Source: Gracilimonas tropica DSM 19535 (lineage in GTDB: Bacteria > Bacteroidota > Rhodothermia > Balneolales > Balneolaceae). From it: a DNA stretch of 64,000 nt. Every line of letters starts with the position of its first letter. The first letter of the stretch is position 1. Shown here piece by piece: positions 1-64,000 of the stretch. The position numbers were made by a program, and so were the translations under genes. Below the pieces are notes generated by a model. It was not told the DNA's origin. It made no database searches and was given only the letters and a program-made list of their open reading frames with translations. The DNA is taken from assembly GCF_000375425.1 (NCBI RefSeq), contig NZ_AQXG01000007.1:1-64000 (forward strand), in the 5' to 3' direction.

Positions 1-304
1 TTGAACCACCGCTAAATGTGGAAAAAGCAACCCATTACTGCAAATTAAAAATGCCCTTTGTTTCCTGGACAGGCTGGCTGGAAGTGTGGAATAGGAGTGT
101 TGAACAAAGCCCCGAGCGCTCCCGAAATTCAAAACCAATTCTAACGACTTTTTCAGCGAAACATTTACCAAAACCACGGGCGCAGATTCGGGACTTCTTA
201 GTGGCAAACCACAAACAACGCACCGGACGAAATTAAATGCCACGAACCGCAAAAAAGCTCCGATCAACACACAAAACCTGAAAGCCTGGCCGGGCACATA
301 ACAT
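1..304. other. Left edge, possible integron cassette body
   Basis: This stretch lies left of an attC-like palindrome and upstream of an integron integrase, where the cassette array is expected. Two mutually antisense open frames (about 72 codons on plus, 62 on minus) are present, but neither protein resembles a family I know and neither has a convincing start region. It may be the end of an ORF-less or degenerate cassette whose remainder lies outside the window. No function is assigned. Confidence 0.3.
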
Positions 305-445
305 AATATTATCCGAACGAGGGTATTGTTAGGGCGAACGAGTGGAAACCGCCTTTACGCGCTTTCCTGCCACTTCTTGTTCGTATAATGTGATTTTTGG
401 GATGTTATCCGAATCGTCGTTCGCCTAAGCTGTTCGGATAATATC
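305..445. repeat. attC-like imperfect palindrome
   Basis: A 141-bp nested palindrome. The outer arms TTATCCGAAC (309-318) and GTTCGGATAA (432-441) are perfectly complementary. The inner arms at 329-341 (TTAGGGCGAACGA) and 417-428 (TCGTTCGCCTAA) pair with one bulge. A further stem joins 335-345 with 370-383. The order AAC-end, GTT-start, spacer, AA-end, GTT-start resembles the R''-L''-L'-R' architecture of integron attC sites, and the length is at the upper end of the known attC range. The R boxes do not match the strict GTTRRRY/RYYYAAC consensus, so the call rests on architecture and on the adjacent integrase. A smaller near-perfect hairpin (400-413 with 433-446) uses the same right arm. Confidence 0.5.
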
Positions 446-456
446 CAATTTTTTTT

Positions 457-485
457 GTAAGGAATTGCTTCCTCATCGCTCTAAC
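457..485 (-). other. Candidate attI or dispersed motif upstream of intI
   Basis: Read on the minus strand this begins GTTAGAGCGATGAG and ends ATTCCTTAC. It lies about 36 bp from the integrase start, between the integrase and the attC-like palindrome, where attI sites normally sit. GTTAGAG is close to the GTTRRRY core. A closely similar element occurs on the plus strand at 19465-19493, about 19 kb away, so it may instead be a dispersed repeat. No experimental cross-over point can be read from sequence. Confidence 0.35.
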
Positions 486-521
486 AAGATAACACCATCA
501 ACCAAATAATCAACTGATATT

Positions 522-1484
522 ATGGCTAAGTCTAAATTATTGGAACAGGTCAGGCAGGAAATTCGACGGCGAAATTACAGCTACAAAACTGAACAATCCT
601 ACACCAGTTGGATTATCCGATATGTGAAATTTCATGGAACGGTTCACCCCAAAAATTTGGGAGATACCGAAGTGGAACAATTTCTGAATTACCTGGCGAA
701 CGATCAAAATGTGGCTTCCGGAACACAAAATCAGGCGCTTTCGGCTTTGTTGTTTTTGTATAGAGAGGTGTTTGGAAAAGAATCACTGGATCTCAAAAAT
801 CTAACCAGAGCAAAAAAACCTAAGCGTTTGCCGGTGGTTTTATCCGTAGAGGAAATAGCAGCTATTCTGAAGGAACTGAAGGGAGTAGCCGCACTTATTT
901 GCAGGATTTTATATGGCAGCGGACTCCGAATTTCCGAGTGCCTGCGACTTCGTGTTCAGGATATTGATTTTGATTATGAGCAATTATGGGTGCGTTCAGG
1001 AAAAGGATTGAAGGACCGGGTGAGCCTGCTGCCTCAAAAATGCATTCCAGAACTCAAAGAACAAATCAAAAAAGTGGAAGCTATTCACCAAAATGATTTG
1101 GCCAAAGGATTCGGAAAATCAAATTTACCTAAAGCCCTCTCAAAAAAATATCCCGGGGAAGACAAGGAGCTTCGCTGGCAATATTTGTTTCCGTCAAAGA
1201 TTATCTCCGAAGATCCCAGAAGCGGACTAAAACACCGATATCATTTGTCTAATCGATATGTGCAAAAAAGGCTCAAGAAAGCAGCTAAAAAAGCAGGCAT
1301 CAACAAAAAAGTAACCTGCCACACCCTCCGTCATTCTTTCGCCACTCATTTATTGAAGAACGGCTACGATATCCGCACTGTCCAGGAACTGCTCGGACAC
1401 AAAAACCTGAAGACGACGATGATCTACACGCACGTGATCAACAAAGGCGGCAACTACATCAAATCTCCGGTGGATGTTTTATAA
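522..1484 (+). CDS. intI: Integron integrase (tyrosine recombinase)
   Basis: A 320-residue site-specific tyrosine recombinase predicted to capture and excise gene cassettes at attI and attC. The N-terminal SAM-like DNA-binding domain covers about residues 3-85 and the catalytic domain about 105-310. Visible catalytic residues are R136 (GLRISECL), H267 and R270 (HTLRHSF), H293 ([10 protein letters not shown]) and nucleophile Y302 (IYTHV). Between the two Arg boxes is an insertion around 203-236 ([21 protein letters not shown]) that characterises IntI and is absent from XerC/XerD. The terminal SPVDVL also matches the IntI ending SPLD-L. The protein looks complete and active. It reads away from the attC-like palindrome, the usual divergent layout of an integron. 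Confidence 0.93.
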
Positions 1485-1852
1485 ATCGTCCATCCATCAT
1501 TCGAAAATCAGCTCAAAATGAATTCTGATTAACCGAATGACCGATTTGAATCGTTTAATCCGGCCTTAGGAAAATGGCCGTTAAGAAGGTGACGAAATGC
1601 AGCGTTAAGAAATAAACCATTCCGCTGACTAATCCGCAAACAAGCAACCGGAGGGATGGAGCTTTGGTTTATTTTAGTGAAATGGAGTCAGCTTTAGGTC
1701 ATTTTCCGCAGCCTTGATTTTTTGGTTCGTTTTGTATCAAGACAAAATGAACAGAGAAGCCTAACTGAGAGAAAAAAGCCTAACATCAGGAATGGGTAAA
1801 AGATATATCAGGAACCGACTTAAGAAGTATTTTGAGGAAGATTAGTTTCTGC
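1485..1852. other. Intergenic region without a recognised gene
   Basis: The 368 bp between the integrase and the convergent MgtC-type gene hold no credible ORF, and I see no strong terminator hairpin. No tRNA-like cloverleaf or long repeat was noticed. Confidence 0.4.
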
Positions 1853-3127
1853 TCAAACAAACAACCATACACTCAAAACCCCACCGGTCGAAATAACTCC
1901 GACCATCCACAACAAGTCGATGCTTTTTTGCCAGCCGGCCCAGAAGATAAAGAGTCCGGCTTTTACGAGGGTGTTGGAGATCACGGAAATGACGATACCC
2001 ATGGTGGCTACATAATTGGTGATCTCCGTTTGTGCCATTTTAGACAAGGACAGCGTGATGGCATCCACATCCATCAAACCGGATAGCAGCGCCAGCAGGT
2101 AAATGCCCTGATCCCCAAACCATTCCTGCAAAGCGGTTGCCGCAACTAAGATCACCGCCAGCAAAGCTCCGAATTTCAACGCGGTGGGAAGCTGCAGCGG
2201 ATTGCCAAGCTCCAGTGTGGGATTCTCATCATCGGTATCATTTTCAGATTTGATCCACAGCCAGATCACACATAAAACCGTAAGGACCAACATGGTGGAA
2301 AGTGGAATCCAAAGTGGGTCGAGGAGAGATCGGTTCACCACAGAAACTTCAATAAAAACGCGTACCAGCATGATGGAGGAAGCCACCAATACGCCGGCTA
2401 CAAAAATGTAGGTTTTTCCTTTTTTTATCTGTTTGGCAAACTGGGAAAGACTGATGGTAACGGCGGTAGATGAAGCGAGTCCGCCAATGATGGAAGTGAG
2501 CAAAGTGCCTTTATCCTGTCCCGCATATTTCACCAGAATATAGCCGATGAAGGAAAGTCCGGAGATCAGCACCACCATCCACCATATCCAATAAGGATTC
2601 AGCGTATCCCAGGGGCCATAACCCTGATTCGGCAAAACCGGCAGCAATATCACGGAGATCACCAGCAGTTTGATGCCGGCATATATAACTTCCATTTCAA
2701 TATTTTGAAGCCAGCGGTGCAGAACGGGCTTCATGCTGAGGAGAGCAATTACGGCTACCGCACTTCCCAGGGCCTCGATCTGATGACCAAGCGCGGCCCA
2801 GGCTCCGAGTGTAAAGGTAAGCAGCAGCGCCACTTCGGTTGTAATTCCAATATCTTCGTTTTCTTTTACCTTGATCTCAAACACATAGGAAGCAACGACC
2901 AGAGAAACAAACCCAAGAAAGACGATTCCCAAAATCCACTCGCCGGTGTAAGGAATGAGGGTCGCCCAAATTCCACCTAATAATCCCACCAGGCTAAAGG
3001 TTCGGATTCCTGCAATTCGATCTCCCTCATCTTCCTTTCGCCCGTACCAACCCCGTTCAATGCCGATGAGCAATCCTACTCCCAAAGCAGAGAGCAGTTT
3101 CCAGATTATGTCGATTTGAGGTTCCAT
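1853..3127 (-). CDS. MgtC/SapB family membrane protein with DUF4010
   Basis: A 424-residue polytopic inner-membrane protein. The N-terminal part (about 8-140) has the MgtC/SapB signature LLIGIERGW followed by a charged loop and GIRTFSLVGLLGG. The C-terminal half (about 180-400) matches DUF4010, including the stretch LLSGLMDVDAITLSLS. I count roughly twelve hydrophobic segments. MgtC proteins are linked to magnesium homeostasis and regulation of membrane ATPases, but the role of the two-domain form is not established, so only family membership is claimed. It starts at an ATG followed by EPQIDIIW and appears to be a single-gene unit. Confidence 0.85.
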   Translation of the reverse strand: MEPQIDIIWKLLSALGVGLLIGIERGWYGRKEDEGDRIAGIRTFSLVGLLGGIWATLIPYTGEWILGIVFLGFVSLVVASYVFEIKVKENEDIGITTEVALLLTFTLGAWAALGHQIEALGSAVAVIALLSMKPVLHRWLQNIEMEVIYAGIKLLVISVILLPVLPNQGYGPWDTLNPYWIWWMVVLISGLSFIGYILVKYAGQDKGTLLTSIIGGLASSTAVTISLSQFAKQIKKGKTYIFVAGVLVASSIMLVRVFIEVSVVNRSLLDPLWIPLSTMLVLTVLCVIWLWIKSENDTDDENPTLELGNPLQLPTALKFGALLAVILVAATALQEWFGDQGIYLLALLSGLMDVDAITLSLSKMAQTEITNYVATMGIVISVISNTLVKAGLFIFWAGWQKSIDLLWMVGVISTGGVLSVWLFV

Positions 3128-3402
3128 GGGTAAACTTCCTTAATTCGCTTGAATTCGATAGAAAACTATCCCTTTGTCGTCACCCTGAGCGTATTTAATT
3201 TTATCAGGACATAATATATTCCGCGACGGGTCTCAAAGTTTAAACCCGTTGACTTGTATTATAATTTGTCCCGATTTCTCGGGATCGCGTTTACCAAATG
3301 TCTTACATAGTACTTTTAAAGCGCTCAGGATGACAATTTCACAGAGTTTATCTCGGATTCACAATAGCTACTCAAATGTATGAAAAAACAGCAGAATTGA
3401 AA

Positions 3403-3882
3403 CTACATATTAATCTTGTAGTTCCCTTTCACATTGCGCTCTATCTGACGCTTCACATCTTTTTCTTTGATGGAATCGCGTTTATCAAATTGCTTCTTCC
3501 CTTTTGCCACGCCGATCAACACCTTTGCTTTTCCTCCCTTGAAATAAAGCTTAAGCGGAACGATGGTATATCCCTGTTGCTGTACGGCTTTGTCGAGCTC
3601 CCGGATTTCTTTCTTGTTGAGTAGCAGTTTTCTCGGACGGCGCGGATCATGGTTGTAGTAAGAACCATGCTCATAGGGTTTGATGTACAACTCTCGCAGC
3701 CACACCTCTCCATTTTGGATATAAGCAAATGAATCGGTAAAACTGGCCTTCCCCTGTCGCAGCGACTTCACCTCGGTTCCTTTTAAAACCAAACCGGCTT
3801 CATACGTTTCCTCGACATTAAAATCGTGGCGTGCCTTTCGATTTTGGATGGTGGGTGTTGTTTTTTTCTTCTCGTTACTCAT
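3403..3882 (-). CDS. smpB: SsrA-binding protein SmpB
   Basis: A 159-residue RNA-binding protein that delivers tmRNA to stalled ribosomes for trans-translation. It has the SmpB features in order: NRKARHDF near residue 14, the oligonucleotide-binding barrel with GTEVKSLRQGKA, YIKPYEHGSYYNHDPRRPRK, and the basic C-terminal tail with KKQFDKRD and VKRQIERN that enters the mRNA channel. The length is normal for the family. About ten lysine-rich residues precede the core, consistent with the ATG used. No ssrA gene is visible in the flanks. The call is secure. Confidence 0.97.
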   Translation of the reverse strand: MSNEKKKTTPTIQNRKARHDFNVEETYEAGLVLKGTEVKSLRQGKASFTDSFAYIQNGEVWLRELYIKPYEHGSYYNHDPRRPRKLLLNKKEIRELDKAVQQQGYTIVPLKLYFKGGKAKVLIGVAKGKKQFDKRDSIKEKDVKRQIERNVKGNYKINM

Positions 3883-4080
3883 ATGATCACTTTTTGTGAT
3901 GCTGTTTTTAGAGATAATTTGTGTCTTAGGAAATCCATCTGTCGGATAACCCGTCTGATGGATGAGCCTGAATAAGCTTAAAAGTTAGAATCAGAACGGC
4001 CGGAAGAGCCTCAAGCCGTCAGACCGAAAAGAACTTTTGCTAAAAATGATACACATTCTTTACCTCACATTACTATGATG

Positions 4081-4509
4081 CTATACCTGAAAACCCATTT
4101 CTTCGAGTTTATCCAGCACTTCTTGTTCGGGCTGACGATCCGGGAAGCTGCGGTAGATGGCTAAGATCTGATCAATTTCCGCACGGGCTTTCTCGTTTTC
4201 CGGGTTGATCTCCAGCACTTTGATGAACTCCCGCAGCGCGTTGTTAGCACTCTCCCGCATTTGCGCCGGCTGTGAATTATAGATCAAATGAATGCCGTGA
4301 CGAAGGTGGATCTGCTCTTTGAGTTCGTCTGCGTTTTCCGGAGATGCTTCTTCAACTGCATTCATAGCGGCGTCAAAATCAGCTTCCGATAAATATTGCT
4401 CTACTTGTTGTTCTAACGTGAGTTCTTCGGCCTCCTGATTTTGGGTTTCAGATTGTGAACAGGCAACAGTAAGACCGATTGTTAAAAGGGAAATAAGAAA
4501 TATTCTCAT
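4081..4509 (-). CDS. Small lipoprotein with TPR-like helical repeats
   Basis: A 142-residue predicted lipoprotein. The signal peptide ends in a lipobox (LTVAC, Cys17), followed by an acidic Gln/Glu linker. The remainder is helical, with a tetratricopeptide-like segment around 90-115 (ALREFIKVLEINPENEKARAEI). The family is not otherwise recognised. It is the last gene of a likely operon arcA, site-2 protease, lipoprotein, with short gaps (18 and 24 bp). A periplasmic scaffold or assembly role would be a guess. Confidence 0.75.
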   Translation of the reverse strand: MRIFLISLLTIGLTVACSQSETQNQEAEELTLEQQVEQYLSEADFDAAMNAVEEASPENADELKEQIHLRHGIHLIYNSQPAQMRESANNALREFIKVLEINPENEKARAEIDQILAIYRSFPDRQPEQEVLDKLEEMGFQV

Positions 4510-4533
4510 GAAGATAGTGTGTTGAGGGTTAGA

Positions 4534-5754
4534 TTAGTTCATATAAATTGGGTTCGGACTGATACAGAGCAGAAAGATAAGCATACTGAGCCATCCTATC
4601 ACACGTCTTCCGGGAGATAATTGCTCTTCGATATCCACCGGAGGGTGTTCTACCTTTACCACAAAAGCCACAAAAAAGCTCCACACCAACCAAATGAAGG
4701 AAGCATTACCGGGATCAATTCCTCCCGTAATAACTGTGTATCCTGCAGTGATGGCTATGGATAAAACCGTCATCCCCTGAATCCAGGTTTTGTTGGCCAG
4801 CATAAAGGCTTTGTGGATCAGAAAGTATACCAACATCCCCCAAAGCAGCCATTCCACCAAGGGCACATCCAGGTAACCGGCAATAATGTCTTTGATGACG
4901 GGCACGGCTTCAATCCCGGCAAGTGCCGTTAGAAACGCATAGAAAACACGAGCTACGATATTGTGTTTTTTATGCCCGATCAGGGAGTACAAAATATGTC
5001 CGCCATCGAGTTGACCTACCGGCATCAGGTTCAAAGCGGTGAAAAACAACCCCAGCCATCCTGCAAATAAAAACGGGTAATGATACATTTCCCACATAGG
5101 CGGCACATTCTCAAACATAGAGGCGAGTGCCGTGTAAAGCAACGTATTTCCAATGGTGAGAACGCCCTGCCCCTCAACTTCATCTGTGATGAAATCAGGA
5201 TAGGTGCCGTTTTGGGCTACGTATTCTTTCAGTTCCTCGTGACCGGAAAAATTTTGAACATAGTCCGGTTCAGGAAGCGTGGCAAAGCCCACCAACAGAA
5301 CGATCAGTGCTACAATAAATCCCGCAACAGGACCGGAAGCTCCAACATCAAAAAGCTGATGCATTTTCCGGATGCGTTCTTTGATGCGAATGACGGCTCC
5401 CATAGTTCCAATTCCAATAGGTATAGGAATATAGTATGGCAGGGTAACCCGGATGTTATGCTTCACCGCCGCGAAATAATGGCCAAATTCGTGCACCGTC
5501 AGGAAAGAAAGCAGCAATCCGGCAAACAACAATCCTCGCAAAATATCTTGTGTGTTGGGGATACCGAAAGGAAATAGAATAGGATCGAACCCTACGAAGT
5601 TAGCGCCGGTAAGGGTTACAAAACACAAGGTTAGTAAAAACAATCCCAGATGTTTTAATTTAGTCTTGGTGTCGGGATTATTTTTTTGCTCTTCGGTTGA
5701 AGAAATGACTTCAAAATCGGTAGTAATTTCCTCTCTGAATGAATTTGGATCCAA
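4534..5754 (-). CDS. Site-2 protease family (M50) intramembrane metalloprotease
   Basis: A 406-residue multi-pass membrane protein. The zinc-binding HEFGH (HExxH) sits in a hydrophobic segment near residue 88 (FLTVHEFGHYFAA), and the second metal-ligand motif appears later as LNLMPVGQLDGGH. These are the signatures of M50/site-2 proteases, which cut transmembrane or membrane-proximal substrates. Between them is a loop of about 60 residues after LLVGFATLPEPDY that is probably extracytoplasmic. The soluble N-terminal stretch of about 35 residues lacks a PDZ domain, and none is obvious elsewhere, so this is not the RseP form. The substrate is unknown. It lies 18 bp downstream of arcA. Confidence 0.88.
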   Translation of the reverse strand: MDPNSFREEITTDFEVISSTEEQKNNPDTKTKLKHLGLFLLTLCFVTLTGANFVGFDPILFPFGIPNTQDILRGLLFAGLLLSFLTVHEFGHYFAAVKHNIRVTLPYYIPIPIGIGTMGAVIRIKERIRKMHQLFDVGASGPVAGFIVALIVLLVGFATLPEPDYVQNFSGHEELKEYVAQNGTYPDFITDEVEGQGVLTIGNTLLYTALASMFENVPPMWEMYHYPFLFAGWLGLFFTALNLMPVGQLDGGHILYSLIGHKKHNIVARVFYAFLTALAGIEAVPVIKDIIAGYLDVPLVEWLLWGMLVYFLIHKAFMLANKTWIQGMTVLSIAITAGYTVITGGIDPGNASFIWLVWSFFVAFVVKVEHPPVDIEEQLSPGRRVIGWLSMLIFLLCISPNPIYMN

Positions 5755-5772
5755 TCGTTTCTTTGTTTCGAG

Positions 5773-7002
5773 TTAAATGGTCTTTCTTGAAATGGGCATG
5801 GTCATACAGCGTGCTCCGCCTCGGCCCCGGCATAATTCGTGTCCCTGGAAACTAATCGCAATCTTTTGGTCAGGATTCGCAATGAATTCTTTGTTCCCGA
5901 ACTCTTCCACAAATTCAAACTGAGTCATCAGGTTGTAACCATGTTCCACCAGGGTATTAAACGTGTTGGTATTACGCTCGTAGCCTACAATTATTCCGGG
6001 AGCCAGGGCAAAAACGTTTGCACCGTCTGTCCATTGTTCCCGAAATTGATTGGTACGATCTTCTCCCCCACATTTTAGAAATGTGAAATCCTGCCCGGTA
6101 GTTTCTTGCAGGGCATGATGCAGCGAACTTCGGGTTTCCGTTTTAATGGTATCTCCATCTTTAAAAAGTGCCACCACGTTATCCTGCTGTTCCATGATGG
6201 CGGGCGGAAATGCAATACATTCGTTCCGGCTCGCAAAGGTAAAAATGGTATCAAGGTGCATAGAAGATCTTTGCTTGGGGATATCCACAGCCAGAACGGT
6301 TTCAACGCCGCTGCTTAATAATCCTTCCGTTGCTTTGATCAAGCCGCTGAATGATGTTCTCTCACTCATCCCGATAAGAACCAGCTTTTCGGAAACCACC
6401 AACACATCCCCTCCTTCAATGGACTGCTGGCCCGTAATTCGAATGGCATTTTCCCGCACGCTTTCAAACATGGAATGGTACTGAACTAACGTTTCCATCA
6501 TCAGCGATTCCCGAAGCCGGGCTTTTTTAGCTGCCCGCGATACCAGGATCGAATTTCCGACTACAGCTGCCAGGTCTCTCGTAAACAACAAATTTGGAGA
6601 TGGGTGAAGTGTAAATCCTTTTGAATTTTTCAGATGCCCCTGAGTCACAAAATCCAGCAGATCCTGTACATCGAGCTTTAGCAACTCCCCTTCAATCACG
6701 TGCAGGTTTTCTTCCGGAAATTCCCTCACCAGTTGTTCAATGAAATAGGCCCGGGCATCTTCCTGCTGAAAAACCTCCCGAAAAAGATCTACGATCTCAA
6801 TTACTTGTCCACCGGCGGGCATTGCCGCTTTAAAAACATCCAGCATGTCAAGATGTTCGCCGCGAGCATCATCTTCAAAAATGATATCATCAAAAAGCAG
6901 TTCATCTTTCAACTCGGGATTTACCAGGGAAACTTCATGTCCGGGAGTGTGAACGATTACACCTTGCAGGTGACCGATTTCGGAGGAAACATTAATATCC
7001 AT
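5773..7002 (-). CDS. arcA: Arginine deiminase
   Basis: Hydrolyses L-arginine to citrulline and ammonia. The guanidine-modifying fold is clear: SEIGHLQGVIVHTPGHE at the start, LLFTRDLAAVV, IEGGDVLV, MHLDTIFTF with the catalytic His, a CGGEDR stretch, and the C-terminal nucleophile in GGARCMTMP. I use the ATG at 7002 (MDINVSSEIG). An upstream in-frame ATG at 7059 would add 19 hydrophobic residues not found in this family. That leaves about 409 residues, the normal size. No arcB or arcC is adjacent, so an energy-yielding ADI pathway is not shown here. It is followed closely by the site-2 protease gene. Confidence 0.92.
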   Translation of the reverse strand: MDINVSSEIGHLQGVIVHTPGHEVSLVNPELKDELLFDDIIFEDDARGEHLDMLDVFKAAMPAGGQVIEIVDLFREVFQQEDARAYFIEQLVREFPEENLHVIEGELLKLDVQDLLDFVTQGHLKNSKGFTLHPSPNLLFTRDLAAVVGNSILVSRAAKKARLRESLMMETLVQYHSMFESVRENAIRITGQQSIEGGDVLVVSEKLVLIGMSERTSFSGLIKATEGLLSSGVETVLAVDIPKQRSSMHLDTIFTFASRNECIAFPPAIMEQQDNVVALFKDGDTIKTETRSSLHHALQETTGQDFTFLKCGGEDRTNQFREQWTDGANVFALAPGIIVGYERNTNTFNTLVEHGYNLMTQFEFVEEFGNKEFIANPDQKIAISFQGHELCRGRGGARCMTMPISRKTI

Positions 7003-7118
7003 AAATGGGTTAATTAGTGATTGAATGAAGCTGTGCAATATAACGGTTAGCAGCGGCATTTATAAGAAGTAATTGTGCAGATGAAAGGATATCTTGCACG
7101 CCGAAGAAAAGAGATGTT

Positions 7119-7972
7119 ATGACTTCAAAAAATGAAATTGAATCGCTGCTTTTTTTAATGGATGATCCCGATCCGTTTGTGCAGCAAAGTGTAGAGAACA
7201 GGCTTCAGGAATTAGGCGAAAATGCCATTCCCCTTTTGGATGAATACCGAACGGAAGTGAACAGTAAAGATGCCAGGGAACGCGTCAGCGATGTGATCCA
7301 CAAGCTTACATTCGAAACCCTTGAGTCCGATTTTATTGAAGTATTGGAAGGCGGATTAAAGACGCGTAAATCTTTAGAGGAAGCCGTTTTTACGCTGGCT
7401 CGTTTTGGTGATCCAACCCTTAGAATTTCTGAGTATCAGAAGAAATTAGATCGTTTTGCGCAAATGATAGAGCCACAGATCAAGTACCGGCTCGATGAAA
7501 AGCGCAAGATGAAGCGCATGCTTAAATTTATTTTTGAAGATCTGAATTTTCGAGGCGATACGGATACCTACCACGCTCCCAAAAATTGTTTTTTGAATAA
7601 GGTGATCGACAACCGGCAGGGTTTGCCTATTTCTCTAAGTTTGATCGTAATGTTTGTTGCCCGCCGGCTCGAAATGCCCTTTTTTGGCATCAACATGCCC
7701 ATTCACTTTATGCTGAATTATGTAGGGGATAAAGAAGAATTACTCATCGACCCCTATGACGACGGAGCCATTGTAACCTACGATCAGTGCTACTTTTTCC
7801 TCAAAAAAACAATATTGAGCCGCGGCCCGAGCACTTCCAAATTGCCACCAACCTTGATATTGTGCTCCGGTGCATCCGGAATCTGATTCACAGTTATGAA
7901 CGACAGGAAGCTTTGACACGGATTGAAGACCTTCGAAAGCTGCTGAATATTGCTGAGATGTATCAGGATTGA
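7119..7972 (+). pseudogene. SirB1/transglutaminase-like protein, frameshifted
   Basis: Frame 1 (7119-7886) encodes an N-terminal helical region and a transglutaminase-like SirB1 domain. This includes HAPKNCFLNKVIDNRQGLP with the conserved Cys, the segment GLPISLSLI, and GINMPIHFMLNY with the conserved His. After YFFLKK the frame turns into unrelated residues and stops. The expected C-terminus (NNIEPRPEHFQIATNLDI through to AEMYQD at 7972) continues in the -1 frame. The switch falls in an A7 run at 7803-7809, and one extra A would restore a protein of about 284 residues. It may be a true mutation, an assembly error or slippage at the A tract. It is divergent from arcA and convergent with the permease operon (5-bp gap). 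Confidence 0.85.
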
Positions 7973-7977
7973 ATTTT

Positions 7978-10590
7978 TTATTCTGACCTCAGGTTTGAAA
8001 CCGGGTTCGTTTTGGCGGCTTTCAACGCCTGAGAACCTATCGTTAACAAGGCTAAAAATAAGATCATTAATGCGCCTGTAATAAAGACCCCGGCATGTAA
8101 GCCTACTTTATTCGTCACTTGCTCCATCCAGAGGTTGTTTATGAACCAGGACAAAGGCAAGCCGATCAGGAAAGAGATGCCGATCAAAACTATATATTCC
8201 CGGGAAAGCAGTAGCACAATGTTTTGAACAGAAGCTCCTAACACCTTTCGGATTCCAATTTCCTTCACCCTGTTTTCTGCGGAATACATGGCCATTCCAA
8301 GCAAGCCCAGGCACGAAATTAAAATAGAAAACGCAGCGATGAGCCCGAGAATTTTAATGAAATCAATAAACACGATCATCTGTGGATTATCCTCAAGCTG
8401 TTCGTTCATAATTTTGTATTTCAGAGAATAAATACTGTCGAAACTAAGCCAGGTTTTGTTGAGCCCGGCTAAGAAATCCGGAGTTTGTCCCGGCAATATT
8501 TTAACTACGGCATAGTCCGTTTTTTCGGGTTGGTACAGCATTACAATCGGATCGCCGGAGCGTAAAGGATCGGCCGAAATGAAATTTTCGATCACTCCCA
8601 CCACATCAAGCGGTTTGTCATCCACCGTAATTTGCTTACCTAATGCCTCTGCAGGAGTGTTGAAACCTAATTGCAGTGCCGCCTGATCACTGATGATGAC
8701 GGCTTTAGAGGTATCGGTGCCGGTTTCGGGATTAAAGTTTCTTCCGGAGATAAGATTCAGCCCCATAGTTTGAATATAGTTTTCATCAACCCGAAAAGAA
8801 TGTGCGTTAATTTTCTTGTCAATGGAATCGGATTTAATCCAAACGCCATCAATGGAACCGATAGCCGGTATCTTAGACGAAGCTGCTACCGAGGCTACAT
8901 TCGGATTTTTCTCAAGATTGTATTTGAGTCGGTTGAAAGAGACATCCTGCAGGGCAATGTTTACGATATTCTCCCGGTTAAACCCGTAATCGGTGTTTGC
9001 CATAAATTTAAACTGCTGGAACAGGATAAATGAGGTAATGATAAAAATCAGCGAAAAGGTAAACTGACTTACTGTGATTATCTTTTTGAGGGTTTGACCT
9101 GAAAGGCCTTTCACGTTGAAAATTCCCTTCAACACGCGGGCCGGGCTGAATGAGGAAAGATATAAAGAAGGATAAAAACCGGCGACGATACCAACGATCA
9201 GGGTAAAAGCGAGGAATGCCAAAATAGTTTCCGGGTTTGTAAGCAGATTCGGCTCAACCTGGTTCTGGGTGAAACTGATGAAGAACAGGCTGTTGAATTC
9301 TGGAAGCAACCATCGCAAAATAATGGTTGCAAATACAAGCGAAGAAAATGCAATGAGTACAGATTCGAACAAAAACTGCTGCACAATGCTTCCGCGATGC
9401 GCGCCCAACACCTTTCGAACACCAACTTCCCGCCCCCGGTTAAGTGAACGGGCAATGGTAAGGCTTACATAATTAAACACCGCAATAAGCGTCACAATGA
9501 TGGCAAATCCCACAAGAAACCACGCTATAAAGCCGGGCATTACCATCCCAACCTCATTAGATAAAGCCGGGCCGAGGTTAATTTCTGTAAGGGGTTGAAC
9601 CTGAAATTTCTTTAACTGATTTTCGCCGGAAGGATCCGCGTAGTTGGTGCTAATGACTGATTGAATTTTAGACTGGAATTCCTGGAGATCCGCATCCTTC
9701 TTCATCAAAAGATAAGTGTAGGAATCGTAGGTGCTGTTTTTCCAGTTTTGAAGAAGCGACTGGCTTTTGGTATCGGCCGTCAGCGTGGAATAGGATGCAA
9801 TGCTTTCAAAGCGGAAATGCGTACGTACGTCGTTATCAATAATTCCTGTAACCGTATAATCCTGATCACCTAAAGCGGTGATGGTTTTGCCAAGTGCTTC
9901 TTCATCTCCAAAAATTTTGTAGGCGCTTTCGGGAGTCAGCAGAATGCTTCCCGGATCGCTAAGGGCCGTCTTTGGATTTCCTTCGATGAGTGTAAAACCG
10001 AAAATGGGCAGAAAAGACGAATCTGCATACATACCTTCAAGAGGCAGTACCGTTTCTCCGTGCCTGAATTCGCCATTAAAACCTCCTCGCACCTGAACAG
10101 CCTGTTCCACTTCCGGGTAATTTTCCTCCAAAATTCCTCCAAGCGAAGCGGGTGTGGTTGCATACAGGTTGCTGTCATCGTTATAAGGAGATTTAAAATC
10201 CATAATGATGCGAACAATCCGATCGCTGTTTTTTGAGAAATCATCGTAACTGGTTTGGTCTACCAAAAACAGGATGATGAGCAGGCAAACCGACATACTT
10301 GCGGCCAGGCCAAAAATGTTGATAAATGAAAAGCTGGTGTGCTTTTTGAGGTTTCTCCAGGTGACTTTCAGATAATTAAAAAGCATTTCGGTATTCCAGA
10401 TTAAGGATTGAAGGATGAACCAGGGCAAAGAGCGAAGGATTTGAGACCAAAAAATGAACCTGGCTCGGGTAACTCCCTCTCTTTTTATGTTCAATTGATA
10501 TTCTTCTTCCAGATCGCCAAGTAAATGATGCAGTTCATCAGGAACAAAGCGCTCAAGAATTTTCAGTATGGATATAATTTTAGGCATCAA
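7978..10590 (-). CDS. ABC transporter permease, FtsX/MacB type, with prefix domain
   Basis: An 870-residue permease. Residues 1-60 form a soluble helical prefix (LHHLLGDLEEEYQ) typical of PadR-linked permeases. A first membrane segment follows near 100 (SFINIFGLAASMSVCLLIIL), then a MacB-type periplasmic domain, a three-helix FtsX domain around 360-480 with VGVRKVLGAHRGSIV, a second periplasmic domain, and a C-terminal FtsX domain with IGIRKVLGASVQNIV. The two FtsX halves fit the mechanotransmission class that couples ATP hydrolysis to extracytoplasmic work rather than translocation. It starts 3 bp after the stop of its paralogue. No ATPase gene is adjacent, so it must be encoded elsewhere. 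Confidence 0.88.
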   Translation of the reverse strand: MMPKIISILKILERFVPDELHHLLGDLEEEYQLNIKREGVTRARFIFWSQILRSLPWFILQSLIWNTEMLFNYLKVTWRNLKKHTSFSFINIFGLAASMSVCLLIILFLVDQTSYDDFSKNSDRIVRIIMDFKSPYNDDSNLYATTPASLGGILEENYPEVEQAVQVRGGFNGEFRHGETVLPLEGMYADSSFLPIFGFTLIEGNPKTALSDPGSILLTPESAYKIFGDEEALGKTITALGDQDYTVTGIIDNDVRTHFRFESIASYSTLTADTKSQSLLQNWKNSTYDSYTYLLMKKDADLQEFQSKIQSVISTNYADPSGENQLKKFQVQPLTEINLGPALSNEVGMVMPGFIAWFLVGFAIIVTLIAVFNYVSLTIARSLNRGREVGVRKVLGAHRGSIVQQFLFESVLIAFSSLVFATIILRWLLPEFNSLFFISFTQNQVEPNLLTNPETILAFLAFTLIVGIVAGFYPSLYLSSFSPARVLKGIFNVKGLSGQTLKKIITVSQFTFSLIFIITSFILFQQFKFMANTDYGFNRENIVNIALQDVSFNRLKYNLEKNPNVASVAASSKIPAIGSIDGVWIKSDSIDKKINAHSFRVDENYIQTMGLNLISGRNFNPETGTDTSKAVIISDQAALQLGFNTPAEALGKQITVDDKPLDVVGVIENFISADPLRSGDPIVMLYQPEKTDYAVVKILPGQTPDFLAGLNKTWLSFDSIYSLKYKIMNEQLEDNPQMIVFIDFIKILGLIAAFSILISCLGLLGMAMYSAENRVKEIGIRKVLGASVQNIVLLLSREYIVLIGISFLIGLPLSWFINNLWMEQVTNKVGLHAGVFITGALMILFLALLTIGSQALKAAKTNPVSNLRSE

Positions 10591-10593
10591 CGG

Positions 10594-13188
10594 TTATTCC
10601 GACCTCAGGTTTGAAACGGGATTCGTTTTCGCAGCTCTGTACGTTTGAGTGCTAATAGTAAAAAGTGCCAATAAAGTTGCAAGCAAAGCCCCAAAAATGT
10701 GGATCGATATCCCAAATTCTACCTTGTTGGAAATCAACTGAAGCCACAGAGAATTCAAAAACCATGAAGCTGGGACACTTATAACTACGGCAATTCCAAT
10801 CATCCATAAATATTCTTTTGAAAGTGTAAGCACCAATTGATTGACCGACGCTCCAAGCACTTTCCGAATTCCAATTTCCTTTATCCGGTTTTCGGAGGAA
10901 TAGATGGCAAGCCCTAATAACCCCAAACAAGAAATGAAGACCGAAAACAAGGCAATAAGACCGATCACTTTTACCATATCAATAAAAACGTGAAGACTTG
11001 GATTATCCCGGAGTTCTTCATCAAAAAGGGTGTATTTCAGTGGATAAGCGCTGTTCAATGATGCCCACATGTCTTCCAGATTACTAACGAAAGAAATAGT
11101 TTTCCCGGGTTTCGTTTTGATGAGAGCAAACCGTGTTTGGTCCGGCCTGAAAAGCAAAATGATCGGGTCATTCAAGCTGGTAATATCGGCAGCCACGAAG
11201 TTTTCGATGACGCCTGCTACAATCGGGTTTCTTTCGAAATTGGTGACGTTTATTTCCTGGCTAACAGCTTCTGTCGGATCACTAAAACCAAGCCGCCTCA
11301 TCAATACGGTGCTGATGATGACTCTTTGAGTAGAATCAGAACTCATTTCAGGATTGAAGTTTCTTCCTGCCAATAAGTTTAGATTCATGGTAGGAATAAA
11401 ATTTTCATCCACACGAAATGAATTGACCTCGATCTCTTCCGAACCCTTTATCGAGCTCACTTCTTCAGTATAAACAGAACCGGTTCCCGGAACTGGATTG
11501 ACGGCCGTCACTGATTGGACGTCGGGTTGTTGCTTGAGGCTGTTTTTCACTTGTGACAGCGGGATATCATGCAGTTGGAGCTTCACTATTGCTTCCTTAT
11601 TAAACCCATAATCGCTATCCGCCATGTGGCGAAACTGTAAAAAGAGCATGATGGAAGTAGTGATAAAGATGATCGAAAAGGTAAACTGACTCACCGTGAT
11701 GATCTTCTTCAGCGTTTGTCCTGATAATTTACTGGTGTTGGAAAGCCCTTTTAGAACCTGGGCCGGGTTAAAGGAAGACAGATAAACCGAAGGATATAAT
11801 CCGGCTGCTATTCCAACTACCACGCTAAAAAGAACGAGCAAAAAGATCACTTCCGGCCGAATTAAAAGAGAGGGATCTACGGAAGCCTCCATAAAATCGA
11901 TAAAATACAAACTGTTGAATTCCGGAAGCAGCCACCTGAGCAAAAGTGTTGAAAAAAGGAAAGCAATGAGCGCAATCATCACCGATTCAATGATGAACTG
12001 TTTGATCACATTAAGACGATGTGCGCCGTGCACTTTTCGTACGCCCACTTCCTTGCTCCGGTTCAACGCTCTTGCCACGGTCAGGCTTACATAATTGAAG
12101 CAGGCAATGAGGGTGATCACAATGGTGAAACCAATCAAAAACCAGGCAATGATACCCGGTATCACAAAACCAATTTCATTGTAATGGGTTTCGGCTAAGT
12201 TAATATTGGTTAAGGGCTGGATACCAAAACTCTCGATCGTAGAAGCTTCCTCTTCCTTATAGTGAGTAGCTATCAGCGACTGGATCTTTTCTTTAAAAGC
12301 CGGGATGTCAGCTTCTTCTTCCATCAATAAATAATTGTAGGAATTCCATACGGTATTTCGCCAATTTTCAAAGTATTTGGCTCGATCAGGGTCAGCAATG
12401 GCAGTAGAATAAGAGCCAATCATTTCAAATTCGAAGTGGGTTTTTGGGGAGTCATCGATGATGCCGGTAACCGTATAATCTCTATCCCCAACTTTGGTAA
12501 ACGTTTTCCCTAATGCATTTTCTGTTCCAAACAGTTTACGTGCCGTTTCAGGGGTTATGATTACATTTCCAGGTTCATTCAGTGCGGTTTCGGGATCTCC
12601 TTCAAGAAGTTCAAAATCAAAGACAGACAAAAAATTTGGACTCGCATAAAATCCGGATAAATTCACATCCATTTCCGAGTAGCGGAAATCACCATAAAAT
12701 GCGCCATATATTTTTACCGCTTCTTTCACTTCAGGATATTGCTCAACCAAAATATCTCCCAAAGAAGCCGGAGTAGTTGCAAACATTTCTCCGGAAGAAG
12801 AACTTTCAAAAGTCACCCGTACAATTCGATCGCTGTTTTCATGAAACTGATCATAACTTTTTTGATCGATGATGAAAAGAATCATCAGCAAACACACCGA
12901 AAGACTTGCAGCCAATCCCAACACATTGATCAGCGAAAAACCGGTGTGTTTTTTCATGTTTCGCCAGCTCACTTTCAGGTAATTATAAAACATAGTGGTA
13001 CTCCAGGTTAAAGATTGCAGCAAAAACCACGGCAAAGAGCGAAAAAACTGAGCCCAAAATTTCAACCGGGCTTTGGTGATGCCTTCTTCGTTTTTTGTTA
13101 GTTGATATTCTTCCTCCAAGTCACCGATGAGATGATGCAGGTCGGGTGGCAGAAGCTTGTCCAGAAATGCAGAAATCCACGTAGTCAT
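10594..13188 (-). CDS. ABC transporter permease, FtsX/MacB type, paralogue
   Basis: An 864-residue permease with the same architecture as the next gene downstream: prefix LHHLIGDLEEEYQ, membrane helix GFSLINVLGLAASLSVCL, periplasmic domain, FtsX domain with VGVRKVHGAHRLNVI, second periplasmic domain, and terminal FtsX with IGIRKVLGASVNQLV. Both proteins end in AAKTNPVSNLRSE. The two are evidently tandem duplicates that have diverged mostly in the periplasmic domains, which suggests different partners or substrates. It lies 18 bp downstream of the PadR regulator gene and was probably co-transcribed with it. Confidence 0.88.
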   Translation of the reverse strand: MTTWISAFLDKLLPPDLHHLIGDLEEEYQLTKNEEGITKARLKFWAQFFRSLPWFLLQSLTWSTTMFYNYLKVSWRNMKKHTGFSLINVLGLAASLSVCLLMILFIIDQKSYDQFHENSDRIVRVTFESSSSGEMFATTPASLGDILVEQYPEVKEAVKIYGAFYGDFRYSEMDVNLSGFYASPNFLSVFDFELLEGDPETALNEPGNVIITPETARKLFGTENALGKTFTKVGDRDYTVTGIIDDSPKTHFEFEMIGSYSTAIADPDRAKYFENWRNTVWNSYNYLLMEEEADIPAFKEKIQSLIATHYKEEEASTIESFGIQPLTNINLAETHYNEIGFVIPGIIAWFLIGFTIVITLIACFNYVSLTVARALNRSKEVGVRKVHGAHRLNVIKQFIIESVMIALIAFLFSTLLLRWLLPEFNSLYFIDFMEASVDPSLLIRPEVIFLLVLFSVVVGIAAGLYPSVYLSSFNPAQVLKGLSNTSKLSGQTLKKIITVSQFTFSIIFITTSIMLFLQFRHMADSDYGFNKEAIVKLQLHDIPLSQVKNSLKQQPDVQSVTAVNPVPGTGSVYTEEVSSIKGSEEIEVNSFRVDENFIPTMNLNLLAGRNFNPEMSSDSTQRVIISTVLMRRLGFSDPTEAVSQEINVTNFERNPIVAGVIENFVAADITSLNDPIILLFRPDQTRFALIKTKPGKTISFVSNLEDMWASLNSAYPLKYTLFDEELRDNPSLHVFIDMVKVIGLIALFSVFISCLGLLGLAIYSSENRIKEIGIRKVLGASVNQLVLTLSKEYLWMIGIAVVISVPASWFLNSLWLQLISNKVEFGISIHIFGALLATLLALFTISTQTYRAAKTNPVSNLRSE

Positions 13189-13206
13189 TTGCAGCGAAGA
13201 TTATGA

Positions 13207-13539
13207 TTAAGCAGGAACCCATCCCAAACCAATGTCAGGCAGGTTTCTCCAGGTTTTTTCTTGAACCGAATGCACTTCCTGAAGAGCATTTACTCCTTTG
13301 GCGGTAAGCTTAAAGAACCGTTTGGAACGACCGCCTCGCTCATCAGTTGGTTCGCTATCCCAGGAAGAGAGATAGCCTCGTTTTTTTAATCTTTTAAGTG
13401 GAACATAAACGGCGCCTACTGATAGCTCTCGTCCTAGAATTTCAGAAAGGTGCAGCCGGATCTCCAGTCCGTATGCCTCATCCTGAAGTTTCCATACGGC
13501 CAGCAAGATCAACTCTTCCATACGTGAGAGTAAATCCAT
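13207..13539 (-). CDS. PadR family transcriptional regulator
   Basis: A 110-residue winged-helix protein. The PadR domain fills residues 5-90: helix MEELILLAVWKLQDEAYGLEI, recognition region LSVGAVYVPLKRLKKRGYL, and wing with ERGGRSKRFFKLTAKG. It is the first gene of a minus-strand operon with two permeases that carry the prefix domain usually found beside PadR genes, so it most likely represses that operon. The 149-bp gap to the divergent gene at 13689 should contain its operator, but I could not pick out a clear inverted repeat. Confidence 0.9.
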   Translation of the reverse strand: MDLLSRMEELILLAVWKLQDEAYGLEIRLHLSEILGRELSVGAVYVPLKRLKKRGYLSSWDSEPTDERGGRSKRFFKLTAKGVNALQEVHSVQEKTWRNLPDIGLGWVPA

Positions 13540-13688
13540 AGTTATTTGTTTTAAATTTTAAAATAAATGATCCGAGATAGTACTAAACTTTTTCTAAATA
13601 GCAAAATGAGTGATCTAAATCGTTGCTTACAGAAAAATTTTGTAGATTCAAGTTCGTGCTTTACTTAGAGCAAAATCAGGTTTGAGCC

Positions 13689-14255
13689 ATGCAAAAACGC
13701 AGCGATTTCTATTTTAAATATCCGCCCAATATCCATGAGCTGGATTTAGCTACCATGGTGAACCTGTTTCGTACACGCGGAGAACCTCGGAAAGCGGCTT
13801 CCGGACAGTATATTGCTTGTGCTGAGAGCGGGGTATTATTGAAAGAAGCTAAATCATGGTTTGGGCTTCATTACTCCCAAAAAACATGGGACAATTTACT
13901 AACAAAAGGCTCTGAAGGCTTTCCTTTGACTGAAGTTGAGCTGAATATTTTGGGAGTTGTATATATCAATGATGAAGAAGCTCCCCACAGAGAATATGTG
14001 GAAAAACAATCGGGAGTAGCTGAAAAGCTGGCGTACCTGATCGTCAACGATCTGCGCTCATTCGGTTTTTTGGATGAGGATGACAGCGGTTTTGTGCGAA
14101 TCACCCCAAGAGGAGAAAAAGCACTGCATGGAATAGCCCGGCGGATTTACGAAAAAAGGTTTATGCCTGAAATGCTAAAGACCTACACACCTGTAGATGA
14201 GCCAAAAATTGAACAGGCTCAAAAAGAAGACCTGGATCAAACGAGTTTGTTTTAA
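13689..14255 (+). CDS. Unknown protein with a C-terminal clamp-binding-like motif
   Basis: A 188-residue soluble protein of unrecognised family. The middle and C-terminal part (about 95-155) reads like a winged-helix unit: NDEEAPHREYVEKQSG, a helix ending in DLRSFGFLDEDD, then FVRITPRGEKALHGIA. The last residues are DQTSLF, which fits the Q-x-x-L-F form of the bacterial beta-sliding-clamp binding motif at an exposed tail. No catalytic motif is seen. It is divergent from padR and 33 bp upstream of a HEPN gene. A DNA-associated regulatory or repair-linked role is possible but unproven. Confidence 0.6.
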   Translation: MQKRSDFYFKYPPNIHELDLATMVNLFRTRGEPRKAASGQYIACAESGVLLKEAKSWFGLHYSQKTWDNLLTKGSEGFPLTEVELNILGVVYINDEEAPHREYVEKQSGVAEKLAYLIVNDLRSFGFLDEDDSGFVRITPRGEKALHGIARRIYEKRFMPEMLKTYTPVDEPKIEQAQKEDLDQTSLF

Positions 14256-14288
14256 AAAACAGAAGGGTACTCATAAAATTTAGATTTT

Positions 14289-14705
14289 ATGGACAGAAGC
14301 GATTTACAAGAGATCGCTGAAATGCGACTTAGAGAATCAAAAATTTTGTTTGATAATGAAGAGTTTGCCGGTGCTTATTATTTAGCAGGATATTCAATTG
14401 AATGCGCATTTAAAGCGTGCATAGCTAAACAAATTAGACATCAGGAATTTCCCGATAAAAAATTTATTCTTGATAGCTATACGCACGATTTGGATAAACT
14501 TTTAAATACATCTGGCTTGAAGAATGAACTCTATAATGAAATTGAAGGTAATCAAGAACTCAACGCTAACTGGTCTATTGTTAAGGATTGGAGTATTGAC
14601 TCTCGATATATTTATGAAATAAGCGATAGACGTGCAATTGATTTAATTGAAGCAATTGATGATAATGAAGATGGAATTTTAAATTGGCTGAGGAAGCGAT
14701 GGTAA
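14289..14705 (+). CDS. HEPN domain protein
   Basis: A 138-residue all-helical protein. The HEPN pattern is clear: AEMRLRESKILFDNEEFAGAYYLAGYSIE (a helix pair with the AYYLAGYSIE core), CAFKACIAKQ, then SYTHDLDKLL. HEPN proteins are often RNases or nucleotide-binding partners in toxin-antitoxin and defence modules. The classical RNase motif R-x4-6-H is not evident, so catalytic activity is uncertain. The gene is AT-rich compared with its neighbours, consistent with horizontal acquisition. Its stop overlaps the ATG of the next gene by 7 bp, so the two are probably translationally coupled. Confidence 0.75.
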   Translation: MDRSDLQEIAEMRLRESKILFDNEEFAGAYYLAGYSIECAFKACIAKQIRHQEFPDKKFILDSYTHDLDKLLNTSGLKNELYNEIEGNQELNANWSIVKDWSIDSRYIYEISDRRAIDLIEAIDDNEDGILNWLRKRW

Positions 14706-15091
14706 AAGAACAGTTAACAAACGAAATGGTCAATGCAGGTAGAAATCTGCTCAAAGAATTAGATCTGTCAGATTTAGAAATATCCTCAGCATTCTGGTTT
14801 TATATGGAAGATTCAGAGAAATGGCGCTTAGTCGTATCTTCACCTAAAGTAAAAATGGAAGGGCCAAAGAAAGTCTACCTAAAAGTTCAAAATGTACTTG
14901 AGAAAATGGAGGGCGGTGATGTTAAATTAAATCTTAGAGATATTAGCGTTGTAGAAGAAGATCATTCTCTCATAAAACTAATCAGTAAAGGAGTAGCTAC
15001 AGGAAGTGGCATCTCGGAAATTCGCTTTTCCCGAAATACAATAAATGGTCATTACATTGAAGATGCGCTGATTTATAGGTTGAAGAATTAA
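14699..15091 (+). CDS. Unknown protein, partner of HEPN gene
   Basis: A 130-residue soluble protein starting at the ATG at 14699, which overlaps the stop of the HEPN gene in ATGGTAA. An in-frame TTG at 14684 is the alternative start. It has an alpha N-terminus (LTNEMVNAGRNLLKELDLS) and then mostly beta segments (SAFWFYMEDSEKWRLVVSS; LIKLISKGVATGSGI; ISEIRFSRNTINGHYIEDA). I do not recognise the family. It is not an MNT nucleotidyltransferase, the usual HEPN partner. Its stop codon overlaps the stop of the convergent response-regulator gene (shared TTAA at 15088-15091). A neutralising role is inferred only from gene order. Confidence 0.6.
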   Translation: MVKEQLTNEMVNAGRNLLKELDLSDLEISSAFWFYMEDSEKWRLVVSSPKVKMEGPKKVYLKVQNVLEKMEGGDVKLNLRDISVVEEDHSLIKLISKGVATGSGISEIRFSRNTINGHYIEDALIYRLKN

Positions 15092-15741
15092 CCCTCAAAC
15101 ATATTATTCTTGATCGCATATTTTACCAGTCCTGCGGTGTTCTTAGCTCCGGTTTTTTGGAGCAGGTTTCTTCGGTGAGCATCAACCGTTCTAACGCTTA
15201 CAAACAGCTCGTCTGCAATTTCCTGATTGGTATATTCATCAACAATCAGCTTAAGTACTTCTTTTTCCCTGTCCGTGATGTTAACCTCTTCGGAATCTCT
15301 GAGTGATTTTACGTCGGGGCTCACCAATTCCTGAAGAATGGCTTTCGTGGCATCGTCACTGAAATAATGCTGGCCATTCATAATCTTTTCGATCGCGTTG
15401 AGCAGTTCTTCTTTTCCTGAACTTTTTAGAATGTACCCGGATGCCCCTGCCTTAATCATTTTCCTGATGTGCTGGTCTTCACTAAGCATCGTAAGTGCCA
15501 AAATCTTCACATCCGGATAACTATCCTTTATCTCTTTGGTTGCTTTAATCCCATCCATTTCGGGCATGGTTATGTCCATGATGATCAGGTCGGGAGCATT
15601 TTTATTGCATTGTTGAACCGCTTCTTTCCCATTTTTTGCTTCATACGCAATTTCCATTCCCGGTTCATCTTCCAGCAAAATTTTGATCCCATCGCGCACG
15701 ATCTCGTGGTCATCAACTACGGCAATTCTTATATCAGGCAT
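15088..15741 (-). CDS. NarL/FixJ-type response regulator
   Basis: A 217-residue two-component regulator. The receiver domain is residues 1-120 with acidic pocket D10/D11, phospho-acceptor D56 (LIIMDITMPEMDG) and Lys in LKSSGKEELL. A LuxR-type HTH covers about 152-212 (TDREKEVLKLIVDEYTNQEIADELFVS, then VRTVDAHRRNLLQKTG). It lies 12 bp after the histidine kinase gene, which is its evident partner. Target genes are unknown. The neighbouring glycan utilisation locus has its own sigma/FecR regulator. Confidence 0.93.
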   Translation of the reverse strand: MPDIRIAVVDDHEIVRDGIKILLEDEPGMEIAYEAKNGKEAVQQCNKNAPDLIIMDITMPEMDGIKATKEIKDSYPDVKILALTMLSEDQHIRKMIKAGASGYILKSSGKEELLNAIEKIMNGQHYFSDDATKAILQELVSPDVKSLRDSEEVNITDREKEVLKLIVDEYTNQEIADELFVSVRTVDAHRRNLLQKTGAKNTAGLVKYAIKNNMFEG

Positions 15742-15753
15742 AGTTCAATTTCA

Positions 15754-18700
15754 TTAGGCAGGTGCCTCAATCGGCACAATTATATGTAAATACGTTCCTT
15801 TACCCGGTTTGCTGTCGAGTTCAAATTCACCGCCCAAAGCTCCGGATCTTGTTTTGATGGTTTGAAGTCCTAATCCCGGGTTAAAGTCCGGACCGGCCAT
15901 ATCAAAACCTTTGCCATTATCATCAATCGAAAGAATCAAATCAAGCTGATCTTTTATAAGCTGTACATTTATTTGTGTGGCTTCGGAATATTTCACTGCA
16001 TTAGAAATTCCTTCCTGGGCAATCCGGTACAAATTAAGCTCTACTTTTCTGGGTATATCCAACTTGTCAACATTGTGATAGTAGGAGATATTGATATCGG
16101 TATTGTTGCTATAATTATCAATGAGCGCTTCTATGGCCAGGGCCAATCCGTAATCATCAACTACACGGGGAAGCAAATTCCGTGATATTTGTGCGGTTTC
16201 AGTTACCGCATGTTTTAATAAATTCAGGCCTTTTTCAAACTGCTTTTGTCTTCTTTCATCCAGTTGATCCATGTTATTTTTAACAGCATCAAAATTCATA
16301 TTGGCTGCCGCCAGGTACTGCCCCAATCCATCGTGAAGCTCTCTTGCAATACGAGCTCTCTCTTTATTCTCTCCTTCCACTAAAGAAGCCAACACCATTT
16401 CTTCTGCTTTCTTTTGATTGGTGATGTCATTCACCAGAATGAGCCGATATCTGTTCCCAAAATAATCAATATCAGAACCGGCTATAGTAACATAGATCAG
16501 GTCCCCGTTTTTTTTAAGGTGTCGCCATTCCTTGTTTTCATCCAATTCATGCGCTTTTATTCCAGAAATATCTTTTTTGACATCTTCGCGATCGTTTTCC
16601 GGCCGGATGTCCAAAATGGTCATTTCCTGAAATTCCTTTCGGCTATACCCGTAATGCCGTACAGCCGCGTTATTCACTTCAACGAAAGAATAATCATCCG
16701 GATTGAAGATCCACATGGGCTGTGGACTTTTTTGAAATAGTAAGCGATAGTTGTGTTCCGATTCTGCAAGTCTCCGTTCGGCTTCGGCCTGGGCAGTAAC
16801 ATCAACTACGGTGGATATCATCAGGTTTTGGTCGTATACGGGAATATTTTTCGCATTAATGATCTTCTTTTCTCCGGTTTCTGTGGTTACCTCAACCCCT
16901 CTCCAGTGCATCCGCTCCGGATCTTTTGATGCCACATCCGCCATAATCATCTCAGTCATCTTTTGCCTGTATCCTTCATCAGGATATATTTTTTCGAAGA
17001 ATGTGTCTACATCCGCTAACGTATCTTTAGGCCATCCATAAATTTCAGCAAATTTTGAATTCATGAGCGTAGTCTTTCCACTGTCAATCAAATTAACGGC
17101 CACCCCGATTGGCAAATTCTCTAAAGTTGTTTCAATGAAGTCATTTCTTTCTTTTAGCCGGGCTTGAAACTCCTCCCTTTCTGTCATATCCTGAATGGTT
17201 CCGCTTATGGCTACCGGATTCCCTTTTTCATCGTATTCCGTTTGTGCCAATTCCTGAAAGTAGCCAATTTCACCGGACTCAGATTTTATGAGCCGATACC
17301 TCACATTCAGAGAACCTGTTTGTAGTGCTTCTTTGAATGCAGCATCATAATCATCCCGGTCCTCAGGGTGAATCCTGTCCAACATTGCTTCATAAGCTGT
17401 GTCCCCTTCAGGTTCTATTCCCGTAATCTCACAGAATCCGTCTGACCAAACTACTTCATCGGTTTGCACGTTTCTATACCAATGCCCAAAACCGGCTATC
17501 TCCTCTGCCCTGCGATACCTTTCCGTAATCTCCTTAAGTTTTTTCTGATACTCAATGCTTTCGGTGATGTCCTGAATAGTCCCATTTAGAGTTGCCGGCT
17601 CCCCCTCATGATCATATTCCACACGCCCAAGCTCATGGATATGCTTCACTTTTCCGGTCTCTTTTCCTACAACTCTATAATTAAAATCTAATTTCCCTGT
17701 TTCAATTCCCTCATCCACGGCCGATAAAAAGTGATCCCAATCATCTTCATGGATCACTTCCTTAAGCATGTCAAACGTTAGCTTGTGCTGTTCCGGATCT
17801 AATTCCACGATATCATAAAAACCGGACGATACCACCGAGCCATTTGTTTTAAGATTCCGTTTCCAGTGCCCCAGTTTTGCAAGCTTCTCAGCACTTTTAT
17901 AGCGGGAATTCAGCTCTTCCAGTTCTCTTTCTTTTTGTTTCAATTCCGTTGTATCAAGCCCAATTCCCATCACCATTTCATCGGTAACCCGGATATTTGA
18001 CCAAGAAGTGTAGATAGTATCACCCTCTTTTGTTCTTATCCGGAAATCTTGCCAAGAGCCGTCAGCCTGCCTCATATGCTTTTGCGCCCGTTTGGCTTCC
18101 CCTGCTTCAGGGAACATCTCTTTTTCCAGCGATATATCTTTTATAACCAGATTGGAATATCCCATCACCTCTTCAAAATATTTATTAACCCGATATATAT
18201 GCCCTTCTTTATTGTGAAGATTGATGAAAACCGGAATATTATCATACACTTTTTGAAGCTCAAGACGATCTCTTTCATGTTCCCGGGCTAATTTTTTTTG
18301 ATCGGTCACATCCAACCCAATACCTATTGTCGTCCCGTCAGATAAACGAATATTAGCCCATTGCTGTATTCTTTTTTCCCCTTCCTTGGTATAATTCTGG
18401 AATTCAAACCAGGTCCCGTCAGCTTTTTCCATGGCCTTTTTGGCCTCTTCTCGTACTTCAGGATCAGGATACACCTTATCCATAATGTTTTCGCTGAGAA
18501 TCTCACGCTCTTTCCAACCTGTAATTTCTTCATAGGCTTTATTCACCCGTATGACTTCAAGATCCTCAGTAGTTACATCCAGCATGACCGGTATATGCTC
18601 AAAGATACTTTCAAAAAGTTCTTTCTCACGGGCGTACTTTCGTTCCAATTCTTTTTGTCGGGTTACATCCATCAGCACTCCCGCCAGTAAAAGTGAATCC

Positions 18701-19242
18701 TCCTCCGTATCTGTAATCTTTGTGCTGTTGCATCGCAACCAATGTTCTTTGTCATCCCCCCAATTTACCCTGAAATCAATATTGAATCCTTCTGAACCCC
18801 CATCCATTACTTTTTGGAGTTCCTGCAGAGCCTTTTCCCGGTCTTGGTAATTAATCAATTTGGCATATTCCTTCAACGTCTTGAAATCTTTTTTTGAACG
18901 TACACCGAACAGGTTGTGAAAATGATTCGAATAGGTGAGTTCCAAAGAGTTTAGATCCAAATACCACGTAGCTGTTTTTGTAGCGGAGAGGGCTTTATCT
19001 ATTTTATCTTTTTCAGCAGTGATCCGCTCATTGCTTAGGTTTATGAGATAGAATAGGAATCCGGCGGTTATGAGCACATAGAACACACCTTTAATGGTCT
19101 GTAAGCGTGAAATCAACTCCGGGTCTTGTGTGATCCACACCAGGAATTGATCGGAAAGCAGGATCCAAAGAATCGCAAACACCAAATAGAACAACGTAAT
19201 GGAAAGTGCATTAAGCTCTAATAACTTCGGGATCCGCCGCAT
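15754..19242 (-). CDS. Multi-PAS sensor histidine kinase (HisKA_3)
   Basis: A 1162-residue membrane-attached kinase. Two N-terminal membrane helices (about 12-32 and 48-68) enclose a short loop. I then count seven successive PAS domains, beginning roughly at 80, 208, 330, 450, 575, 700 and 830, each followed by PAC-like segments. PAS4 and PAS5 are closely alike (LAKLGHWKRN and IAGFGHWYRN). The HisKA_3 dimerisation helix holds phospho-acceptor H970 in ARIARELHDGLGQ, and the ATPase domain has N-box NAVKYSEA and G-boxes DDNGKGFD and GLGLQTIK. It pairs with the downstream NarL-type regulator. With almost no periplasmic domain, the signals are probably cytoplasmic or membrane derived. Confidence 0.92.
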   Translation of the reverse strand: MRRIPKLLELNALSITLFYLVFAILWILLSDQFLVWITQDPELISRLQTIKGVFYVLITAGFLFYLINLSNERITAEKDKIDKALSATKTATWYLDLNSLELTYSNHFHNLFGVRSKKDFKTLKEYAKLINYQDREKALQELQKVMDGGSEGFNIDFRVNWGDDKEHWLRCNSTKITDTEEDSLLLAGVLMDVTRQKELERKYAREKELFESIFEHIPVMLDVTTEDLEVIRVNKAYEEITGWKEREILSENIMDKVYPDPEVREEAKKAMEKADGTWFEFQNYTKEGEKRIQQWANIRLSDGTTIGIGLDVTDQKKLAREHERDRLELQKVYDNIPVFINLHNKEGHIYRVNKYFEEVMGYSNLVIKDISLEKEMFPEAGEAKRAQKHMRQADGSWQDFRIRTKEGDTIYTSWSNIRVTDEMVMGIGLDTTELKQKERELEELNSRYKSAEKLAKLGHWKRNLKTNGSVVSSGFYDIVELDPEQHKLTFDMLKEVIHEDDWDHFLSAVDEGIETGKLDFNYRVVGKETGKVKHIHELGRVEYDHEGEPATLNGTIQDITESIEYQKKLKEITERYRRAEEIAGFGHWYRNVQTDEVVWSDGFCEITGIEPEGDTAYEAMLDRIHPEDRDDYDAAFKEALQTGSLNVRYRLIKSESGEIGYFQELAQTEYDEKGNPVAISGTIQDMTEREEFQARLKERNDFIETTLENLPIGVAVNLIDSGKTTLMNSKFAEIYGWPKDTLADVDTFFEKIYPDEGYRQKMTEMIMADVASKDPERMHWRGVEVTTETGEKKIINAKNIPVYDQNLMISTVVDVTAQAEAERRLAESEHNYRLLFQKSPQPMWIFNPDDYSFVEVNNAAVRHYGYSRKEFQEMTILDIRPENDREDVKKDISGIKAHELDENKEWRHLKKNGDLIYVTIAGSDIDYFGNRYRLILVNDITNQKKAEEMVLASLVEGENKERARIARELHDGLGQYLAAANMNFDAVKNNMDQLDERRQKQFEKGLNLLKHAVTETAQISRNLLPRVVDDYGLALAIEALIDNYSNNTDINISYYHNVDKLDIPRKVELNLYRIAQEGISNAVKYSEATQINVQLIKDQLDLILSIDDNGKGFDMAGPDFNPGLGLQTIKTRSGALGGEFELDSKPGKGTYLHIIVPIEAPA

Positions 19243-19383
19243 AATCTACTGTCTGAAAATTAAACCGATATGCGAAAGAATTAAGTAAAGGATCTTCTAA
19301 AATCAACCTTTATTCTTGCATTGCTTAAAAAAATCATCTTCTGATAATAGGGAACAGGATTTGTGAGATCCCTGAACAAAAAA

Positions 19384-19415
19384 ACCACCCTCATCTAATA
19401 TTAGACAAGGGTGGT
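19384..19415. other. Hairpin with internal palindrome
   Basis: Arms ACCACCCT (19384-19391) and AGGGTGGT (19408-19415) are perfectly complementary, and the loop contains the palindrome TCTAATATTAGA. It sits about 140 bp upstream of the kinase start codon. It could be a leader structure, an operator or a terminator without a clear U-tract. Confidence 0.5.
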
Positions 19416-19464
19416 CATATTTGCACCCACGATATAACCCAAAAGTATCTCTCTTGACCAATTA

Positions 19465-19493
19465 GTTAGAGCGATGAGAACACGATTCCTTAC
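19465..19493 (+). repeat. Second copy of the intI-proximal element
   Basis: Starts GTTAGAGCGATGAG, identical over 14 bp to the minus-strand sequence at 485-472, and ends ATTCCTTAC, identical to 465-457 on minus. The middle differs by a few bases and one indel. Both copies are followed by a homopolymeric A or T rich stretch. This may be a secondary integron attachment site or a dispersed intergenic repeat. Confidence 0.5.
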
Positions 19494-19634
19494 ACTTTTT
19501 TTAAAAAAATTTTTCATATAGAAAAAACTCCTTAGAGTTCTTTAGGACGGGGTTTTTTGATACGGTTTTCTATTTCCCGAAAAAAAATTAAAAGAAAAGC
19601 GGTGATCTTGTTCGAGGAATAGCGGAAGGATAAC

Positions 19635-19663
19635 AAAAAGCCATCTACTTGGGATGGCTTTTT
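19635..19663. terminator. Rho-independent terminator after symporter gene
   Basis: A perfect 11-bp stem: AAAAAGCCATC (19635-19645) pairs with GATGGCTTTTT (19653-19663), loop of 7. It has a U-tract in either direction. It lies 47 bp beyond the symporter stop codon and so probably ends the glycan utilisation transcript. Confidence 0.85.
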
Positions 19664-19709
19664 GTAAATACAATTTAGTTACCTGTACCTGACTTTACTG
19701 AATAAGGTA

Positions 19710-21341
19710 TTACCAAAATACGATATAAAGCACCGAAGTTATTATCAGAACTACATAGGCACCTATATTGAATGCAGGACCGGTTTTAAACATACTTGCT
19801 TTGGTATGGATGGCTTTGGGATCATCATCCTGAGGGTTGGTTGTAAGACTTACACCTGCAATAATCACAATGGTAAGTACCAGGGTGTAATACATTTGGT
19901 CGAGGAAAGGAAGTCCCAGGGCAGGGAATTTCAGTAAAAGCGCGATCACAATAGATGATAAAACGCCAACGATTGCTGCCTTGGTGGTTGTTTTCTTCCA
20001 GAACAGTCCCATGAGAAACACAGCTAAAATTCCCGGACTCACTATTCCGGTATACTCCTGAATGAACTGAAATACCTGGGGTACATCTTCTAGTAAAGGT
20101 GCAATTAAAACGGCAATGATCAACGCTGCCGCTGCAGAAATTCGACCGGTATTCACGGTTTGCCGATCGGTTGCATTTTTATTGAAATACGGCCGATAAA
20201 TATCCATAGTAAAAATAGTAGCCACTGAATTAAGCATGGAAGCCAGCGAGGAAACAATAGCTGCAGCCAAAGCAGCAACCACCAGTCCTTTAAATCCCGG
20301 GGAAAGAAATACACTGATAAGCCATGGGTAGGCATTGTCATATTCTATGCTTCCGTCAGGGTTGGTAAATACACTTAAGACTCCGGGAATTTGAGTTGTA
20401 CCTTCCGGTTGGGTGTATAATACATACACGATAATTCCGGGGATCACCACAATGAGGGGAATGATCAATTTCAGGAATGCGGCAAAAATAATTCCTTTTT
20501 GAGATTCTTTAAGAGATTTAGCAGCTAACGTTCGCTGAATGATGTATTGATTAAATCCCCAGTAATAGAGATTTGCAACCCACATCCCTCCAATCAAAAC
20601 CGCAATACCCGGCAGGTTCTGAAACTCGGGGTTTGACCGATCCAGGATCATATCGAACTTATCACCTGCAACATCATAGAGATGTGCCATTCCATTGAAT
20701 ATCCCTCCCTCTGGTGTGATATTGTACAGGGCCGCCAATGTAGTTACCAACCCACCGATCACCAACAGAGCCACTTGAAGAACATCTGTCCAGGCCACGG
20801 CAGATAAGCCGCCATATAAAGAATAAGCGGCAGCAATCAATGCCAATCCAATTAGAGCATAAATTACCAGGCTTCCGTCACCGCTTCCCATAATGGTATC
20901 CAGTGCCTTGGCTCCCAGGAACATAACGGTCGTTAAATTCACAAACACAAATAAAGCGATCCAAAACACCGCCAATATTGTTTTGAGCGTGGTATTAAAA
21001 CGATGCTCGATAAACTCCGGAATAGTGTAAAGCTTCTTCTCGATAAATATGGGCAACAGGTATTTCCCAACTATGATCAGAGTAACCGCAGCCATCCATT
21101 CGTAAGAGGCAATAGCAAGTCCTACTGCAAACCCGGAACCGGACATTCCTATTATCTGCTCAGCTGATATATTAGCGGCGATCAGGGATGCGCCAATAGC
21201 CCACCAAGGCAGCGATTTTCCCGCAAGAAAATAATCCTCGGCATTTTTTTGATGCCCTTCCTTATCCCTCGACACCCATAGGCCGATTCCAATAATTGTT
21301 ATACAGTAGGCGACAAAAACAACAATATCTATTCCAGTCAT
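19710..21341 (-). CDS. Sodium/sugar symporter (SSS/SGLT family)
   Basis: A 543-residue inner-membrane transporter with about 14 membrane helices. Recognisable SSS features are EDYFLAGKSLPWWAIGASLIAANISAEQ near residue 40, the GLSAVAWTDVLQ segment near 185 and SSLASMLNSVATIFTMDIYRP near 360. The SGLT branch imports glucose, galactose or related sugars with Na+. As the last gene of the glycan locus, 12 bp after the six-hairpin glycosidase gene, it most likely takes up the monosaccharide released in the periplasm. Exact sugar specificity is not readable. Confidence 0.92.
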   Translation of the reverse strand: MTGIDIVVFVAYCITIIGIGLWVSRDKEGHQKNAEDYFLAGKSLPWWAIGASLIAANISAEQIIGMSGSGFAVGLAIASYEWMAAVTLIIVGKYLLPIFIEKKLYTIPEFIEHRFNTTLKTILAVFWIALFVFVNLTTVMFLGAKALDTIMGSGDGSLVIYALIGLALIAAAYSLYGGLSAVAWTDVLQVALLVIGGLVTTLAALYNITPEGGIFNGMAHLYDVAGDKFDMILDRSNPEFQNLPGIAVLIGGMWVANLYYWGFNQYIIQRTLAAKSLKESQKGIIFAAFLKLIIPLIVVIPGIIVYVLYTQPEGTTQIPGVLSVFTNPDGSIEYDNAYPWLISVFLSPGFKGLVVAALAAAIVSSLASMLNSVATIFTMDIYRPYFNKNATDRQTVNTGRISAAAALIIAVLIAPLLEDVPQVFQFIQEYTGIVSPGILAVFLMGLFWKKTTTKAAIVGVLSSIVIALLLKFPALGLPFLDQMYYTLVLTIVIIAGVSLTTNPQDDDPKAIHTKASMFKTGPAFNIGAYVVLIITSVLYIVFW

Positions 21342-21353
21342 AGTACTTCTTAT

Positions 21354-24038
21354 TTAAGGGATAACCTTTATTAATTTTATTTGATCTAATAGTGCTTGAT
21401 TAGTTTTCCCATCCATATTTACAGATGAGGAATCGTACCGGATTGAAATTTGATGTTCACCGGGATTCAGTGTCAGTTTAATGAGATTGGACCACCCCCA
21501 GTTAGACCATTCCCCTTCTCCTCTCTGTGGAAGAACGAGTGCCCCGGCTTTATTATCATCAACATATAGACTTCGGATGGCACAGTTGTTGTCCGTATTC
21601 CAAGGCCCCGTTCCATTTGAATATCTTACACTTAAAAGATAACTCCCGGGTTCGCTTACCGTGACCGGGATATTCAATGTTCTATTTTTATTGGTACTGA
21701 TCTCGACAGCTCCCTGCCCGGAATAATTAATCAGGCTTTGGCTAGAAAAAGATTGGCTGAACGACTCCACTTCAATCGTTGACTGTTGTTCATCAGTCAG
21801 GTAAAAAACCGGTTCACTCAAAAATGATTCTATCCCGTTCTCACCCACTGCAGACACCTGGTACTGCCCATACCATTTACCTTTGATTTTAAATTTAGGT
21901 TGGACCACCTCCCGAAGATATTCTCCATTTTTATAGATCATATAAGCCATTGCATCTTGTACCGGCTGCCAGCTTAAGGTATTATTGTCTAACTGAACTC
22001 TTGGATTCGGAAGAGAAAACTTATTTTCTAAAATTTGATATTTCTCATCTCCAAAAACATCCTGCATCACAATTTGGATGGTATGCTCTCCTGAAATATT
22101 AGCTGGCAGTTTGGCTTTGTTGAGTTTTTTTTCGTCTAAATAAATTTTGGCTATTTCAGATCCAAATCCTTCTATTTCAAAATTCAGAATCGCATTTCGA
22201 TAACGGAATCCCTTTATAATTTTTTTGCCGCTATATGCCTCCGGAATTGTTGGCTCTAACACCATTCCATCTGTTTCAAATTTCATCCCTAAAAACACCC
22301 TGTAAACCATCGCAAGATTACCCGCAACGCTCCATTGCTGTCTGTCAGAATTGATCTGCGTGCCTTCATAATCCCCGGTTTCTGCTACAAAATTCTCTTT
22401 GTTGGTAACAAAAAGAGCCGCGGATCTATATAAAGAAGCAAGTCCATGATTCAACGCAGCTTCATTATTTACTTTTGCTGCTGCCCAATTCCAATATGCC
22501 TGCACAAAAGGCCATACTCCATTGTTATGATAGGGAGGCACATCAGGAATTTGGGGATAGATCGTAGGAATCCCATAAGGGATAGCTGGTGAATTAGAGA
22601 TAATCTGTTCAGATCTTTCTTCATCAGCTATGTCAAACAGAATGGTTAGAGATTCTCCCAGAGCTTCGAATCTTTTGGAAGGAGCCAAATAATGCCGGCC
22701 GTATAAATATTGATTATAATATCCCCTGTTCTCATTCCATAAATATTCATTCAGTGACGACTTAATACGTTCACTGTACTCCTTGTAATACTTTGACTCA
22801 GCCTCTTTACTAAGGGCCCCTGCAATTTCACTCATAACTTGAAACCCCTTATAAAACACCGCATTTGTACCTAGGTTAATGGATTGCGAAATATCGGCGT
22901 TATCCATCCATCCGGGGTAGCTTTGCTCTCTCCAATCCAAAAAAGAAGATTCCCCTTTGAACAAACCGGTAGCCTCGTCATATACGATTTCCAGATCATC
23001 CTCCAGAGAATTTTTAATAATCGGATAGATGGTCTCCAACCATTCTTGGTCGCCCGTTACCTTATAGATTTCCCAGGCAGCCAGACTCCAGACTACCCGG
23101 TCTGAGGATACCGGCCAAGCTCCACCTGATCCCGTATCTTGAATGATCCGATCCCGGTTTACCTTACGCATCAGGCTTTTCTTAGCTATTTCAGGTTCTA
23201 AAAAAGCGTACGAAAGCAACACGCTATAGCTGATATCCCTGGTCCACACACCTTCCCATTTTGCGCCGGTTCTGAATGTGCTGTCTTCTTCGATGAGCAT
23301 CTGCGTTTCATCCAGCGACATATTGTATAGTGCATCTATCAAAACCTGATCTGACCGATAGGATGGATAAGAAGAAATATCGTGTTGCAGCTTCCACTCT
23401 TTGTTTTTTTCTGCTTCCGGATCATAGGGATTAAGTGTTACAGTGGTCTCGTAAATGCCATCGTTATCCTTATCATGCAGCCGGTAATCCGGGTTGTTGT
23501 GAAGGTTGTCAAAATCCCAGCTGAATGGTGCTGAACCTCCTGCTATATACACCCCTTTGAACTCGGATGCGGAAATGGTTTCTCCGGACCATGCTTCATA
23601 AAATCCTTTCTCTTCAAATTGACTGAGTACTTCACTCATATCAACCCGAACGGTAAATTTGGTGTTTTTAGGTAACGGCTGATCTATACTTTCATCTACA
23701 AAAGAATCCGGATCTTTTGCTCCAAATAAAATAACCGGCGATGTGAAAGATCCATTTTCAGGAATTATGGTTAACCGATGATCTTGACCCGGAGCTGCTT
23801 CGTTGTCCTTCCCATTAATACTGAACTTGAACGAAATGGTAGGGGGATAGTTAGTATTAGCCAAACTTCTATAGGTAGATATAATATGATTCCGGCTCTC
23901 AGCTCTTGCTACATACTCTCCCTGAACTACCTTATCCGAATAAACGGTAAATTCATCTGACTGATAAAGGACTTCTGAAACAAAAAAAGAGCTTGCTCCA
24001 ATGGTGGCAATAATGGCCGCGGATATTAATTTATTCAT
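21354..24038 (-). CDS. Secreted six-hairpin glycosidase with C-terminal CBM-like domain
   Basis: An 894-residue exported enzyme with an N-terminal hydrophobic signal (AAIIATIGASSFFVS). A beta-rich N-domain (to about 215) precedes an (alpha/alpha)6 catalytic domain (about 230-600) of GH63/debranching type. Motifs are EGVWTRDISYSVLL (candidate acidic residue), WLETIYPIIKNSLE, SSFLDWREQSYPGW and ETGDYEGTQINSDRQQWS (candidate acidic residue). A fibronectin-like segment and a CBM6/35-like sandwich (about 755-894, TIEVESFSQSF to ALLDQIKLIKV) follow. Alpha-glucosidic linkages are the usual target of this clan. It is periplasmic or surface exposed and precedes the sugar symporter. The exact GH family is uncertain. 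Confidence 0.75.
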   Translation of the reverse strand: MNKLISAAIIATIGASSFFVSEVLYQSDEFTVYSDKVVQGEYVARAESRNHIISTYRSLANTNYPPTISFKFSINGKDNEAAPGQDHRLTIIPENGSFTSPVILFGAKDPDSFVDESIDQPLPKNTKFTVRVDMSEVLSQFEEKGFYEAWSGETISASEFKGVYIAGGSAPFSWDFDNLHNNPDYRLHDKDNDGIYETTVTLNPYDPEAEKNKEWKLQHDISSYPSYRSDQVLIDALYNMSLDETQMLIEEDSTFRTGAKWEGVWTRDISYSVLLSYAFLEPEIAKKSLMRKVNRDRIIQDTGSGGAWPVSSDRVVWSLAAWEIYKVTGDQEWLETIYPIIKNSLEDDLEIVYDEATGLFKGESSFLDWREQSYPGWMDNADISQSINLGTNAVFYKGFQVMSEIAGALSKEAESKYYKEYSERIKSSLNEYLWNENRGYYNQYLYGRHYLAPSKRFEALGESLTILFDIADEERSEQIISNSPAIPYGIPTIYPQIPDVPPYHNNGVWPFVQAYWNWAAAKVNNEAALNHGLASLYRSAALFVTNKENFVAETGDYEGTQINSDRQQWSVAGNLAMVYRVFLGMKFETDGMVLEPTIPEAYSGKKIIKGFRYRNAILNFEIEGFGSEIAKIYLDEKKLNKAKLPANISGEHTIQIVMQDVFGDEKYQILENKFSLPNPRVQLDNNTLSWQPVQDAMAYMIYKNGEYLREVVQPKFKIKGKWYGQYQVSAVGENGIESFLSEPVFYLTDEQQSTIEVESFSQSFSSQSLINYSGQGAVEISTNKNRTLNIPVTVSEPGSYLLSVRYSNGTGPWNTDNNCAIRSLYVDDNKAGALVLPQRGEGEWSNWGWSNLIKLTLNPGEHQISIRYDSSSVNMDGKTNQALLDQIKLIKVIP

Positions 24039-24172
24039 TTGTTCAATGTGTTAGATAGATAGGTAGGTAAGTAGAGATGAAATGTACCTTGAATGAATTC
24101 GGATTAAATTGTTCCGACTATATACACTCTGGACTTTTCTTAATTGTCCCTGTCTTAGATCCTTATAAAAAT

Positions 24173-24204
24173 CCCCAAAGTGCCATAATCTTGGCTCTTT
24201 GGGG
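24173..24204 (-). terminator. Terminator-like hairpin between SusE/F-like and glycosidase genes
   Basis: CCCCAAAG (24173-24180) pairs with CTTTGGGG (24197-24204), with inner GCC/GGC pairing. On the minus strand it is followed by ATTTTTATAAGG. It lies 15 bp after the stop of the SusE/F-like gene and probably reduces or ends transcription into the downstream glycosidase and symporter genes. Confidence 0.8.
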
Positions 24205-24218
24205 TATGGATATCTTAT

Positions 24219-25367
24219 TTATTTAACCAATGTCATTTTTTTGGTGAATGTTATCTCCGGGGTAATTAACCGGTAGATATACACACCACTTGCCAAACCG
24301 GAACTGTTGAAGGTTGCCATATGATTTCCGGCACTCATTCTGCGGTTTACAAGGGTTTGAACTTCGTTACCCAACACATCATAGATCGCTAACTTAACTT
24401 CTGAAGATCGGTTTAATGAGAATTCAATATTTGTAGAGGGGTTAAACGGATTTGGATAATTTTGACTCAGACTAAATTCTTTAACGGTCTCAGCCCTTTC
24501 ATCAATGGAAGTGGAGGTTTGTTTTTGAATGGTTATAGTACTATCACTGAAGTCAACTGAAATGTCATATGTTCCTGTATCTGCTTCAGCTATCACCCAT
24601 TTATAGTCGGTATTACCTTCAACACAGCCTTGTAAAATTTCGAACCCGGTCTCCGTAAGATCTTGCCCTTGCTCTAAAGGATGGATCCATTCGCCGGCAC
24701 AGAAATCACTTGCTTGATATGTTTTCAGCTTGAATTCACCTGCACTTAGTGTTCCCGTCCAACTGAAGGCGTAAGCAGATGTGTCTGGAGTCATGGCGGT
24801 TTGATTGGCTAAATCCCAGCCACCGGGCGTTGCATCACCAACCAAGTACAAATTATCATACTGTGAATCTTCCTCAGAACCGGCTACCTGAGTAAAAGTA
24901 ACCGTAGTATCATTCAGGTTTACTGTCACTTTATAGGTTGTATCTTGTGTAACATTCCATTTATAGTCAGGATTGTTTTCAGCGCATCCAGTAAGAATGA
25001 CCGCCTCCGGATTATCTGTGGATTGCCCTGCTTCAACGGGATGGATCCAATCACCTTCGCACCAGGCATCAGCTCCTTTGTAGGTTGGAAATTTAATTTC
25101 TCCGGGACTTTCTTCTGATCCACTTAATCTGCCTGTCCAATGGAAAACCAATGAATCGTTTGTATCCATTTCCATAAGTACAGGATTTGCAATATCCCAA
25201 CCTGCCGGGGTAGCACTTCCCATCAAGTATACACTGTCATAGTCTGCCGATAACATAGATGAGTGATCTAAAAAACTATCACTCCCTTTAAAACCAGACG
25301 CAAAAATGCCTGACGATGTGATAACCACTAAAAGCGGTAATAGTATATGTAGCTTATTTATCTTCAT
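24219..25367 (-). CDS. SusE/F-like glycan-binding protein with T9SS sorting tail
   Basis: A 382-residue secreted protein with a Sec signal peptide (LLPLLVVITSSGIFA) and no lipobox. Two repeated starch-binding-like modules of the SusE/SusF type occupy about 43-155 and 172-280. Each has a GSATPAGWD or GDATPGGWD start, an EGDWIHP or AGEWIHP centre, and a CAENNPDYKW or CVEGNTDYKW end. The C-terminal 83 residues form a type A T9SS sorting domain (QNYPNPFNPST, then SGLASGVYIYRL). It should be exported by T9SS and attached at the cell surface, where it would bind the target glycan. Canonical SusE/F are lipoproteins, so this anchoring is unusual. Confidence 0.85.
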   Translation of the reverse strand: MKINKLHILLPLLVVITSSGIFASGFKGSDSFLDHSSMLSADYDSVYLMGSATPAGWDIANPVLMEMDTNDSLVFHWTGRLSGSEESPGEIKFPTYKGADAWCEGDWIHPVEAGQSTDNPEAVILTGCAENNPDYKWNVTQDTTYKVTVNLNDTTVTFTQVAGSEEDSQYDNLYLVGDATPGGWDLANQTAMTPDTSAYAFSWTGTLSAGEFKLKTYQASDFCAGEWIHPLEQGQDLTETGFEILQGCVEGNTDYKWVIAEADTGTYDISVDFSDSTITIQKQTSTSIDERAETVKEFSLSQNYPNPFNPSTNIEFSLNRSSEVKLAIYDVLGNEVQTLVNRRMSAGNHMATFNSSGLASGVYIYRLITPEITFTKKMTLVK

Positions 25368-25430
25368 ATCATGTTCCTCGTTATTTGATTCTATAGTTGC
25401 ACCACCAACAAAGAATGTTTTAAAAAAGGA

Positions 25431-26870
25431 TTATTCAGAAACTATTTTTAGAACTCTTACACCATGAGCAGGAATTTCTGCTTCAAAAGAATTCATCGCA
25501 CCCAAATTCTCATGAGCCCACAGATCTCTAACATTTGCGGCTTCACCAAGTTCAAGTTCTTCTTGAAAATCAATACTTCTGGTTTGGGGAGAATCTTCCC
25601 GATTAAAGAGAGCTACCACCCAATCACCATTCGACATTTGCCCCTTCCATATCTGACTTGCGGCATCATTCGGATCATTTGTAAGTGGTTTACCTACAAA
25701 CCCATCTTTATTCAGGGCCAACATTTCTTCGTTTTGATACAGCCAGAGGTCATTCCCAATGGTATTATACTGATCTGCAGGCGAAAGCGGTCCTCCTGCC
25801 ATCAAGTGAAGTGAGATCACTGACCGTTTTTCATCATCGTTTGTCATGGTATTTAACCGAATGAAATCACCATCTAAAATGAGCTTTTCGCGCCCGGCTA
25901 TGTATGACCAATAAATATATCCGTCGAAAGCGTTTGCATACTGAGACCAGTATGATCTGCGCACTCCTCTTTGAAGTTCACTGAAGCGATGCCATTCACC
26001 GGTCAAAACATCCTCATTGATCCGGATCATATGCCCGTAACGCTGTTCCATTTCAGCCTCGTTATTCAAACTTGGCATCACCAGGCTTAGAAAAATGCCG
26101 TTTTCATCACAAGCTTCGCGCATCCATTTAAGGGCTTTTTTATAGTCGGAAGTGGGACGATCCGGGCCAACATCTCCAATGTTTTTATCATATCCATCCT
26201 CAAACCATGACAGAAAATCTACGCGAAGATACTTTATTCCCATGTCGGCATAATGTTGTACATAGCCTTTTATGTATTCTTCGGCTCCCTCTTTATTCAC
26301 TTGTACCCATGTAAACCATTTACTCTCTTCATCGGGGTTTACAATGTTGGCCAATGGGATATTGGTTCCTTTTATTCGGGCGCCATCATTAACGGCACTC
26401 ATATTGATCCACAAAGGGTTATCATACATACCCAGGTTCATTCCGCGGCTTTGCAGCTCATTTGCCCACCAGGCGTAATCGTTCTCCCAATGGCGGGAAT
26501 GGGAGGTTCGATACCCATACTGGTTGTACTGGGAAACATCGCCCCATCCATCAATAGCTACCATTTCATAGCCATAAGGTTTGAGGTTTTCCTCTACCCA
26601 ATCAATATTGGCCTCAAAATCAGCCTCTGTGATATAGTTGGAAGCATCATCGGGTTGCAAGATATGATTTTCGTACACGCTCCAGTATAGCGGGGCTTTG
26701 TAAGGATTTACCGGAATAGGATCATCTCCATCGTCATCACCAGGATCTGTTGGCTCTTCAACATCATCGTCATCATCTGAATCAGCGGGTGTAGACCCGC
26801 AGGCAGTCATGATGGTAAACCCAAATAATAGAATAAATAATAGCTTTGGTAATTTGCTGATATACATCAT
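25431..26870 (-). CDS. GH27-like glycoside hydrolase lipoprotein
   Basis: A 479-residue lipoprotein: signal ending FTIMTAC (Cys24), then an Asp-rich low-complexity linker (about 31-52). The (beta/alpha)8 barrel shows clan GH-D features: YEMVAIDGWGD, GMNLGMYDNPLW, and GIKYLRVDFLSW with candidate nucleophile D218. The C-terminal beta domain (about 395-479) resembles alpha-galactosidase ends (SNGDWVVALFNRED, PAHGVRVLKI). GH27 contains alpha-galactosidases and isomalto-dextranases. The glucan-type neighbours make the latter or a related alpha-glycan activity possible. It is expected on the outer membrane and co-transcribed with SusCDE. Confidence 0.75.
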   Translation of the reverse strand: MMYISKLPKLLFILLFGFTIMTACGSTPADSDDDDDVEEPTDPGDDDGDDPIPVNPYKAPLYWSVYENHILQPDDASNYITEADFEANIDWVEENLKPYGYEMVAIDGWGDVSQYNQYGYRTSHSRHWENDYAWWANELQSRGMNLGMYDNPLWINMSAVNDGARIKGTNIPLANIVNPDEESKWFTWVQVNKEGAEEYIKGYVQHYADMGIKYLRVDFLSWFEDGYDKNIGDVGPDRPTSDYKKALKWMREACDENGIFLSLVMPSLNNEAEMEQRYGHMIRINEDVLTGEWHRFSELQRGVRRSYWSQYANAFDGYIYWSYIAGREKLILDGDFIRLNTMTNDDEKRSVISLHLMAGGPLSPADQYNTIGNDLWLYQNEEMLALNKDGFVGKPLTNDPNDAASQIWKGQMSNGDWVVALFNREDSPQTRSIDFQEELELGEAANVRDLWAHENLGAMNSFEAEIPAHGVRVLKIVSE

Positions 26871-26909
26871 TTCTTCATCTCTACTTTTTCAAAAACTTAT
26901 TTCGCAAGT

Positions 26910-26954
26910 CAACATTGAAAGAATCAGGCCATTTGGCCTGACCGATCAATGTTG
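26910..26954. other. Intra-operon compound hairpin
   Basis: Outer arms CAACATTGA (26910-26918) and TCAATGTTG (26946-26954) enclose a second perfect hairpin, TCAGGCCA (26924-26931) with TGGCCTGA (26934-26941). There is no U-tract on the minus strand. It lies between the SusE-like and GH27-like genes and may stabilise the upstream mRNA segment or act as a processing site. Confidence 0.6.
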
Positions 26955-26981
26955 TTCTTTGTGGTGGTGTATTCTTTTTAC

Positions 26982-27761
26982 TTACTGCTTTTCTATGTTG
27001 ATGGTCTCATTCTCGAGGTCGATGGTAATCGAATAAGTGCCGGCTTCTTCTTCCGTCAATTCCCATTTATGGTCGGGATTAGTATCCGCACAGCCTTCAA
27101 GTATCACATATTCGGTGGATGATATGTCCGCGGATGCTTCTGTGGGATGAAGCCAATCTCCTCCGCAGAAATCGTTTTCTTCATAGGCTTTAAACTTGAA
27201 CTCGCCGGCCTTCAACTCCCCTGACCAAGAAAAAATATTGGGATTATTTTGGTTTGCCGTAAGCGGAGTTTGCTGATCCAAAGACCAGCCACCGGGTGCA
27301 GCACTTCCAATTATATAAAGGTTCTCAAAAATCACTTCAACCGGTTCCTGAAACTGTATTACCAGAAAAAATGAGAGGATTGAAGAGTTTCCGGATGCAT
27401 CTTCCACACTTAGATTTGCAACATATGGGGTGTTGTTTTGCAGAGCGCTGATATCCACAAAATCCAATACTTGCGTGCCTTCAATTTCCTGACTTATGCT
27501 AATTAAAGAACCTGATTCCGAACCAATCTCTATGCTGTATGAGGAGAGTTGGGTTTCGTCAAAGAATTCTACTTCGAGTAGGGTTCCGGAATCGTCATAT
27601 TCGATGTAAAGCGTATCGTTTTCTGCAACATTATTCACTCGGACAACAGGTGCATTTTTGTCTTCCTGCAATCCCGTTGGGGCTTCTTCCGAACAGGAAA
27701 TACTTCCAGCTATCAAAGCCAGAAGCATCATCGTCCACACATGTTTTTTTAATAATCTCAT
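26982..27761 (-). CDS. SusE-like surface glycan-binding lipoprotein
   Basis: About 259 residues from the ATG at 27761 (MRLLKKHVWTMM), which places a signal peptide directly before the lipobox GSISC. The upstream ATG at 27791 adds ten residues and is less likely. An Ig-like domain (about 30-135) is followed by one SusE/F module (about 150-259: IIGSAAPGGWSLDQQ, CGGDWLHP, CADTNPDHKWEL), homologous to the two modules in the protein encoded two genes downstream. It is expected to sit on the outer membrane beside SusCD and to bind the polysaccharide. It lies 12 bp after susD. Confidence 0.82.
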   Translation of the reverse strand: MRLLKKHVWTMMLLALIAGSISCSEEAPTGLQEDKNAPVVRVNNVAENDTLYIEYDDSGTLLEVEFFDETQLSSYSIEIGSESGSLISISQEIEGTQVLDFVDISALQNNTPYVANLSVEDASGNSSILSFFLVIQFQEPVEVIFENLYIIGSAAPGGWSLDQQTPLTANQNNPNIFSWSGELKAGEFKFKAYEENDFCGGDWLHPTEASADISSTEYVILEGCADTNPDHKWELTEEEAGTYSITIDLENETINIEKQ

Positions 27762-27803
27762 ATTCTTTCTGCTATAGTTAATGCTCTTCATTCAATGACA
27801 GCC

Positions 27804-29276
27804 TTAGTATTTGTCATTTTGGTCTAAGTTTGGATTCAGATCGCGATCTGTCTGAGGAATTGGCAACAAAATGTGCTTCGTTTTATCAAAGCTTGTTTTT
27901 CCTCTTTCAAAGAAATAATCCTCTGCATAATCAGGCCCGGCTCTCATCAGGTCAAACCACCATTTACCTTCAAAAGCGAACTCCATTCTTCTTTCATGAA
28001 ATATCTGGGTTCTCATATCTTGCTGATTGAGCCCGGTTACATCTCCCAGTCCTGCTCGATCTCGTACCTCATTAATGTATTCTTCGGCATCCTGAGGCCG
28101 CCCTTGTTCATTAATGGCCTCGGCAAGTACAAGCAAAACATCTGCATATCTTATCACGGGCATATTCAAATCACTGTCGGTGGCTGATACAGATTCACTG
28201 CCCCGCACCCATTTTTTGATATTGTATCCTGTAGAGGAATAATCCGGGTTGTAGGTAAAACCGCCATAGGTATCTCCATCTTCCCAAACCGTGACTGATT
28301 TTCTGTCGTCATTGGGTTCATATGCATCTACAAATTCCTGTGTTACATGCCCCCAACCATATCCTCCTCCGGGGCTGAGTCCGCTTCCCCTCGGATTCGT
28401 AAACTCGGTAGCCCAGGAACCCTGATGTGGTTTTGAAAACGGATCATACCCTGCACCACTGCTGAATTGTACCTCAAAAATCGATTCCTGATCATTTTCA
28501 TTGAAGGGCTCAAAGTTTTGCCAATAATTTGGGTTTAGGTCATATCCCATGGTCGTAACATCCCTTGCCATCTTCTCAGCCTGCTCATAATCTCCTATTC
28601 TTAAGTACACTTTGGCAAGTAGCGCAATTGCTGCTCCACGTGTGGCACGGCCAACCTCATTAAATTGTCCGCCTCCGTAGTTAGGAGGAAGCACTTCCGC
28701 AGCATCCGTAAGATCTGAAATGATCAGCTCATAGGTTTTTTCCACACTGGAGCGTTCTACCAAGAGATCATCAGAAGCCGGTTCCGTTATGATGGGAAGC
28801 CCCCCAAATAGCCGCACCCCATTAAAGTAATATAAGGCTCGCAAGAATTTGGCTTCCGCAATAATTCTCTCTTTTAAGTCTGCATCCAAATTGGTCATCT
28901 CCCCAACCCGTGCCATCACAAAATTAGCTTTTGAGACTCCCGGCCATATTCCTCTCCAAAGATCTTCCACTCCCGGATTATCCGGTTCAATAATAAAGGA
29001 GGACATCTGTTTGGTTTCCAGGCCGTCATCGCCACCACCGGCACCTACTTCGGCATTTGCAGCTAAAATATCCAGTGTCCAATACCGAAAATTGTATTGA
29101 TTTGGCCACTGCAAGGTCTGATATGCTCCATTTAACGCTGCGATAGCATCACTTGGAGTTTGGAAAAAATTCTCACTGTTTATGGTGTTTGTAGGAGTGG
29201 TATCTAAAATCGCATCCCCACACCCCCAGATACATACAGTCAAAAATAGTACAGTAATTACTTGCTTCAATTTCAT
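27804..29276 (-). CDS. susD: RagB/SusD family outer-membrane lipoprotein
   Basis: A 490-residue lipoprotein (lipobox around Cys19, CIWGC) that acts as the lid and ligand-binding subunit over the SusC channel. Typical features are the N-terminal DTTPTNTINSENFF, the TPR-like helices (AEKMARDVTTMGYDLNPNY, and RFLRALYYFNGVRLFGGLP-type text), and the C-terminal segments NEVRDRAGL and ERRMEFAFEGKWWFDL. The length is normal. It is 13 bp downstream of susC. The ligand is not readable from the sequence, but the neighbours point to an alpha-linked glycan. Confidence 0.95.
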   Translation of the reverse strand: MKLKQVITVLFLTVCIWGCGDAILDTTPTNTINSENFFQTPSDAIAALNGAYQTLQWPNQYNFRYWTLDILAANAEVGAGGGDDGLETKQMSSFIIEPDNPGVEDLWRGIWPGVSKANFVMARVGEMTNLDADLKERIIAEAKFLRALYYFNGVRLFGGLPIITEPASDDLLVERSSVEKTYELIISDLTDAAEVLPPNYGGGQFNEVGRATRGAAIALLAKVYLRIGDYEQAEKMARDVTTMGYDLNPNYWQNFEPFNENDQESIFEVQFSSGAGYDPFSKPHQGSWATEFTNPRGSGLSPGGGYGWGHVTQEFVDAYEPNDDRKSVTVWEDGDTYGGFTYNPDYSSTGYNIKKWVRGSESVSATDSDLNMPVIRYADVLLVLAEAINEQGRPQDAEEYINEVRDRAGLGDVTGLNQQDMRTQIFHERRMEFAFEGKWWFDLMRAGPDYAEDYFFERGKTSFDKTKHILLPIPQTDRDLNPNLDQNDKY

Positions 29277-29289
29277 GATAATATCCTTT

Positions 29290-32200
29290 TTAGAGTCCTA
29301 CTTTTATTCCAAGAGTGATGATTCGGCTTGGAGGATAGACACTGTTGTCGATGCCATCCGCTCCTACCTCAGGGTCAAAACCGGAGTAATTCGTGAACGT
29401 GTAAAGGTTTTGTGCCGATGCATACACTCTCAGCAACCTGAGATTCACTTTATCCATAAGATTTTGGGGAAGGCTATATCCTAACACCATGTTCTTTATT
29501 CTGAGGTAAGAGCCGTCTTCAACATACCGGTCCGAAACCCGCTGATTGTTATTTGGATCCGTGGTAGTTGCCCTTGGCACTGTTGTGCTCGTGCCTTCAC
29601 CCCTCCATCGGTCTAACGTACTACTTAGCTGATTTTGAGCCGTTGCCATAGACTCACTAAATACTCTGTTGGCATTAAAGATCTCTCCTCCATAACTACC
29701 CTGGAGAAAGATGCTTAGATCCCAGTTTCTATAGTTAAATGAATTGGAAAAGCCGTAATAAAAGTCAGGATTTGGGTTGCCAATAAAAGCCCGGTCCTCT
29801 ACATCTATCACCCCATCTCCGTTGAGATCTTTATAGCGAATATCGCCCGGCGCCGTATAATTTGAACCCACTGCAGAACCTCGTAAACCATCCGGATTCT
29901 GATTTTGAGAAGCATGATCATAAACTTCATCCCAATTCTGGAAGATGCCATCGGTTACATATCCGTAGAAAGAGCCAATGGGTTTGCCAACCTCGTATCG
30001 GGAAGCATATTTGTTGAATGTCAGCTGTCCTGCAAGTATAGGATCATCTCCATTTGGACCGCTCAGTCGCAGAATCTCATTGTCATTGACCGATAGGTTC
30101 AGGCTCGAATTCCAAAGCAGATCGCCAAACTGCTTGTTTGTATTGATACTGAACTCGATACCTTTATTTCTAACAGCACCCACATTCAGTATGGGACGTT
30201 GTGCATCAAAAAATCCTGACGTAATTGGGATAGGAGATTGCAAAAGCATGTCTTCTGTATCCCGAATATAATACTCAACCGTAAAGTCTACGGAGCCATC
30301 AAAAAGAATAAGATCCAATCCAAGGCTTGATTGTATTACTTTCTCCCAGCGCAGATCATCGTTAGGCAGATTTTGAGGAATGACGGCAGGAACCGTAGAG
30401 TTTCCATAGGTATATCGATAGGTAGGATCCAACAATGAAATATATCCAAAAGCCGGAATAGCTTCCTGATTTCCGGTAATTCCATAACCGGCTCTGATCT
30501 TTATATCATCTACCATGGCTATTTCCGGCATGAACTCTTCCTGCGAAATACGCCACGCTACCGAACCTGAAGGGAAAAGCCCAAACCGATTATTTTGGCC
30601 AAACCTTGACGAGCCATCATAACGAGCGGTAGCCGTTAGAAGATATTTGGATCGATAATCATAATTCACCCTTCCCATGTAAGACAGAAGACCAAATTCC
30701 GACGTGGACCCAAAGACATCTTCATTACTTTGGATGTTATCAAGCTGATTGGCCACATCACTTACAAGCTCCAGTCCTGATGCTCCTATAAACCGGTTAT
30801 TTGATTTCTGAATGCTCATTCCTCCAAGTACTGTAACGCTGTGATCCTTAAAATCCTGATCGTAGGTTACCGTGTTATCCCATAGCCAATCAATTCTGTT
30901 GTAAGAAGACTCGTAAACTCCTGAATTTGGATTTTCTTTCACACCCCAATCATACTTTGGCGACCAGGACCGAGCCAGCTCGTATGAAATATCAACGCCG
31001 AATTCTGATCGCAGTGTTACTCCTGATACAGGCTCAAGAGCAACAAATAAATTGTTCAGCAACCGGTGTTTATCTTCCCGGGCTTCATTGATGGTAGAAA
31101 TTCCAACCGGATTTAGTTCATCTCCGGAAAACTCCGCAATTCCTGTTGGCCCCGAAAAATCACCATTTCTACGAACGGGTTGATTAGGCAGTGAATTCAT
31201 CGCCATTCTTACGAGACCGCCTCCCCCTTCATTCTGAAACTCCGCAAGACTGTACGTGAAATTATTTCCAATTGAGAAGTATTCGCTCACATCCGAATCC
31301 AGGTTTATTCTGAACGATTTTCTCTCAAAACCTGAATTAATGATTACTCCGTCTTGAGAAATCACACCGCCACTTACTAAATACCTAAGCTTGTCGGTAC
31401 CGCCACTCACAGAGGCTGTTATATTTTGGATAGGCGCAACCCGAAAAATCTCGTTCAACCAGTCAGCTGAATCTGCCACGGAAGCCGGATTTGAAAAAGC
31501 CGGGTTCAATACATTTTCACCTCCATTAATGCGGGCTTCATTGTTAAGCCGTGCATACTGAGCTGCACTTAATACGTTAATGGGATCGGCTATTTGCTGA
31601 TATCCGGAATAGGCATTTATATCGACCTGGGCTTTGCCAGCCGTGCCCTTCTTAGTCGTTATCATAACTACGCCATTTGCACCGCGGGCCCCATAGATGG
31701 CTGTAGCCGAAGCATCCTTTAAGACATCTACTGAGGCAATGTCTTCTACATTTATAGAGCTCAATCCTCCATTTATAGGGAATCCATCAACCACAAAAAG
31801 AGGCTGACTGTTATTAATGGTTCCAATACCTCTTATTCGAACTACTACCCCTGCCCCGGGTTTTCCTGATGAAGGCACTACTTGCACTCCCGACAACCGG
31901 CCTTGCAGGGCCTGATCAACACTCAGATAAGAATTATCTTCAATGTCTTGGTCTGAAATACTTCCCACCGACCCCGTTAAATCCTTTTTGGTTTGAGTAC
32001 CATAGCCAACAACCACCACTTCATCGCCTTGCAACACCTCGGGCATCAAAGCTACGTTTAGCGTTGTGCGGCCACCAATGGGAACCTCCTTCGGCTCAAA
32101 CCCAAGAAATGAGAATTGCAGTGTATCTGAGAGTGAGGGCACCGTTAATTCGAAGGCACCTTGAGCATCGGTAGAAGTACCTCTTGAGCTCCCTTTGATC

Positions 32201-32652
32201 AGAATACTTACTCCCGGTAACGTTTCGCCGGTGGCAGCATCTGTAACTTGCCCCTTTACAGTTTCGACTCTCGCAAAGTTATCACGAGGTGTATGCGGCA
32301 ATTTGACCAGGAAATTTCTATTCCCTAACCGTTCATATTCCAAACCGGTTAGTTCGGTGATCTTCTGCAATAAAGATTGAAAATCGTCGCTGTTTTCAAA
32401 CAAGTTTTTATCCACTTTTAAGTCGTTGGTTAAGTGACTTTCATAGATAAAAGTAACATCAAACCTCTTTTCTATCTTTTTTAAGAGTTCATCAACACTC
32501 ATCTCTGCTTGGGCGCGATCCTGATAAGAGATGAGTCCATTTTCTTGTGCAGCGATGGTGTGTTGATTCAAGATCAGTCCCAATACGATGATCACAAAAG
32601 TTTTTATTCCGGCTTTATCCATTCCTGCTCCAAAAATTTGATTCATTATCAT
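29290..32652 (-). CDS. susC: SusC/RagA TonB-dependent outer-membrane transporter
   Basis: A 1120-residue transporter that imports oligosaccharides using TonB energy. In order: signal peptide (TFVIIVLGLILNQHTIAAQ), STN domain (about 50-112, DELLKKIEKRFDVTFIY) that contacts FecR, a carboxypeptidase-like regulatory domain (about 128-205, GETLPGVSILIKGSS), TonB-box-like region and plug (GYGTQTKKDLTGSV, VVRIRGIGTINNS, GARGANGVVMITTKKG), then a 22-strand barrel ending TLGIKVGL. The start codon overlaps the fecR stop by 4 bp. A later ATG (MDKAGIK, 32622) sits closer to the signal peptide. The STN domain marks it as signal-transducing. Confidence 0.95.
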   Translation of the reverse strand: MIMNQIFGAGMDKAGIKTFVIIVLGLILNQHTIAAQENGLISYQDRAQAEMSVDELLKKIEKRFDVTFIYESHLTNDLKVDKNLFENSDDFQSLLQKITELTGLEYERLGNRNFLVKLPHTPRDNFARVETVKGQVTDAATGETLPGVSILIKGSSRGTSTDAQGAFELTVPSLSDTLQFSFLGFEPKEVPIGGRTTLNVALMPEVLQGDEVVVVGYGTQTKKDLTGSVGSISDQDIEDNSYLSVDQALQGRLSGVQVVPSSGKPGAGVVVRIRGIGTINNSQPLFVVDGFPINGGLSSINVEDIASVDVLKDASATAIYGARGANGVVMITTKKGTAGKAQVDINAYSGYQQIADPINVLSAAQYARLNNEARINGGENVLNPAFSNPASVADSADWLNEIFRVAPIQNITASVSGGTDKLRYLVSGGVISQDGVIINSGFERKSFRINLDSDVSEYFSIGNNFTYSLAEFQNEGGGGLVRMAMNSLPNQPVRRNGDFSGPTGIAEFSGDELNPVGISTINEAREDKHRLLNNLFVALEPVSGVTLRSEFGVDISYELARSWSPKYDWGVKENPNSGVYESSYNRIDWLWDNTVTYDQDFKDHSVTVLGGMSIQKSNNRFIGASGLELVSDVANQLDNIQSNEDVFGSTSEFGLLSYMGRVNYDYRSKYLLTATARYDGSSRFGQNNRFGLFPSGSVAWRISQEEFMPEIAMVDDIKIRAGYGITGNQEAIPAFGYISLLDPTYRYTYGNSTVPAVIPQNLPNDDLRWEKVIQSSLGLDLILFDGSVDFTVEYYIRDTEDMLLQSPIPITSGFFDAQRPILNVGAVRNKGIEFSINTNKQFGDLLWNSSLNLSVNDNEILRLSGPNGDDPILAGQLTFNKYASRYEVGKPIGSFYGYVTDGIFQNWDEVYDHASQNQNPDGLRGSAVGSNYTAPGDIRYKDLNGDGVIDVEDRAFIGNPNPDFYYGFSNSFNYRNWDLSIFLQGSYGGEIFNANRVFSESMATAQNQLSSTLDRWRGEGTSTTVPRATTTDPNNNQRVSDRYVEDGSYLRIKNMVLGYSLPQNLMDKVNLRLLRVYASAQNLYTFTNYSGFDPEVGADGIDNSVYPPSRIITLGIKVGL

Positions 32653-33722
32653 TTGTTGATCGAATTGCCCAAATACACTGTGCTGTCTTTTACCGTAATG
32701 GGCCTGTCCAGTAGTTTTTGCAATGCATTTACAAAAACAGAAAGATTATTGTTAGGCAATGAACCTGTTACAATGATCTTATCATAGTCAGACTCCTCAA
32801 TCCTAAAGTCTACTTTATAGATATGCCCCAGCCTTTCAGCTACATCAGAAAGCGGAGCCTGTTGAAACACCAGTTTATTATCGATCCAGGATGTATAGAT
32901 CTCAGGCTCCACAGCTTTGGTCTTAATGGAAGTCCCCTTTACTGAAAACCGACTCATTTCGCCCGGATTCATCAGGTATTCGTCAATGACTTCCTCACTT
33001 TCTGAGACCAAGGCCAGCCGCACTTTTCCTTCTTTCAGATAAACCTCTGTGTCTGAATCGTAGGCATTCACATTAAATTGGGTTCCAAGAACGGTTACTT
33101 TACCATTTGGAACATTTACAGTAAACGTCCTTTCCTGCCCTTCCGGATTATTTGTGATATCGAAATAGGCTTCTCCCCTAAGTGTAACCTCAATATTGCT
33201 GCCGGCTGATTTGGTTGGGTAGGTGAGCTGAGAGTTCGCATTTAGGGTGATCTTTGATCCATCAGAAAGGCTTAGGATCTTCTTCTCACCATTCTCAGTT
33301 GATGTAACCGTGAATTCATTAACTACGGTTTGAGATGCCTGATCATTTAAGCTTTCGAGATCTACAGTACGGTATACCAAAAAGCTCATCACCAGAACCA
33401 AGAATACTGCGGCCACTTTGGTGAAAGCACCCCAAAAATCACTTTTCGAAAGTTTGCCCAAGTAAAGTAGCCTTCTTGAATCTTTTTCAATGGAGGTGTT
33501 TAAGCGTTTTAGCTCGGCTCCAAGCTCGGGCCTCTTAACTTTTCGGAATTTTAGATCTTTAACGATAAGCCGAAGGCTCTCGGCAAGTTCTTGTCTTTGC
33601 TCGTTTTTCTGAACCCATAGTTCCCATCGTTGCTGCTCCTTGGCAGAAGCGCTTCCTTCGATCCATCTTAAAAAGGAATCGTCCTGAAGCAGCTGGTCTA
33701 ATTCTGATTGGGTATTTGCCAT
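32649..33722 (-). CDS. fecR: FecR family anti-sigma factor
   Basis: A 357-residue inner-membrane regulator. The cytoplasmic N-terminus (1-90, with FLRWIEGSASAKEQQRWE) would hold the ECF sigma factor. A single membrane helix lies near 98-118 (VAAVFLVLVMSFLVY), followed by the periplasmic FecR domain (about 135-235, FTVTSTENGEKKILSLSDGSKITLNANSQL, in two parts, and VTVLGTQFNVNAY) and a DUF4974-like C-terminus (LVFQQAPLSDVAERLGHIY). It should relay substrate binding by SusC to the sigma factor encoded about 2.7 kb upstream. It overlaps susC by 4 bp. Confidence 0.93.
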   Translation of the reverse strand: MANTQSELDQLLQDDSFLRWIEGSASAKEQQRWELWVQKNEQRQELAESLRLIVKDLKFRKVKRPELGAELKRLNTSIEKDSRRLLYLGKLSKSDFWGAFTKVAAVFLVLVMSFLVYRTVDLESLNDQASQTVVNEFTVTSTENGEKKILSLSDGSKITLNANSQLTYPTKSAGSNIEVTLRGEAYFDITNNPEGQERTFTVNVPNGKVTVLGTQFNVNAYDSDTEVYLKEGKVRLALVSESEEVIDEYLMNPGEMSRFSVKGTSIKTKAVEPEIYTSWIDNKLVFQQAPLSDVAERLGHIYKVDFRIEESDYDKIIVTGSLPNNNLSVFVNALQKLLDRPITVKDSTVYLGNSINK

Positions 33723-33897
33723 AATATTTAAATAATCTGTTTCTACGCTGTTAAAGAATATTTTACTTTGCTTTTATACCTATATAGAGACAGCAAAACC
33801 GAAGTAGTACTTACATTTTCCCAAAATTTTTAAGAATCAGATATCATTATCATTCTATCTATTTCTTAAGTAGCTATTTGAATACAGAAATTCTGTT

Positions 33898-34089
33898 TTA
33901 TACAGCTTTTTGTGAACGCAATTTTTTAACTGCATACATCCCTCCGGCTGCAGCTAAAATACCAAGACCACCATCTATTGGTGCCTGACTTGGCGCTTGA
34001 GGCAATCCGGGTTGTGCCATTAAATATTCAGGGATTAATAAGGCTATTGCCAGTAGTACTGTAAAAATGATTATAAATGAGTATTTCAT
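33898..34089 (-). CDS. Small PID-CTERM-like sorted protein
   Basis: A 63-residue exported peptide. The N-terminal signal (SFIIIFTVLLAIALLIPEYLMAQ, read in two parts of one helix) is followed by a short Pro/Gln-rich linker and then PIDGGLGILAAAGG, a hydrophobic stretch and a basic end (KKLRSQKAV). The PIDGG, hydrophobic, basic layout matches the PID-CTERM class of putative sorting signals in Bacteroidota. The mature peptide would be very short. It lies 12 bp after the T9SS cargo gene and upstream of fecR. No exosortase gene is in the window. Confidence 0.7.
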   Translation of the reverse strand: MKYSFIIIFTVLLAIALLIPEYLMAQPGLPQAPSQAPIDGGLGILAAAGGMYAVKKLRSQKAV

Positions 34090-34101
34090 GACTTCTCTTC
34101 C

Positions 34102-36258
34102 TTATTTTATAATTGTAAGTTTTTTAGTAATGATTTTAGAACCAGCTTCTAAACGATAGACATATAAGCCGGATGACAACCCGTTAGCATTAAAATTCAC
34201 TTTATGGCTGCCCAATGATCTATACCCATTCACTAATAGAGCCACTTCTTGTCCAAGTAGATTATAAACAGCAAGTTTTATATTCATTGCTTTTGGAAGG
34301 GCATATTCTATTTGTGTTGAAGGATTAAAAGGGTTTGGATAGTTTTGCTCCAACACGAAGCCTGAAGGGATTTCCCTCAACTCATTAATACCTGTTGCCT
34401 GCTTAGCCACATAGTTCAGCCAAAACCTAACTTTTTCTTTTTTGGATTTTAAAGTTACAGCCAAAGAACCTGGTTCATTTTGTACCAAAGGCGAAACTGT
34501 TTTTTCTGATACAGCAGATAATTCAAATTCATAGTCAAATTCATTATTGATTAGTATATGAACCCCTTGAACTTCATCCTTCAAATAGATCTTGAATCCA
34601 TCGGAAACTTCAAAATGTTCTGCTTTCAGCTTGAACCTTCCACTTTCTGTTGTCTTTATATATAAAGGCACTTTGTAATTTTCCTGCCCTAAAGGAAGGT
34701 TTGCAATGTCAAAGATTTCACCAGATTTTTGAACTCCAAGCTGAGCATAATTTTGATTCAAAGATTTAAGTTCTAAGGCATCACCCTGCACTTTATCTTG
34801 ATGTGATCCTGATTCTGAAAACTGGATCCATGCCGAATTTCTAACTCCTTCGCCTTCTAAAACTAATTTAGCATTTGCAATGGGGTTTTTAATTTTTCCA
34901 TAAAATATCCCCCCCGAAGATTTAGACTGCTCATTGAAAGTAATTTCCTGAGAACCTACTGTTGAAGCATTCTGCACAAAAAAGCCCTGAAATGGCTTGA
35001 TTAATCCATCCGTTAAATCACCGGTTGTGCCATTCCAGCTCTTCCAACTTCCGGATGTATTTGGGTCGGTTCCTGCATCTCCGCTTCCATCATTGTTATC
35101 CCACACGTAAGCAACATTGGTAAGCTGATTTTTAGTGGTTTCATCAAAGTCGATTGTTGATGCAAACGGATTGCCAACTAAGGTCCAGCCATCCGCATTT
35201 GAATTCAGTGTAGGGGACACATTTGTTGCATTTTCTACACCAGAAACTGATAAAGTTTTAGGATATGCATCAACTGAGCCATCATAATTATCATCAGAAT
35301 AGACAAAAGCCAAAATGCCGTTACCTGCTGTAACATTCGTATTCTCTAAATCCGTTATCCCATTCCAGTTTTCTTCTGACATGCCAGAGGAAGCTTTATT
35401 CCAACTAAAAGTATTTGGAGACCCATTGGTTACATCGGCACCAGTAGCACCTTGAGTCCATAAAGGCTCCATCAGATCACTTATAGAAGTTTCCGTGGGA
35501 GCTGATATCAGTCGATACCCTTCACTTCCATATAATTTTACCGAAGCTTCTGAAGAACTAATTTTCAGATTATTGTAGTAAATAGTTTGCTCTGAAGCAC
35601 TCCCTGCTTGAAAAGTATAAAGCTGAAAGCTACTTACTTGCCCTGAATAGGTTCCTGAGTCAGTATCTGAGACTCCACCACTTCTGATGATGGTCCAGTT
35701 TCCCCCTGACTCGCTGGTTTGTTCGAGTTTGATAGTAAAGATGGTATCATCTGAATAAGTATTTCCAATGCTTCCGTTACCTGTGTCAGCATCTTTTACC
35801 ACATAATCGTCACCAGACCCCTGGTTGCCTACCTCAAATACAAAAATGGAAGAAGCATCATCCGTGCCCCTTATCCTTATACCTTTATAACCTGCTCGCC
35901 AATTTACATCTATGTCTATCGAAAAAGTTTGACCCACCTTCAGATCATCTGCCAAATATCTGAAAACGTCAATATAATTTCCGGTATCATTAACATCACT
36001 AAGCCAGAATGAATCTCCATTTACATCTATGGTTGTTGCTCCACCATTATTAGCAGAAGAACCAATACCTGTATTTCCAGAAGCATTTCCACCAAAGACC
36101 CAGCCCCCAAAACCATAACCTTTTTCATCTGTATCTGACCAAGAATTATTGTAGCTCGATGCATTATCACTACCTATAGAAAACTGAGCATTTATATTTT
36201 GCCCCCCAAATATCAGCAATATCAGAGTTGCTAATCCAACTATACCTTTATTTTTCAT
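34102..36258 (-). CDS. Large secreted protein with T9SS sorting domain
   Basis: A 718-residue exported protein with signal peptide (LATLILLIFGGQNINAQ). The N-terminal region (about 25-235) is rich in Asp, Gly, Ser and Asn and has a lectin/CBM-like beta-sandwich look (GKFTIKLEQTSESGG-type strands, YYNNLKISSSEA). A repeated-strand region (240-430) with GYRLISAPT and GWTLVGNPFAS is typical of T9SS cargo. The C-terminus (about 640-718) is a type A sorting domain (QNYPNPFNPSTQIEYALP, LSSGLYVYRLEAG). No catalytic motif is seen. It sits between the sigma factor and fecR genes, so it is probably in the same regulon, and may bind the glycan or attach cells to it. Confidence 0.8.
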   Translation of the reverse strand: MKNKGIVGLATLILLIFGGQNINAQFSIGSDNASSYNNSWSDTDEKGYGFGGWVFGGNASGNTGIGSSANNGGATTIDVNGDSFWLSDVNDTGNYIDVFRYLADDLKVGQTFSIDIDVNWRAGYKGIRIRGTDDASSIFVFEVGNQGSGDDYVVKDADTGNGSIGNTYSDDTIFTIKLEQTSESGGNWTIIRSGGVSDTDSGTYSGQVSSFQLYTFQAGSASEQTIYYNNLKISSSEASVKLYGSEGYRLISAPTETSISDLMEPLWTQGATGADVTNGSPNTFSWNKASSGMSEENWNGITDLENTNVTAGNGILAFVYSDDNYDGSVDAYPKTLSVSGVENATNVSPTLNSNADGWTLVGNPFASTIDFDETTKNQLTNVAYVWDNNDGSGDAGTDPNTSGSWKSWNGTTGDLTDGLIKPFQGFFVQNASTVGSQEITFNEQSKSSGGIFYGKIKNPIANAKLVLEGEGVRNSAWIQFSESGSHQDKVQGDALELKSLNQNYAQLGVQKSGEIFDIANLPLGQENYKVPLYIKTTESGRFKLKAEHFEVSDGFKIYLKDEVQGVHILINNEFDYEFELSAVSEKTVSPLVQNEPGSLAVTLKSKKEKVRFWLNYVAKQATGINELREIPSGFVLEQNYPNPFNPSTQIEYALPKAMNIKLAVYNLLGQEVALLVNGYRSLGSHKVNFNANGLSSGLYVYRLEAGSKIITKKLTIIK

Positions 36259-36407
36259 TTTATCCCATTCTAATTAACATTCCAGCTGTAAGCACTTCAA
36301 ATGATGCAAGCGCTTCCAAGCCAATTTGTTAATAAGAGAAGGTCAAAAGAGCAGAGTACTCAAATTTTTCAACTTAATTCCATATAAAAATTTTCAACCT
36401 TAACGAA

Positions 36408-37031
36408 CTACGTGGAAATCTGCTTGATTAGTGAGATCAAAAACATCATATCTGCAGAGGACTTAACTATCACCCGCAAGCTTTTAATCGCTCTTGACAG
36501 GTTATTTTTCACGCTCTGATAATTGATATCCATGACTTCCGCAATCTCTGCATTCGATAATCCATGGTAATATCTGAGATAGATGGTCTCTTTTTGTTTG
36601 GCATTAAGCCGGTTTAGGACCCGGAGTATTTCTTTTTTCTTGCTTTCATCTTCCCCTTCTTCAATTTCAAGCTGATTTAAGGTGAAGTCTTTCTCAAATA
36701 GATTTTCAACAAAGGTTAAGTTTCTTTTATATCGGTTTCTCTCTTTTTCTAAGCTCCTTAACACAATCCGCCGAACTGAAACCAAAAGATATGCATTCAC
36801 CGAAGTGGCTTTATTTATACGATCTTTCGTTCTCCATAACTCCAGAAACAACTCCTGAATCGAATCTTTGACAAGGTCTTCATCCGGAACAATTTTATAT
36901 GCATAAGCAAATAATTCATCATAGAATCTTCGAAAAAGAAGATCTAATGCCTTTCTTTCACCATTTCTCAGGCGTTCCCATAAATTGTCTACATCTTTAC
37001 CTGATGGGTCTTTTGAGTTACTCAGTGTCAC
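36408..37031 (-). CDS. ECF RNA polymerase sigma factor, Bacteroidota type
   Basis: A 207-residue sigma-70 family ECF factor. Region 2 is at about 25-95 (ALDLLFRRFYDELFAYAYKIV, in one helix pair, then QELFLELWRTKDRI) and region 4 at about 138-188 (LNRLNAKQKETIYLRYYHGLSNAEIAEVM, recognition helix YQSVKNNLSRAIKSL). It should direct transcription of the downstream glycan locus once released by FecR. The usual sigma-fecR adjacency is interrupted by the T9SS cargo and PID-CTERM-like genes. Confidence 0.92.
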   Translation of the reverse strand: MTLSNSKDPSGKDVDNLWERLRNGERKALDLLFRRFYDELFAYAYKIVPDEDLVKDSIQELFLELWRTKDRINKATSVNAYLLVSVRRIVLRSLEKERNRYKRNLTFVENLFEKDFTLNQLEIEEGEDESKKKEILRVLNRLNAKQKETIYLRYYHGLSNAEIAEVMDINYQSVKNNLSRAIKSLRVIVKSSADMMFLISLIKQIST

Positions 37032-37264
37032 TGTTTAAGAATTGATTCCGGAGCTCACCTGTCAAGGTATATAATAAAAAGAAAATTAAATCCGTGAATT
37101 TGCAATAGCTTTTTAAAATGCCATCCCCCCAATATTCCCCACTAACTACATGAATTGTTTTAACAAAGAATAGTTGAAATGACCATTTGGAATTTTTCCT
37201 TTTGAAGAAACGGCGAATCAATCTTAACTGAAACTGCCTGACAACCTTACCTGATTTCCGGCTT

Positions 37265-39502
37265 TCACTCCGCTTGTGGAACCGGCTCTTTTCCTTCACT
37301 CATATGCTGCATCAGATAATCATGGGCGCTGAGTTTGGAGCTTCCTTTTTCTTTTTGAGCACGCTCATAAGTCCCATCCGGCTGCAACAGCCAGCGTTGC
37401 TTATTGTCGTTGAAGTAGATGTTAAGCACAAACTGCAGATATTTTTTCAGCTTTTCGTTTTCGATTGGAGTGATGGCTTCCACGCGCGCATCCAGGTTGC
37501 GGTGCATCCAATCGGCTGAGCCGATGAAGTATTTATGCTCGCCTTTGTGATTGAAATAATAAACGCGGGAATGTTCCAGGTAGCGCCCGATGATGGAATG
37601 AACCCGGATGTTTTCACTCATTCCTTCTACGCCCGGAATCAGACGACATACTCCTCGAACGATCAAATCAATTTTAACACCAACTTTAGACGCCTCATAT
37701 AATTTTTGGATGGTCAGGGGATCTTCCAGACTGTTCATTTTAGCAATGATGCGGGCCGGGCGATCATTCTTGGCTTCATTGATCTCAAATTCAATAAGCT
37801 CATTCATTTGTCTCCGCAGATGTTTGGGAGCTACCAATAACTTCTCAAACGTTTGATCGGGGGCATAGCCGGTAAGCAAATTGAAAATATCTGTTACATC
37901 TGAAGTGATGCCTTCATCGCAGGTGAACAGCGCAAGATCTTCATAAAGCTGTGCCGTATCCGGATGATAATTACCGGTTCCGATATGGCAATACGTTCGT
38001 AATCCATCTTCTTCCTCACGGACCACCATCGTCATTTTGGTGTGAATTTTGAGTCCCGGAATTCCATAAGCCACATGCACGCCATAATTTTCCAGCTTCT
38101 GCGCCCAGTTGATATTACGCTCCTCATCAAATCGTGCTTTGATCTCCACCAACACCGCAACCTGTTTTCCTTCCTCAGCAGCCTGCATCAGTGAATGCAT
38201 AAGCGGCGAATCTTTAGACGTTCGGTACAAAGTCTGTTTGATAGCGAGCACTTTAGGATCCTGAGCCGCTTCTTCCACAAAACGCTGTGTAGAAAGTTCA
38301 AAGCTGTGATACGGATGATGTACCATAAAATCGCCCCGACGGATCACCTCAAAAAAACTGGGAATCTCATCTTCGGGGTTGTGTCTTAATGCCGGATGAA
38401 GCACCGGATTCCATGGCCGTTCTTTCAACCGGTTAAATCCCGCAAGCCTTGCGATCTCCATCACATCTACCAACCCTATAGTCCCCTGCATTTCATAGAC
38501 ATCGTGCCAATCGATATTCAAGTGGCTGATGATGTATTTTTTCAGATGCCTGGGCATTTTTGCATCGATCTCCAACCGTACGATCTCTGCAAACTTTCGC
38601 TCTCTAAGCTCATCTTCGATGGTTTCCAAAAGATCTTCAGCCTCTTCTTCATGCCGGTCTACTGAAGCATTTCGGGTGACCCGGAACATGTGCGCCGACA
38701 ACACTTTCATCCCCGGAAAAAAGACACTCATTTTCTCACGGATGATATCTTCGATCGGAACCAATGTAACCTGATTGCCCTTCCGGTGAACCTGAACGAA
38801 GCGATCACGGTTAGCGGGAATTTTGAGTCGTGCAAACAGCTTCTCCCTGGTTCTTGGATTTTGAAGCTCGATCGCAAAAGATAAACTCTTATTGGAAATG
38901 AATGGAAACGGGTGCGATTCATCCACTGCCAGCGGAGTAATAATTGGATATACTTGCTTTTGAAAGTACCGGTCACAAACCCCTTGCTGATATTCATCAA
39001 GATCCTTGTAGGATTTTATATGGATTCCTTTTTTAGCAAGCTTAGGAAGTAAGTCATCAAAAAAGCAACTCCGGTACGACTCGATCATTTGCTGCACTTC
39101 CTTGCGTACGGCAGAAAGCTGATCGGAGGGCGTCATCCCATCCACCGAAAGTTCCTTTACCCCTGAAAGAGCCTGCCGTTTTAGTCCGCCAACTCTCTTT
39201 TGAAAAAATTCATCTAAATTGGAACAAACGATCGCCAAAAACTTGATGCGCTCCAGCAGTTTGTTGCTCTCACTTTGGGCTTCCGCAAGTACACGTTCAT
39301 TGAATTTCAGCCAGCTCAGCTCATAATTGAAGAAATATTCTTCCCCGAAGATTTTCAAATCACTGAAGCGCAGATCTTTATGCAAACCCTTTCGTTTCAG
39401 GATCTCATTCTTTTTGGGATTGATCATATTCTTGCTAATCTTCGCATCCTCAATGGAAGGATCGAAGGTCATTTCATCTGGCGAAAGAGACGATTTCTTC
39501 AT
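37265..39502 (-). CDS. ppk1: Polyphosphate kinase 1
   Basis: A 745-residue enzyme that reversibly makes inorganic polyphosphate from ATP. Domains in order: N-terminal helical domain (about 58-160, ELSWLKFNERVLAEA, SNLDEFFQKRVGGL), the head domain with PFPFISNKSLSFA, and two phospholipase D-fold catalytic domains. The two catalytic His residues are in LKIHTKMTMVV and RYLEHSRVYYF. The GTGNYHPDTAQLYED and GSADWMHRNLDARVE segments are also diagnostic. The N-terminal 50 residues before FGEEYFFN exceed the family core, so an internal Met (MINPKKNEI) is a possible alternative start. Its promoter region is shared with the divergent ruvB. Confidence 0.95.
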   Translation of the reverse strand: MKKSSLSPDEMTFDPSIEDAKISKNMINPKKNEILKRKGLHKDLRFSDLKIFGEEYFFNYELSWLKFNERVLAEAQSESNKLLERIKFLAIVCSNLDEFFQKRVGGLKRQALSGVKELSVDGMTPSDQLSAVRKEVQQMIESYRSCFFDDLLPKLAKKGIHIKSYKDLDEYQQGVCDRYFQKQVYPIITPLAVDESHPFPFISNKSLSFAIELQNPRTREKLFARLKIPANRDRFVQVHRKGNQVTLVPIEDIIREKMSVFFPGMKVLSAHMFRVTRNASVDRHEEEAEDLLETIEDELRERKFAEIVRLEIDAKMPRHLKKYIISHLNIDWHDVYEMQGTIGLVDVMEIARLAGFNRLKERPWNPVLHPALRHNPEDEIPSFFEVIRRGDFMVHHPYHSFELSTQRFVEEAAQDPKVLAIKQTLYRTSKDSPLMHSLMQAAEEGKQVAVLVEIKARFDEERNINWAQKLENYGVHVAYGIPGLKIHTKMTMVVREEEDGLRTYCHIGTGNYHPDTAQLYEDLALFTCDEGITSDVTDIFNLLTGYAPDQTFEKLLVAPKHLRRQMNELIEFEINEAKNDRPARIIAKMNSLEDPLTIQKLYEASKVGVKIDLIVRGVCRLIPGVEGMSENIRVHSIIGRYLEHSRVYYFNHKGEHKYFIGSADWMHRNLDARVEAITPIENEKLKKYLQFVLNIYFNDNKQRWLLQPDGTYERAQKEKGSSKLSAHDYLMQHMSEGKEPVPQAE

Positions 39503-39592
39503 AGAAAAGCTTACGATTTAGGTACGCATTTAGCCTTTAAACTAACTATAATTCTGTTAACTTAGCGTTAACAAACCTTATTATATCCCAAC

Positions 39593-40606
39593 GTGAATAA
39601 TCCGCTTTTAAATCCCGAAGAGAAAGAAGATGCGTTCGAGCAAACAGTACGCCCCGGCTCGCTTCAGGAGTTTATTGGACAGCAAAAAGCCATCGACAAT
39701 CTCTCCGTTTTCATCAAAGCGGCTAAGCAGCGGGGTGAAGCACTCGATCACGTGATCCTTTCCGGTCCTCCCGGATTGGGAAAAACCACGCTTTCTTACA
39801 TTATTGCGAATGAAATGGGCGTGAAAATTCGCCCCACTACCGGACCGGTTCTCGAAAAGCCCGGCGATTTAGCGGGAATGCTCACCAACCTGGAAGAAGG
39901 CGATGTGCTTTTTATTGATGAGATCCATCGGCTCAACCCGGTGATTGAAGAATATTTGTATTCAGCCATGGAAGATTATAAGCTGGATATCGTGATCGAC
40001 TCAGGGCCCAATGCGAGGAGTATTCAGATCGAGTTGAATCACTTTACACTGGTCGGAGCCACCACCCGAAAGGGCTTGTTGACGGCTCCGCTGAGAGCTC
40101 GTTTTGGCATCGACATGCGGCTGGATTATTATGATGTAGAACTGCTGCAACGCATCGCCCTTCGAACTGCAGATATTATGGGGATGGGAATCACCGATGC
40201 CGGCGCTCATGAGATTGCGAGAAGAAGTCGTGGCACGCCAAGAATCGTGAACAAACTCCTCCGCCGCACCCGCGATTTTGCCCAGGTCGAAAATATGGAC
40301 ACCATCGACGATCAGATCGCCGACAAAGCCCTGAATGCTTTAGACGTAGATCAAAATGGCCTCGATGAAATGGATATTCGCATCCTGAAAGCCATCATCG
40401 AAAATTACAGTGGCGGTCCGGTTGGGTTGAGCACATTAGGCGTTGCCGTGGGCGAAGACAAAGGAACCATCGAGGAAGTGTATGAGCCGTTCCTGATCAA
40501 AGAGGGCTTTATGCAGCGCACGCCCAAAGGACGAATTTGCACGAAAAAAGCCTACCAGTATCTGGGAATTGATTCAGGAAAAATGGAACGGGATTTATTT
40601 AGTTAA
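39593..40606 (+). CDS. ruvB: Holliday junction ATP-dependent DNA helicase RuvB
   Basis: A 337-residue AAA+ motor that drives branch migration with RuvA. Starts at a GTG (GTGAATAATCC). Visible motifs: [13 protein letters not shown] near residue 19, Walker [13 protein letters not shown] near 59, [13 protein letters not shown], Walker [12 protein letters not shown] near 105, sensor 1 [18 protein letters not shown] with arginine finger, and the winged-helix end with [25 protein letters not shown] (split over two strands) and RTPKGRI. The length is normal. No ruvA or ruvC is adjacent. Confidence 0.97.
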
Positions 40607-40939
40607 AAAGTCTCGTAAAAAGAACCTTCGAGCGTGCGTAGCTCCTCGCAGCGTTCGGCTTACAAGGCAAGAACCCATAACGCTCGAAACCCGAATTTTC
40701 GGGAGTACGCTATGGGGTTATTCCATTTCAACCAGTCCTCTCGTTGAGTAGTTCTGATGCTCAACACCAACCCGAGTCTACGCCTCAAACTGTTACCAAA
40801 TCGAATAAATATCCCGTACAATCTTTCACTCTTTTTCTCCTCAATTCTTATTAAATTTATCGCCATAGCGAGATGGAATGCATCTCGCTTTTATTTTTCC
40901 TAACCGAAAGTACCTTATACATATCAAGATATTATTTAC
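40607..40939. other. Structured leader/intergenic region upstream of metK
   Basis: 333 bp without a credible gene. It contains TTCGAGCGT (40627-40635) complementary to ACGCTCGAA (40680-40688). It also has a small hairpin CCCGAA/TTCGGG (40690-40703) nested between CCCATA and CTATGGGG arms, and a terminator hairpin 51 bp before metK. I could not match it to a named riboswitch class. Confidence 0.5.
40867..40892 (+). terminator. Terminator hairpin in front of metK
   Basis: A perfect 9-bp stem, AGCGAGATG (40867-40875) with CATCTCGCT (40881-40889), loop GAATG, followed by TTTATTTTT. It either ends ruvB transcription (261 nt past its stop) or serves as an attenuator in the metK leader. Confidence 0.8.
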
Positions 40940-42064
40940 ATGAAAAATCTCTTTACCTCTGAATCTGTTTCCGAAGGACATCCGGATAAAGTTGCCGATC
41001 AAATTTCAGATGCTATTTTAGACTCCCTCCTCAAAGAAGATCCCAATTCCCGCGTTGCGGTAGAAACTATGGTGACCACGGGTTTGGCTATTGTTTCCGG
41101 AGAAGTAACCACCGACGGTTACATCGAAGTGCAGGATATTGTCCGCGAAACCATCAAAGATATTGGCTATACCAAAGCCTCGTATCGGTTCGATTCAGAA
41201 AGTTGCGGGGTGCTTTCCACCATTCACAGCCAAAGCGAGGATATAGCCCAAGGGGTTGATCGTGACGGCGCCGGTGATCAGGGAATGATGTTTGGCTATG
41301 CCACCAAAGAGACACCGGAATTCATGCCGATGCCACTTCAGTATTCTCATAATTTACTGAGAGAACTTGCCCGCATCCGAAAGCAAACCAACTTAATGCC
41401 ATATTTAGGCCCGGACAGTAAAAGTCAGGTGACCATAGAATATGACGAAAATAAGCAGCCAAAAAGAATTCATACCATTGTGCTTTCAACCCAGCATGAT
41501 GCCGATGTCGATCAGCCCCAAATTGAATCAGATCTTAAAAAGATTCTGTTTCCACAAATTATCCCCGCAGAATTACTCGATGAGGAAACGATCTACCATG
41601 TGAATCCAACAGGAAAATTTGTTATCGGTGGTCCCCATAGTGATACCGGGCTTACGGGGCGGAAGATCATCGTAGATACATATGGAGGCTTCGGAGCCCA
41701 TGGAGGCGGTGCTTTTTCCGGGAAAGATCCTTCCAAAGTAGATAGAAGTGCGGCGTATGCCTCTCGCCATATTGCTAAAAATATTGTAGCGGCAGATCTG
41801 GCTGATGAGTGCCTGGTACAGCTTGCCTATGCCATTGGAGTTGCCGAACCGGTTTCCATCAACGTGAATACCTATGGAACCGGAAAAATGAATGATACAG
41901 AATTGGCAGATAAGGTCGCCAAAACTTTTGATTGCACGCCAAAAGGAATTATTGAAAGGTTTAATCTTAAGACTCCGATCTACAAGAAAACTGCTGCTTA
42001 CGGCCATTTTGGCCGCGAGGAATTCCCCTGGGAGAAGCTGGATTATGTGAATAAACTGAGCTAA
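40940..42064 (+). CDS. metK: S-adenosylmethionine synthetase
   Basis: A 374-residue enzyme making SAM from methionine and ATP. The three pseudo-repeated domains are present: [21 protein letters not shown] at the start (ATP-binding His14), [12 protein letters not shown] (about 113), the PDSKSQVT segment, and [19 protein letters not shown] with catalytic loop residues. The C-terminus is slightly shorter than E. coli MetK but contains AAYGHFGRE. Normal and intact. It is followed by the methylmalonyl-CoA epimerase gene after 64 bp. Confidence 0.97.
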
Positions 42065-42128
42065 AGAATATTGAATATTGAACAAGGGAATATTCAATAA
42101 TGAATGGTAATTCTTAATCAAGATAAAG

Positions 42129-42527
42129 ATGCACATTGATCATATCGGAATTGCGGTAAAGGATGCTAAGGAAGCCACAGAAACCTATTCGAAAATCCTG
42201 AATGCAAAGCCTTCCAAAACAGAAGTGGTTGAAAGTGAAAAGGTGGAAACGGTGTTCTTTCAAACCGGGGAATCCAAAGTGGAGTTACTGGCGCCGACCG
42301 CTCCCGATTCGGTGATCGCAAAATATGTAGAGAAAAAGGGCGAAGGACTCCATCACGTAGCTTTTGAAGTGGATGATATTCACGCGGAGTTAGAGCGTCT
42401 TCGAAATGAAGGATTTACTGTATTAAATGATGAACCCAAAGAGGGAGCCGATAACAAACTGGTCGCTTTTGTTCACCCCAAAGACAACCATGGAGTGCTG
42501 GTAGAATTGTGCCAGACTAAAAAGTAA
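42129..42527 (+). CDS. mce: Methylmalonyl-CoA epimerase
   Basis: A 132-residue vicinal-oxygen-chelate protein that interconverts (R)- and (S)-methylmalonyl-CoA in propionate metabolism. The start MHIDHIGIAVKD supplies the first metal-binding His, GEGLHHVAFEVDDI the second in the middle, and HGVLVELCQ the terminal Glu. The paired beta-alpha-beta-beta-beta modules and length fit Mce closely. The mutase genes are not in the window, so the pathway cannot be shown complete. Confidence 0.9.
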   Translation: MHIDHIGIAVKDAKEATETYSKILNAKPSKTEVVESEKVETVFFQTGESKVELLAPTAPDSVIAKYVEKKGEGLHHVAFEVDDIHAELERLRNEGFTVLNDEPKEGADNKLVAFVHPKDNHGVLVELCQTKK

Positions 42528-42578
42528 TTTTCGGTTTTCTGCTCTGCAAACTGTCCTTTATCAATAAATTAGCTCACA

Positions 42579-43367
42579 TTGAAGAAACATTTTCTGTCGT
42601 TCGTTTCAAATTTTAAAGATGAGAATTCCTATCTAAAAGAGTGGCTGGATTATCATATAAAAGTTGGGGTCGACCATTTTTACTTGTTCAATCAAGATGG
42701 ATCTGAGGAGTCCTGGCGTATTCTGGAACCTTATCAGAAGGAAGGAATCGTTACGGTGCATGACTGGACTAAAATAGACTCAAAATATGAGGGCCCTACG
42801 TTCTTTTTTCAGAAAAATAAAAATCACATGGGCTACACGCATGCCGCAACTCATTACCGACAGGAAACAGAATGGCTGCTGAAAATTGACCTCGATGAAT
42901 TTTTGTTCATGGCTGATGAGCAAGAGAGCATCAAAAGCTGGCTGAAACAGCTTGACAAAGATTCCATTCGGGCAATTCGCGTACCAAGAATTGATTTTGG
43001 AAGTAATGGCCATCAGAAAGAACCGGAAGGTGGTGTTCTGGAAAATTACACCCGAAGGGAAGAAAATCCCTCTAACTATAAAGATATGGCCAATTCCGAT
43101 TTTCTGAATGATAATAATCGGTGTTTTTCTTCTCATAAATGGGCATATCGATGGTTTTCGGGAGGGAAGATCTATGAACCTGATCCAAAAAATAGCCTTC
43201 GAATCAATCACTACTACACCAAATCAAAAGAAGAATATTTTGACCGGCAAAATATCAGTCGCGGCCGCAAAGTAAGTGAGGAAGACTTCAGAGCTATAGA
43301 GGAGCGGACTAATAAAGTGGAAGATCGCTCTATATTAAAATATTTACCACTTAATTCGGAAAAATAG
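42579..43367 (+). CDS. Glycosyltransferase, GT92/GT2-like
   Basis: A 262-residue predicted transferase that opens with a TTG. It begins FLSFVSNFKDENSYLKEWLDYHIKVG, the opening of GT92-like (DUF23) proteins, with FYLFNQDGSEESWRIL and the DxD-type motif in LLKIDLDEFLFM (near residue 107). An HYYTKSKEEYF segment lies near the end. It probably adds a sugar in envelope polysaccharide synthesis. It is convergent with the next glycosyltransferase (20-bp gap) and is the first gene of the envelope region. Sugar and acceptor are unknown. Confidence 0.8.
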   Translation: MKKHFLSFVSNFKDENSYLKEWLDYHIKVGVDHFYLFNQDGSEESWRILEPYQKEGIVTVHDWTKIDSKYEGPTFFFQKNKNHMGYTHAATHYRQETEWLLKIDLDEFLFMADEQESIKSWLKQLDKDSIRAIRVPRIDFGSNGHQKEPEGGVLENYTRREENPSNYKDMANSDFLNDNNRCFSSHKWAYRWFSGGKIYEPDPKNSLRINHYYTKSKEEYFDRQNISRGRKVSEEDFRAIEERTNKVEDRSILKYLPLNSEK

Positions 43368-43387
43368 GTTGGGGTAAATTGATAAGC

Positions 43388-44350
43388 TTAAACTTTTTCT
43401 CCAAAAACTACATAAAAGCGAATTTTTAGTGGATCTGCCCCAACTAATTTCATTATAAAAGCAATAAAGTATCGGTGCAATGGGTACATTAATTTTGCTT
43501 TACTTTTTGCTGTCTTCCGTATAAATGAAAGCATTTTTAACCAGCTATATTCCTTAGCATTTAAGATATATCCGGCAGTAATGCTGTGTGCATTTTTCGA
43601 AAATTCTTGAGTAGCCAACACATTGTTAAATCTAATACATGCATCAAAACGCTGATCAAGCATATCTTCATTTCGCTCTTTTATGAGTGAAGAATCATGG
43701 TCAAGAACAACATACACTATGCTACGACTAACATTGATATGCTTGGCATGAATTAAAACCTGGAGATTGAACAATACATCATTCGAATAGTGTATTTCTT
43801 CAAACTCAATGTTATGATCAACAATTAAGCTTTTGGAAATCAGCTTTGCCCAGGGAGCATCTATTTTAGTGAGGATTTTTTTGGTACTAACGGGTTCATT
43901 TTCTTGAATATTAGCCGCTTCTTCAATCAAAAAATTCAAGAAATTTGTTCTGCCAGATTTTTGACCCTTTGCTGTTATTGAACGTGTTTTAAAAACTACG
44001 AAATCGTATTTATTCCTTGTTACCGCATCAAATTCTGTAAAGGCTTCCTGGCTGAAAAAGTCGTCACTATCTGCAAAAATCAGGTATTTCCCGGAGGCAT
44101 GAAAAATCCCTTGATTTCGACCCCAGCCGGCTCCTTTCGGGTCTTTGTCATGGTTATAGAGAATGGTTAATTGCGGCGTTTCAGCCTCTAAAATGAGAAG
44201 CTTTTCTTTTGTGGAGCCGTCACTTGCATCATCAATAACAAGAATTTCAATATCTTTTCTCTTAGGAATCGTAGAGAGAAGTTGGACCAATAGTGCAAAC
44301 CGGTTTCGATGAGGAATAATTATACTATATTTATGGTTATGGGAGCCCAA
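43388..44350 (-). CDS. Family 2 glycosyltransferase
   Basis: A 320-residue GT-A enzyme. Opening YSIIIPHRNRFALLVQLL, then EILVIDDASDGSTKEKL (nucleotide-binding Asp) and the metal motif in YLIFADSDDFFS near residue 96, with GWGRNQGIFHASGKYL between. The C-terminal third is helical with a short hydrophobic tail (RYFIAFIMKLVG), suggesting membrane association. It lies 2 bp after the Wzi-like gene in a minus-strand run with WbsX and an ABC exporter. It probably elongates the exported glycan. Confidence 0.88.
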   Translation of the reverse strand: MGSHNHKYSIIIPHRNRFALLVQLLSTIPKRKDIEILVIDDASDGSTKEKLLILEAETPQLTILYNHDKDPKGAGWGRNQGIFHASGKYLIFADSDDFFSQEAFTEFDAVTRNKYDFVVFKTRSITAKGQKSGRTNFLNFLIEEAANIQENEPVSTKKILTKIDAPWAKLISKSLIVDHNIEFEEIHYSNDVLFNLQVLIHAKHINVSRSIVYVVLDHDSSLIKERNEDMLDQRFDACIRFNNVLATQEFSKNAHSITAGYILNAKEYSWLKMLSFIRKTAKSKAKLMYPLHRYFIAFIMKLVGADPLKIRFYVVFGEKV

Positions 44351-44352
44351 CT

Positions 44353-45879
44353 CTACTTAATATGATATCTTAAAACCAATTGTGGATGTAGATTTATTCG
44401 AACATCATCGGGTACAAATAAATAATTATCTCTTATACCAATTCCCAATCCGGCCTGATATTCCAGCAGGCCGATCTGATTTTTGACATTCAGACCCAAA
44501 TAATGTTCGATATCCTGATAGTTTCCAATGTCATCATATAATCTTAAATAAAAAACATCGTCGTTGAAGCGGGTTCGGTAGTATTCAAAAAGTACCGACA
44601 TCTTATTATGATGATAGCTGATATTCACCGAATGATTGCTGGAACCGGGCCCAATGTAGGCCCCCATCACTTGCCCATTATTGGCATATCCCTGGCGTAC
44701 CTGTCCATGGGTATATAAAGATCCGGAGGGGCGTAGCCTCGCGGTTTCCCAGGTTGCCAGATTAGCATTTTCAAATATAAACTGAATTTTACTTTCACTA
44801 TTCAGGCTAAAATTCTTTACGAATCCCCAAACAAACCCTGCATTTTGTTCGGGCTGAGTGATAAAATCCGGGACATCACTGAAAAAATCACCGCGAATCC
44901 ATTCCAGGTATATTCTGATATCTTCACTTTTTGAGTGCCAATCTACTCCAAATGAAAATACCTGGTCGGCTCGTTCATTTACATTGCCCTGTTCATCCAG
45001 CTGGTCGTCTCTGAAAAAATCAGTGGCAAGTTTTATGTAGTCAAGGTTGCTTTCCCGATCTTTAGTTTGAAGACGCAGACTTCGCTGCAGGCTAATCGAA
45101 AATCCGGGGAAAAAGCTGGGTTCATACCCAAACACAAACCCATTATGGATCTGTGTGTCATCGGAACTATCATTATTGAAGTAATCTGATTCTTTTGTAA
45201 CACCAAATACCCATTGCATTTCCAGATTCCCAATTCGGGTATTCCATGGCAGATCGTTACCAATTCTTACATTCGGAAAACCATTCGCGTTGTTGCTCAT
45301 CATAGGCTGATTAAAGATCGCCGGCCCCCAAATCTGATTCTGAGTGTTAAGGCTAACGCGTACATTCCGGTAGGCATACGCGAGTTCAGACTGCCCAAAA
45401 TAGGCCTCAAAAAGGCTTTCATTACCATAACGCTTTACATAGTCGATGCCGTTGGTAAACCGATCCTGATAGGTAGGGTTGGACCCGTAACTTTCCCTCA
45501 GGTCAAATTCCGTATTTTGCGCAAATACCAGTTGTGGGGCGATGGTAAATTCGAAATTCCCAAAGCGCCCCTGGACACCTGCAACCAACGATTGATTGAT
45601 CCCTTTCCCCTGCCAAAGATAGCCGTCATTGAAACCCGAGGCATAGCCGGTATTAAGGGTTGTATGTGAATAAAGAGGCAATACTTGAACATAATTACCG
45701 GCGGATTTGGGCTTATAGCTTACAACTGATTTGAAAGCAATAGAACTGCTGTCGTGATCAGTCAAAGCCGTTCGTTCAATTACATCATAGTGATTTAACA
45801 AAACCTCCTGTGCCCTAACAATCTCACTTAGAGTCATTAAAGCGACTATCATAAAAAAATACTTCAAACTGTTGTTCAT
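44353..45879 (-). CDS. Capsule assembly Wzi-like outer-membrane protein
   Basis: A 508-residue outer-membrane beta-barrel with signal peptide (FFMIVALMTLSEIVRAQ). Alternating amphipathic strands run throughout and it ends in an aromatic-rich strand (PQLVLRYHIK). The segments LYSHTTLNTGYASGFNDG, NLEMQWVFG and GPGSSNHSVNISYHHNK are typical of the Wzi/CapsuleAssembly family, which helps attach capsule or exopolysaccharide to the cell surface. Its start overlaps the WbsX-like gene by 4 bp, so the two are translationally coupled. Confidence 0.82.
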   Translation of the reverse strand: MNNSLKYFFMIVALMTLSEIVRAQEVLLNHYDVIERTALTDHDSSSIAFKSVVSYKPKSAGNYVQVLPLYSHTTLNTGYASGFNDGYLWQGKGINQSLVAGVQGRFGNFEFTIAPQLVFAQNTEFDLRESYGSNPTYQDRFTNGIDYVKRYGNESLFEAYFGQSELAYAYRNVRVSLNTQNQIWGPAIFNQPMMSNNANGFPNVRIGNDLPWNTRIGNLEMQWVFGVTKESDYFNNDSSDDTQIHNGFVFGYEPSFFPGFSISLQRSLRLQTKDRESNLDYIKLATDFFRDDQLDEQGNVNERADQVFSFGVDWHSKSEDIRIYLEWIRGDFFSDVPDFITQPEQNAGFVWGFVKNFSLNSESKIQFIFENANLATWETARLRPSGSLYTHGQVRQGYANNGQVMGAYIGPGSSNHSVNISYHHNKMSVLFEYYRTRFNDDVFYLRLYDDIGNYQDIEHYLGLNVKNQIGLLEYQAGLGIGIRDNYLFVPDDVRINLHPQLVLRYHIK

Positions 45880-46946
45880 AAACTATCATTTTTGATCACA
45901 TCTTTCACCAAATGTGATATATCATATTCCTTTCCATGCAAGGTATAATTTTCCAATATGTTTCCCTCAGCCCATTCATTATACGCTTTCACAAGAATAA
46001 AAGGCAGTTCCTTGATATTGAAGACCTCTTTTAATACTTCCATTTGAGATCGAACCTGATCTTCAATTGAGCCCGAAACAACGTTTCCTGAATTCTCATA
46101 TCTATACGTTGTATCCCATCCGCTTAAAATAGTTGGGCAAAAATTCGGGTATTGCATATTCTCGTTAAGGTGCAGCCTGAACCACTCTGTGTATTCTTCA
46201 ATTGAAGTTACTACCGGCTTTTTCCAAGGATTAACCGAAGACCATTTCTTTCTCCTTTTAAAAACATTTTTCTGATTGAACACATCTTCCGGCGGAAAAC
46301 CTATTCTGAAATGCTTTAAATCGGATAGTATTTCGCTATTTAAAAAAAGCGTAGGGAATACCCAATGAATTTCACTCCCCGTTCTTTGGGTAAAAGCATC
46401 GTTTAGAGCTAGAATATATTCTTCAGCTTTTTTATGGTGTGGTGCATTTACCTGAAATAATGGATTTGAATCTATTTTCAAATATCTCTCATCTTCAAAA
46501 AAGGGGAGTAAGTCATCAATATGACTTTCTATATGTTCTAAATTATAGCGCTGTTTGAAGATAATATCGTTCTTTTTACCCACCCACGAACCGGTCCAGT
46601 CGCTATTAGCCCATGCAAAAAAGAAGTTTTGAGGTATGGACGGATTTTTTAAGTGTATCTCAGGTACTTTTTCTAATGCCCGTTTTCCTTTCTTAAACCA
46701 ATAGTACCAATACACAATCCCATCAAGGCCGATCTCCCTCGTATTATGTAGAATCCTTTTCGCTTCCTTTGGCTCCGACAGATCATAAAAATCACCGTTT
46801 TGAGGAAGCATTGGATTCTTGTGGCCTTCAAAACGGGGTTTTGAGTTCCGAACATTCGTCCACTCGGTAAAACCTTTTCCCCAATACTTATCATTTTCAG
46901 GGATAGAGTAGAACTGAGGTAAAAAATAGGCATAAACAGGGATCAT
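45876..46946 (-). CDS. WbsX-like protein, GH99-like domain
   Basis: A 356-residue protein of the WbsX family. The opening YAYFLPQFYSIPENDKYWGKGFTEWTNV (read as two strands) is highly characteristic, followed by EIGLDGIVYWYYWFKKGKR and NFFFAWANSDWTGSW. The C-terminus has FILVKAYNEWAEGNILEN, whose Glu residues correspond to the GH99 acidic pair region. WbsX proteins occur in O-antigen and capsule loci and are classed as glycosyltransferase or GH99-like. The actual reaction is not established. It sits between the exporter and the Wzi-like gene. Confidence 0.88.
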   Translation of the reverse strand: MIPVYAYFLPQFYSIPENDKYWGKGFTEWTNVRNSKPRFEGHKNPMLPQNGDFYDLSEPKEAKRILHNTREIGLDGIVYWYYWFKKGKRALEKVPEIHLKNPSIPQNFFFAWANSDWTGSWVGKKNDIIFKQRYNLEHIESHIDDLLPFFEDERYLKIDSNPLFQVNAPHHKKAEEYILALNDAFTQRTGSEIHWVFPTLFLNSEILSDLKHFRIGFPPEDVFNQKNVFKRRKKWSSVNPWKKPVVTSIEEYTEWFRLHLNENMQYPNFCPTILSGWDTTYRYENSGNVVSGSIEDQVRSQMEVLKEVFNIKELPFILVKAYNEWAEGNILENYTLHGKEYDISHLVKDVIKNDSL

Positions 46947-46954
46947 AAAACCGC

Positions 46955-48610
46955 TCAGCTTTTACTATTCATGATTTCGCCATCCTGCATGCGGATGATC
47001 TTATCGGCTAATTGTTCGTAGGTGTAATCGTGGGCAATGTTGATGACCACTTTTCCTTTTTCTTTTAGATGAGGAAGTACTTTCGTGTAAAATATTTCTT
47101 TGGAATGCACATCCTGATAGGCCACCCATTCATCAAAGATATACACTTCTTTATCCTCCATCAGCATGTGCACCAACTGGAGTCTTTTCTTTTGCCCTTC
47201 AGACAGATCAATAGTTGTAAAAACACCATTCCGGATACTCACTTTATGATCCATCTCCACCATTTTTAAGTAAAAATCCGCTTTTTGAAGCTGCTCCTTG
47301 CTCAAATGCGACAAATCATCAAACAGATACGAATCGGTTAAAACCACAGCAAACCGATCCCGGTAATCATCAAGATCAGCATCTTCAAGCAATGTATCTC
47401 TGTAGTAGATTTCTCCGGTGTTGGGTCGATACAATCCACATATAAGCTTAATCAGCGTGCTTTTTCCGGAACCATTTCCTCCTTCAATAAATAGCCGGGC
47501 TCCTTTTGTCAGCTTAAGGTTGATATTTTTGAGCCGGAATGAATCCTTGCTGTTTTGATATCTGAAATCCACGTTCCTCAACTCAATAAGCGGCCGGTCA
47601 TGATCTTCCGCCTCCGGTGTGACTTTTATCGCCTCCTGCCCTGTTCCACTTATCGATTTCTGGGTGGTGCTTGTTTTTTCAGAAATTTTATTAAGCTGAA
47701 TACCAAGTTTCTCGATCTGTATCAGCGAAGCCTCTATCCTTTTGATGGTTCCTAAAAAACCGGATACAGTAGATAGCGGGCCCAACATAAATAGTATCAA
47801 TGTTAAATAGGTGTTGAAAAAAGAGACGGTAACGATCTCAAACATATATACCAACAAAATGATAACTCCCAGAAATGCCATCAACACTACATCATTCAAA
47901 CGATTGTTGAATGAGTTAAATACCATTTCCCGAAAATACCACTTCATCTGAATCTCGGAATTCTCTTTCAATTTATGCTCTACATATCGCTCTTTGAACT
48001 TCTTATGGAGCATTAAGTTGGCGATCCCATACACCAACCCTTCGATTAATTTATAGATCACATTTGAGTGCTCACGATTCAATTTCGCATATTTACCTAC
48101 CAATCTGATATTGATAAAATTGACTATATATACGATCCCAAAAGCCCCTAAGGTCAAAGCCCCCATCTTGGGAGAAAGCCAAAACAAGTACACCAAAATA
48201 CCGAGAACGGTGGCGATCCCGGTGGTAACGCTTGGCAGCCGGTTTATGAGGTTTGCAATATGATTCAGGTCATCGGTTAGCACCGGCAGGATATTCGACT
48301 TCATACCTTCCACTCGCTCGAAGGGAGCTGAAAGCACCTTCTTTGAAAGCACTACCCGTAGGCGGTGAATCATCTCCCGGTTGATCTGAGCTATGCTAAC
48401 AGAAGATGCCAACGATGCCACCAAATACGCAGCGATCATCGAAAAGAAATAGATCGCAAATTGCGTGGTATCAAAGGTGTCTGCATTCGTTAATGAAGCA
48501 TGGATCTCTTTTATGATAAGAGTGGAAAAAAGCCCGGTTAACACCGAAGAAAAAATCGTTACGAACAGTAAAAAGTAGGATCCTTTTAGCAAGCGTAGTA
48601 ATGCGCGCAT
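46955..48610 (-). CDS. ABC transporter, SyrD/PvdE-type fused exporter
   Basis: A 551-residue half-transporter with an N-terminal membrane domain (about six helices, 10-300) and a C-terminal ATPase. Walker A is GGNGSGKSTL, the signature is LSEGQKKRLQL, and Walker B reads VYIFDEWVAYQD. The DEW rather than DEP after Walker B is typical of the cyclic-peptide exporter branch (SyrD, PvdE, YojI). No peptide synthetase is nearby, so the cargo may be a lipid- or glycan-linked product of this locus. It is separated by 8 bp from the WbsX-like gene. Confidence 0.87.
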   Translation of the reverse strand: MRALLRLLKGSYFLLFVTIFSSVLTGLFSTLIIKEIHASLTNADTFDTTQFAIYFFSMIAAYLVASLASSVSIAQINREMIHRLRVVLSKKVLSAPFERVEGMKSNILPVLTDDLNHIANLINRLPSVTTGIATVLGILVYLFWLSPKMGALTLGAFGIVYIVNFINIRLVGKYAKLNREHSNVIYKLIEGLVYGIANLMLHKKFKERYVEHKLKENSEIQMKWYFREMVFNSFNNRLNDVVLMAFLGVIILLVYMFEIVTVSFFNTYLTLILFMLGPLSTVSGFLGTIKRIEASLIQIEKLGIQLNKISEKTSTTQKSISGTGQEAIKVTPEAEDHDRPLIELRNVDFRYQNSKDSFRLKNINLKLTKGARLFIEGGNGSGKSTLIKLICGLYRPNTGEIYYRDTLLEDADLDDYRDRFAVVLTDSYLFDDLSHLSKEQLQKADFYLKMVEMDHKVSIRNGVFTTIDLSEGQKKRLQLVHMLMEDKEVYIFDEWVAYQDVHSKEIFYTKVLPHLKEKGKVVINIAHDYTYEQLADKIIRMQDGEIMNSKS

Positions 48611-48786
48611 TAACTTACCAAGATTTTTTTCCTAACGGGTTTAATTTGTGCAGCTTGAAGCATTTAGAGTGGTTTAAACAGCTCAATTAGTGGTTTTATC
48701 AGAACTTCAATCTAAGAAACAATTCTTGTAGAAAACAAATGCAACTGCTCTCGATGTAGCTCCTTAAAAAGGTGGTTTTCCAGTTC

Positions 48787-49677
48787 CTATTTCTCAAATG
48801 ATGAAGGTACAGGATACTTTTTCTCTAAAAATTCCTTTACTAATGTAACCACTTTGGGGTTGGGATTATCTCTGAGATCATCATTTAAACAATAGAAATC
48901 GGGGCTGTCTTTTTTCATTTGTTCAAAAAAGGACTGCTGTCTTTTAACATTATTCGTCAACTTATGAAATCTGAAGACTTTATTTAGCTCTGTGATCCAA
49001 ACCGGGTCTGATTCCTTCCGATGGTTTTTGAGCATGTGATAACGGTACAACTTATAGGGACACAAATTACGATCATCACGAAATTTGCTCTGCCGGGTAC
49101 GCTCTGTTTTGTCAGGAAATAATGAATAAGCTTCTTCCCAATACCTTTTATTGATCAAGATCGGCTGGTGTTCAATAATTCCCATTCCAATTAGGTCCCG
49201 ATAACCATCATAAATTCTCCAGCCGAGGTTTTCACCAAAAAGCGTATTAAAAATGCGATACTTATTATCCTTATAAAATGATTTCAGCGTAACAGGCGCA
49301 CCAAACAGAAAATCATCATTCATATACAGAAAATTTTCCCTCAATCCGGGAATATGATGCATAAAACTTTCAATCACATTAGAGTTAAACGTTGGGAGGT
49401 ATTTCTCAGGAATAACCTGATCGTGATGCACCAGCTCTATGCGATCACTGTTTGTATGGAGCCAGTCGGGCACCTGTGGTCTTGCCGTTAAAATGTATAT
49501 CTTGTTAAAAGAGTTGAAGTAGGTTTCCAGCGACCGGAGGCTGTATCGCATCATTTCAAAAGAATCCCGGAAACGCTCGGGGTTGGTATCTTTTTTTATA
49601 TTTGCGTGCTCATTGCGGACTTTTGCATAATCCGGGTCAGCCCCGTTAACCCATGTGTAAACTACATCAAAATTCAT
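48787..49677 (-). CDS. Stealth family sugar-phosphate transferase
   Basis: A 296-residue protein with the Stealth conserved regions in order: CR1 (DVVYTWVNGADP), CR2 (FRDSFEMMRYSLRSLE, IYILTARPQVPDWL, FLYMNDDFLFG), and CR3/CR4 parts (KRYWEEAYSLFP, and near the end CLNDDLRDNPNP). Stealth enzymes move hexose- or hexosamine-1-phosphate onto glycans, producing phosphodiester-linked capsules. Its start codon is only 22 bp from the divergent LicD-like start. This gene suggests that phosphodiester or phosphonate chemistry decorates the surface polymer of the locus. Confidence 0.88.
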   Translation of the reverse strand: MNFDVVYTWVNGADPDYAKVRNEHANIKKDTNPERFRDSFEMMRYSLRSLETYFNSFNKIYILTARPQVPDWLHTNSDRIELVHHDQVIPEKYLPTFNSNVIESFMHHIPGLRENFLYMNDDFLFGAPVTLKSFYKDNKYRIFNTLFGENLGWRIYDGYRDLIGMGIIEHQPILINKRYWEEAYSLFPDKTERTRQSKFRDDRNLCPYKLYRYHMLKNHRKESDPVWITELNKVFRFHKLTNNVKRQQSFFEQMKKDSPDFYCLNDDLRDNPNPKVVTLVKEFLEKKYPVPSSFEK

Positions 49678-49699
49678 TCAGCGATATTAAGGAGGACTT

Positions 49700-50305
49700 T
49701 TGCTAAACCCTGTTAGTTACCAATTCCGGCGAATTTTTGAATATACTCAAAGAATCGTTCATACGAGAATGAATAATGTAGACTTACGCCGCAAGGTGCT
49801 GTGGGAATTATTCCAAAGCTCGAATCATTTTTTAAAATCCCTGGATGTAGATTATTGGGTCAACTTTGGTACGCTGCTCGGTTTTTACAGAGAAAATGAC
49901 ATTATCGGCCATGATATAGACATCGACTTTGGCTGCCATGAAAAATACTATCCAAAAATTCTTGCCAGCAAAAACAAACTGCCTCGTGAACTCACTCTTT
50001 GTGATACCTCCAGTCGCCATAATGGGCCCAAGCTTTATATGAGCTATAAAGGCTTTGATGCTGATATTTATTTTTATAAAGAGGATGGCCAAAAGCTCTA
50101 CAGTTACGAAAAGACAAAATGGGAAAACTACAATGCTCCTATCCCCATGGAAATGGTCTTCCCCACTCAAGATCTTGTGGCCAGGGATATTGAAACCCGC
50201 GCTCCCAACGATATTGAAGCGTACTTAAAAACCATTTACGGTTGCCTGGACAAAGATGCTGTTCGAAACCCTGAGACTGGATATTGGGAACGGGCTGAAT
50301 CTTAA
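49700..50305 (+). CDS. LicD-like phosphotransferase
   Basis: A 201-residue protein with the LicD/FKRP nucleotidyltransferase fold: VDYWVNFGTLLGFYRENDIIGHDIDIDFG (metal-binding GHDIDID) near residues 50-78 and KGFDADIYFYKEDG later. LicD proteins transfer phosphocholine or similar phospho-alcohols from CDP-linked donors to glycans. The annotated TTG start at 49700 follows AAGGAGGA at 49689-49696, an unusually clear Shine-Dalgarno. An ATG at 49769 (MNNVDLRR) is the alternative. With a CDP-AEP pathway nearby, AEP could be the donated group. That is inference. Confidence 0.78.
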   Translation: MLNPVSYQFRRIFEYTQRIVHTRMNNVDLRRKVLWELFQSSNHFLKSLDVDYWVNFGTLLGFYRENDIIGHDIDIDFGCHEKYYPKILASKNKLPRELTLCDTSSRHNGPKLYMSYKGFDADIYFYKEDGQKLYSYEKTKWENYNAPIPMEMVFPTQDLVARDIETRAPNDIEAYLKTIYGCLDKDAVRNPETGYWERAES

Positions 50306-50326
50306 TAGCGCTGTATTTCTGCCGGT

Positions 50327-51049
50327 TTACAAGTTGGGAAGCACCTGGGATAGTGCATACTCCATATGCTTTTCATTGTCGATCTCGCACCAATTCAGAT
50401 TTGGAAAATGAGCCACATCAATCGGTTCCTCATCCAGAGAGTACTGTGCAAGCATGATCTCATAATCTTCACTGTGATCAATATTCACCCGATTACAATA
50501 ATCCGAGAAACGGGAAAGAAATCCTTCTGAAAGTGCCCAAATCCCGGTCATAACTCCTTCCGGTTGACTTTCACTGTCAACTTCTTTTGTAAGATTTATC
50601 AACCTTCCGGCTTTTGAGGAAAAATAAACATTATCGTCAAGGCTCAGTGGAGCTGAAGTCACAATTTTGTTATCGGATCCGGCCTTTTTGCGAAGCTGTT
50701 CATAAATGCCCGGATCATATAAAATATCCGCTTCCAACAGGTAAAAAGCTTCCTTCACCTGTTCCTCAAACATCAAAAAAGTGTAGATACTTGCGCGGGA
50801 ATCATAATGGGGGTTTTCTATCAGTGTGACTTCTTCATATTTCTGCTCAAGATATTCGAAACTCTCCATCAGGTGTCCGCATCCTATTAAAATACGCCCC
50901 ACTCCGGATGCCCTCAATGCAAGAATAGAATATTCAATAATCGGCCGACCCTTAAGTGGCGTTAACGGTTTAGGAAATTCGTCTCCGGTTACACTACGCA
51001 GCCGGGTTCCTTTTCCTGCAGCAAGAATAATAGCTGTTGTTGGTTGCAT
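50327..51049 (-). CDS. LicC-like nucleotidyltransferase, candidate CDP-AEP synthase
   Basis: About 240 residues from the ATG at 51049 (MQPTTAIILAAGKGTRL). An upstream in-frame Met at 51112 lies inside the preceding gene and is rejected. NTP_transferase signature AAGKGTRLRSVTGDEFPKPL, sugar/alcohol pocket region PIIEYSILALRASG, then YLEQKYEEVTLIENPHYDSR, and acidic motif LLEADILYDPG. It resembles LicC, CTP:phosphocholine cytidylyltransferase, and the AEP cytidylyltransferases called PntC. It begins 1 nt after the stop of the GT4 gene (TGATATG), so is coupled to it. With the AEP genes in the same locus, CTP plus AEP giving CDP-AEP is a reasonable role. Confidence 0.75.
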   Translation of the reverse strand: MQPTTAIILAAGKGTRLRSVTGDEFPKPLTPLKGRPIIEYSILALRASGVGRILIGCGHLMESFEYLEQKYEEVTLIENPHYDSRASIYTFLMFEEQVKEAFYLLEADILYDPGIYEQLRKKAGSDNKIVTSAPLSLDDNVYFSSKAGRLINLTKEVDSESQPEGVMTGIWALSEGFLSRFSDYCNRVNIDHSEDYEIMLAQYSLDEEPIDVAHFPNLNWCEIDNEKHMEYALSQVLPNL

Positions 51050-51050
51050 A

Positions 51051-52190
51051 TCAGTTAGCGTAGATCTTCTCAATTTTTTCAGTAAGCAGTTTCCAGTCGT
51101 GTTCACCTGCAATTTTTAAACCTTTTTCGATCAAGGCTTCCATTTCTTCAGGCGATTGTATGTGCTTTTTAAGCAACTCAAACAATGCATCTGTATCTCC
51201 GGGGGGTGGAAAATTATCTACCCCGTATTTTCGGCCAATATTCAAGTAGCCATCATTACCATAGCCTGCTACTTTAACCCCAAGAGCCATCCCTTCCAAC
51301 AAAACGATACCAAAGCTTTCACCATATAATGACGGCGCCACCAGGAGATCGGAATCCAAAAGCATTTGATTTTTTTCATCATCGCTTGTTTGCTCAAAAA
51401 AAGAAATACCTTCCAGCCTGTTTTCTTCAACAAAAGTTTTAGCCTTTGGCAACAATGGGCCGTTACCCAGCATTTTCAATGTCACGTCTTGACCCAAGTC
51501 CCCCTCCTTCAAACGACGATAAACTTCCAGCAGGTCAAAAACGCCTTTTCGGCTTTCAAACCTTCCGATAAAAATTAACCTAAATTCATTCTTTTCTGGT
51601 GGAGTTGGGGATAATCCATCACCGGCATCAGCATCAATGCCATTGGGCAATATTCGAAAATTGCCCGGAGGATTTTGGAAATTGACTCCCATCGCATTGG
51701 CCTGGGTTTTCGAAACAGAAATAATTTCATCCACTTTGGGGAGATAATATTTAGCGGCCAGCCTCATCAAATTCCCCCCAACATATTTTCCAATGCCAAA
51801 ATCGGGAGGGGTATCATGAAAAGTACCAACTTTCTTTACGCCCTTGGGCAACAATCCCAATAATTGGGTTTGCATCAGCGGGTTCCAAATGGTGTGAAAG
51901 TGCACTACATCAGGGTTGAAGTTTTTTATGATATCGAGCGTGCGTTCTTTTTCAGTGGAATTCAAAACAGATATATCCACGGATGTGCCCCAAATACCCA
52001 CTCTTTTTGCTTTCGTCAAATACTTAACTTCGCAATCAAACTTTCTTTCAAGGGATGATTTGGTTAAGCTTGGAGCAAAAACCATCACATTGTGATTTTT
52101 CCGGGTCAGCTCGTTACTTAATTGCGTAACATGAGACTGAACTCCACCTGGAATAGATAAATCGTAAGGGCACACCTGAATGATGTTCAT
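51051..52190 (-). CDS. GT4 glycosyltransferase, PimA-like
   Basis: A 379-residue GT-B enzyme. The start IIQVCPYDLSIPGGVQSHV with glycine-rich loop, and the segments VVHFHTIWNPLMQ and VGTFHDTPPDFG, match the PimA-type lipid mannosyltransferases. Donor-site motifs are IFIGRFESRKGVFDLLEVY and PSLYGESFGIVLLEGMALG (E-x7-E). It probably mannosylates, or adds another sugar to, a lipid. It starts 20 bp from the divergent phospholipase D-like gene and is followed immediately by the LicC-like gene. Confidence 0.87.
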   Translation of the reverse strand: MNIIQVCPYDLSIPGGVQSHVTQLSNELTRKNHNVMVFAPSLTKSSLERKFDCEVKYLTKAKRVGIWGTSVDISVLNSTEKERTLDIIKNFNPDVVHFHTIWNPLMQTQLLGLLPKGVKKVGTFHDTPPDFGIGKYVGGNLMRLAAKYYLPKVDEIISVSKTQANAMGVNFQNPPGNFRILPNGIDADAGDGLSPTPPEKNEFRLIFIGRFESRKGVFDLLEVYRRLKEGDLGQDVTLKMLGNGPLLPKAKTFVEENRLEGISFFEQTSDDEKNQMLLDSDLLVAPSLYGESFGIVLLEGMALGVKVAGYGNDGYLNIGRKYGVDNFPPPGDTDALFELLKKHIQSPEEMEALIEKGLKIAGEHDWKLLTEKIEKIYAN

Positions 52191-52210
52191 ATATAAAGCG
52201 CGTCAACAAT

Positions 52211-53209
52211 ATGTTTGAAAATCACGCTACCACCGATACTTGTGTTTTCTCTGATAGCGATCATTTTTTTGAGCAGTTAACCGCCGACGTTCAAACAGCA
52301 AAACGATCTGTTTGCATACAATGCATGAGTTTTGAAGCCGACCGGGTTGGTACCAAACTTATTGAATTGCTTGGCAGTAAGCCAACCCTTGAACGCACTT
52401 TATTGATCGATCAATATTCTAAATATGTCGTAAACGATACATTTTTAAATGCCCCCCAAGGCTGGATGAATCAAAATAATGCCCGCACCGAGCGCAAAGC
52501 TTTAGACGGACTTATAATAAGAGCAAGAGAAATGGGTATTCGCATTAAGTTCACAAATCCCATGGGTTTTATGATGTACCGGTATCCCGCCCGAAATCAC
52601 AAAAAAATGGTGCTGATAGATGACAGAATATCTTACCTGGGCGGCATGAATTTTACAGAGCACAATTTTCATTGGACCGATATAATGATCCGTCATGAAG
52701 AACCCGATATAGCAAACGCGCTTAAACATTCTTTTGATTCGGACCTTAAGGAAGCAAAAGCTCCGCCTGTAACGCCCATCAATAACCACAGTACGCTTTA
52801 TACTTTAAGTGGACTGAGCACAAAGCATACGTTCCAAAAAATATTGGAGCGCATCAAATTAAGTGATAAAGTTGTCGCTATATCGCCCTATATTTCATAC
52901 CCTATGTTGGATGCAATTGCAGCGGTCAGTGACAATTCCGTAATCGTACCGGCAAACAACAATAAGCCGTTTATTCGTTTTATCCACGGATTACAGCGTT
53001 ATTCAAATGTCAATTTTAAATACATACCGGGTAAAATGCTTCACGCTAAATTGCTCATTCTGGATGACGAAGTAGCCGTATATGGTTCTTCCAATTTTGA
53101 TACCATCAGCTATTTTTTTGAAAAAGAGGTAATTTTAGTGAATAAAGATCCAATTCTTACTACGAAGCTAAAAACTTTTATCTCAAAGTTAATCAACCAA
53201 CAACCATAG
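52211..53209 (+). CDS. Phospholipase D-like phosphatidyltransferase
   Basis: A 332-residue PLD superfamily protein with two HKD motifs: H130-K132 (RNHKKMVLIDD, followed by GGMNF) and H278-K280 (MLHAKLLILDD, followed by GSSNFD). Two motifs without an N-terminal membrane helix suggest a cytoplasmic or loosely bound enzyme of cardiolipin-synthase or transphosphatidylation type. The stop codon abuts the start of the CDP-alcohol phosphatidyltransferase (TAGATG), so the two act in the same pathway, most likely phospholipid or phosphonolipid synthesis or remodelling. Confidence 0.85.
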   Translation: MFENHATTDTCVFSDSDHFFEQLTADVQTAKRSVCIQCMSFEADRVGTKLIELLGSKPTLERTLLIDQYSKYVVNDTFLNAPQGWMNQNNARTERKALDGLIIRAREMGIRIKFTNPMGFMMYRYPARNHKKMVLIDDRISYLGGMNFTEHNFHWTDIMIRHEEPDIANALKHSFDSDLKEAKAPPVTPINNHSTLYTLSGLSTKHTFQKILERIKLSDKVVAISPYISYPMLDAIAAVSDNSVIVPANNNKPFIRFIHGLQRYSNVNFKYIPGKMLHAKLLILDDEVAVYGSSNFDTISYFFEKEVILVNKDPILTTKLKTFISKLINQQP

Positions 53210-54160
53210 ATGTCAGCAGCGGGTTTTTTCAGCGAGTACGAAAAGTCAATAAAGAATAGAATTGTTGAGGAAGGCTATGACCTGGTATTTAGCCGACCCT
53301 GTGGGTACGTTCTTGCCAAGTTTTTTCACACACTAAATTTTACCCCAACCAATATTTCTGTTTTGGGCATGCTGATTGGGGTAACCGGCGGCATCATGCT
53401 TTACTGGCAAGATGTGTTTTTGTACACCGCCACCGGAGCCATTTTGGTTACTTTTGCCGGGCTGATGGACAGTGCCGACGGACAGGCTGCGCGGCTGTAC
53501 AATCAGCATTCGGAAATGGGGCGTTATCTGGACTTTTTTAATGATATGCTCGTTTTCATTAGTTGCTACGCAGCCGGCATGCATTATTTTGCTGATCAAT
53601 ACACCCTGGCCGGAGTTTGGGCTATTGGGTTAGCCTCCGGGTTTGTGCATAGCGTAAAATCTAACATTTATGAATACTACAAAGGCGAATTTCTGCATTT
53701 CTCACTTTCCGATTCCAAACAAAGAAATGAATCGGTAGAATACTTACGCGAAAACTTTGACCGCACCTCCACTGTAACACGGCGCATCACTTATCCCATC
53801 CTCATTGATTATGTAAAAAGACAAAACCAGCTCAAATTCCGAAGTGATGAAGTGACAGACATTTTTGAAGAGGCGAGAGCCAAAGATCCCCAAAAGTTCA
53901 AAGAGATCTACGAGCGTAATTGCCGCAAAATGCTGGCGGCCTGGGCCTGGGTTTGTGGATCTAACGTTATGCGGAACGGCCTTCTGATCTCCAGCCTGTT
54001 CGGAAGAATGGATATTTTTGTGATTGGAAATATCGCTTCTTACGGATTATATCTTTATGTAGGAAAAAGGCAAAACCGTGCTGACAAAAAGATCCTCAAG
54101 GAGATCAAAGATTGGGATCTTAACGCCTTAGAAGATAAGTCTGTACAGACAGTGCTATAA
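53210..54160 (+). CDS. CDP-alcohol phosphatidyltransferase
   Basis: A 316-residue membrane protein with about six helices. The complete CDP-alcohol phosphotransferase motif D-x2-DG-x2-AR-x8-G-x3-D-x3-D is present: D87, D90-G91, A94-R95, G104, D108, D112 (DSADGQAAR, MGRYLDFFND). The N-terminal 40 residues form a soluble extension and the C-terminus is basic. The enzyme should join a CDP-activated alcohol to a lipid acceptor. In this locus CDP-aminoethylphosphonate is a plausible donor, giving a phosphonolipid. The last 41 bp overlap the convergent MMPL gene. Confidence 0.9.
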   Translation: MSAAGFFSEYEKSIKNRIVEEGYDLVFSRPCGYVLAKFFHTLNFTPTNISVLGMLIGVTGGIMLYWQDVFLYTATGAILVTFAGLMDSADGQAARLYNQHSEMGRYLDFFNDMLVFISCYAAGMHYFADQYTLAGVWAIGLASGFVHSVKSNIYEYYKGEFLHFSLSDSKQRNESVEYLRENFDRTSTVTRRITYPILIDYVKRQNQLKFRSDEVTDIFEEARAKDPQKFKEIYERNCRKMLAAWAWVCGSNVMRNGLLISSLFGRMDIFVIGNIASYGLYLYVGKRQNRADKKILKEIKDWDLNALEDKSVQTVL

Positions 54161-56519
54161 GGTAGGTAGCAACCAGCGTGGTGGTGATGCCGGTGATAGC
54201 CAATATCCCTACCGACTCCATTCCGGGATGATCAATAAACAGCAATCCGATAAATCCAAGTATAGTCGTAACCGAGCAAGCGGCAAGTACCGGGAACTTC
54301 ACCGATATAAAGTATTCCAGAAAATTCGACCTTTTGTTGATTAGCGCATCAACAAGGTGAATGCCGTTGTCGGCTCCCACGCCTATAATGATCGGGAAAA
54401 CGATCACATTGTAAAGGTTGATATCAAACATAAAAACCGAGCGGATGGATAGCAGCATGCCAATTGTAAGTAACAAAGGAGCAGCTGCCATGAATGCCTT
54501 CACCAAAGACCGATAGTAAACCAAGAGGATCAAAAAGATGGTGATGAGAGGAACCACAAAAAGAAATGTGGACTCGCGAATCAGCAATTCAAGAATACTG
54601 GAAGCAATGATCGTTGTACTTGCCGCATAAAATGTTTTCCCGGAATCAATACGAATGGTGCCAGAGCTTTTCCTGAATTGTATAGACGTTTGCCCGTTCG
54701 ATAAACTCATAGCAGGGTAAATGACCACCAACGGTGCCATACTCCCATCTTTATAAAAGAACCGGTTCTTAATGTACTTCGGCAACCCGTCTATGCTTGG
54801 AGGAACAGTGTTTTCAGCGATATCAATGAATTCTTTTGCATCATCATTTACATCTTTCAAAAACTCTTCATTGGCATTTAAAAGTTGCTGTATCGAATCT
54901 ACTTTTTGGGCTTTTTTATCCAATTCCTTACGGTCAACCGGATAACGTGCTGAAAAAGATTCCACTCGCTCAATGTCATTATACGGACCGCCAATTCCTT
55001 TCTTAATTTCCGAAAACAGCTCCTTTGATTCCTGAATATTATCGGTAATAAAATAGGACGGCTCGTGATATCCTTCGCTGGTGTTGGTTTCAGAACTCAG
55101 TGAATCATAGGGGGTGGCTCGTGAGGCCGGTTCCAGATCCGAAAAGTTGAAATTAAAACTCATGGACTTGGCTCCAATAAATCCACCGAACAAAATCACT
55201 ATAAAAAACAACGGCAGGGAAACGGTACGAATGGGTTTGGCGATTTCGGACAAAAATGTGGGTGACGGTTCAACCGGTTTCTCGCTTTTCGTGGTGTTTT
55301 TAGCCAGTGACGGGGAAAGCAGCAGAAACAGATAGGTTGAGAACAGATTCACCAAAACATTGATGAAAAAGATGATCCCAAATTGAATAAAGCCTTGAAA
55401 TTCAGCAAAAATAAGGCTCATGATGGCCAAACCGGTAGTCAAACAGCTTAGTAAAATGGGTTTGGTGGAAGAAAAATAAGACAAAACCACTTTTTTGACT
55501 GAAGAAGTATTCGGTGGATGCTGCTTATTAATGGAGTAAAGATGCAATATATAATCGAGATTGATCCCGAACAGAATACTGAAAATGATGCCGGTAAAGA
55601 CATTGATCTCATTAAAAATGAAGGAAGAAAGCCCGATGGATATCACAAAACCAGAGAATAACACAAAAAACATCAGTAACAGGTCTATGATGATATACCG
55701 GGCTTTGTAAGCGGAACTGCGGTTTATGAATATCATGTACGCCACCAGAAAACTAACGAGACTTAAGATCCCGATCACGAGCGCTTTGGTTACAGAAGCT
55801 TGTACATCGTTGATCTTGTTGTAATGATTTACATAGGAACCGCCCCAAAATAGTTCAAGTCCTTCATGTTGTGCTTCTATCTCCGATTTCTTTTGCCTCA
55901 GTAAGCGGTAAGTTTGCTCTACTTTTGAATAATCACTTTTGGGAAAATCAGGCAAAAACAACATGCTGATCACGGTGCTGTCTTCATTTATTTTGTAGCG
56001 CCGGGTGTTTGCAACCTCTTCCAGCAATACTGAAGACTGTCCCCCCAAATCAATTTCTGCGGATTGACTATCCTCCTCATCAAAGTTGACGTACATGGGA
56101 TTTGCTTCCAGCTTTTTCTCCCTGATATACTCATCCACTTCTTTATGCAGCTGATCAAGTTCCGCATTCGTCATCAAAAAAAGTGCCGATTTCCTGATGT
56201 CGTACAGGTCGTTCTCCAGTTCGGCTCCTCTAAAAATATGCTGCCCATTTTGCTTTAATTCCAAAAGTGTATCACGAATGGCGTGAGCCGGTTCTATGAC
56301 CGGCCTGTCATCAACTGAGTGTATCACCAGCGTGAAGCCGCCCTCCGTTGAATTCAGTTCCTCAAGTTTTTCGTAGGTAGCAAGATGATCGTTATCCTCA
56401 GGCAAAAGAGCGATCAGCTCCCCGTTGAATTTCAGGTTTAAGCTCCGGTTCAGCAAATAACCAAATGCCATTAAATACCCAATGATAAGGAGCAGAAATA
56501 TGTATCGGGGCTTTGTCAA
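54120..56519 (-). CDS. MMPL/RND superfamily transporter
   Basis: A 799-residue membrane transporter with two MMPL-type halves: a helix near residue 12, then a periplasmic domain (40-230), five to six helices (about 240-400), a second periplasmic domain (about 450-630) and a final set of helices (about 640-799). GINLDYILHLYSI and GVGADNGIHLVDAL are the paired proton-relay helices of the family (Asp in TM4 and TM10). MMPL proteins carry lipids to the cell envelope. It follows the AEP genes with a 31-bp gap, so a phosphonolipid or lipid-linked glycan is the expected cargo. Confidence 0.88.
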   Translation of the reverse strand: MTKPRYIFLLLIIGYLMAFGYLLNRSLNLKFNGELIALLPEDNDHLATYEKLEELNSTEGGFTLVIHSVDDRPVIEPAHAIRDTLLELKQNGQHIFRGAELENDLYDIRKSALFLMTNAELDQLHKEVDEYIREKKLEANPMYVNFDEEDSQSAEIDLGGQSSVLLEEVANTRRYKINEDSTVISMLFLPDFPKSDYSKVEQTYRLLRQKKSEIEAQHEGLELFWGGSYVNHYNKINDVQASVTKALVIGILSLVSFLVAYMIFINRSSAYKARYIIIDLLLMFFVLFSGFVISIGLSSFIFNEINVFTGIIFSILFGINLDYILHLYSINKQHPPNTSSVKKVVLSYFSSTKPILLSCLTTGLAIMSLIFAEFQGFIQFGIIFFINVLVNLFSTYLFLLLSPSLAKNTTKSEKPVEPSPTFLSEIAKPIRTVSLPLFFIVILFGGFIGAKSMSFNFNFSDLEPASRATPYDSLSSETNTSEGYHEPSYFITDNIQESKELFSEIKKGIGGPYNDIERVESFSARYPVDRKELDKKAQKVDSIQQLLNANEEFLKDVNDDAKEFIDIAENTVPPSIDGLPKYIKNRFFYKDGSMAPLVVIYPAMSLSNGQTSIQFRKSSGTIRIDSGKTFYAASTTIIASSILELLIRESTFLFVVPLITIFLILLVYYRSLVKAFMAAAPLLLTIGMLLSIRSVFMFDINLYNVIVFPIIIGVGADNGIHLVDALINKRSNFLEYFISVKFPVLAACSVTTILGFIGLLFIDHPGMESVGILAITGITTTLVATYLIALSVQTYLLRR

Positions 56520-56550
56520 TGTGTGCTATCTGTAAAAGGTTTGGGGATGC

Positions 56551-57639
56551 TCAGTTTTTGAGATAGGATCTGATCTCGGAGATCACATATTCCAGATCGC
56601 TTTTCTGCAAATCTCCAATTACCGCCATCCGAAACGTATCTGATTCCGGAATTACACCGGGATACACGGTGATATTTCGTTCGTATAAATAGTCATGAAA
56701 GTGATCAAATCCTTTTGGCAAAATGCCCGTTCGTTTTATGGCGATAAGGATCTTTGACTGTTGTTCATCCGGTAAATAGAATTCAAATCCAAGCTCGCTC
56801 ATTCCATCATATAAAACCTGCCAGTTTTGTTTATAGCGTTCCCATCTTTTGCTAACGGTTTCTTCGAGGGTCTCATCAATAGCTTGCTTAAATGCATAGC
56901 AAACCTGCACCGGTGGTGTGAACCGCAACTGCCCTTTTTCCTTTAAATACTTCCATTGTTTATGCAGATCGAAGTAGAAGTTCTTTGAATTCTTTTGGAG
57001 ATGCTGTACTTGGTCCTTGTGAAAAAGCACAAACGATAATCCCGCCATGCCCTGAATACATTTATTGGATGAGGCAGCAAGATATCCAATGTTTAATTCC
57101 TTCAGGTTGATGGGATAGGCTCCAAAGGAACTCATCGCATCTACGATCAGCGTAACATCCTCCTCATTACATACCAAAGAAATTTCTTTCAGCGGATTCA
57201 TCATTCCGGTTGAAGTTTCATGATGAATCATAGCCAGGTGAGTAAACGTACCGCCCACAAGTTTTTCCTTGATACGATCTCTGTCCGGATACTCGCCAAA
57301 CGCATGAATGGTCTCATGCGGAAGACCGTATGATTCACAGATCTGCTTCATCCGAATGCCATAAGCACCATTGGTGACAATGAGGACTTTCTTTGTCTCA
57401 TCCAATGCTGAGGTGAGCATTGCTTCTACCGCGCCGGTTCCACTTGCAGCAAACAAACACGCTTCGTATTCATCCTCAGCGTTGCCAATGACCTTTAGTC
57501 CATTGACTATTTCATGCATCAATGTCCCAAATTCTTCTTCCCGGGGACAAATATCATTAACCACCAGGGCATCCTTCACACTTCTTGACGTTGTTCCAGG
57601 GCCGGGATTCAGTAATATTTTATGCTCCACTTCCTTCAT
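56551..57639 (-). CDS. phnW: 2-Aminoethylphosphonate-type transaminase
   Basis: A 362-residue PLP-dependent class V aminotransferase. The substrate loop ILLNPGPGTTSRSVKDAL at the N-terminus, glycine-rich SGTGAVEAML, D167 (LIVDAMSSFGAYPI) and PLP-Lys K193 (ASSNKCIQG) match AEP transaminases. It interconverts phosphonoacetaldehyde and 2-aminoethylphosphonate, here in the synthetic direction because the preceding two genes make phosphonoacetaldehyde. It starts 2 bp after the decarboxylase stop. Intact and of normal length. Confidence 0.92.
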   Translation of the reverse strand: MKEVEHKILLNPGPGTTSRSVKDALVVNDICPREEEFGTLMHEIVNGLKVIGNAEDEYEACLFAASGTGAVEAMLTSALDETKKVLIVTNGAYGIRMKQICESYGLPHETIHAFGEYPDRDRIKEKLVGGTFTHLAMIHHETSTGMMNPLKEISLVCNEEDVTLIVDAMSSFGAYPINLKELNIGYLAASSNKCIQGMAGLSFVLFHKDQVQHLQKNSKNFYFDLHKQWKYLKEKGQLRFTPPVQVCYAFKQAIDETLEETVSKRWERYKQNWQVLYDGMSELGFEFYLPDEQQSKILIAIKRTGILPKGFDHFHDYLYERNITVYPGVIPESDTFRMAVIGDLQKSDLEYVISEIRSYLKN

Positions 57640-57641
57640 TG

Positions 57642-58763
57642 TTATTCCTCTGATAGAAACTTCATAAAGTTTTGTTTGTTTTCTTGCGGGGAAAGCGTGG
57701 GACGGCCGAGGTCTTTTCGAGCTCCCGTCCTGGTCATAATCTCCAGGAGTACAGGGCCTTCTGTGCTTATAAACTCATCGAGCGTTTTACCTAATGATTC
57801 AGGATCCTCAACACGCATAGTCTTTTTGTACCCACATCCTTCCGCAATTTTTCTGAAATCAATGTTGAAACCGGCTGTTGGCTGTCCTCCTACCGATTCA
57901 TGCGCCCCATTGTTGACCAAAATATGTCTGAAATTTTTAGGCTTTTGATCGCCAATGATCGCCAAAGCGCCCATGTGCATGATCATCGCCCCATCTCCGT
58001 CAATGCAATAGACCGGGCGGCCTTTCTTTTCCATGGCAATTCCCAGGGCAATTTGAGAGGCATGCCCCATACTGCCAACCGTCAGAAAATCACGCTGATG
58101 TCCATGGCCATATTTTTCGCGCAACTCGAAAAGCTCACGGGAGGTCTTGCCGGTTGTAGAAACAATGATATCCTTCTCGCCCAGTTTTTGAATGATTTGC
58201 TCAAGGGCTTCTTCTCTTTTCAAAGAATAGGAGGCAATCTCTTTTCCCTCAAAACTATACTCCTCAAATGTTTTCGGCGGAACGAGCAGCACATAAGGGG
58301 CCGGGTTTGTATTCATTACTTCAAATGCTGTATCTATTTGTTTCTGAGCGAGGGCTTCATCTCCACTTAAAATCGCATAAGGCAACTGCAGCGCCTTCAG
58401 TTGTTCTTCCTGCGTTTTTCCCGGTTTGATATGCTGAGGCTCATCTTGTGCGTCAGGATGTCCTCTCCAGCCCACCATGATCAACACCGGAATGGAGTAC
58501 ACTTCTTCATCCACCAGCGATGTAAGTGGATTCACGATATTTCCAAAACCCGAATTTTGAAGATAGATCATCGGGATTTTACCGCTTGCAAGGTGATAAC
58601 CGGCCGCAATGGCCAATGCGCCACCTTCGTTTGCTGCGATCAGATCGTTGCCTTTATCAAACGCAAAGGAGCCGAAATGCTTGAGCAGGGAATCAGGAAC
58701 TCCCAGCATGAATTCAACGCCCTTACGTTCCAATAATTCATAAAAAAAAGCAGGTTTCAGCAT
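57642..58763 (-). CDS. ppd: Phosphonopyruvate decarboxylase
   Basis: A 373-residue ThDP-dependent enzyme converting phosphonopyruvate to phosphonoacetaldehyde, the irreversible step that drives phosphonate synthesis. Catalytic Glu46 lies in AANEGGALAIAAG. GVPDSLLKHFG opens the chain, and the ThDP/Mg motif GDGAMIMHMGALAIIG ends in NNGAHESVGGQPT. Length and layout match Ppd closely. It lies 5 bp after the PEP mutase stop and 2 bp before the transaminase start. Confidence 0.95.
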   Translation of the reverse strand: MLKPAFFYELLERKGVEFMLGVPDSLLKHFGSFAFDKGNDLIAANEGGALAIAAGYHLASGKIPMIYLQNSGFGNIVNPLTSLVDEEVYSIPVLIMVGWRGHPDAQDEPQHIKPGKTQEEQLKALQLPYAILSGDEALAQKQIDTAFEVMNTNPAPYVLLVPPKTFEEYSFEGKEIASYSLKREEALEQIIQKLGEKDIIVSTTGKTSRELFELREKYGHGHQRDFLTVGSMGHASQIALGIAMEKKGRPVYCIDGDGAMIMHMGALAIIGDQKPKNFRHILVNNGAHESVGGQPTAGFNIDFRKIAEGCGYKKTMRVEDPESLGKTLDEFISTEGPVLLEIMTRTGARKDLGRPTLSPQENKQNFMKFLSEE

Positions 58764-58768
58764 TTCGA

Positions 58769-60061
58769 TCAGTTTGGAAGTATTTCCAGGATATCTTTGA
58801 TGGACATGCAGTATTCGTCTGCTTCCAGCGAGCGCTTGTTGGTGAGAATAGACTCAGCGGTTCTTTTCATCGCCGGAAATGCACTTCTCAACAAATGGTT
58901 GGCATAGATCACCACATTGAAGCCGGCATCTATCAGCTCTTGTTCCGTAAACTGGTTATATGATGACGGAACAGAGACAACCGGGACTTTGTAATCAAAG
59001 TTTTGATATTCTTTCATGAATTCAAGGATCTCTTCCCCGTCTTTTTTCCGGCTGTGGATCATAATGCCATCAGTTCCGGCTTCTATATAAGCCTTGGCGC
59101 GTTTCAAAGCCTCTTCCATCCCCACGTTGGCGATCAGGCTCTCAATTCTTGAGATGATCATAAAATCGGAGGTCACCTGGGCTTTCTTGGCACGGGAGAT
59201 CTTTTCACAAAAAACGGCCACATCTTCCAGTTGCTGCTTTACTTCTGTTCCAAACAGGGAATTTCTCTTCAGGCCTGATTTGTCCTCAATAATTACGGCA
59301 GAAACTCCCAGCCTTTCCATATTTCGAACCAAAAGCTCAAAGTGCTCAACCGGCCCTCCGGTATCACCATCCAGGATAATAGGTTTCGTGGTTACATCCA
59401 GAATGTCGTTTATAGTCTGAATTCTGGACGTTCTGTCTACGTATTCGGTATCCGGCTTTCCTTTGGCTGTAGAATCTGTGAGGCTGCTTACCCAGATCGC
59501 ATCAAATTCTCTGAGCTCTCCTTCGGCCTCAACTTTGGTTTCTTCCACAATCAGGCTTGAGATACCGTTGTGCGCTTCCATTACCCGAACAATTGGTTTT
59601 GCGGAAATCAAACGGCGTAACATTTTTCTGCGGATGTCAGGCGTAGTCCCAATTTCCCGCAAAGCTTTCCGCAAGCCTGATGAAGATATGCCCTCGGTAT
59701 AATCCGGTTCAACAAGCTCGCCTCCCCATTCATCCAGAATCCGAATCACTTTCTGGCGAATATGTTTTTGAGGGCCCACTCTCCAATCGGTTCCATGTAC
59801 CACGTAATCGGGTTTAATTTTTCTGAGGTTCTCTTCATAGTCCAGCGTTTTTTGAAGGACCACCTCACTGACTCCCTTAATATTCTCTAAAATACGTTTG
59901 CGTTCTTCATACTCCAGAAATGGGATTCGGCTGAATTTTGTAACTGCTTCATCAGATAGTAAGCCTACGGTGACCTCACCTAACTCCCTTGCTTTTTCAA
60001 TGATATTGATATGCCCATGATGAATGAGATCCGTTCCCATTCCGACGTAAACTTTCTTCAT
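58769..60061 (-). CDS. pepM: PEP mutase fused to N-terminal nucleotidyltransferase
   Basis: A 430-residue bifunctional protein. Residues 1-135 are a cytidylyltransferase-like Rossmann domain: GMGTDLIHHGHINIIEKA (HxGH, H14 to H17) and ISSSGLRKALRE (near 126). Residues 145-430 are PEP mutase of the isocitrate-lyase superfamily. The DGDTGG motif (231-236) and EDKSGLKRNS (259-268, with the N267 typical of mutases rather than lyases) are visible, plus WVSSLTDSTAKG near 190. It converts phosphoenolpyruvate to phosphonopyruvate. The fused domain suggests CDP activation of the product. It is the first gene of the AEP operon. Confidence 0.94.
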   Translation of the reverse strand: MKKVYVGMGTDLIHHGHINIIEKARELGEVTVGLLSDEAVTKFSRIPFLEYEERKRILENIKGVSEVVLQKTLDYEENLRKIKPDYVVHGTDWRVGPQKHIRQKVIRILDEWGGELVEPDYTEGISSSGLRKALREIGTTPDIRRKMLRRLISAKPIVRVMEAHNGISSLIVEETKVEAEGELREFDAIWVSSLTDSTAKGKPDTEYVDRTSRIQTINDILDVTTKPIILDGDTGGPVEHFELLVRNMERLGVSAVIIEDKSGLKRNSLFGTEVKQQLEDVAVFCEKISRAKKAQVTSDFMIISRIESLIANVGMEEALKRAKAYIEAGTDGIMIHSRKKDGEEILEFMKEYQNFDYKVPVVSVPSSYNQFTEQELIDAGFNVVIYANHLLRSAFPAMKRTAESILTNKRSLEADEYCMSIKDILEILPN

Positions 60062-60316
60062 TTAGTAAGTGATTTAGCTTTTTTTTGATTCGATCCAAAA
60101 TAAGGGAAGAATGTGTTAATTCGCAGTCTCTTTTTGGGTTTTGATCTCAGTTCGGTTTTAAGCTTTTCGGCTCACCGGGTTGGCCAACAAATGTATTATA
60201 AATTCACCTCAAAACACTTATTGATAGAACTTAGGTTTATAAAAACTACCGGTCTTCGGCAAACATCAGAGTATAATTACAGCAATACACTCTCAGGAAT
60301 CTTGACTAACCCTCAT

Positions 60317-62965
60317 TTATAGCTCAGAAACGACATCCCGAATTTGGTTAGCATTGTATGCTCCCTCTATCGCATTGTGATTAAAAACCATGAAGTAGTG
60401 ATAATTTTCACCAGATAACTCAGCCCACTTCTTACCTAACTTATTTTTGGCGATGCTATCCGAATTATCACGATCATCTCCTTTGGTCTCAATGATTACC
60501 ACATTTCCTTTTTCTGTATAAATCAAGAAATCAGGATAGTGATTGCTTTTAAAACCATTGATGGCAAAACCTTTACCTCTTTCAAGATTTCTATGCCAAA
60601 ATTTTACGTTATCAAGATTGTGGATTTTTAGCAGGATCTCTTCCTCAAACTTATTAATTGAAGCTTCCCTTTCATAAAGGGATCTGCTTATACTGGGGGC
60701 TAAATTTCCCGGAGTGAGCTGTTCTTTCAGCTTAAAGTTTGGATGTGCTTTAATCTTTTTCGTATCCACCTTCTTTTGAAATTCTTTCTCAGCGTGTTCA
60801 TCTGCTAAAGCTCGAATCTTTCGTTTAATTATATCTTTGTATGTGTATTTATTCTGTATGCAATGGATCAGCTGTTCACTGTTCATATCACTCAAAATCC
60901 TTTGCACATACACTTTAATGTCCTCCTCAGGGATAGGATATATGCTGCCAATAAGCTCAATTAATGTGTGAGCAACACTCTTTACCTGATTTTCTTTTGG
61001 CTGAGACCGGATGTATTCCACCAATGGTTCTCGCACTCGATCATTTTCAATCCTTGCAAAAGATGGAGTAGATTGGTTGTTGCCCGTTTCTTCCAGATCC
61101 ACTTTATAAAGCTCCGATTCTAACTCAGAAAAATTGATTTCTGCATTTTGGTTACTGAGCCGAAAATCCCCTAACAAATAATTCTGATCCAATGGCACCA
61201 ATTCAGATTCGGTTCCAAACAATTCATTACCGGCCCCTTTGATCTCAATAAAAAACTGGGGAAGCTCAAGACTCAGGGCTTCTTCCTTAAAGTGGTCTTT
61301 CATTCTATACATAGTCACCTTCGCATGTTTGAGGTCGTTGTATTTTTCCGCTTCCGAATCCCCTGTATCCTGAATTTTGCGCTCAAATTCTTCGCTTTCT
61401 TTCACGGCTGTTTCCTCAATATCTGAAACAATCTCGTCTTCAATCTCTGTGTCTTCAGCGTTCTCCGAACTGAACCGGATTCTATTCGTTTCTATCGGTT
61501 CGTCTTCTTCTGCTACTGGTTTTTGTTCAGACTCACCTAAAACCAATTGCTCCAGTGGATCAGATGATTTTTCCTGTGATTCTTCCTTCCGATCTTTCTG
61601 CCGATAGTCTCGTTTACTAAAGCCAGATTCTTGTAAAGCATCAACGATATTATCGAGTGTTTCTGCAAATTGGTTGGAAGCCGTTAGGACATAAGAAAGA
61701 TTCAGTAGCGGAGAGTTATGTTTAATCACACCAGGCTGCCGTAGAACCCTTCCTAATATCTGCTCCACATCTACAGCAGATGAACGGTTGGCTAATGAAG
61801 CTAAGATATAAGCAAACGGACAATCCCAGCCTTCTTTCAGTGCGTTAATGGTAATGATATACCTAATCGGACAGTCCTTTGACATCAAGTCTATGCCATC
61901 AAGATCGTTGATATTTGCTGTTTTAATAGCAATCTGTTCCTCGGGAATCTGAAGCTCTAAAAGCTGTTCTTTGATTTTGGTGAAGGTCGTAGAATCATCG
62001 TCCCGGTCTGCCTGGGCCTGAAAGAGCACAATTGGCCGAATGTATTTTCCGCCATCTTCATGTTCTTTTTTGGCTAACCGCTCTAATTTACTCTGCAGAT
62101 GAAGGGCACTGTTTACCACTTCTGTTTTATCATGATGGTTATACACAATCACCGGCAACTTAACCATGTGCTCTCTTTTAAGCGCCATAGCCGAAGCCGT
62201 AGAGATGATATTGCTGTTACTTTTTGGAGTTGCTGTGAGATCCAGAATGAAACTTGGCCGCAGATCCTTAAGCATTTCTACACTTAAATCGGTTTCCGCA
62301 TTATGGCTTTCATCCAAAACAACCACGGGATTTAGCTTTCTGATCACATTAATAAGAGCGGTCTCATCGGTGTCTTCCAACACATGATCGGTTGTTTCAA
62401 AAGAATCTGCAAAGCTTGCAAGCTGACCGTTTTCCTCGAATACTTTTCGGTCTTCTTTCCTTCTGGCCCGCAGACTGGCAAAACTCATCACAAAAATACT
62501 GAGTTGCTCTTCAACTACTGTAGGGTTGAAATTAGCTCCCTGTAAAAGATCCTCTTTTTTATATACGCCAACCCGATGATTGAATAGTGAATTTAATTTC
62601 TGCCGATACGGATGATCCGGGTCCGAAAGTGCTTCATAGGCTTGATCTAATAAATTCCTCCAGGGTACCAGCCAAACTACCGCTTTGGGTTTGTTGACAT
62701 CAAAAGCATTGAAAATAGTGCGCAGGGCATTTACGGCAATGAAGGTTTTACCACCGGCTGTGGGGACTTTGACACAGGCATGAACCGCGCCGGGTACATT
62801 GTTTTTATAGGGACGCATCCCATCACCGGTAACAGGATTGTAAGCTCCAATCTTATCTTCCCAAAACCGGTTGAACGCTTTAGCATAGTCATGATCTTCC
62901 TGAACGTATTCTAAGTACAATTCCAGGTCATCCAGCACATCTTGTTGGTAGGGTTTAAGCTCCAT
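60317..62965 (-). CDS. Type III restriction-like helicase/nuclease (Res)
   Basis: An 882-residue protein. N-terminal SF2 helicase: KVPTAGGKTFIAVNAL (Walker A near 72), VVVLDESHNAE (motif II, DESH), LDLTATPKSNS (motif III), then INALKEGWDCPFAYILAS and VEQILGRVLRQPG (motifs V and VI). An acidic linker (about 465-560) leads to a C-terminal PD-(D/E)xK nuclease: YPDFLIYTEKGNVVIIETKGD near 810-830. This is the layout of type III Res subunits. Its ATG overlaps the RhuM stop by one base (TAATG). No modification methylase is in the window. It may lie further right. Confidence 0.85.
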   Translation of the reverse strand: MELKPYQQDVLDDLELYLEYVQEDHDYAKAFNRFWEDKIGAYNPVTGDGMRPYKNNVPGAVHACVKVPTAGGKTFIAVNALRTIFNAFDVNKPKAVVWLVPWRNLLDQAYEALSDPDHPYRQKLNSLFNHRVGVYKKEDLLQGANFNPTVVEEQLSIFVMSFASLRARRKEDRKVFEENGQLASFADSFETTDHVLEDTDETALINVIRKLNPVVVLDESHNAETDLSVEMLKDLRPSFILDLTATPKSNSNIISTASAMALKREHMVKLPVIVYNHHDKTEVVNSALHLQSKLERLAKKEHEDGGKYIRPIVLFQAQADRDDDSTTFTKIKEQLLELQIPEEQIAIKTANINDLDGIDLMSKDCPIRYIITINALKEGWDCPFAYILASLANRSSAVDVEQILGRVLRQPGVIKHNSPLLNLSYVLTASNQFAETLDNIVDALQESGFSKRDYRQKDRKEESQEKSSDPLEQLVLGESEQKPVAEEDEPIETNRIRFSSENAEDTEIEDEIVSDIEETAVKESEEFERKIQDTGDSEAEKYNDLKHAKVTMYRMKDHFKEEALSLELPQFFIEIKGAGNELFGTESELVPLDQNYLLGDFRLSNQNAEINFSELESELYKVDLEETGNNQSTPSFARIENDRVREPLVEYIRSQPKENQVKSVAHTLIELIGSIYPIPEEDIKVYVQRILSDMNSEQLIHCIQNKYTYKDIIKRKIRALADEHAEKEFQKKVDTKKIKAHPNFKLKEQLTPGNLAPSISRSLYEREASINKFEEEILLKIHNLDNVKFWHRNLERGKGFAINGFKSNHYPDFLIYTEKGNVVIIETKGDDRDNSDSIAKNKLGKKWAELSGENYHYFMVFNHNAIEGAYNANQIRDVVSEL

Positions 62966-63999
62966 TATTCGTCCTTATCTTTTCCCTTTTTGAGCATTTT
63001 CTTCACTTCTTTATCGAAATCAGACTCAAATTCCTGGTCCTGAACCACACGGAATTTTGAATACTCTTTTGCTGCTAATTGCTTTGCCACCTTGGAAGAA
63101 ACCTTGCCCGGATTATCCAATACTTCATAATCATTGAATTTCAAAAAAGCATCCAATCGCTCTATCCAATCCCGCATTTTCATGGGAATCTGTCGCTTGG
63201 CTTGGTTTTCTGCATAGTCCAAATACATGGATACAATTCGGTTTAACTCGCTGATCTCATCTTCATCTAAATAGTTTTTGGCTACTTCTGTATCCGATTT
63301 CAGGACTTTTCCATCCGGCGCATTTTTCCAGGTTTTCAACCCCATGTTCTTCTTTTTAGCATCTGCCCGATCCTTGATGATTTCGGCTGCGGTTTGATTA
63401 GTGATAGCCCAGTGCAATTTATTCTGCACTTTCTGAAAGAAGGTTCGGGTAATTTTAGCATTGGGATCGTAATCAATACTACAGTCTTTATAGATATCCG
63501 TAATTTTTTGGTAAAATCTCCGCTCGGAAGCTCTGATCTCCCGAATGCGCTCCAGTAATTCATCAAAATAGTCTTTACCGAAAATTCGGTTGCCTTGCTT
63601 CAGTCGCTCATCGTCCAGAGCAAAGCCTTTGAGGATATATTCCCGAAGAACCCGTGTAGCCCAAATGCGAAACTGTGTAGCTTCAGAAGAATTCACCCGA
63701 TAGCCAACTGATATAATGGCATCCAGATTGTAGAATTCAACATTTCGGGTTACTTCCCGATCTCCCTCCATCCGAACTTGTGCAAATTTTGCACTAGTTG
63801 CTTTTTTAAGTAATTCACCTTCTTCATAAATCTTTTTTAAGTGCTGAGTAATATTTTGTGGTGTTGTCCCAAATAATCGCCCCATAGACCTTTGGGTTAA
63901 CCAAACAGTTTCATCTTCTATAACAACTTCTACATTGATGTCTCCTTCGGGAGAAGTGTATAGTATAAAATCCGAATGGCCTTTTGATATTTCACTCAT
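62965..63999 (-). CDS. rhuM: RhuM family protein
   Basis: A 344-residue protein with the RhuM layout: a winged HTH (ETVWLTQRSMGRLFGTTPQNITQHL as two helices, near 30-60), a conserved central NVEFYNLDAIISVGYRVNSSEATQFRIWATRVL, then LREYILKGFALDDERLK. Members occur mainly within restriction-modification or other defence regions. It was first noted as a Salmonella virulence-associated gene, but its biochemical role is undefined. It is coupled to the Res-type gene downstream. The frame begins at an ATG one base from the end of the window, so an upstream start cannot be excluded. Confidence 0.85.
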   Translation of the reverse strand: MSEISKGHSDFILYTSPEGDINVEVVIEDETVWLTQRSMGRLFGTTPQNITQHLKKIYEEGELLKKATSAKFAQVRMEGDREVTRNVEFYNLDAIISVGYRVNSSEATQFRIWATRVLREYILKGFALDDERLKQGNRIFGKDYFDELLERIREIRASERRFYQKITDIYKDCSIDYDPNAKITRTFFQKVQNKLHWAITNQTAAEIIKDRADAKKKNMGLKTWKNAPDGKVLKSDTEVAKNYLDEDEISELNRIVSMYLDYAENQAKRQIPMKMRDWIERLDAFLKFNDYEVLDNPGKVSSKVAKQLAAKEYSKFRVVQDQEFESDFDKEVKKMLKKGKDKDE

Positions 64000-64000
64000 A

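Follow-up and report, generated by a model that had tools for sequence, protein, structure and literature searches.

The ten genes at positions 48787–60061 of the window, by which we mean the whole 64,000-nucleotide stretch analysed (Gracilimonas tropica DSM 19535, contig NZ_AQXG01000007.1, positions 1 to 64,000), appear, with modest confidence and as judged from the genes alone, to encode a phosphonyl-tailoring system acting on lipid, in which 2-aminoethylphosphonate (AEP) would be made, activated with CMP, moved by a CDP-alcohol phosphotransferase (CDP-OHP) and exported. All ten are intact, and every gene named in the original prediction lies where it had been placed, the total of eleven given there being one too many. 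They are arranged as Ppm-Ppd-AEPT-MMPL (minus strand), PLD-CDP-OHP (plus), GT4-PntC (minus), LicD (plus) and Stealth (minus); a protein-family scan covered 16 genes in 43388–63999, these ten included.

44353..46946, minus strand: WbsX glycosyltransferase and Wzi-type outer-membrane protein, flank and not core (PF14307 265.5 bits, PF14052 42.6 bits)
46955..48610, minus strand: ABC exporter, flank and not core (PF00005, PF00664)
48787..49677, minus strand: Stealth-family protein, sugar-1-phosphate transferase type (PF11380 111.9, PF17101 40.6, PF17103 39.5 bits)
49700..50305, plus strand: LicD-family phosphotransferase, a candidate for a second AEP transferase acting on glycan or glycolipid (PF04991 38.7 bits, cut-off 22.6)
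50327..51049, minus strand: predicted PntC-like AEP cytidylyltransferase (best solved match 6pd1, residues, NTP transferase tree)
51051..52190, minus strand: GT4 glycosyltransferase, PimA-like (PF00534, PF13439)
52211..53209, plus strand: PLD-superfamily protein, cardiolipin-synthase-like, with two HKD motifs (PF13091 70.8 bits, PF00614 55.2)
53210..54160, plus strand: CDP-OHP, proposed CMP-AEP:lipid AEP transferase (PF01066 41.5 bits)
54120..56519, minus strand: dedicated HpnN-like RND (MMPL) transporter, candidate lipid exporter (PF03176 37.7 bits, cut-off 20.5)
56551..57639, minus strand: AEP transaminase (AEPT), PhnW/AepZ type (TIGR03301 369.4 bits, cut-off 360.8)
57642..58763, minus strand: phosphonopyruvate decarboxylase (Ppd; TIGR03297 470.1 bits, cut-off 312.5)
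58769..60061, minus strand: PEP mutase (Ppm) with fused N-terminal PF01467 cytidylyltransferase domain (TIGR02320 406.8 bits, cut-off 319.55; PF13714 192.3; PF01467 56.3)

Consistent with the claim of a complete minus-strand AEP pathway, Ppm, Ppd and AEPT each score above the cut-off of a curated model, by which the three would convert PEP to AEP. The PEP-mutase motif EDKxxxxxNS is present in Ppm as EDKSGLKRNS at residue 259, and the best solved matches of this protein are 5x3d (residues 4-137, E 8.9e-51) and 1m1b (residues 146-426). Both motifs of the fused PF01467 domain are kept (HxGH, as HHGH, and ISSSGLR), and the AEP-lipid proposal assigns no substrate to this domain, a point counted against it. 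A catabolic role for the transaminase was considered and dropped, since Ppm and Ppd belong to the same gene run.

The nucleotidyltransferase, originally called LicC-like, passes the Pfam NTP transferase gathering score and is thus confirmed as to enzyme class but not as to LicC identity, its best solved match being the Treponema PntC 6pd1 (E 1.1e-25) with LicC reaching only E 1.1e-15. The most probable start codon of its gene is the ATG at 51049, 1 base past the GT4 stop, rather than at the upstream TTG at 51112 to which the program-listed reading frame extends. The window protein keeps the PntC residues R15, K25, E104, K153 and E196; in an alignment, E104, K153 and E196 are kept in the enzymes of all six genomes carrying the block, in that of genome G035 and in Treponema PntC, whereas among nine inositol-side cytidylyltransferases E104 and E196 occur in none and K153 in three. 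In the NTP transferase tree the block enzymes group alone at 76/97, with Treponema PntC at 92/94, and the IPCT grouping has 94/93, the latter two values lying under the starred support level. PntC orthologues (at least 414 bits, next match 101) occur among 93 genomes of the family in exactly the six with the block. Family, residues and tree agree, supporting at sequence level that this enzyme would convert AEP and CTP to CMP-AEP; together with the curated models and the distribution of orthologues, they uphold to the same degree the original claim of AEP synthesis followed by cytidylyl activation.

As predicted, CDP-OHP passes the PF01066 threshold and carries the full CDP-alcohol motif DGx2ARx8Gx3Dx3D at residue 90 (DGQAARLYNQHSEMGRYLDFFND), which is shared with Kennedy-type CDP-choline/ethanolamine phosphotransferases; three further PF01066 genes lie elsewhere in the genome. 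By a Kennedy-type reaction, CDP-OHP would transfer AEP from CMP-AEP to a hydroxyl of a membrane lipid, so that AEP would finally reside on a lipid, with a C–P head group that ordinary phospholipases D presumably could not remove. Gene context suggests a CMP-activated donor, and the acceptor may, as in Kennedy-type enzymes, be diacylglycerol; ceramide may be another candidate, the strongest serine-palmitoyltransferase hit of the genome scoring 502.9 bits, under the cut-off of 640. CDP-OHP matched 67 genomes, six of which carry the block or a remnant; ten of the remaining 61, chosen from the head of the list, were opened, together with two of seven plasmid matches and G450 from a separate search. 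A nucleotidyltransferase is present in 11 of these 13 relative loci, the two misses being the distant relatives L132 and L133, which showed no cytidylyltransferase. Since a CDP-diacylglycerol user would need no nucleotidyltransferase, this favours a CMP-activated head group as the donor. A structure model of CDP-OHP built from 4 sequences had a mean pLDDT of 59.1; Foldseek with this low-confidence model found no PDB match at E 0.001 or better, and a VIA ranking of the same poor model put PIP synthase, AF2299 and CPT1/CEPT1 close together and so did not separate the donor classes, which was counted against the AEP-lipid reading. A scan of genome contigs with only two CDP-OHP peptide patterns returned three loci in Balneolaceae/Rhodothermia MAGs, apparently those of G065, G349 and G143 again.

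The remaining genes encode candidate lipid-modifying, glycan and export functions. The PLD, MMPL, LicD and GT4 calls were borne out by Pfam gathering scores, as was the Stealth call for CR1, CR2 and CR4, with CR3 (PF17102, 22.7) just under its threshold of 24.2. The PLD protein carries HxKx4D at residues 130 and 278, the second HKD motif ending in Asn, not Asp, in the copy of G065. A three-sequence GT4 profile has PimA as its best solved match (4n9w and 2gej, E 5e-27 and 5.8e-27; next match E 1.3e-12), and the acceptor of PimA is phosphatidylinositol. GT4 and the PLD protein would act on the lipid anchor, preparing or extending it whatever the head group, since both are retained where that group is inositol, as described below; GT4 is favoured as acting on the anchor before AEP attachment because AEP is without a hydroxyl for an O-glycoside. 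The transporter shares MMPL domains with HpnN / HAE3 RND lipid transporters, and its best solved match is HpnN (6wu0, E 2.2e-9), but it scores far below the HpnN equivalog cut-off (TIGR03480, 115.1 against 751.85 bits) and falls in a clade of its own with a long branch. Some MMPL match occurs in 88 of the 93 family genomes, usually a paralogue with about 30% identity; a copy of 61-74% identity is found in six others besides the window genome, giving seven with the dedicated form. This protein would pull the product out of the inner membrane toward the outer membrane. LicD, which carries HDIDID in four of five aligned rows (HDLDID in the fifth) and weakly matches the cholinephosphotransferase Mf1 (35.5 bits, cut-off 225), may place AEP on a glycan where it is present, and Stealth would add a sugar-phosphate. 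The PimA match of GT4 and the availability of LicD as an alternative AEP transferase in five of six blocks were counted against the AEP-lipid reading.

Six of 93 family genomes (G000, G187, G262, G302, G065 and G143) carry the block with the same order and strands, LicD being present in five and absent from the block of G143, a genome with a LicD relative elsewhere. The AEP genes thus stay with the lipid genes, which answers the co-conservation check proposed with the original prediction, and recurrence of order and strands in five other genomes (one without LicD) places the arrangement beyond chance. Chance clustering was dropped given this recurrence and the confinement of PntC orthologues to the six. 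A CDP-OHP orthologue occurs in eight family genomes. One genome outside the six, G089, holds a deleted remnant of the block with PLD, CDP-OHP and MMPL intact and both AEPT and GT4 truncated; a search of 36 kb showed no Ppm, Ppd, PntC, LicD or Stealth, and Ppm and a PntC orthologue are also absent genome-wide. Relative to the window, its AEPT remnant has a pN of 0.17 against 0.13-0.14 for intact copies and is hardly less conserved than these, so the loss looks recent; synonymous changes are near or past saturation in most pairs, which leaves no dN/dS argument. The remaining PLD, CDP-OHP and MMPL may be used independently of the AEP genes in G089. In G349 (86% complete), PLD and CDP-OHP lie at a contig end with a secreted lectin-like gene upstream in the place of GT4, and no Ppm was found in that incomplete genome. 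The G089 and G349 contexts, the tree supports under the starred level and the two of 13 loci without a nucleotidyltransferase were also counted against the AEP-lipid reading.

Two genomes of a sister family, G431 and G450, hold the same GT4/PLD/CDP-OHP trio in the same relative strands, but with MIPS and an inositol-type cytidylyltransferase where the block has Ppm, Ppd, AEPT and PntC. The locus of G431 comprises GT4, PLD, CDP-OHP, an NTP transferase, inositol-1-phosphate synthase (PF01658, 103.9 bits) and an MMPL protein whose placement on a long branch of the MMPL tree is unsure, with ABC and Wzi genes beside it; that of G450 comprises GT4, PLD, CDP-OHP, NTP transferase and inositol synthase, followed by a sensor protein gene where an MMPL might stand, which was likewise counted against the AEP-lipid reading. 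No LicD or Stealth match was seen in the stretches read of either genome, and a literature search met no name for this inositol version. The CDP-OHPs of the AEP and inositol sides form one clade (100/99), whereas a single clade for the NTP transferases of both sides is rejected (p-AU 0.0004), which fits Kennedy-style transfer of a CMP-activated head group from an exchangeable cassette. We infer that the trio acts as a chassis, and that the head-group cassette, comprising biosynthesis genes and cytidylyltransferase, would differ between the sister families, AEP here and inositol in G431 and G450; the trees are unrooted as to which cassette came first.

An inositol synthase and an inositol-type cytidylyltransferase are also encoded elsewhere in all six block genomes (the only PF01658 match of the window genome is on contig C2), so CDP-OHP could use CDP-inositol, a point counted against the AEP-lipid reading. 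This leads to a different, unlikely reading in which the product is an AEP-decorated inositol glycolipid: CDP-OHP would use CDP-inositol from the second locus, GT4 would glycosylate, LicD would add AEP to the glycan and the RND protein would export. Besides the inositol genes in all six, the PimA match, the inositol cassette of the sister version, LicD in five blocks and G035, which pairs PntC with LicD and has no CDP-OHP match in the 15 kb read, speak in its favour. However, the inositol locus has its own candidate transferase: in the window genome a PF04464 transferase lies <4 kb from IPCT and MIPS and is likely another consumer of CDP-inositol, and its homologues occur in ten of ten opened loci with IPCT and MIPS and in neither of two lacking both, the PF04464 model itself having been applied to the window genome and the other loci assessed by homology. 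The IPCT/MIPS locus also occurs in G303, G305 and G061, all without a block-type CDP-OHP, the G143 block is without LicD, and PntC and CDP-OHP share the block in all six genomes.

Still less probable is a purely phosphonoglycan role, in which LicD and Stealth, glycan enzymes by family, would tailor a capsule or O-antigen with AEP and the lipid genes would be unrelated neighbours. The Bacteroides fragilis capsule carries AEP (PMC6697681), and Wzi, WbsX, ABC exporter and GT2 genes flank the block. Relatives of the ABC exporter adjoin the block in the three other intact-block genomes of the genus (G187, G262 and G302; 41.5-46.4%) and the inositol locus of G431 (28.5%), and Wzi relatives stand beside it in G143, G187, G262 and G302, and also in G431. 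Yet the glycan flanks differ between genomes while MMPL, CDP-OHP, PLD and GT4 accompany the AEP genes in all six, and of the 11 family genomes with Ppm the other five are without an orthologue of CDP-OHP or the dedicated MMPL, the one read at length, G069, having a Wzz/flippase/O-antigen-ligase setting. It is highly improbable that the product is a small-molecule phosphonate or a secreted polymer, teichoic-acid-like or other, built of phosphonate repeats: the block's pair of cytidylyltransferase domains and its three phospho-transfer families would suit this, but there is no PF04464-type polymerase among the ten block genes, and the 16 genes scanned in 43388–63999 include neither an oxygenase nor a tailoring enzyme of peptide type.

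For the AEP-lipid reading we counted the co-inheritance of PntC orthologues, CDP-OHP, the dedicated MMPL and Ppm in the block genomes, the pattern of PntC residues, the difference in cassettes between the sister families, the nucleotidyltransferases at 11 of 13 relative loci, the similar logic proposed by Heaver et al. (2022) and the other likely consumer of CDP-inositol. More broadly, and only tentatively, we hypothesise that Bacteroidota hold a modular lipid chassis of PimA-like GT4, PLD, CDP-OHP and RND exporter whose head group depends on an exchangeable cassette of biosynthesis genes and a matching cytidylyltransferase, one lineage making a glycosylated AEP lipid with a dedicated RND pump and a sister lineage an inositol lipid, while the cytidylyltransferases of distant relatives may serve ethanolamine-like or glycerol-like groups. 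For the attachment of phosphonates to bacterial lipids, a process not yet worked out and whose later steps PMC6697681 calls unknown, the block offers a small candidate set. The inositol sister version represents a natural swap experiment, with one transferase clade and two head-group cassettes, and the AEP-lipid reading predicts which enzyme transfers AEP and provides specificity pairs; if it is true, Balneolaceae would have phosphonate lipids and a dedicated pump for them.

Among known systems, the Pnt pathway described by Rice et al. (2019, PMC6697681) shares with the block Ppm, Ppd, AEPT, a PntC-like cytidylyltransferase and LicD, and it too has Ppm fused to a PF01467 domain with a separate PF12804 enzyme nearby. 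The block holds the components by which Pnt clusters are recognised, namely a true PEP mutase, Ppd with AEPT, and a PntC-type enzyme by sequence and AEP-contact residues. PntC makes CMP-AEP in vitro, and with the subsequent steps described in that paper as unknown, the original statement that CDP-AEP is an established phosphonolipid intermediate was too strong. The main text of PMC6697681 makes no mention of 'phosphatidyltransferase', 'stealth', 'mmpl' or 'phospholipase d', whereas the block has such genes. Clusters of Nostoc and Burkholderia with pepM, ppd, AEPT, NTP transferase and CDP-alcohol phosphatidyltransferase, all shared with the block, are called phosphonolipid clusters in PMC5987646 (after Yu et al. 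2013). As described there they include hpnL and a 2-oxoglutarate/Fe(II) oxidase (hydroxy-AEP), while no oxidase family was found among the 16 genes scanned in 43388–63999 and no hpnL was seen, and the block differs from them in having MMPL, PLD, GT4, LicD and Stealth.

Heaver et al. (2022, PMC9246714) propose a Kennedy-like CDP-head-group logic, as yet unconfirmed, for the alternative inositol lipid cluster of Bacteroidetes, in which a relative of the block CDP-OHP lies beside an NTP transferase, as in the block. Compared with the Bacteroides finegoldii gene, which an NDP-sugar synthase adjoins, CDP-OHP has 30.5% identity over 72% (tblastn, E 5e-21). That cluster differs in its inositol head group and in its MIPS and HAD hydrolase, both absent among the 16 genes scanned in 43388–63999, and no PLD, MMPL or GT4 appeared in the two plasmid regions opened for it, the gene tables of which are incomplete. 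Both the chemistry of PntC and phosphonolipid clusters that include a CDP-alcohol transferase have thus been published before, and what is new in this analysis is the inositol sister version of the GT4/PLD/CDP-OHP trio.

The block comprises ten genes in 48787–60061, all intact.

Genes of the block (coordinates, strand, product)
58769–60061, minus, PEP mutase (Ppm) with an N-terminal PF01467 fusion, equivalog cut-off passed
57642–58763, minus, phosphonopyruvate decarboxylase (Ppd), equivalog cut-off passed
56551–57639, minus, 2-aminoethylphosphonate (AEP) transaminase (AEPT), equivalog cut-off passed
54120–56519, minus, MMPL-type RND protein
53210–54160, plus, CDP-alcohol transferase
52211–53209, plus, PLD-superfamily protein (PLD)
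51051–52190, minus, PimA-like glycosyltransferase (GT4)
ATG at 51049, minus, nucleotidyltransferase (PntC-like)
49700–50305, plus, LicD
48787–49677, minus, Stealth

Ppm, Ppd and AEPT all score above curated equivalog cut-offs, bearing out the original prediction of AEP pathway genes on the minus strand, and run into the MMPL gene with gaps of 5, 2 and 31 bases (Ppm/Ppd, Ppd/AEPT and AEPT/MMPL). The PLD and transferase genes abut on the plus strand, and the 3' end of the latter extends 41 bases into the MMPL gene. The sequence immediately upstream of the block (60317–63999) carries genes for a type III restriction-like helicase and a RhuM-family protein.

The nucleotidyltransferase, first labelled LicC-like, is better described as PntC-like (AEP cytidylyltransferase) because, among solved structures, Treponema denticola PntC (6pd1, E 1.1e-25 over query residues 27–260) matches it best, ahead of pneumococcal LicC (E 1.1e-15). 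According to Rice et al. (PMC6697681), changing R15, K25 or K153 of PntC to alanine cut activity, and E104 and E196 lie near the amine of AEP, where LicC has Asp. The six block enzymes retain all five residues, as does that of G035, a genome outside the family; E104 and E196 are absent from all nine inositol-side enzymes, three of which keep K153. The PF01467 domain of Ppm has as its top solved match 5x3d (E 8.9e-51), a 160-residue entry titled 'phosphoenolpyruvate phosphomutase' which we take to be the Fom1 cytidylyltransferase domain. With HxGH and ISSSGLR intact, this domain (residues 1–140 of the 58769–60061 product) keeps its catalytic motifs despite the separate PntC in the block.

Co-conservation in related genomes, proposed originally as a check, was observed: the ten genes occur in the same order and on the same strands in the window's own genome, G187, G262, G302 and G065, and the G143 block differs only by the absence of LicD. 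Block flanks vary, with ABC, glycosyltransferase and Wzi genes in genus g1, two Wzi genes in G143, and GT92 and met-zincin genes in G065. Among 93 family genomes, the transferase orthologue is present in eight, Ppm in 11, the dedicated MMPL in seven (the window's plus six at 61–74% identity) and a PntC orthologue (at least 414 bits; next match 101 bits) in six; some MMPL match, mostly a ~30% paralogue, occurs in 88 and any PntC match at 1e-10 in 35. Across the phylum, Ppm exceeds the cut-off in 7 of 296 genomes, six of them members of this family; the seventh, G035, lies outside it and has a cluster encoding Ppm, Ppd, a PntC-like enzyme, AEPT, a capsule-synthesis protein and LicD. In G143, away from the AEP block, a fused NTP transferase-aminotransferase (L154:8847–11236) adjoins a relative of LicD (42% to the window's copy).

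Partial versions also occur. G089 (L051) has intact PLD, transferase and MMPL genes, an AEPT cut at its start, and a partial GT4 with a partial Wzi after it; Ppm, Ppd, PntC, LicD and Stealth were not found in the 36 kb searched. The locus is a block remnant with both ends deleted, and its three intact genes could work without AEP, a point against AEP as the head group. Its surroundings include a type I restriction set as well as a phage-type integrase. G349 has PLD and transferase genes at a contig end. Five other family genomes carry Ppm (G069, G307, G311 with two loci, G329 and G346; ~60–65% identical), and transferase and dedicated MMPL orthologues were not found genome-wide in any of them. 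The G069 locus (L036), read at length, also encodes Wzz, a flippase and an O-antigen ligase; the remaining loci were covered over 2–4 kb. An iron alcohol dehydrogenase lies 3' of Ppd in G069, G307 and both G311 loci (L036, L056, L058, L061) and was not matched beside Ppd in the 2–4 kb covered in G329; the G346 locus ends at a contig edge. Ppm loci with this dehydrogenase look like hydroxyethylphosphonate loci, and the Wzz, flippase and ligase genes of the G069 locus suggest hydroxyethylphosphonate glycans.

A transferase profile search of 395 phylum genomes ranked first six genomes that hold the block or its remnant; next came G431 (272 bits), from another family of the same order, before a drop to 130 bits. 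The G431 locus comprises Wzi, ABC, GT25, GT4 (minus), PLD (plus), transferase (plus), NTP transferase (plus), inositol-1-phosphate synthase (minus) and MMPL (plus). Searching 129 genomes of the order also brought up G450 (82% complete), which encodes GT4, PLD, transferase, NTP transferase and synthase; the first three share the relative layout, and the synthase is followed by a sensor protein, not MMPL. GT4 and PLD of this sister version are 33–38% and 31–35% identical to the window proteins, the GT4 match being well above two other GT4-like proteins of the same genome that were compared (E 5e-11 and worse). In the transferase tree, block and G431/G450 enzymes form one clade (100/99) with other Bacteroidota relatives outside, and the NTP transferases do not follow: block enzymes group with Treponema PntC and G035 (92/94), G431/G450 enzymes with the inositol-type enzyme of the window genome (94/93), and a tree constrained to unite the two sets was rejected (log-likelihood 58.8 lower, p-AU 0.0004). 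The transferase is thus common by descent, and the activating enzyme and head-group genes differ together.

The donor of the window transferase is probably CMP-AEP, because most relative transferase loci carry a nucleotidyltransferase, a partner that CDP-diacylglycerol-using enzymes do not need. Thirteen relative loci were examined (10 of 61 further genomes of the phylum profile search, 2 of 7 plasmid matches, and G450), 11 of which have a nucleotidyltransferase, among them seven with inositol synthase, G397 and G404 with a HisC-like PLP enzyme, and G399 with a glycerol-3-phosphate-cytidylyltransferase-like protein. None was found in the other two (L132, L133). For CDP-diacylglycerol work, the window genome has PssA adjoining Psd and two PgsA-like proteins. 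At L134:6064–8703 (G397) and L136:5877–8532 (G404), distant transferase relatives are flanked by genes for a HisC/CobD-like PLP enzyme on one side and a LicC-like cytidylyltransferase on the other; the latter has Asp at the position of PntC E104 and Glu at that of E196. The arrangement is possibly a CDP-ethanolamine-type head-group cassette. Another possible cassette is L135:5840–8828 (G399), in which the transferase relative accompanies the cytidylyltransferase-like protein, an SDR and a GlsA/OlsF-like acyltransferase.

An inositol glycolipid to which LicD adds AEP is a real rival, since a general MMPL elsewhere in each of the six block genomes adjoins genes for inositol synthase and an inositol-type cytidylyltransferase, and PimA is the closest solved structure to GT4. 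This reading is weakened, however, by a PF04464-type transferase no more than 4 kb from the inositol pair in all 10 examined loci with the pair and in neither of two MMPL loci without it (L088 plus 11 of 12 further stretches, the twelfth, L154, not being such a locus; the PF04464 model was scanned in the window genome, and homologues of that protein were counted elsewhere), and by the presence of the inositol locus in G303, G305 and G061, all without a window-type transferase. In the window's own genome (contig C2, L088:8767–18644), the synthase and cytidylyltransferase have in their neighbourhood a general HpnN-like MMPL, the PF04464 transferase, a sulfotransferase and a flippase. Nine other examined genomes likewise group the synthase, cytidylyltransferase, MMPL and PF04464-type gene. 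L088 appears to be an inositol-phosphate surface system distinct from the block.

Regarding known systems, PntC chemistry is already in print (PMC6697681), as are pepM, ppd, AEPT, NTP transferase and CDP-alcohol transferase as a set (PMC5987646). A literature search of titles and abstract openings, with subscription literature mostly outside it, found no description of the AEP set combined with MMPL, PLD, GT4 and Stealth, or of an AEP/inositol counterpart. Compared with the phosphonolipid set as described in PMC5987646, the window block additionally has MMPL, PLD, GT4, LicD and Stealth. Heaver et al. (PMC9246714) proposed without proof a reaction of CDP-inositol with diacylglycerol for Bacteroides/Prevotella relatives of the transferase; with CMP-AEP as the probable donor, the window transferase would be the AEP form of this inositol reaction.
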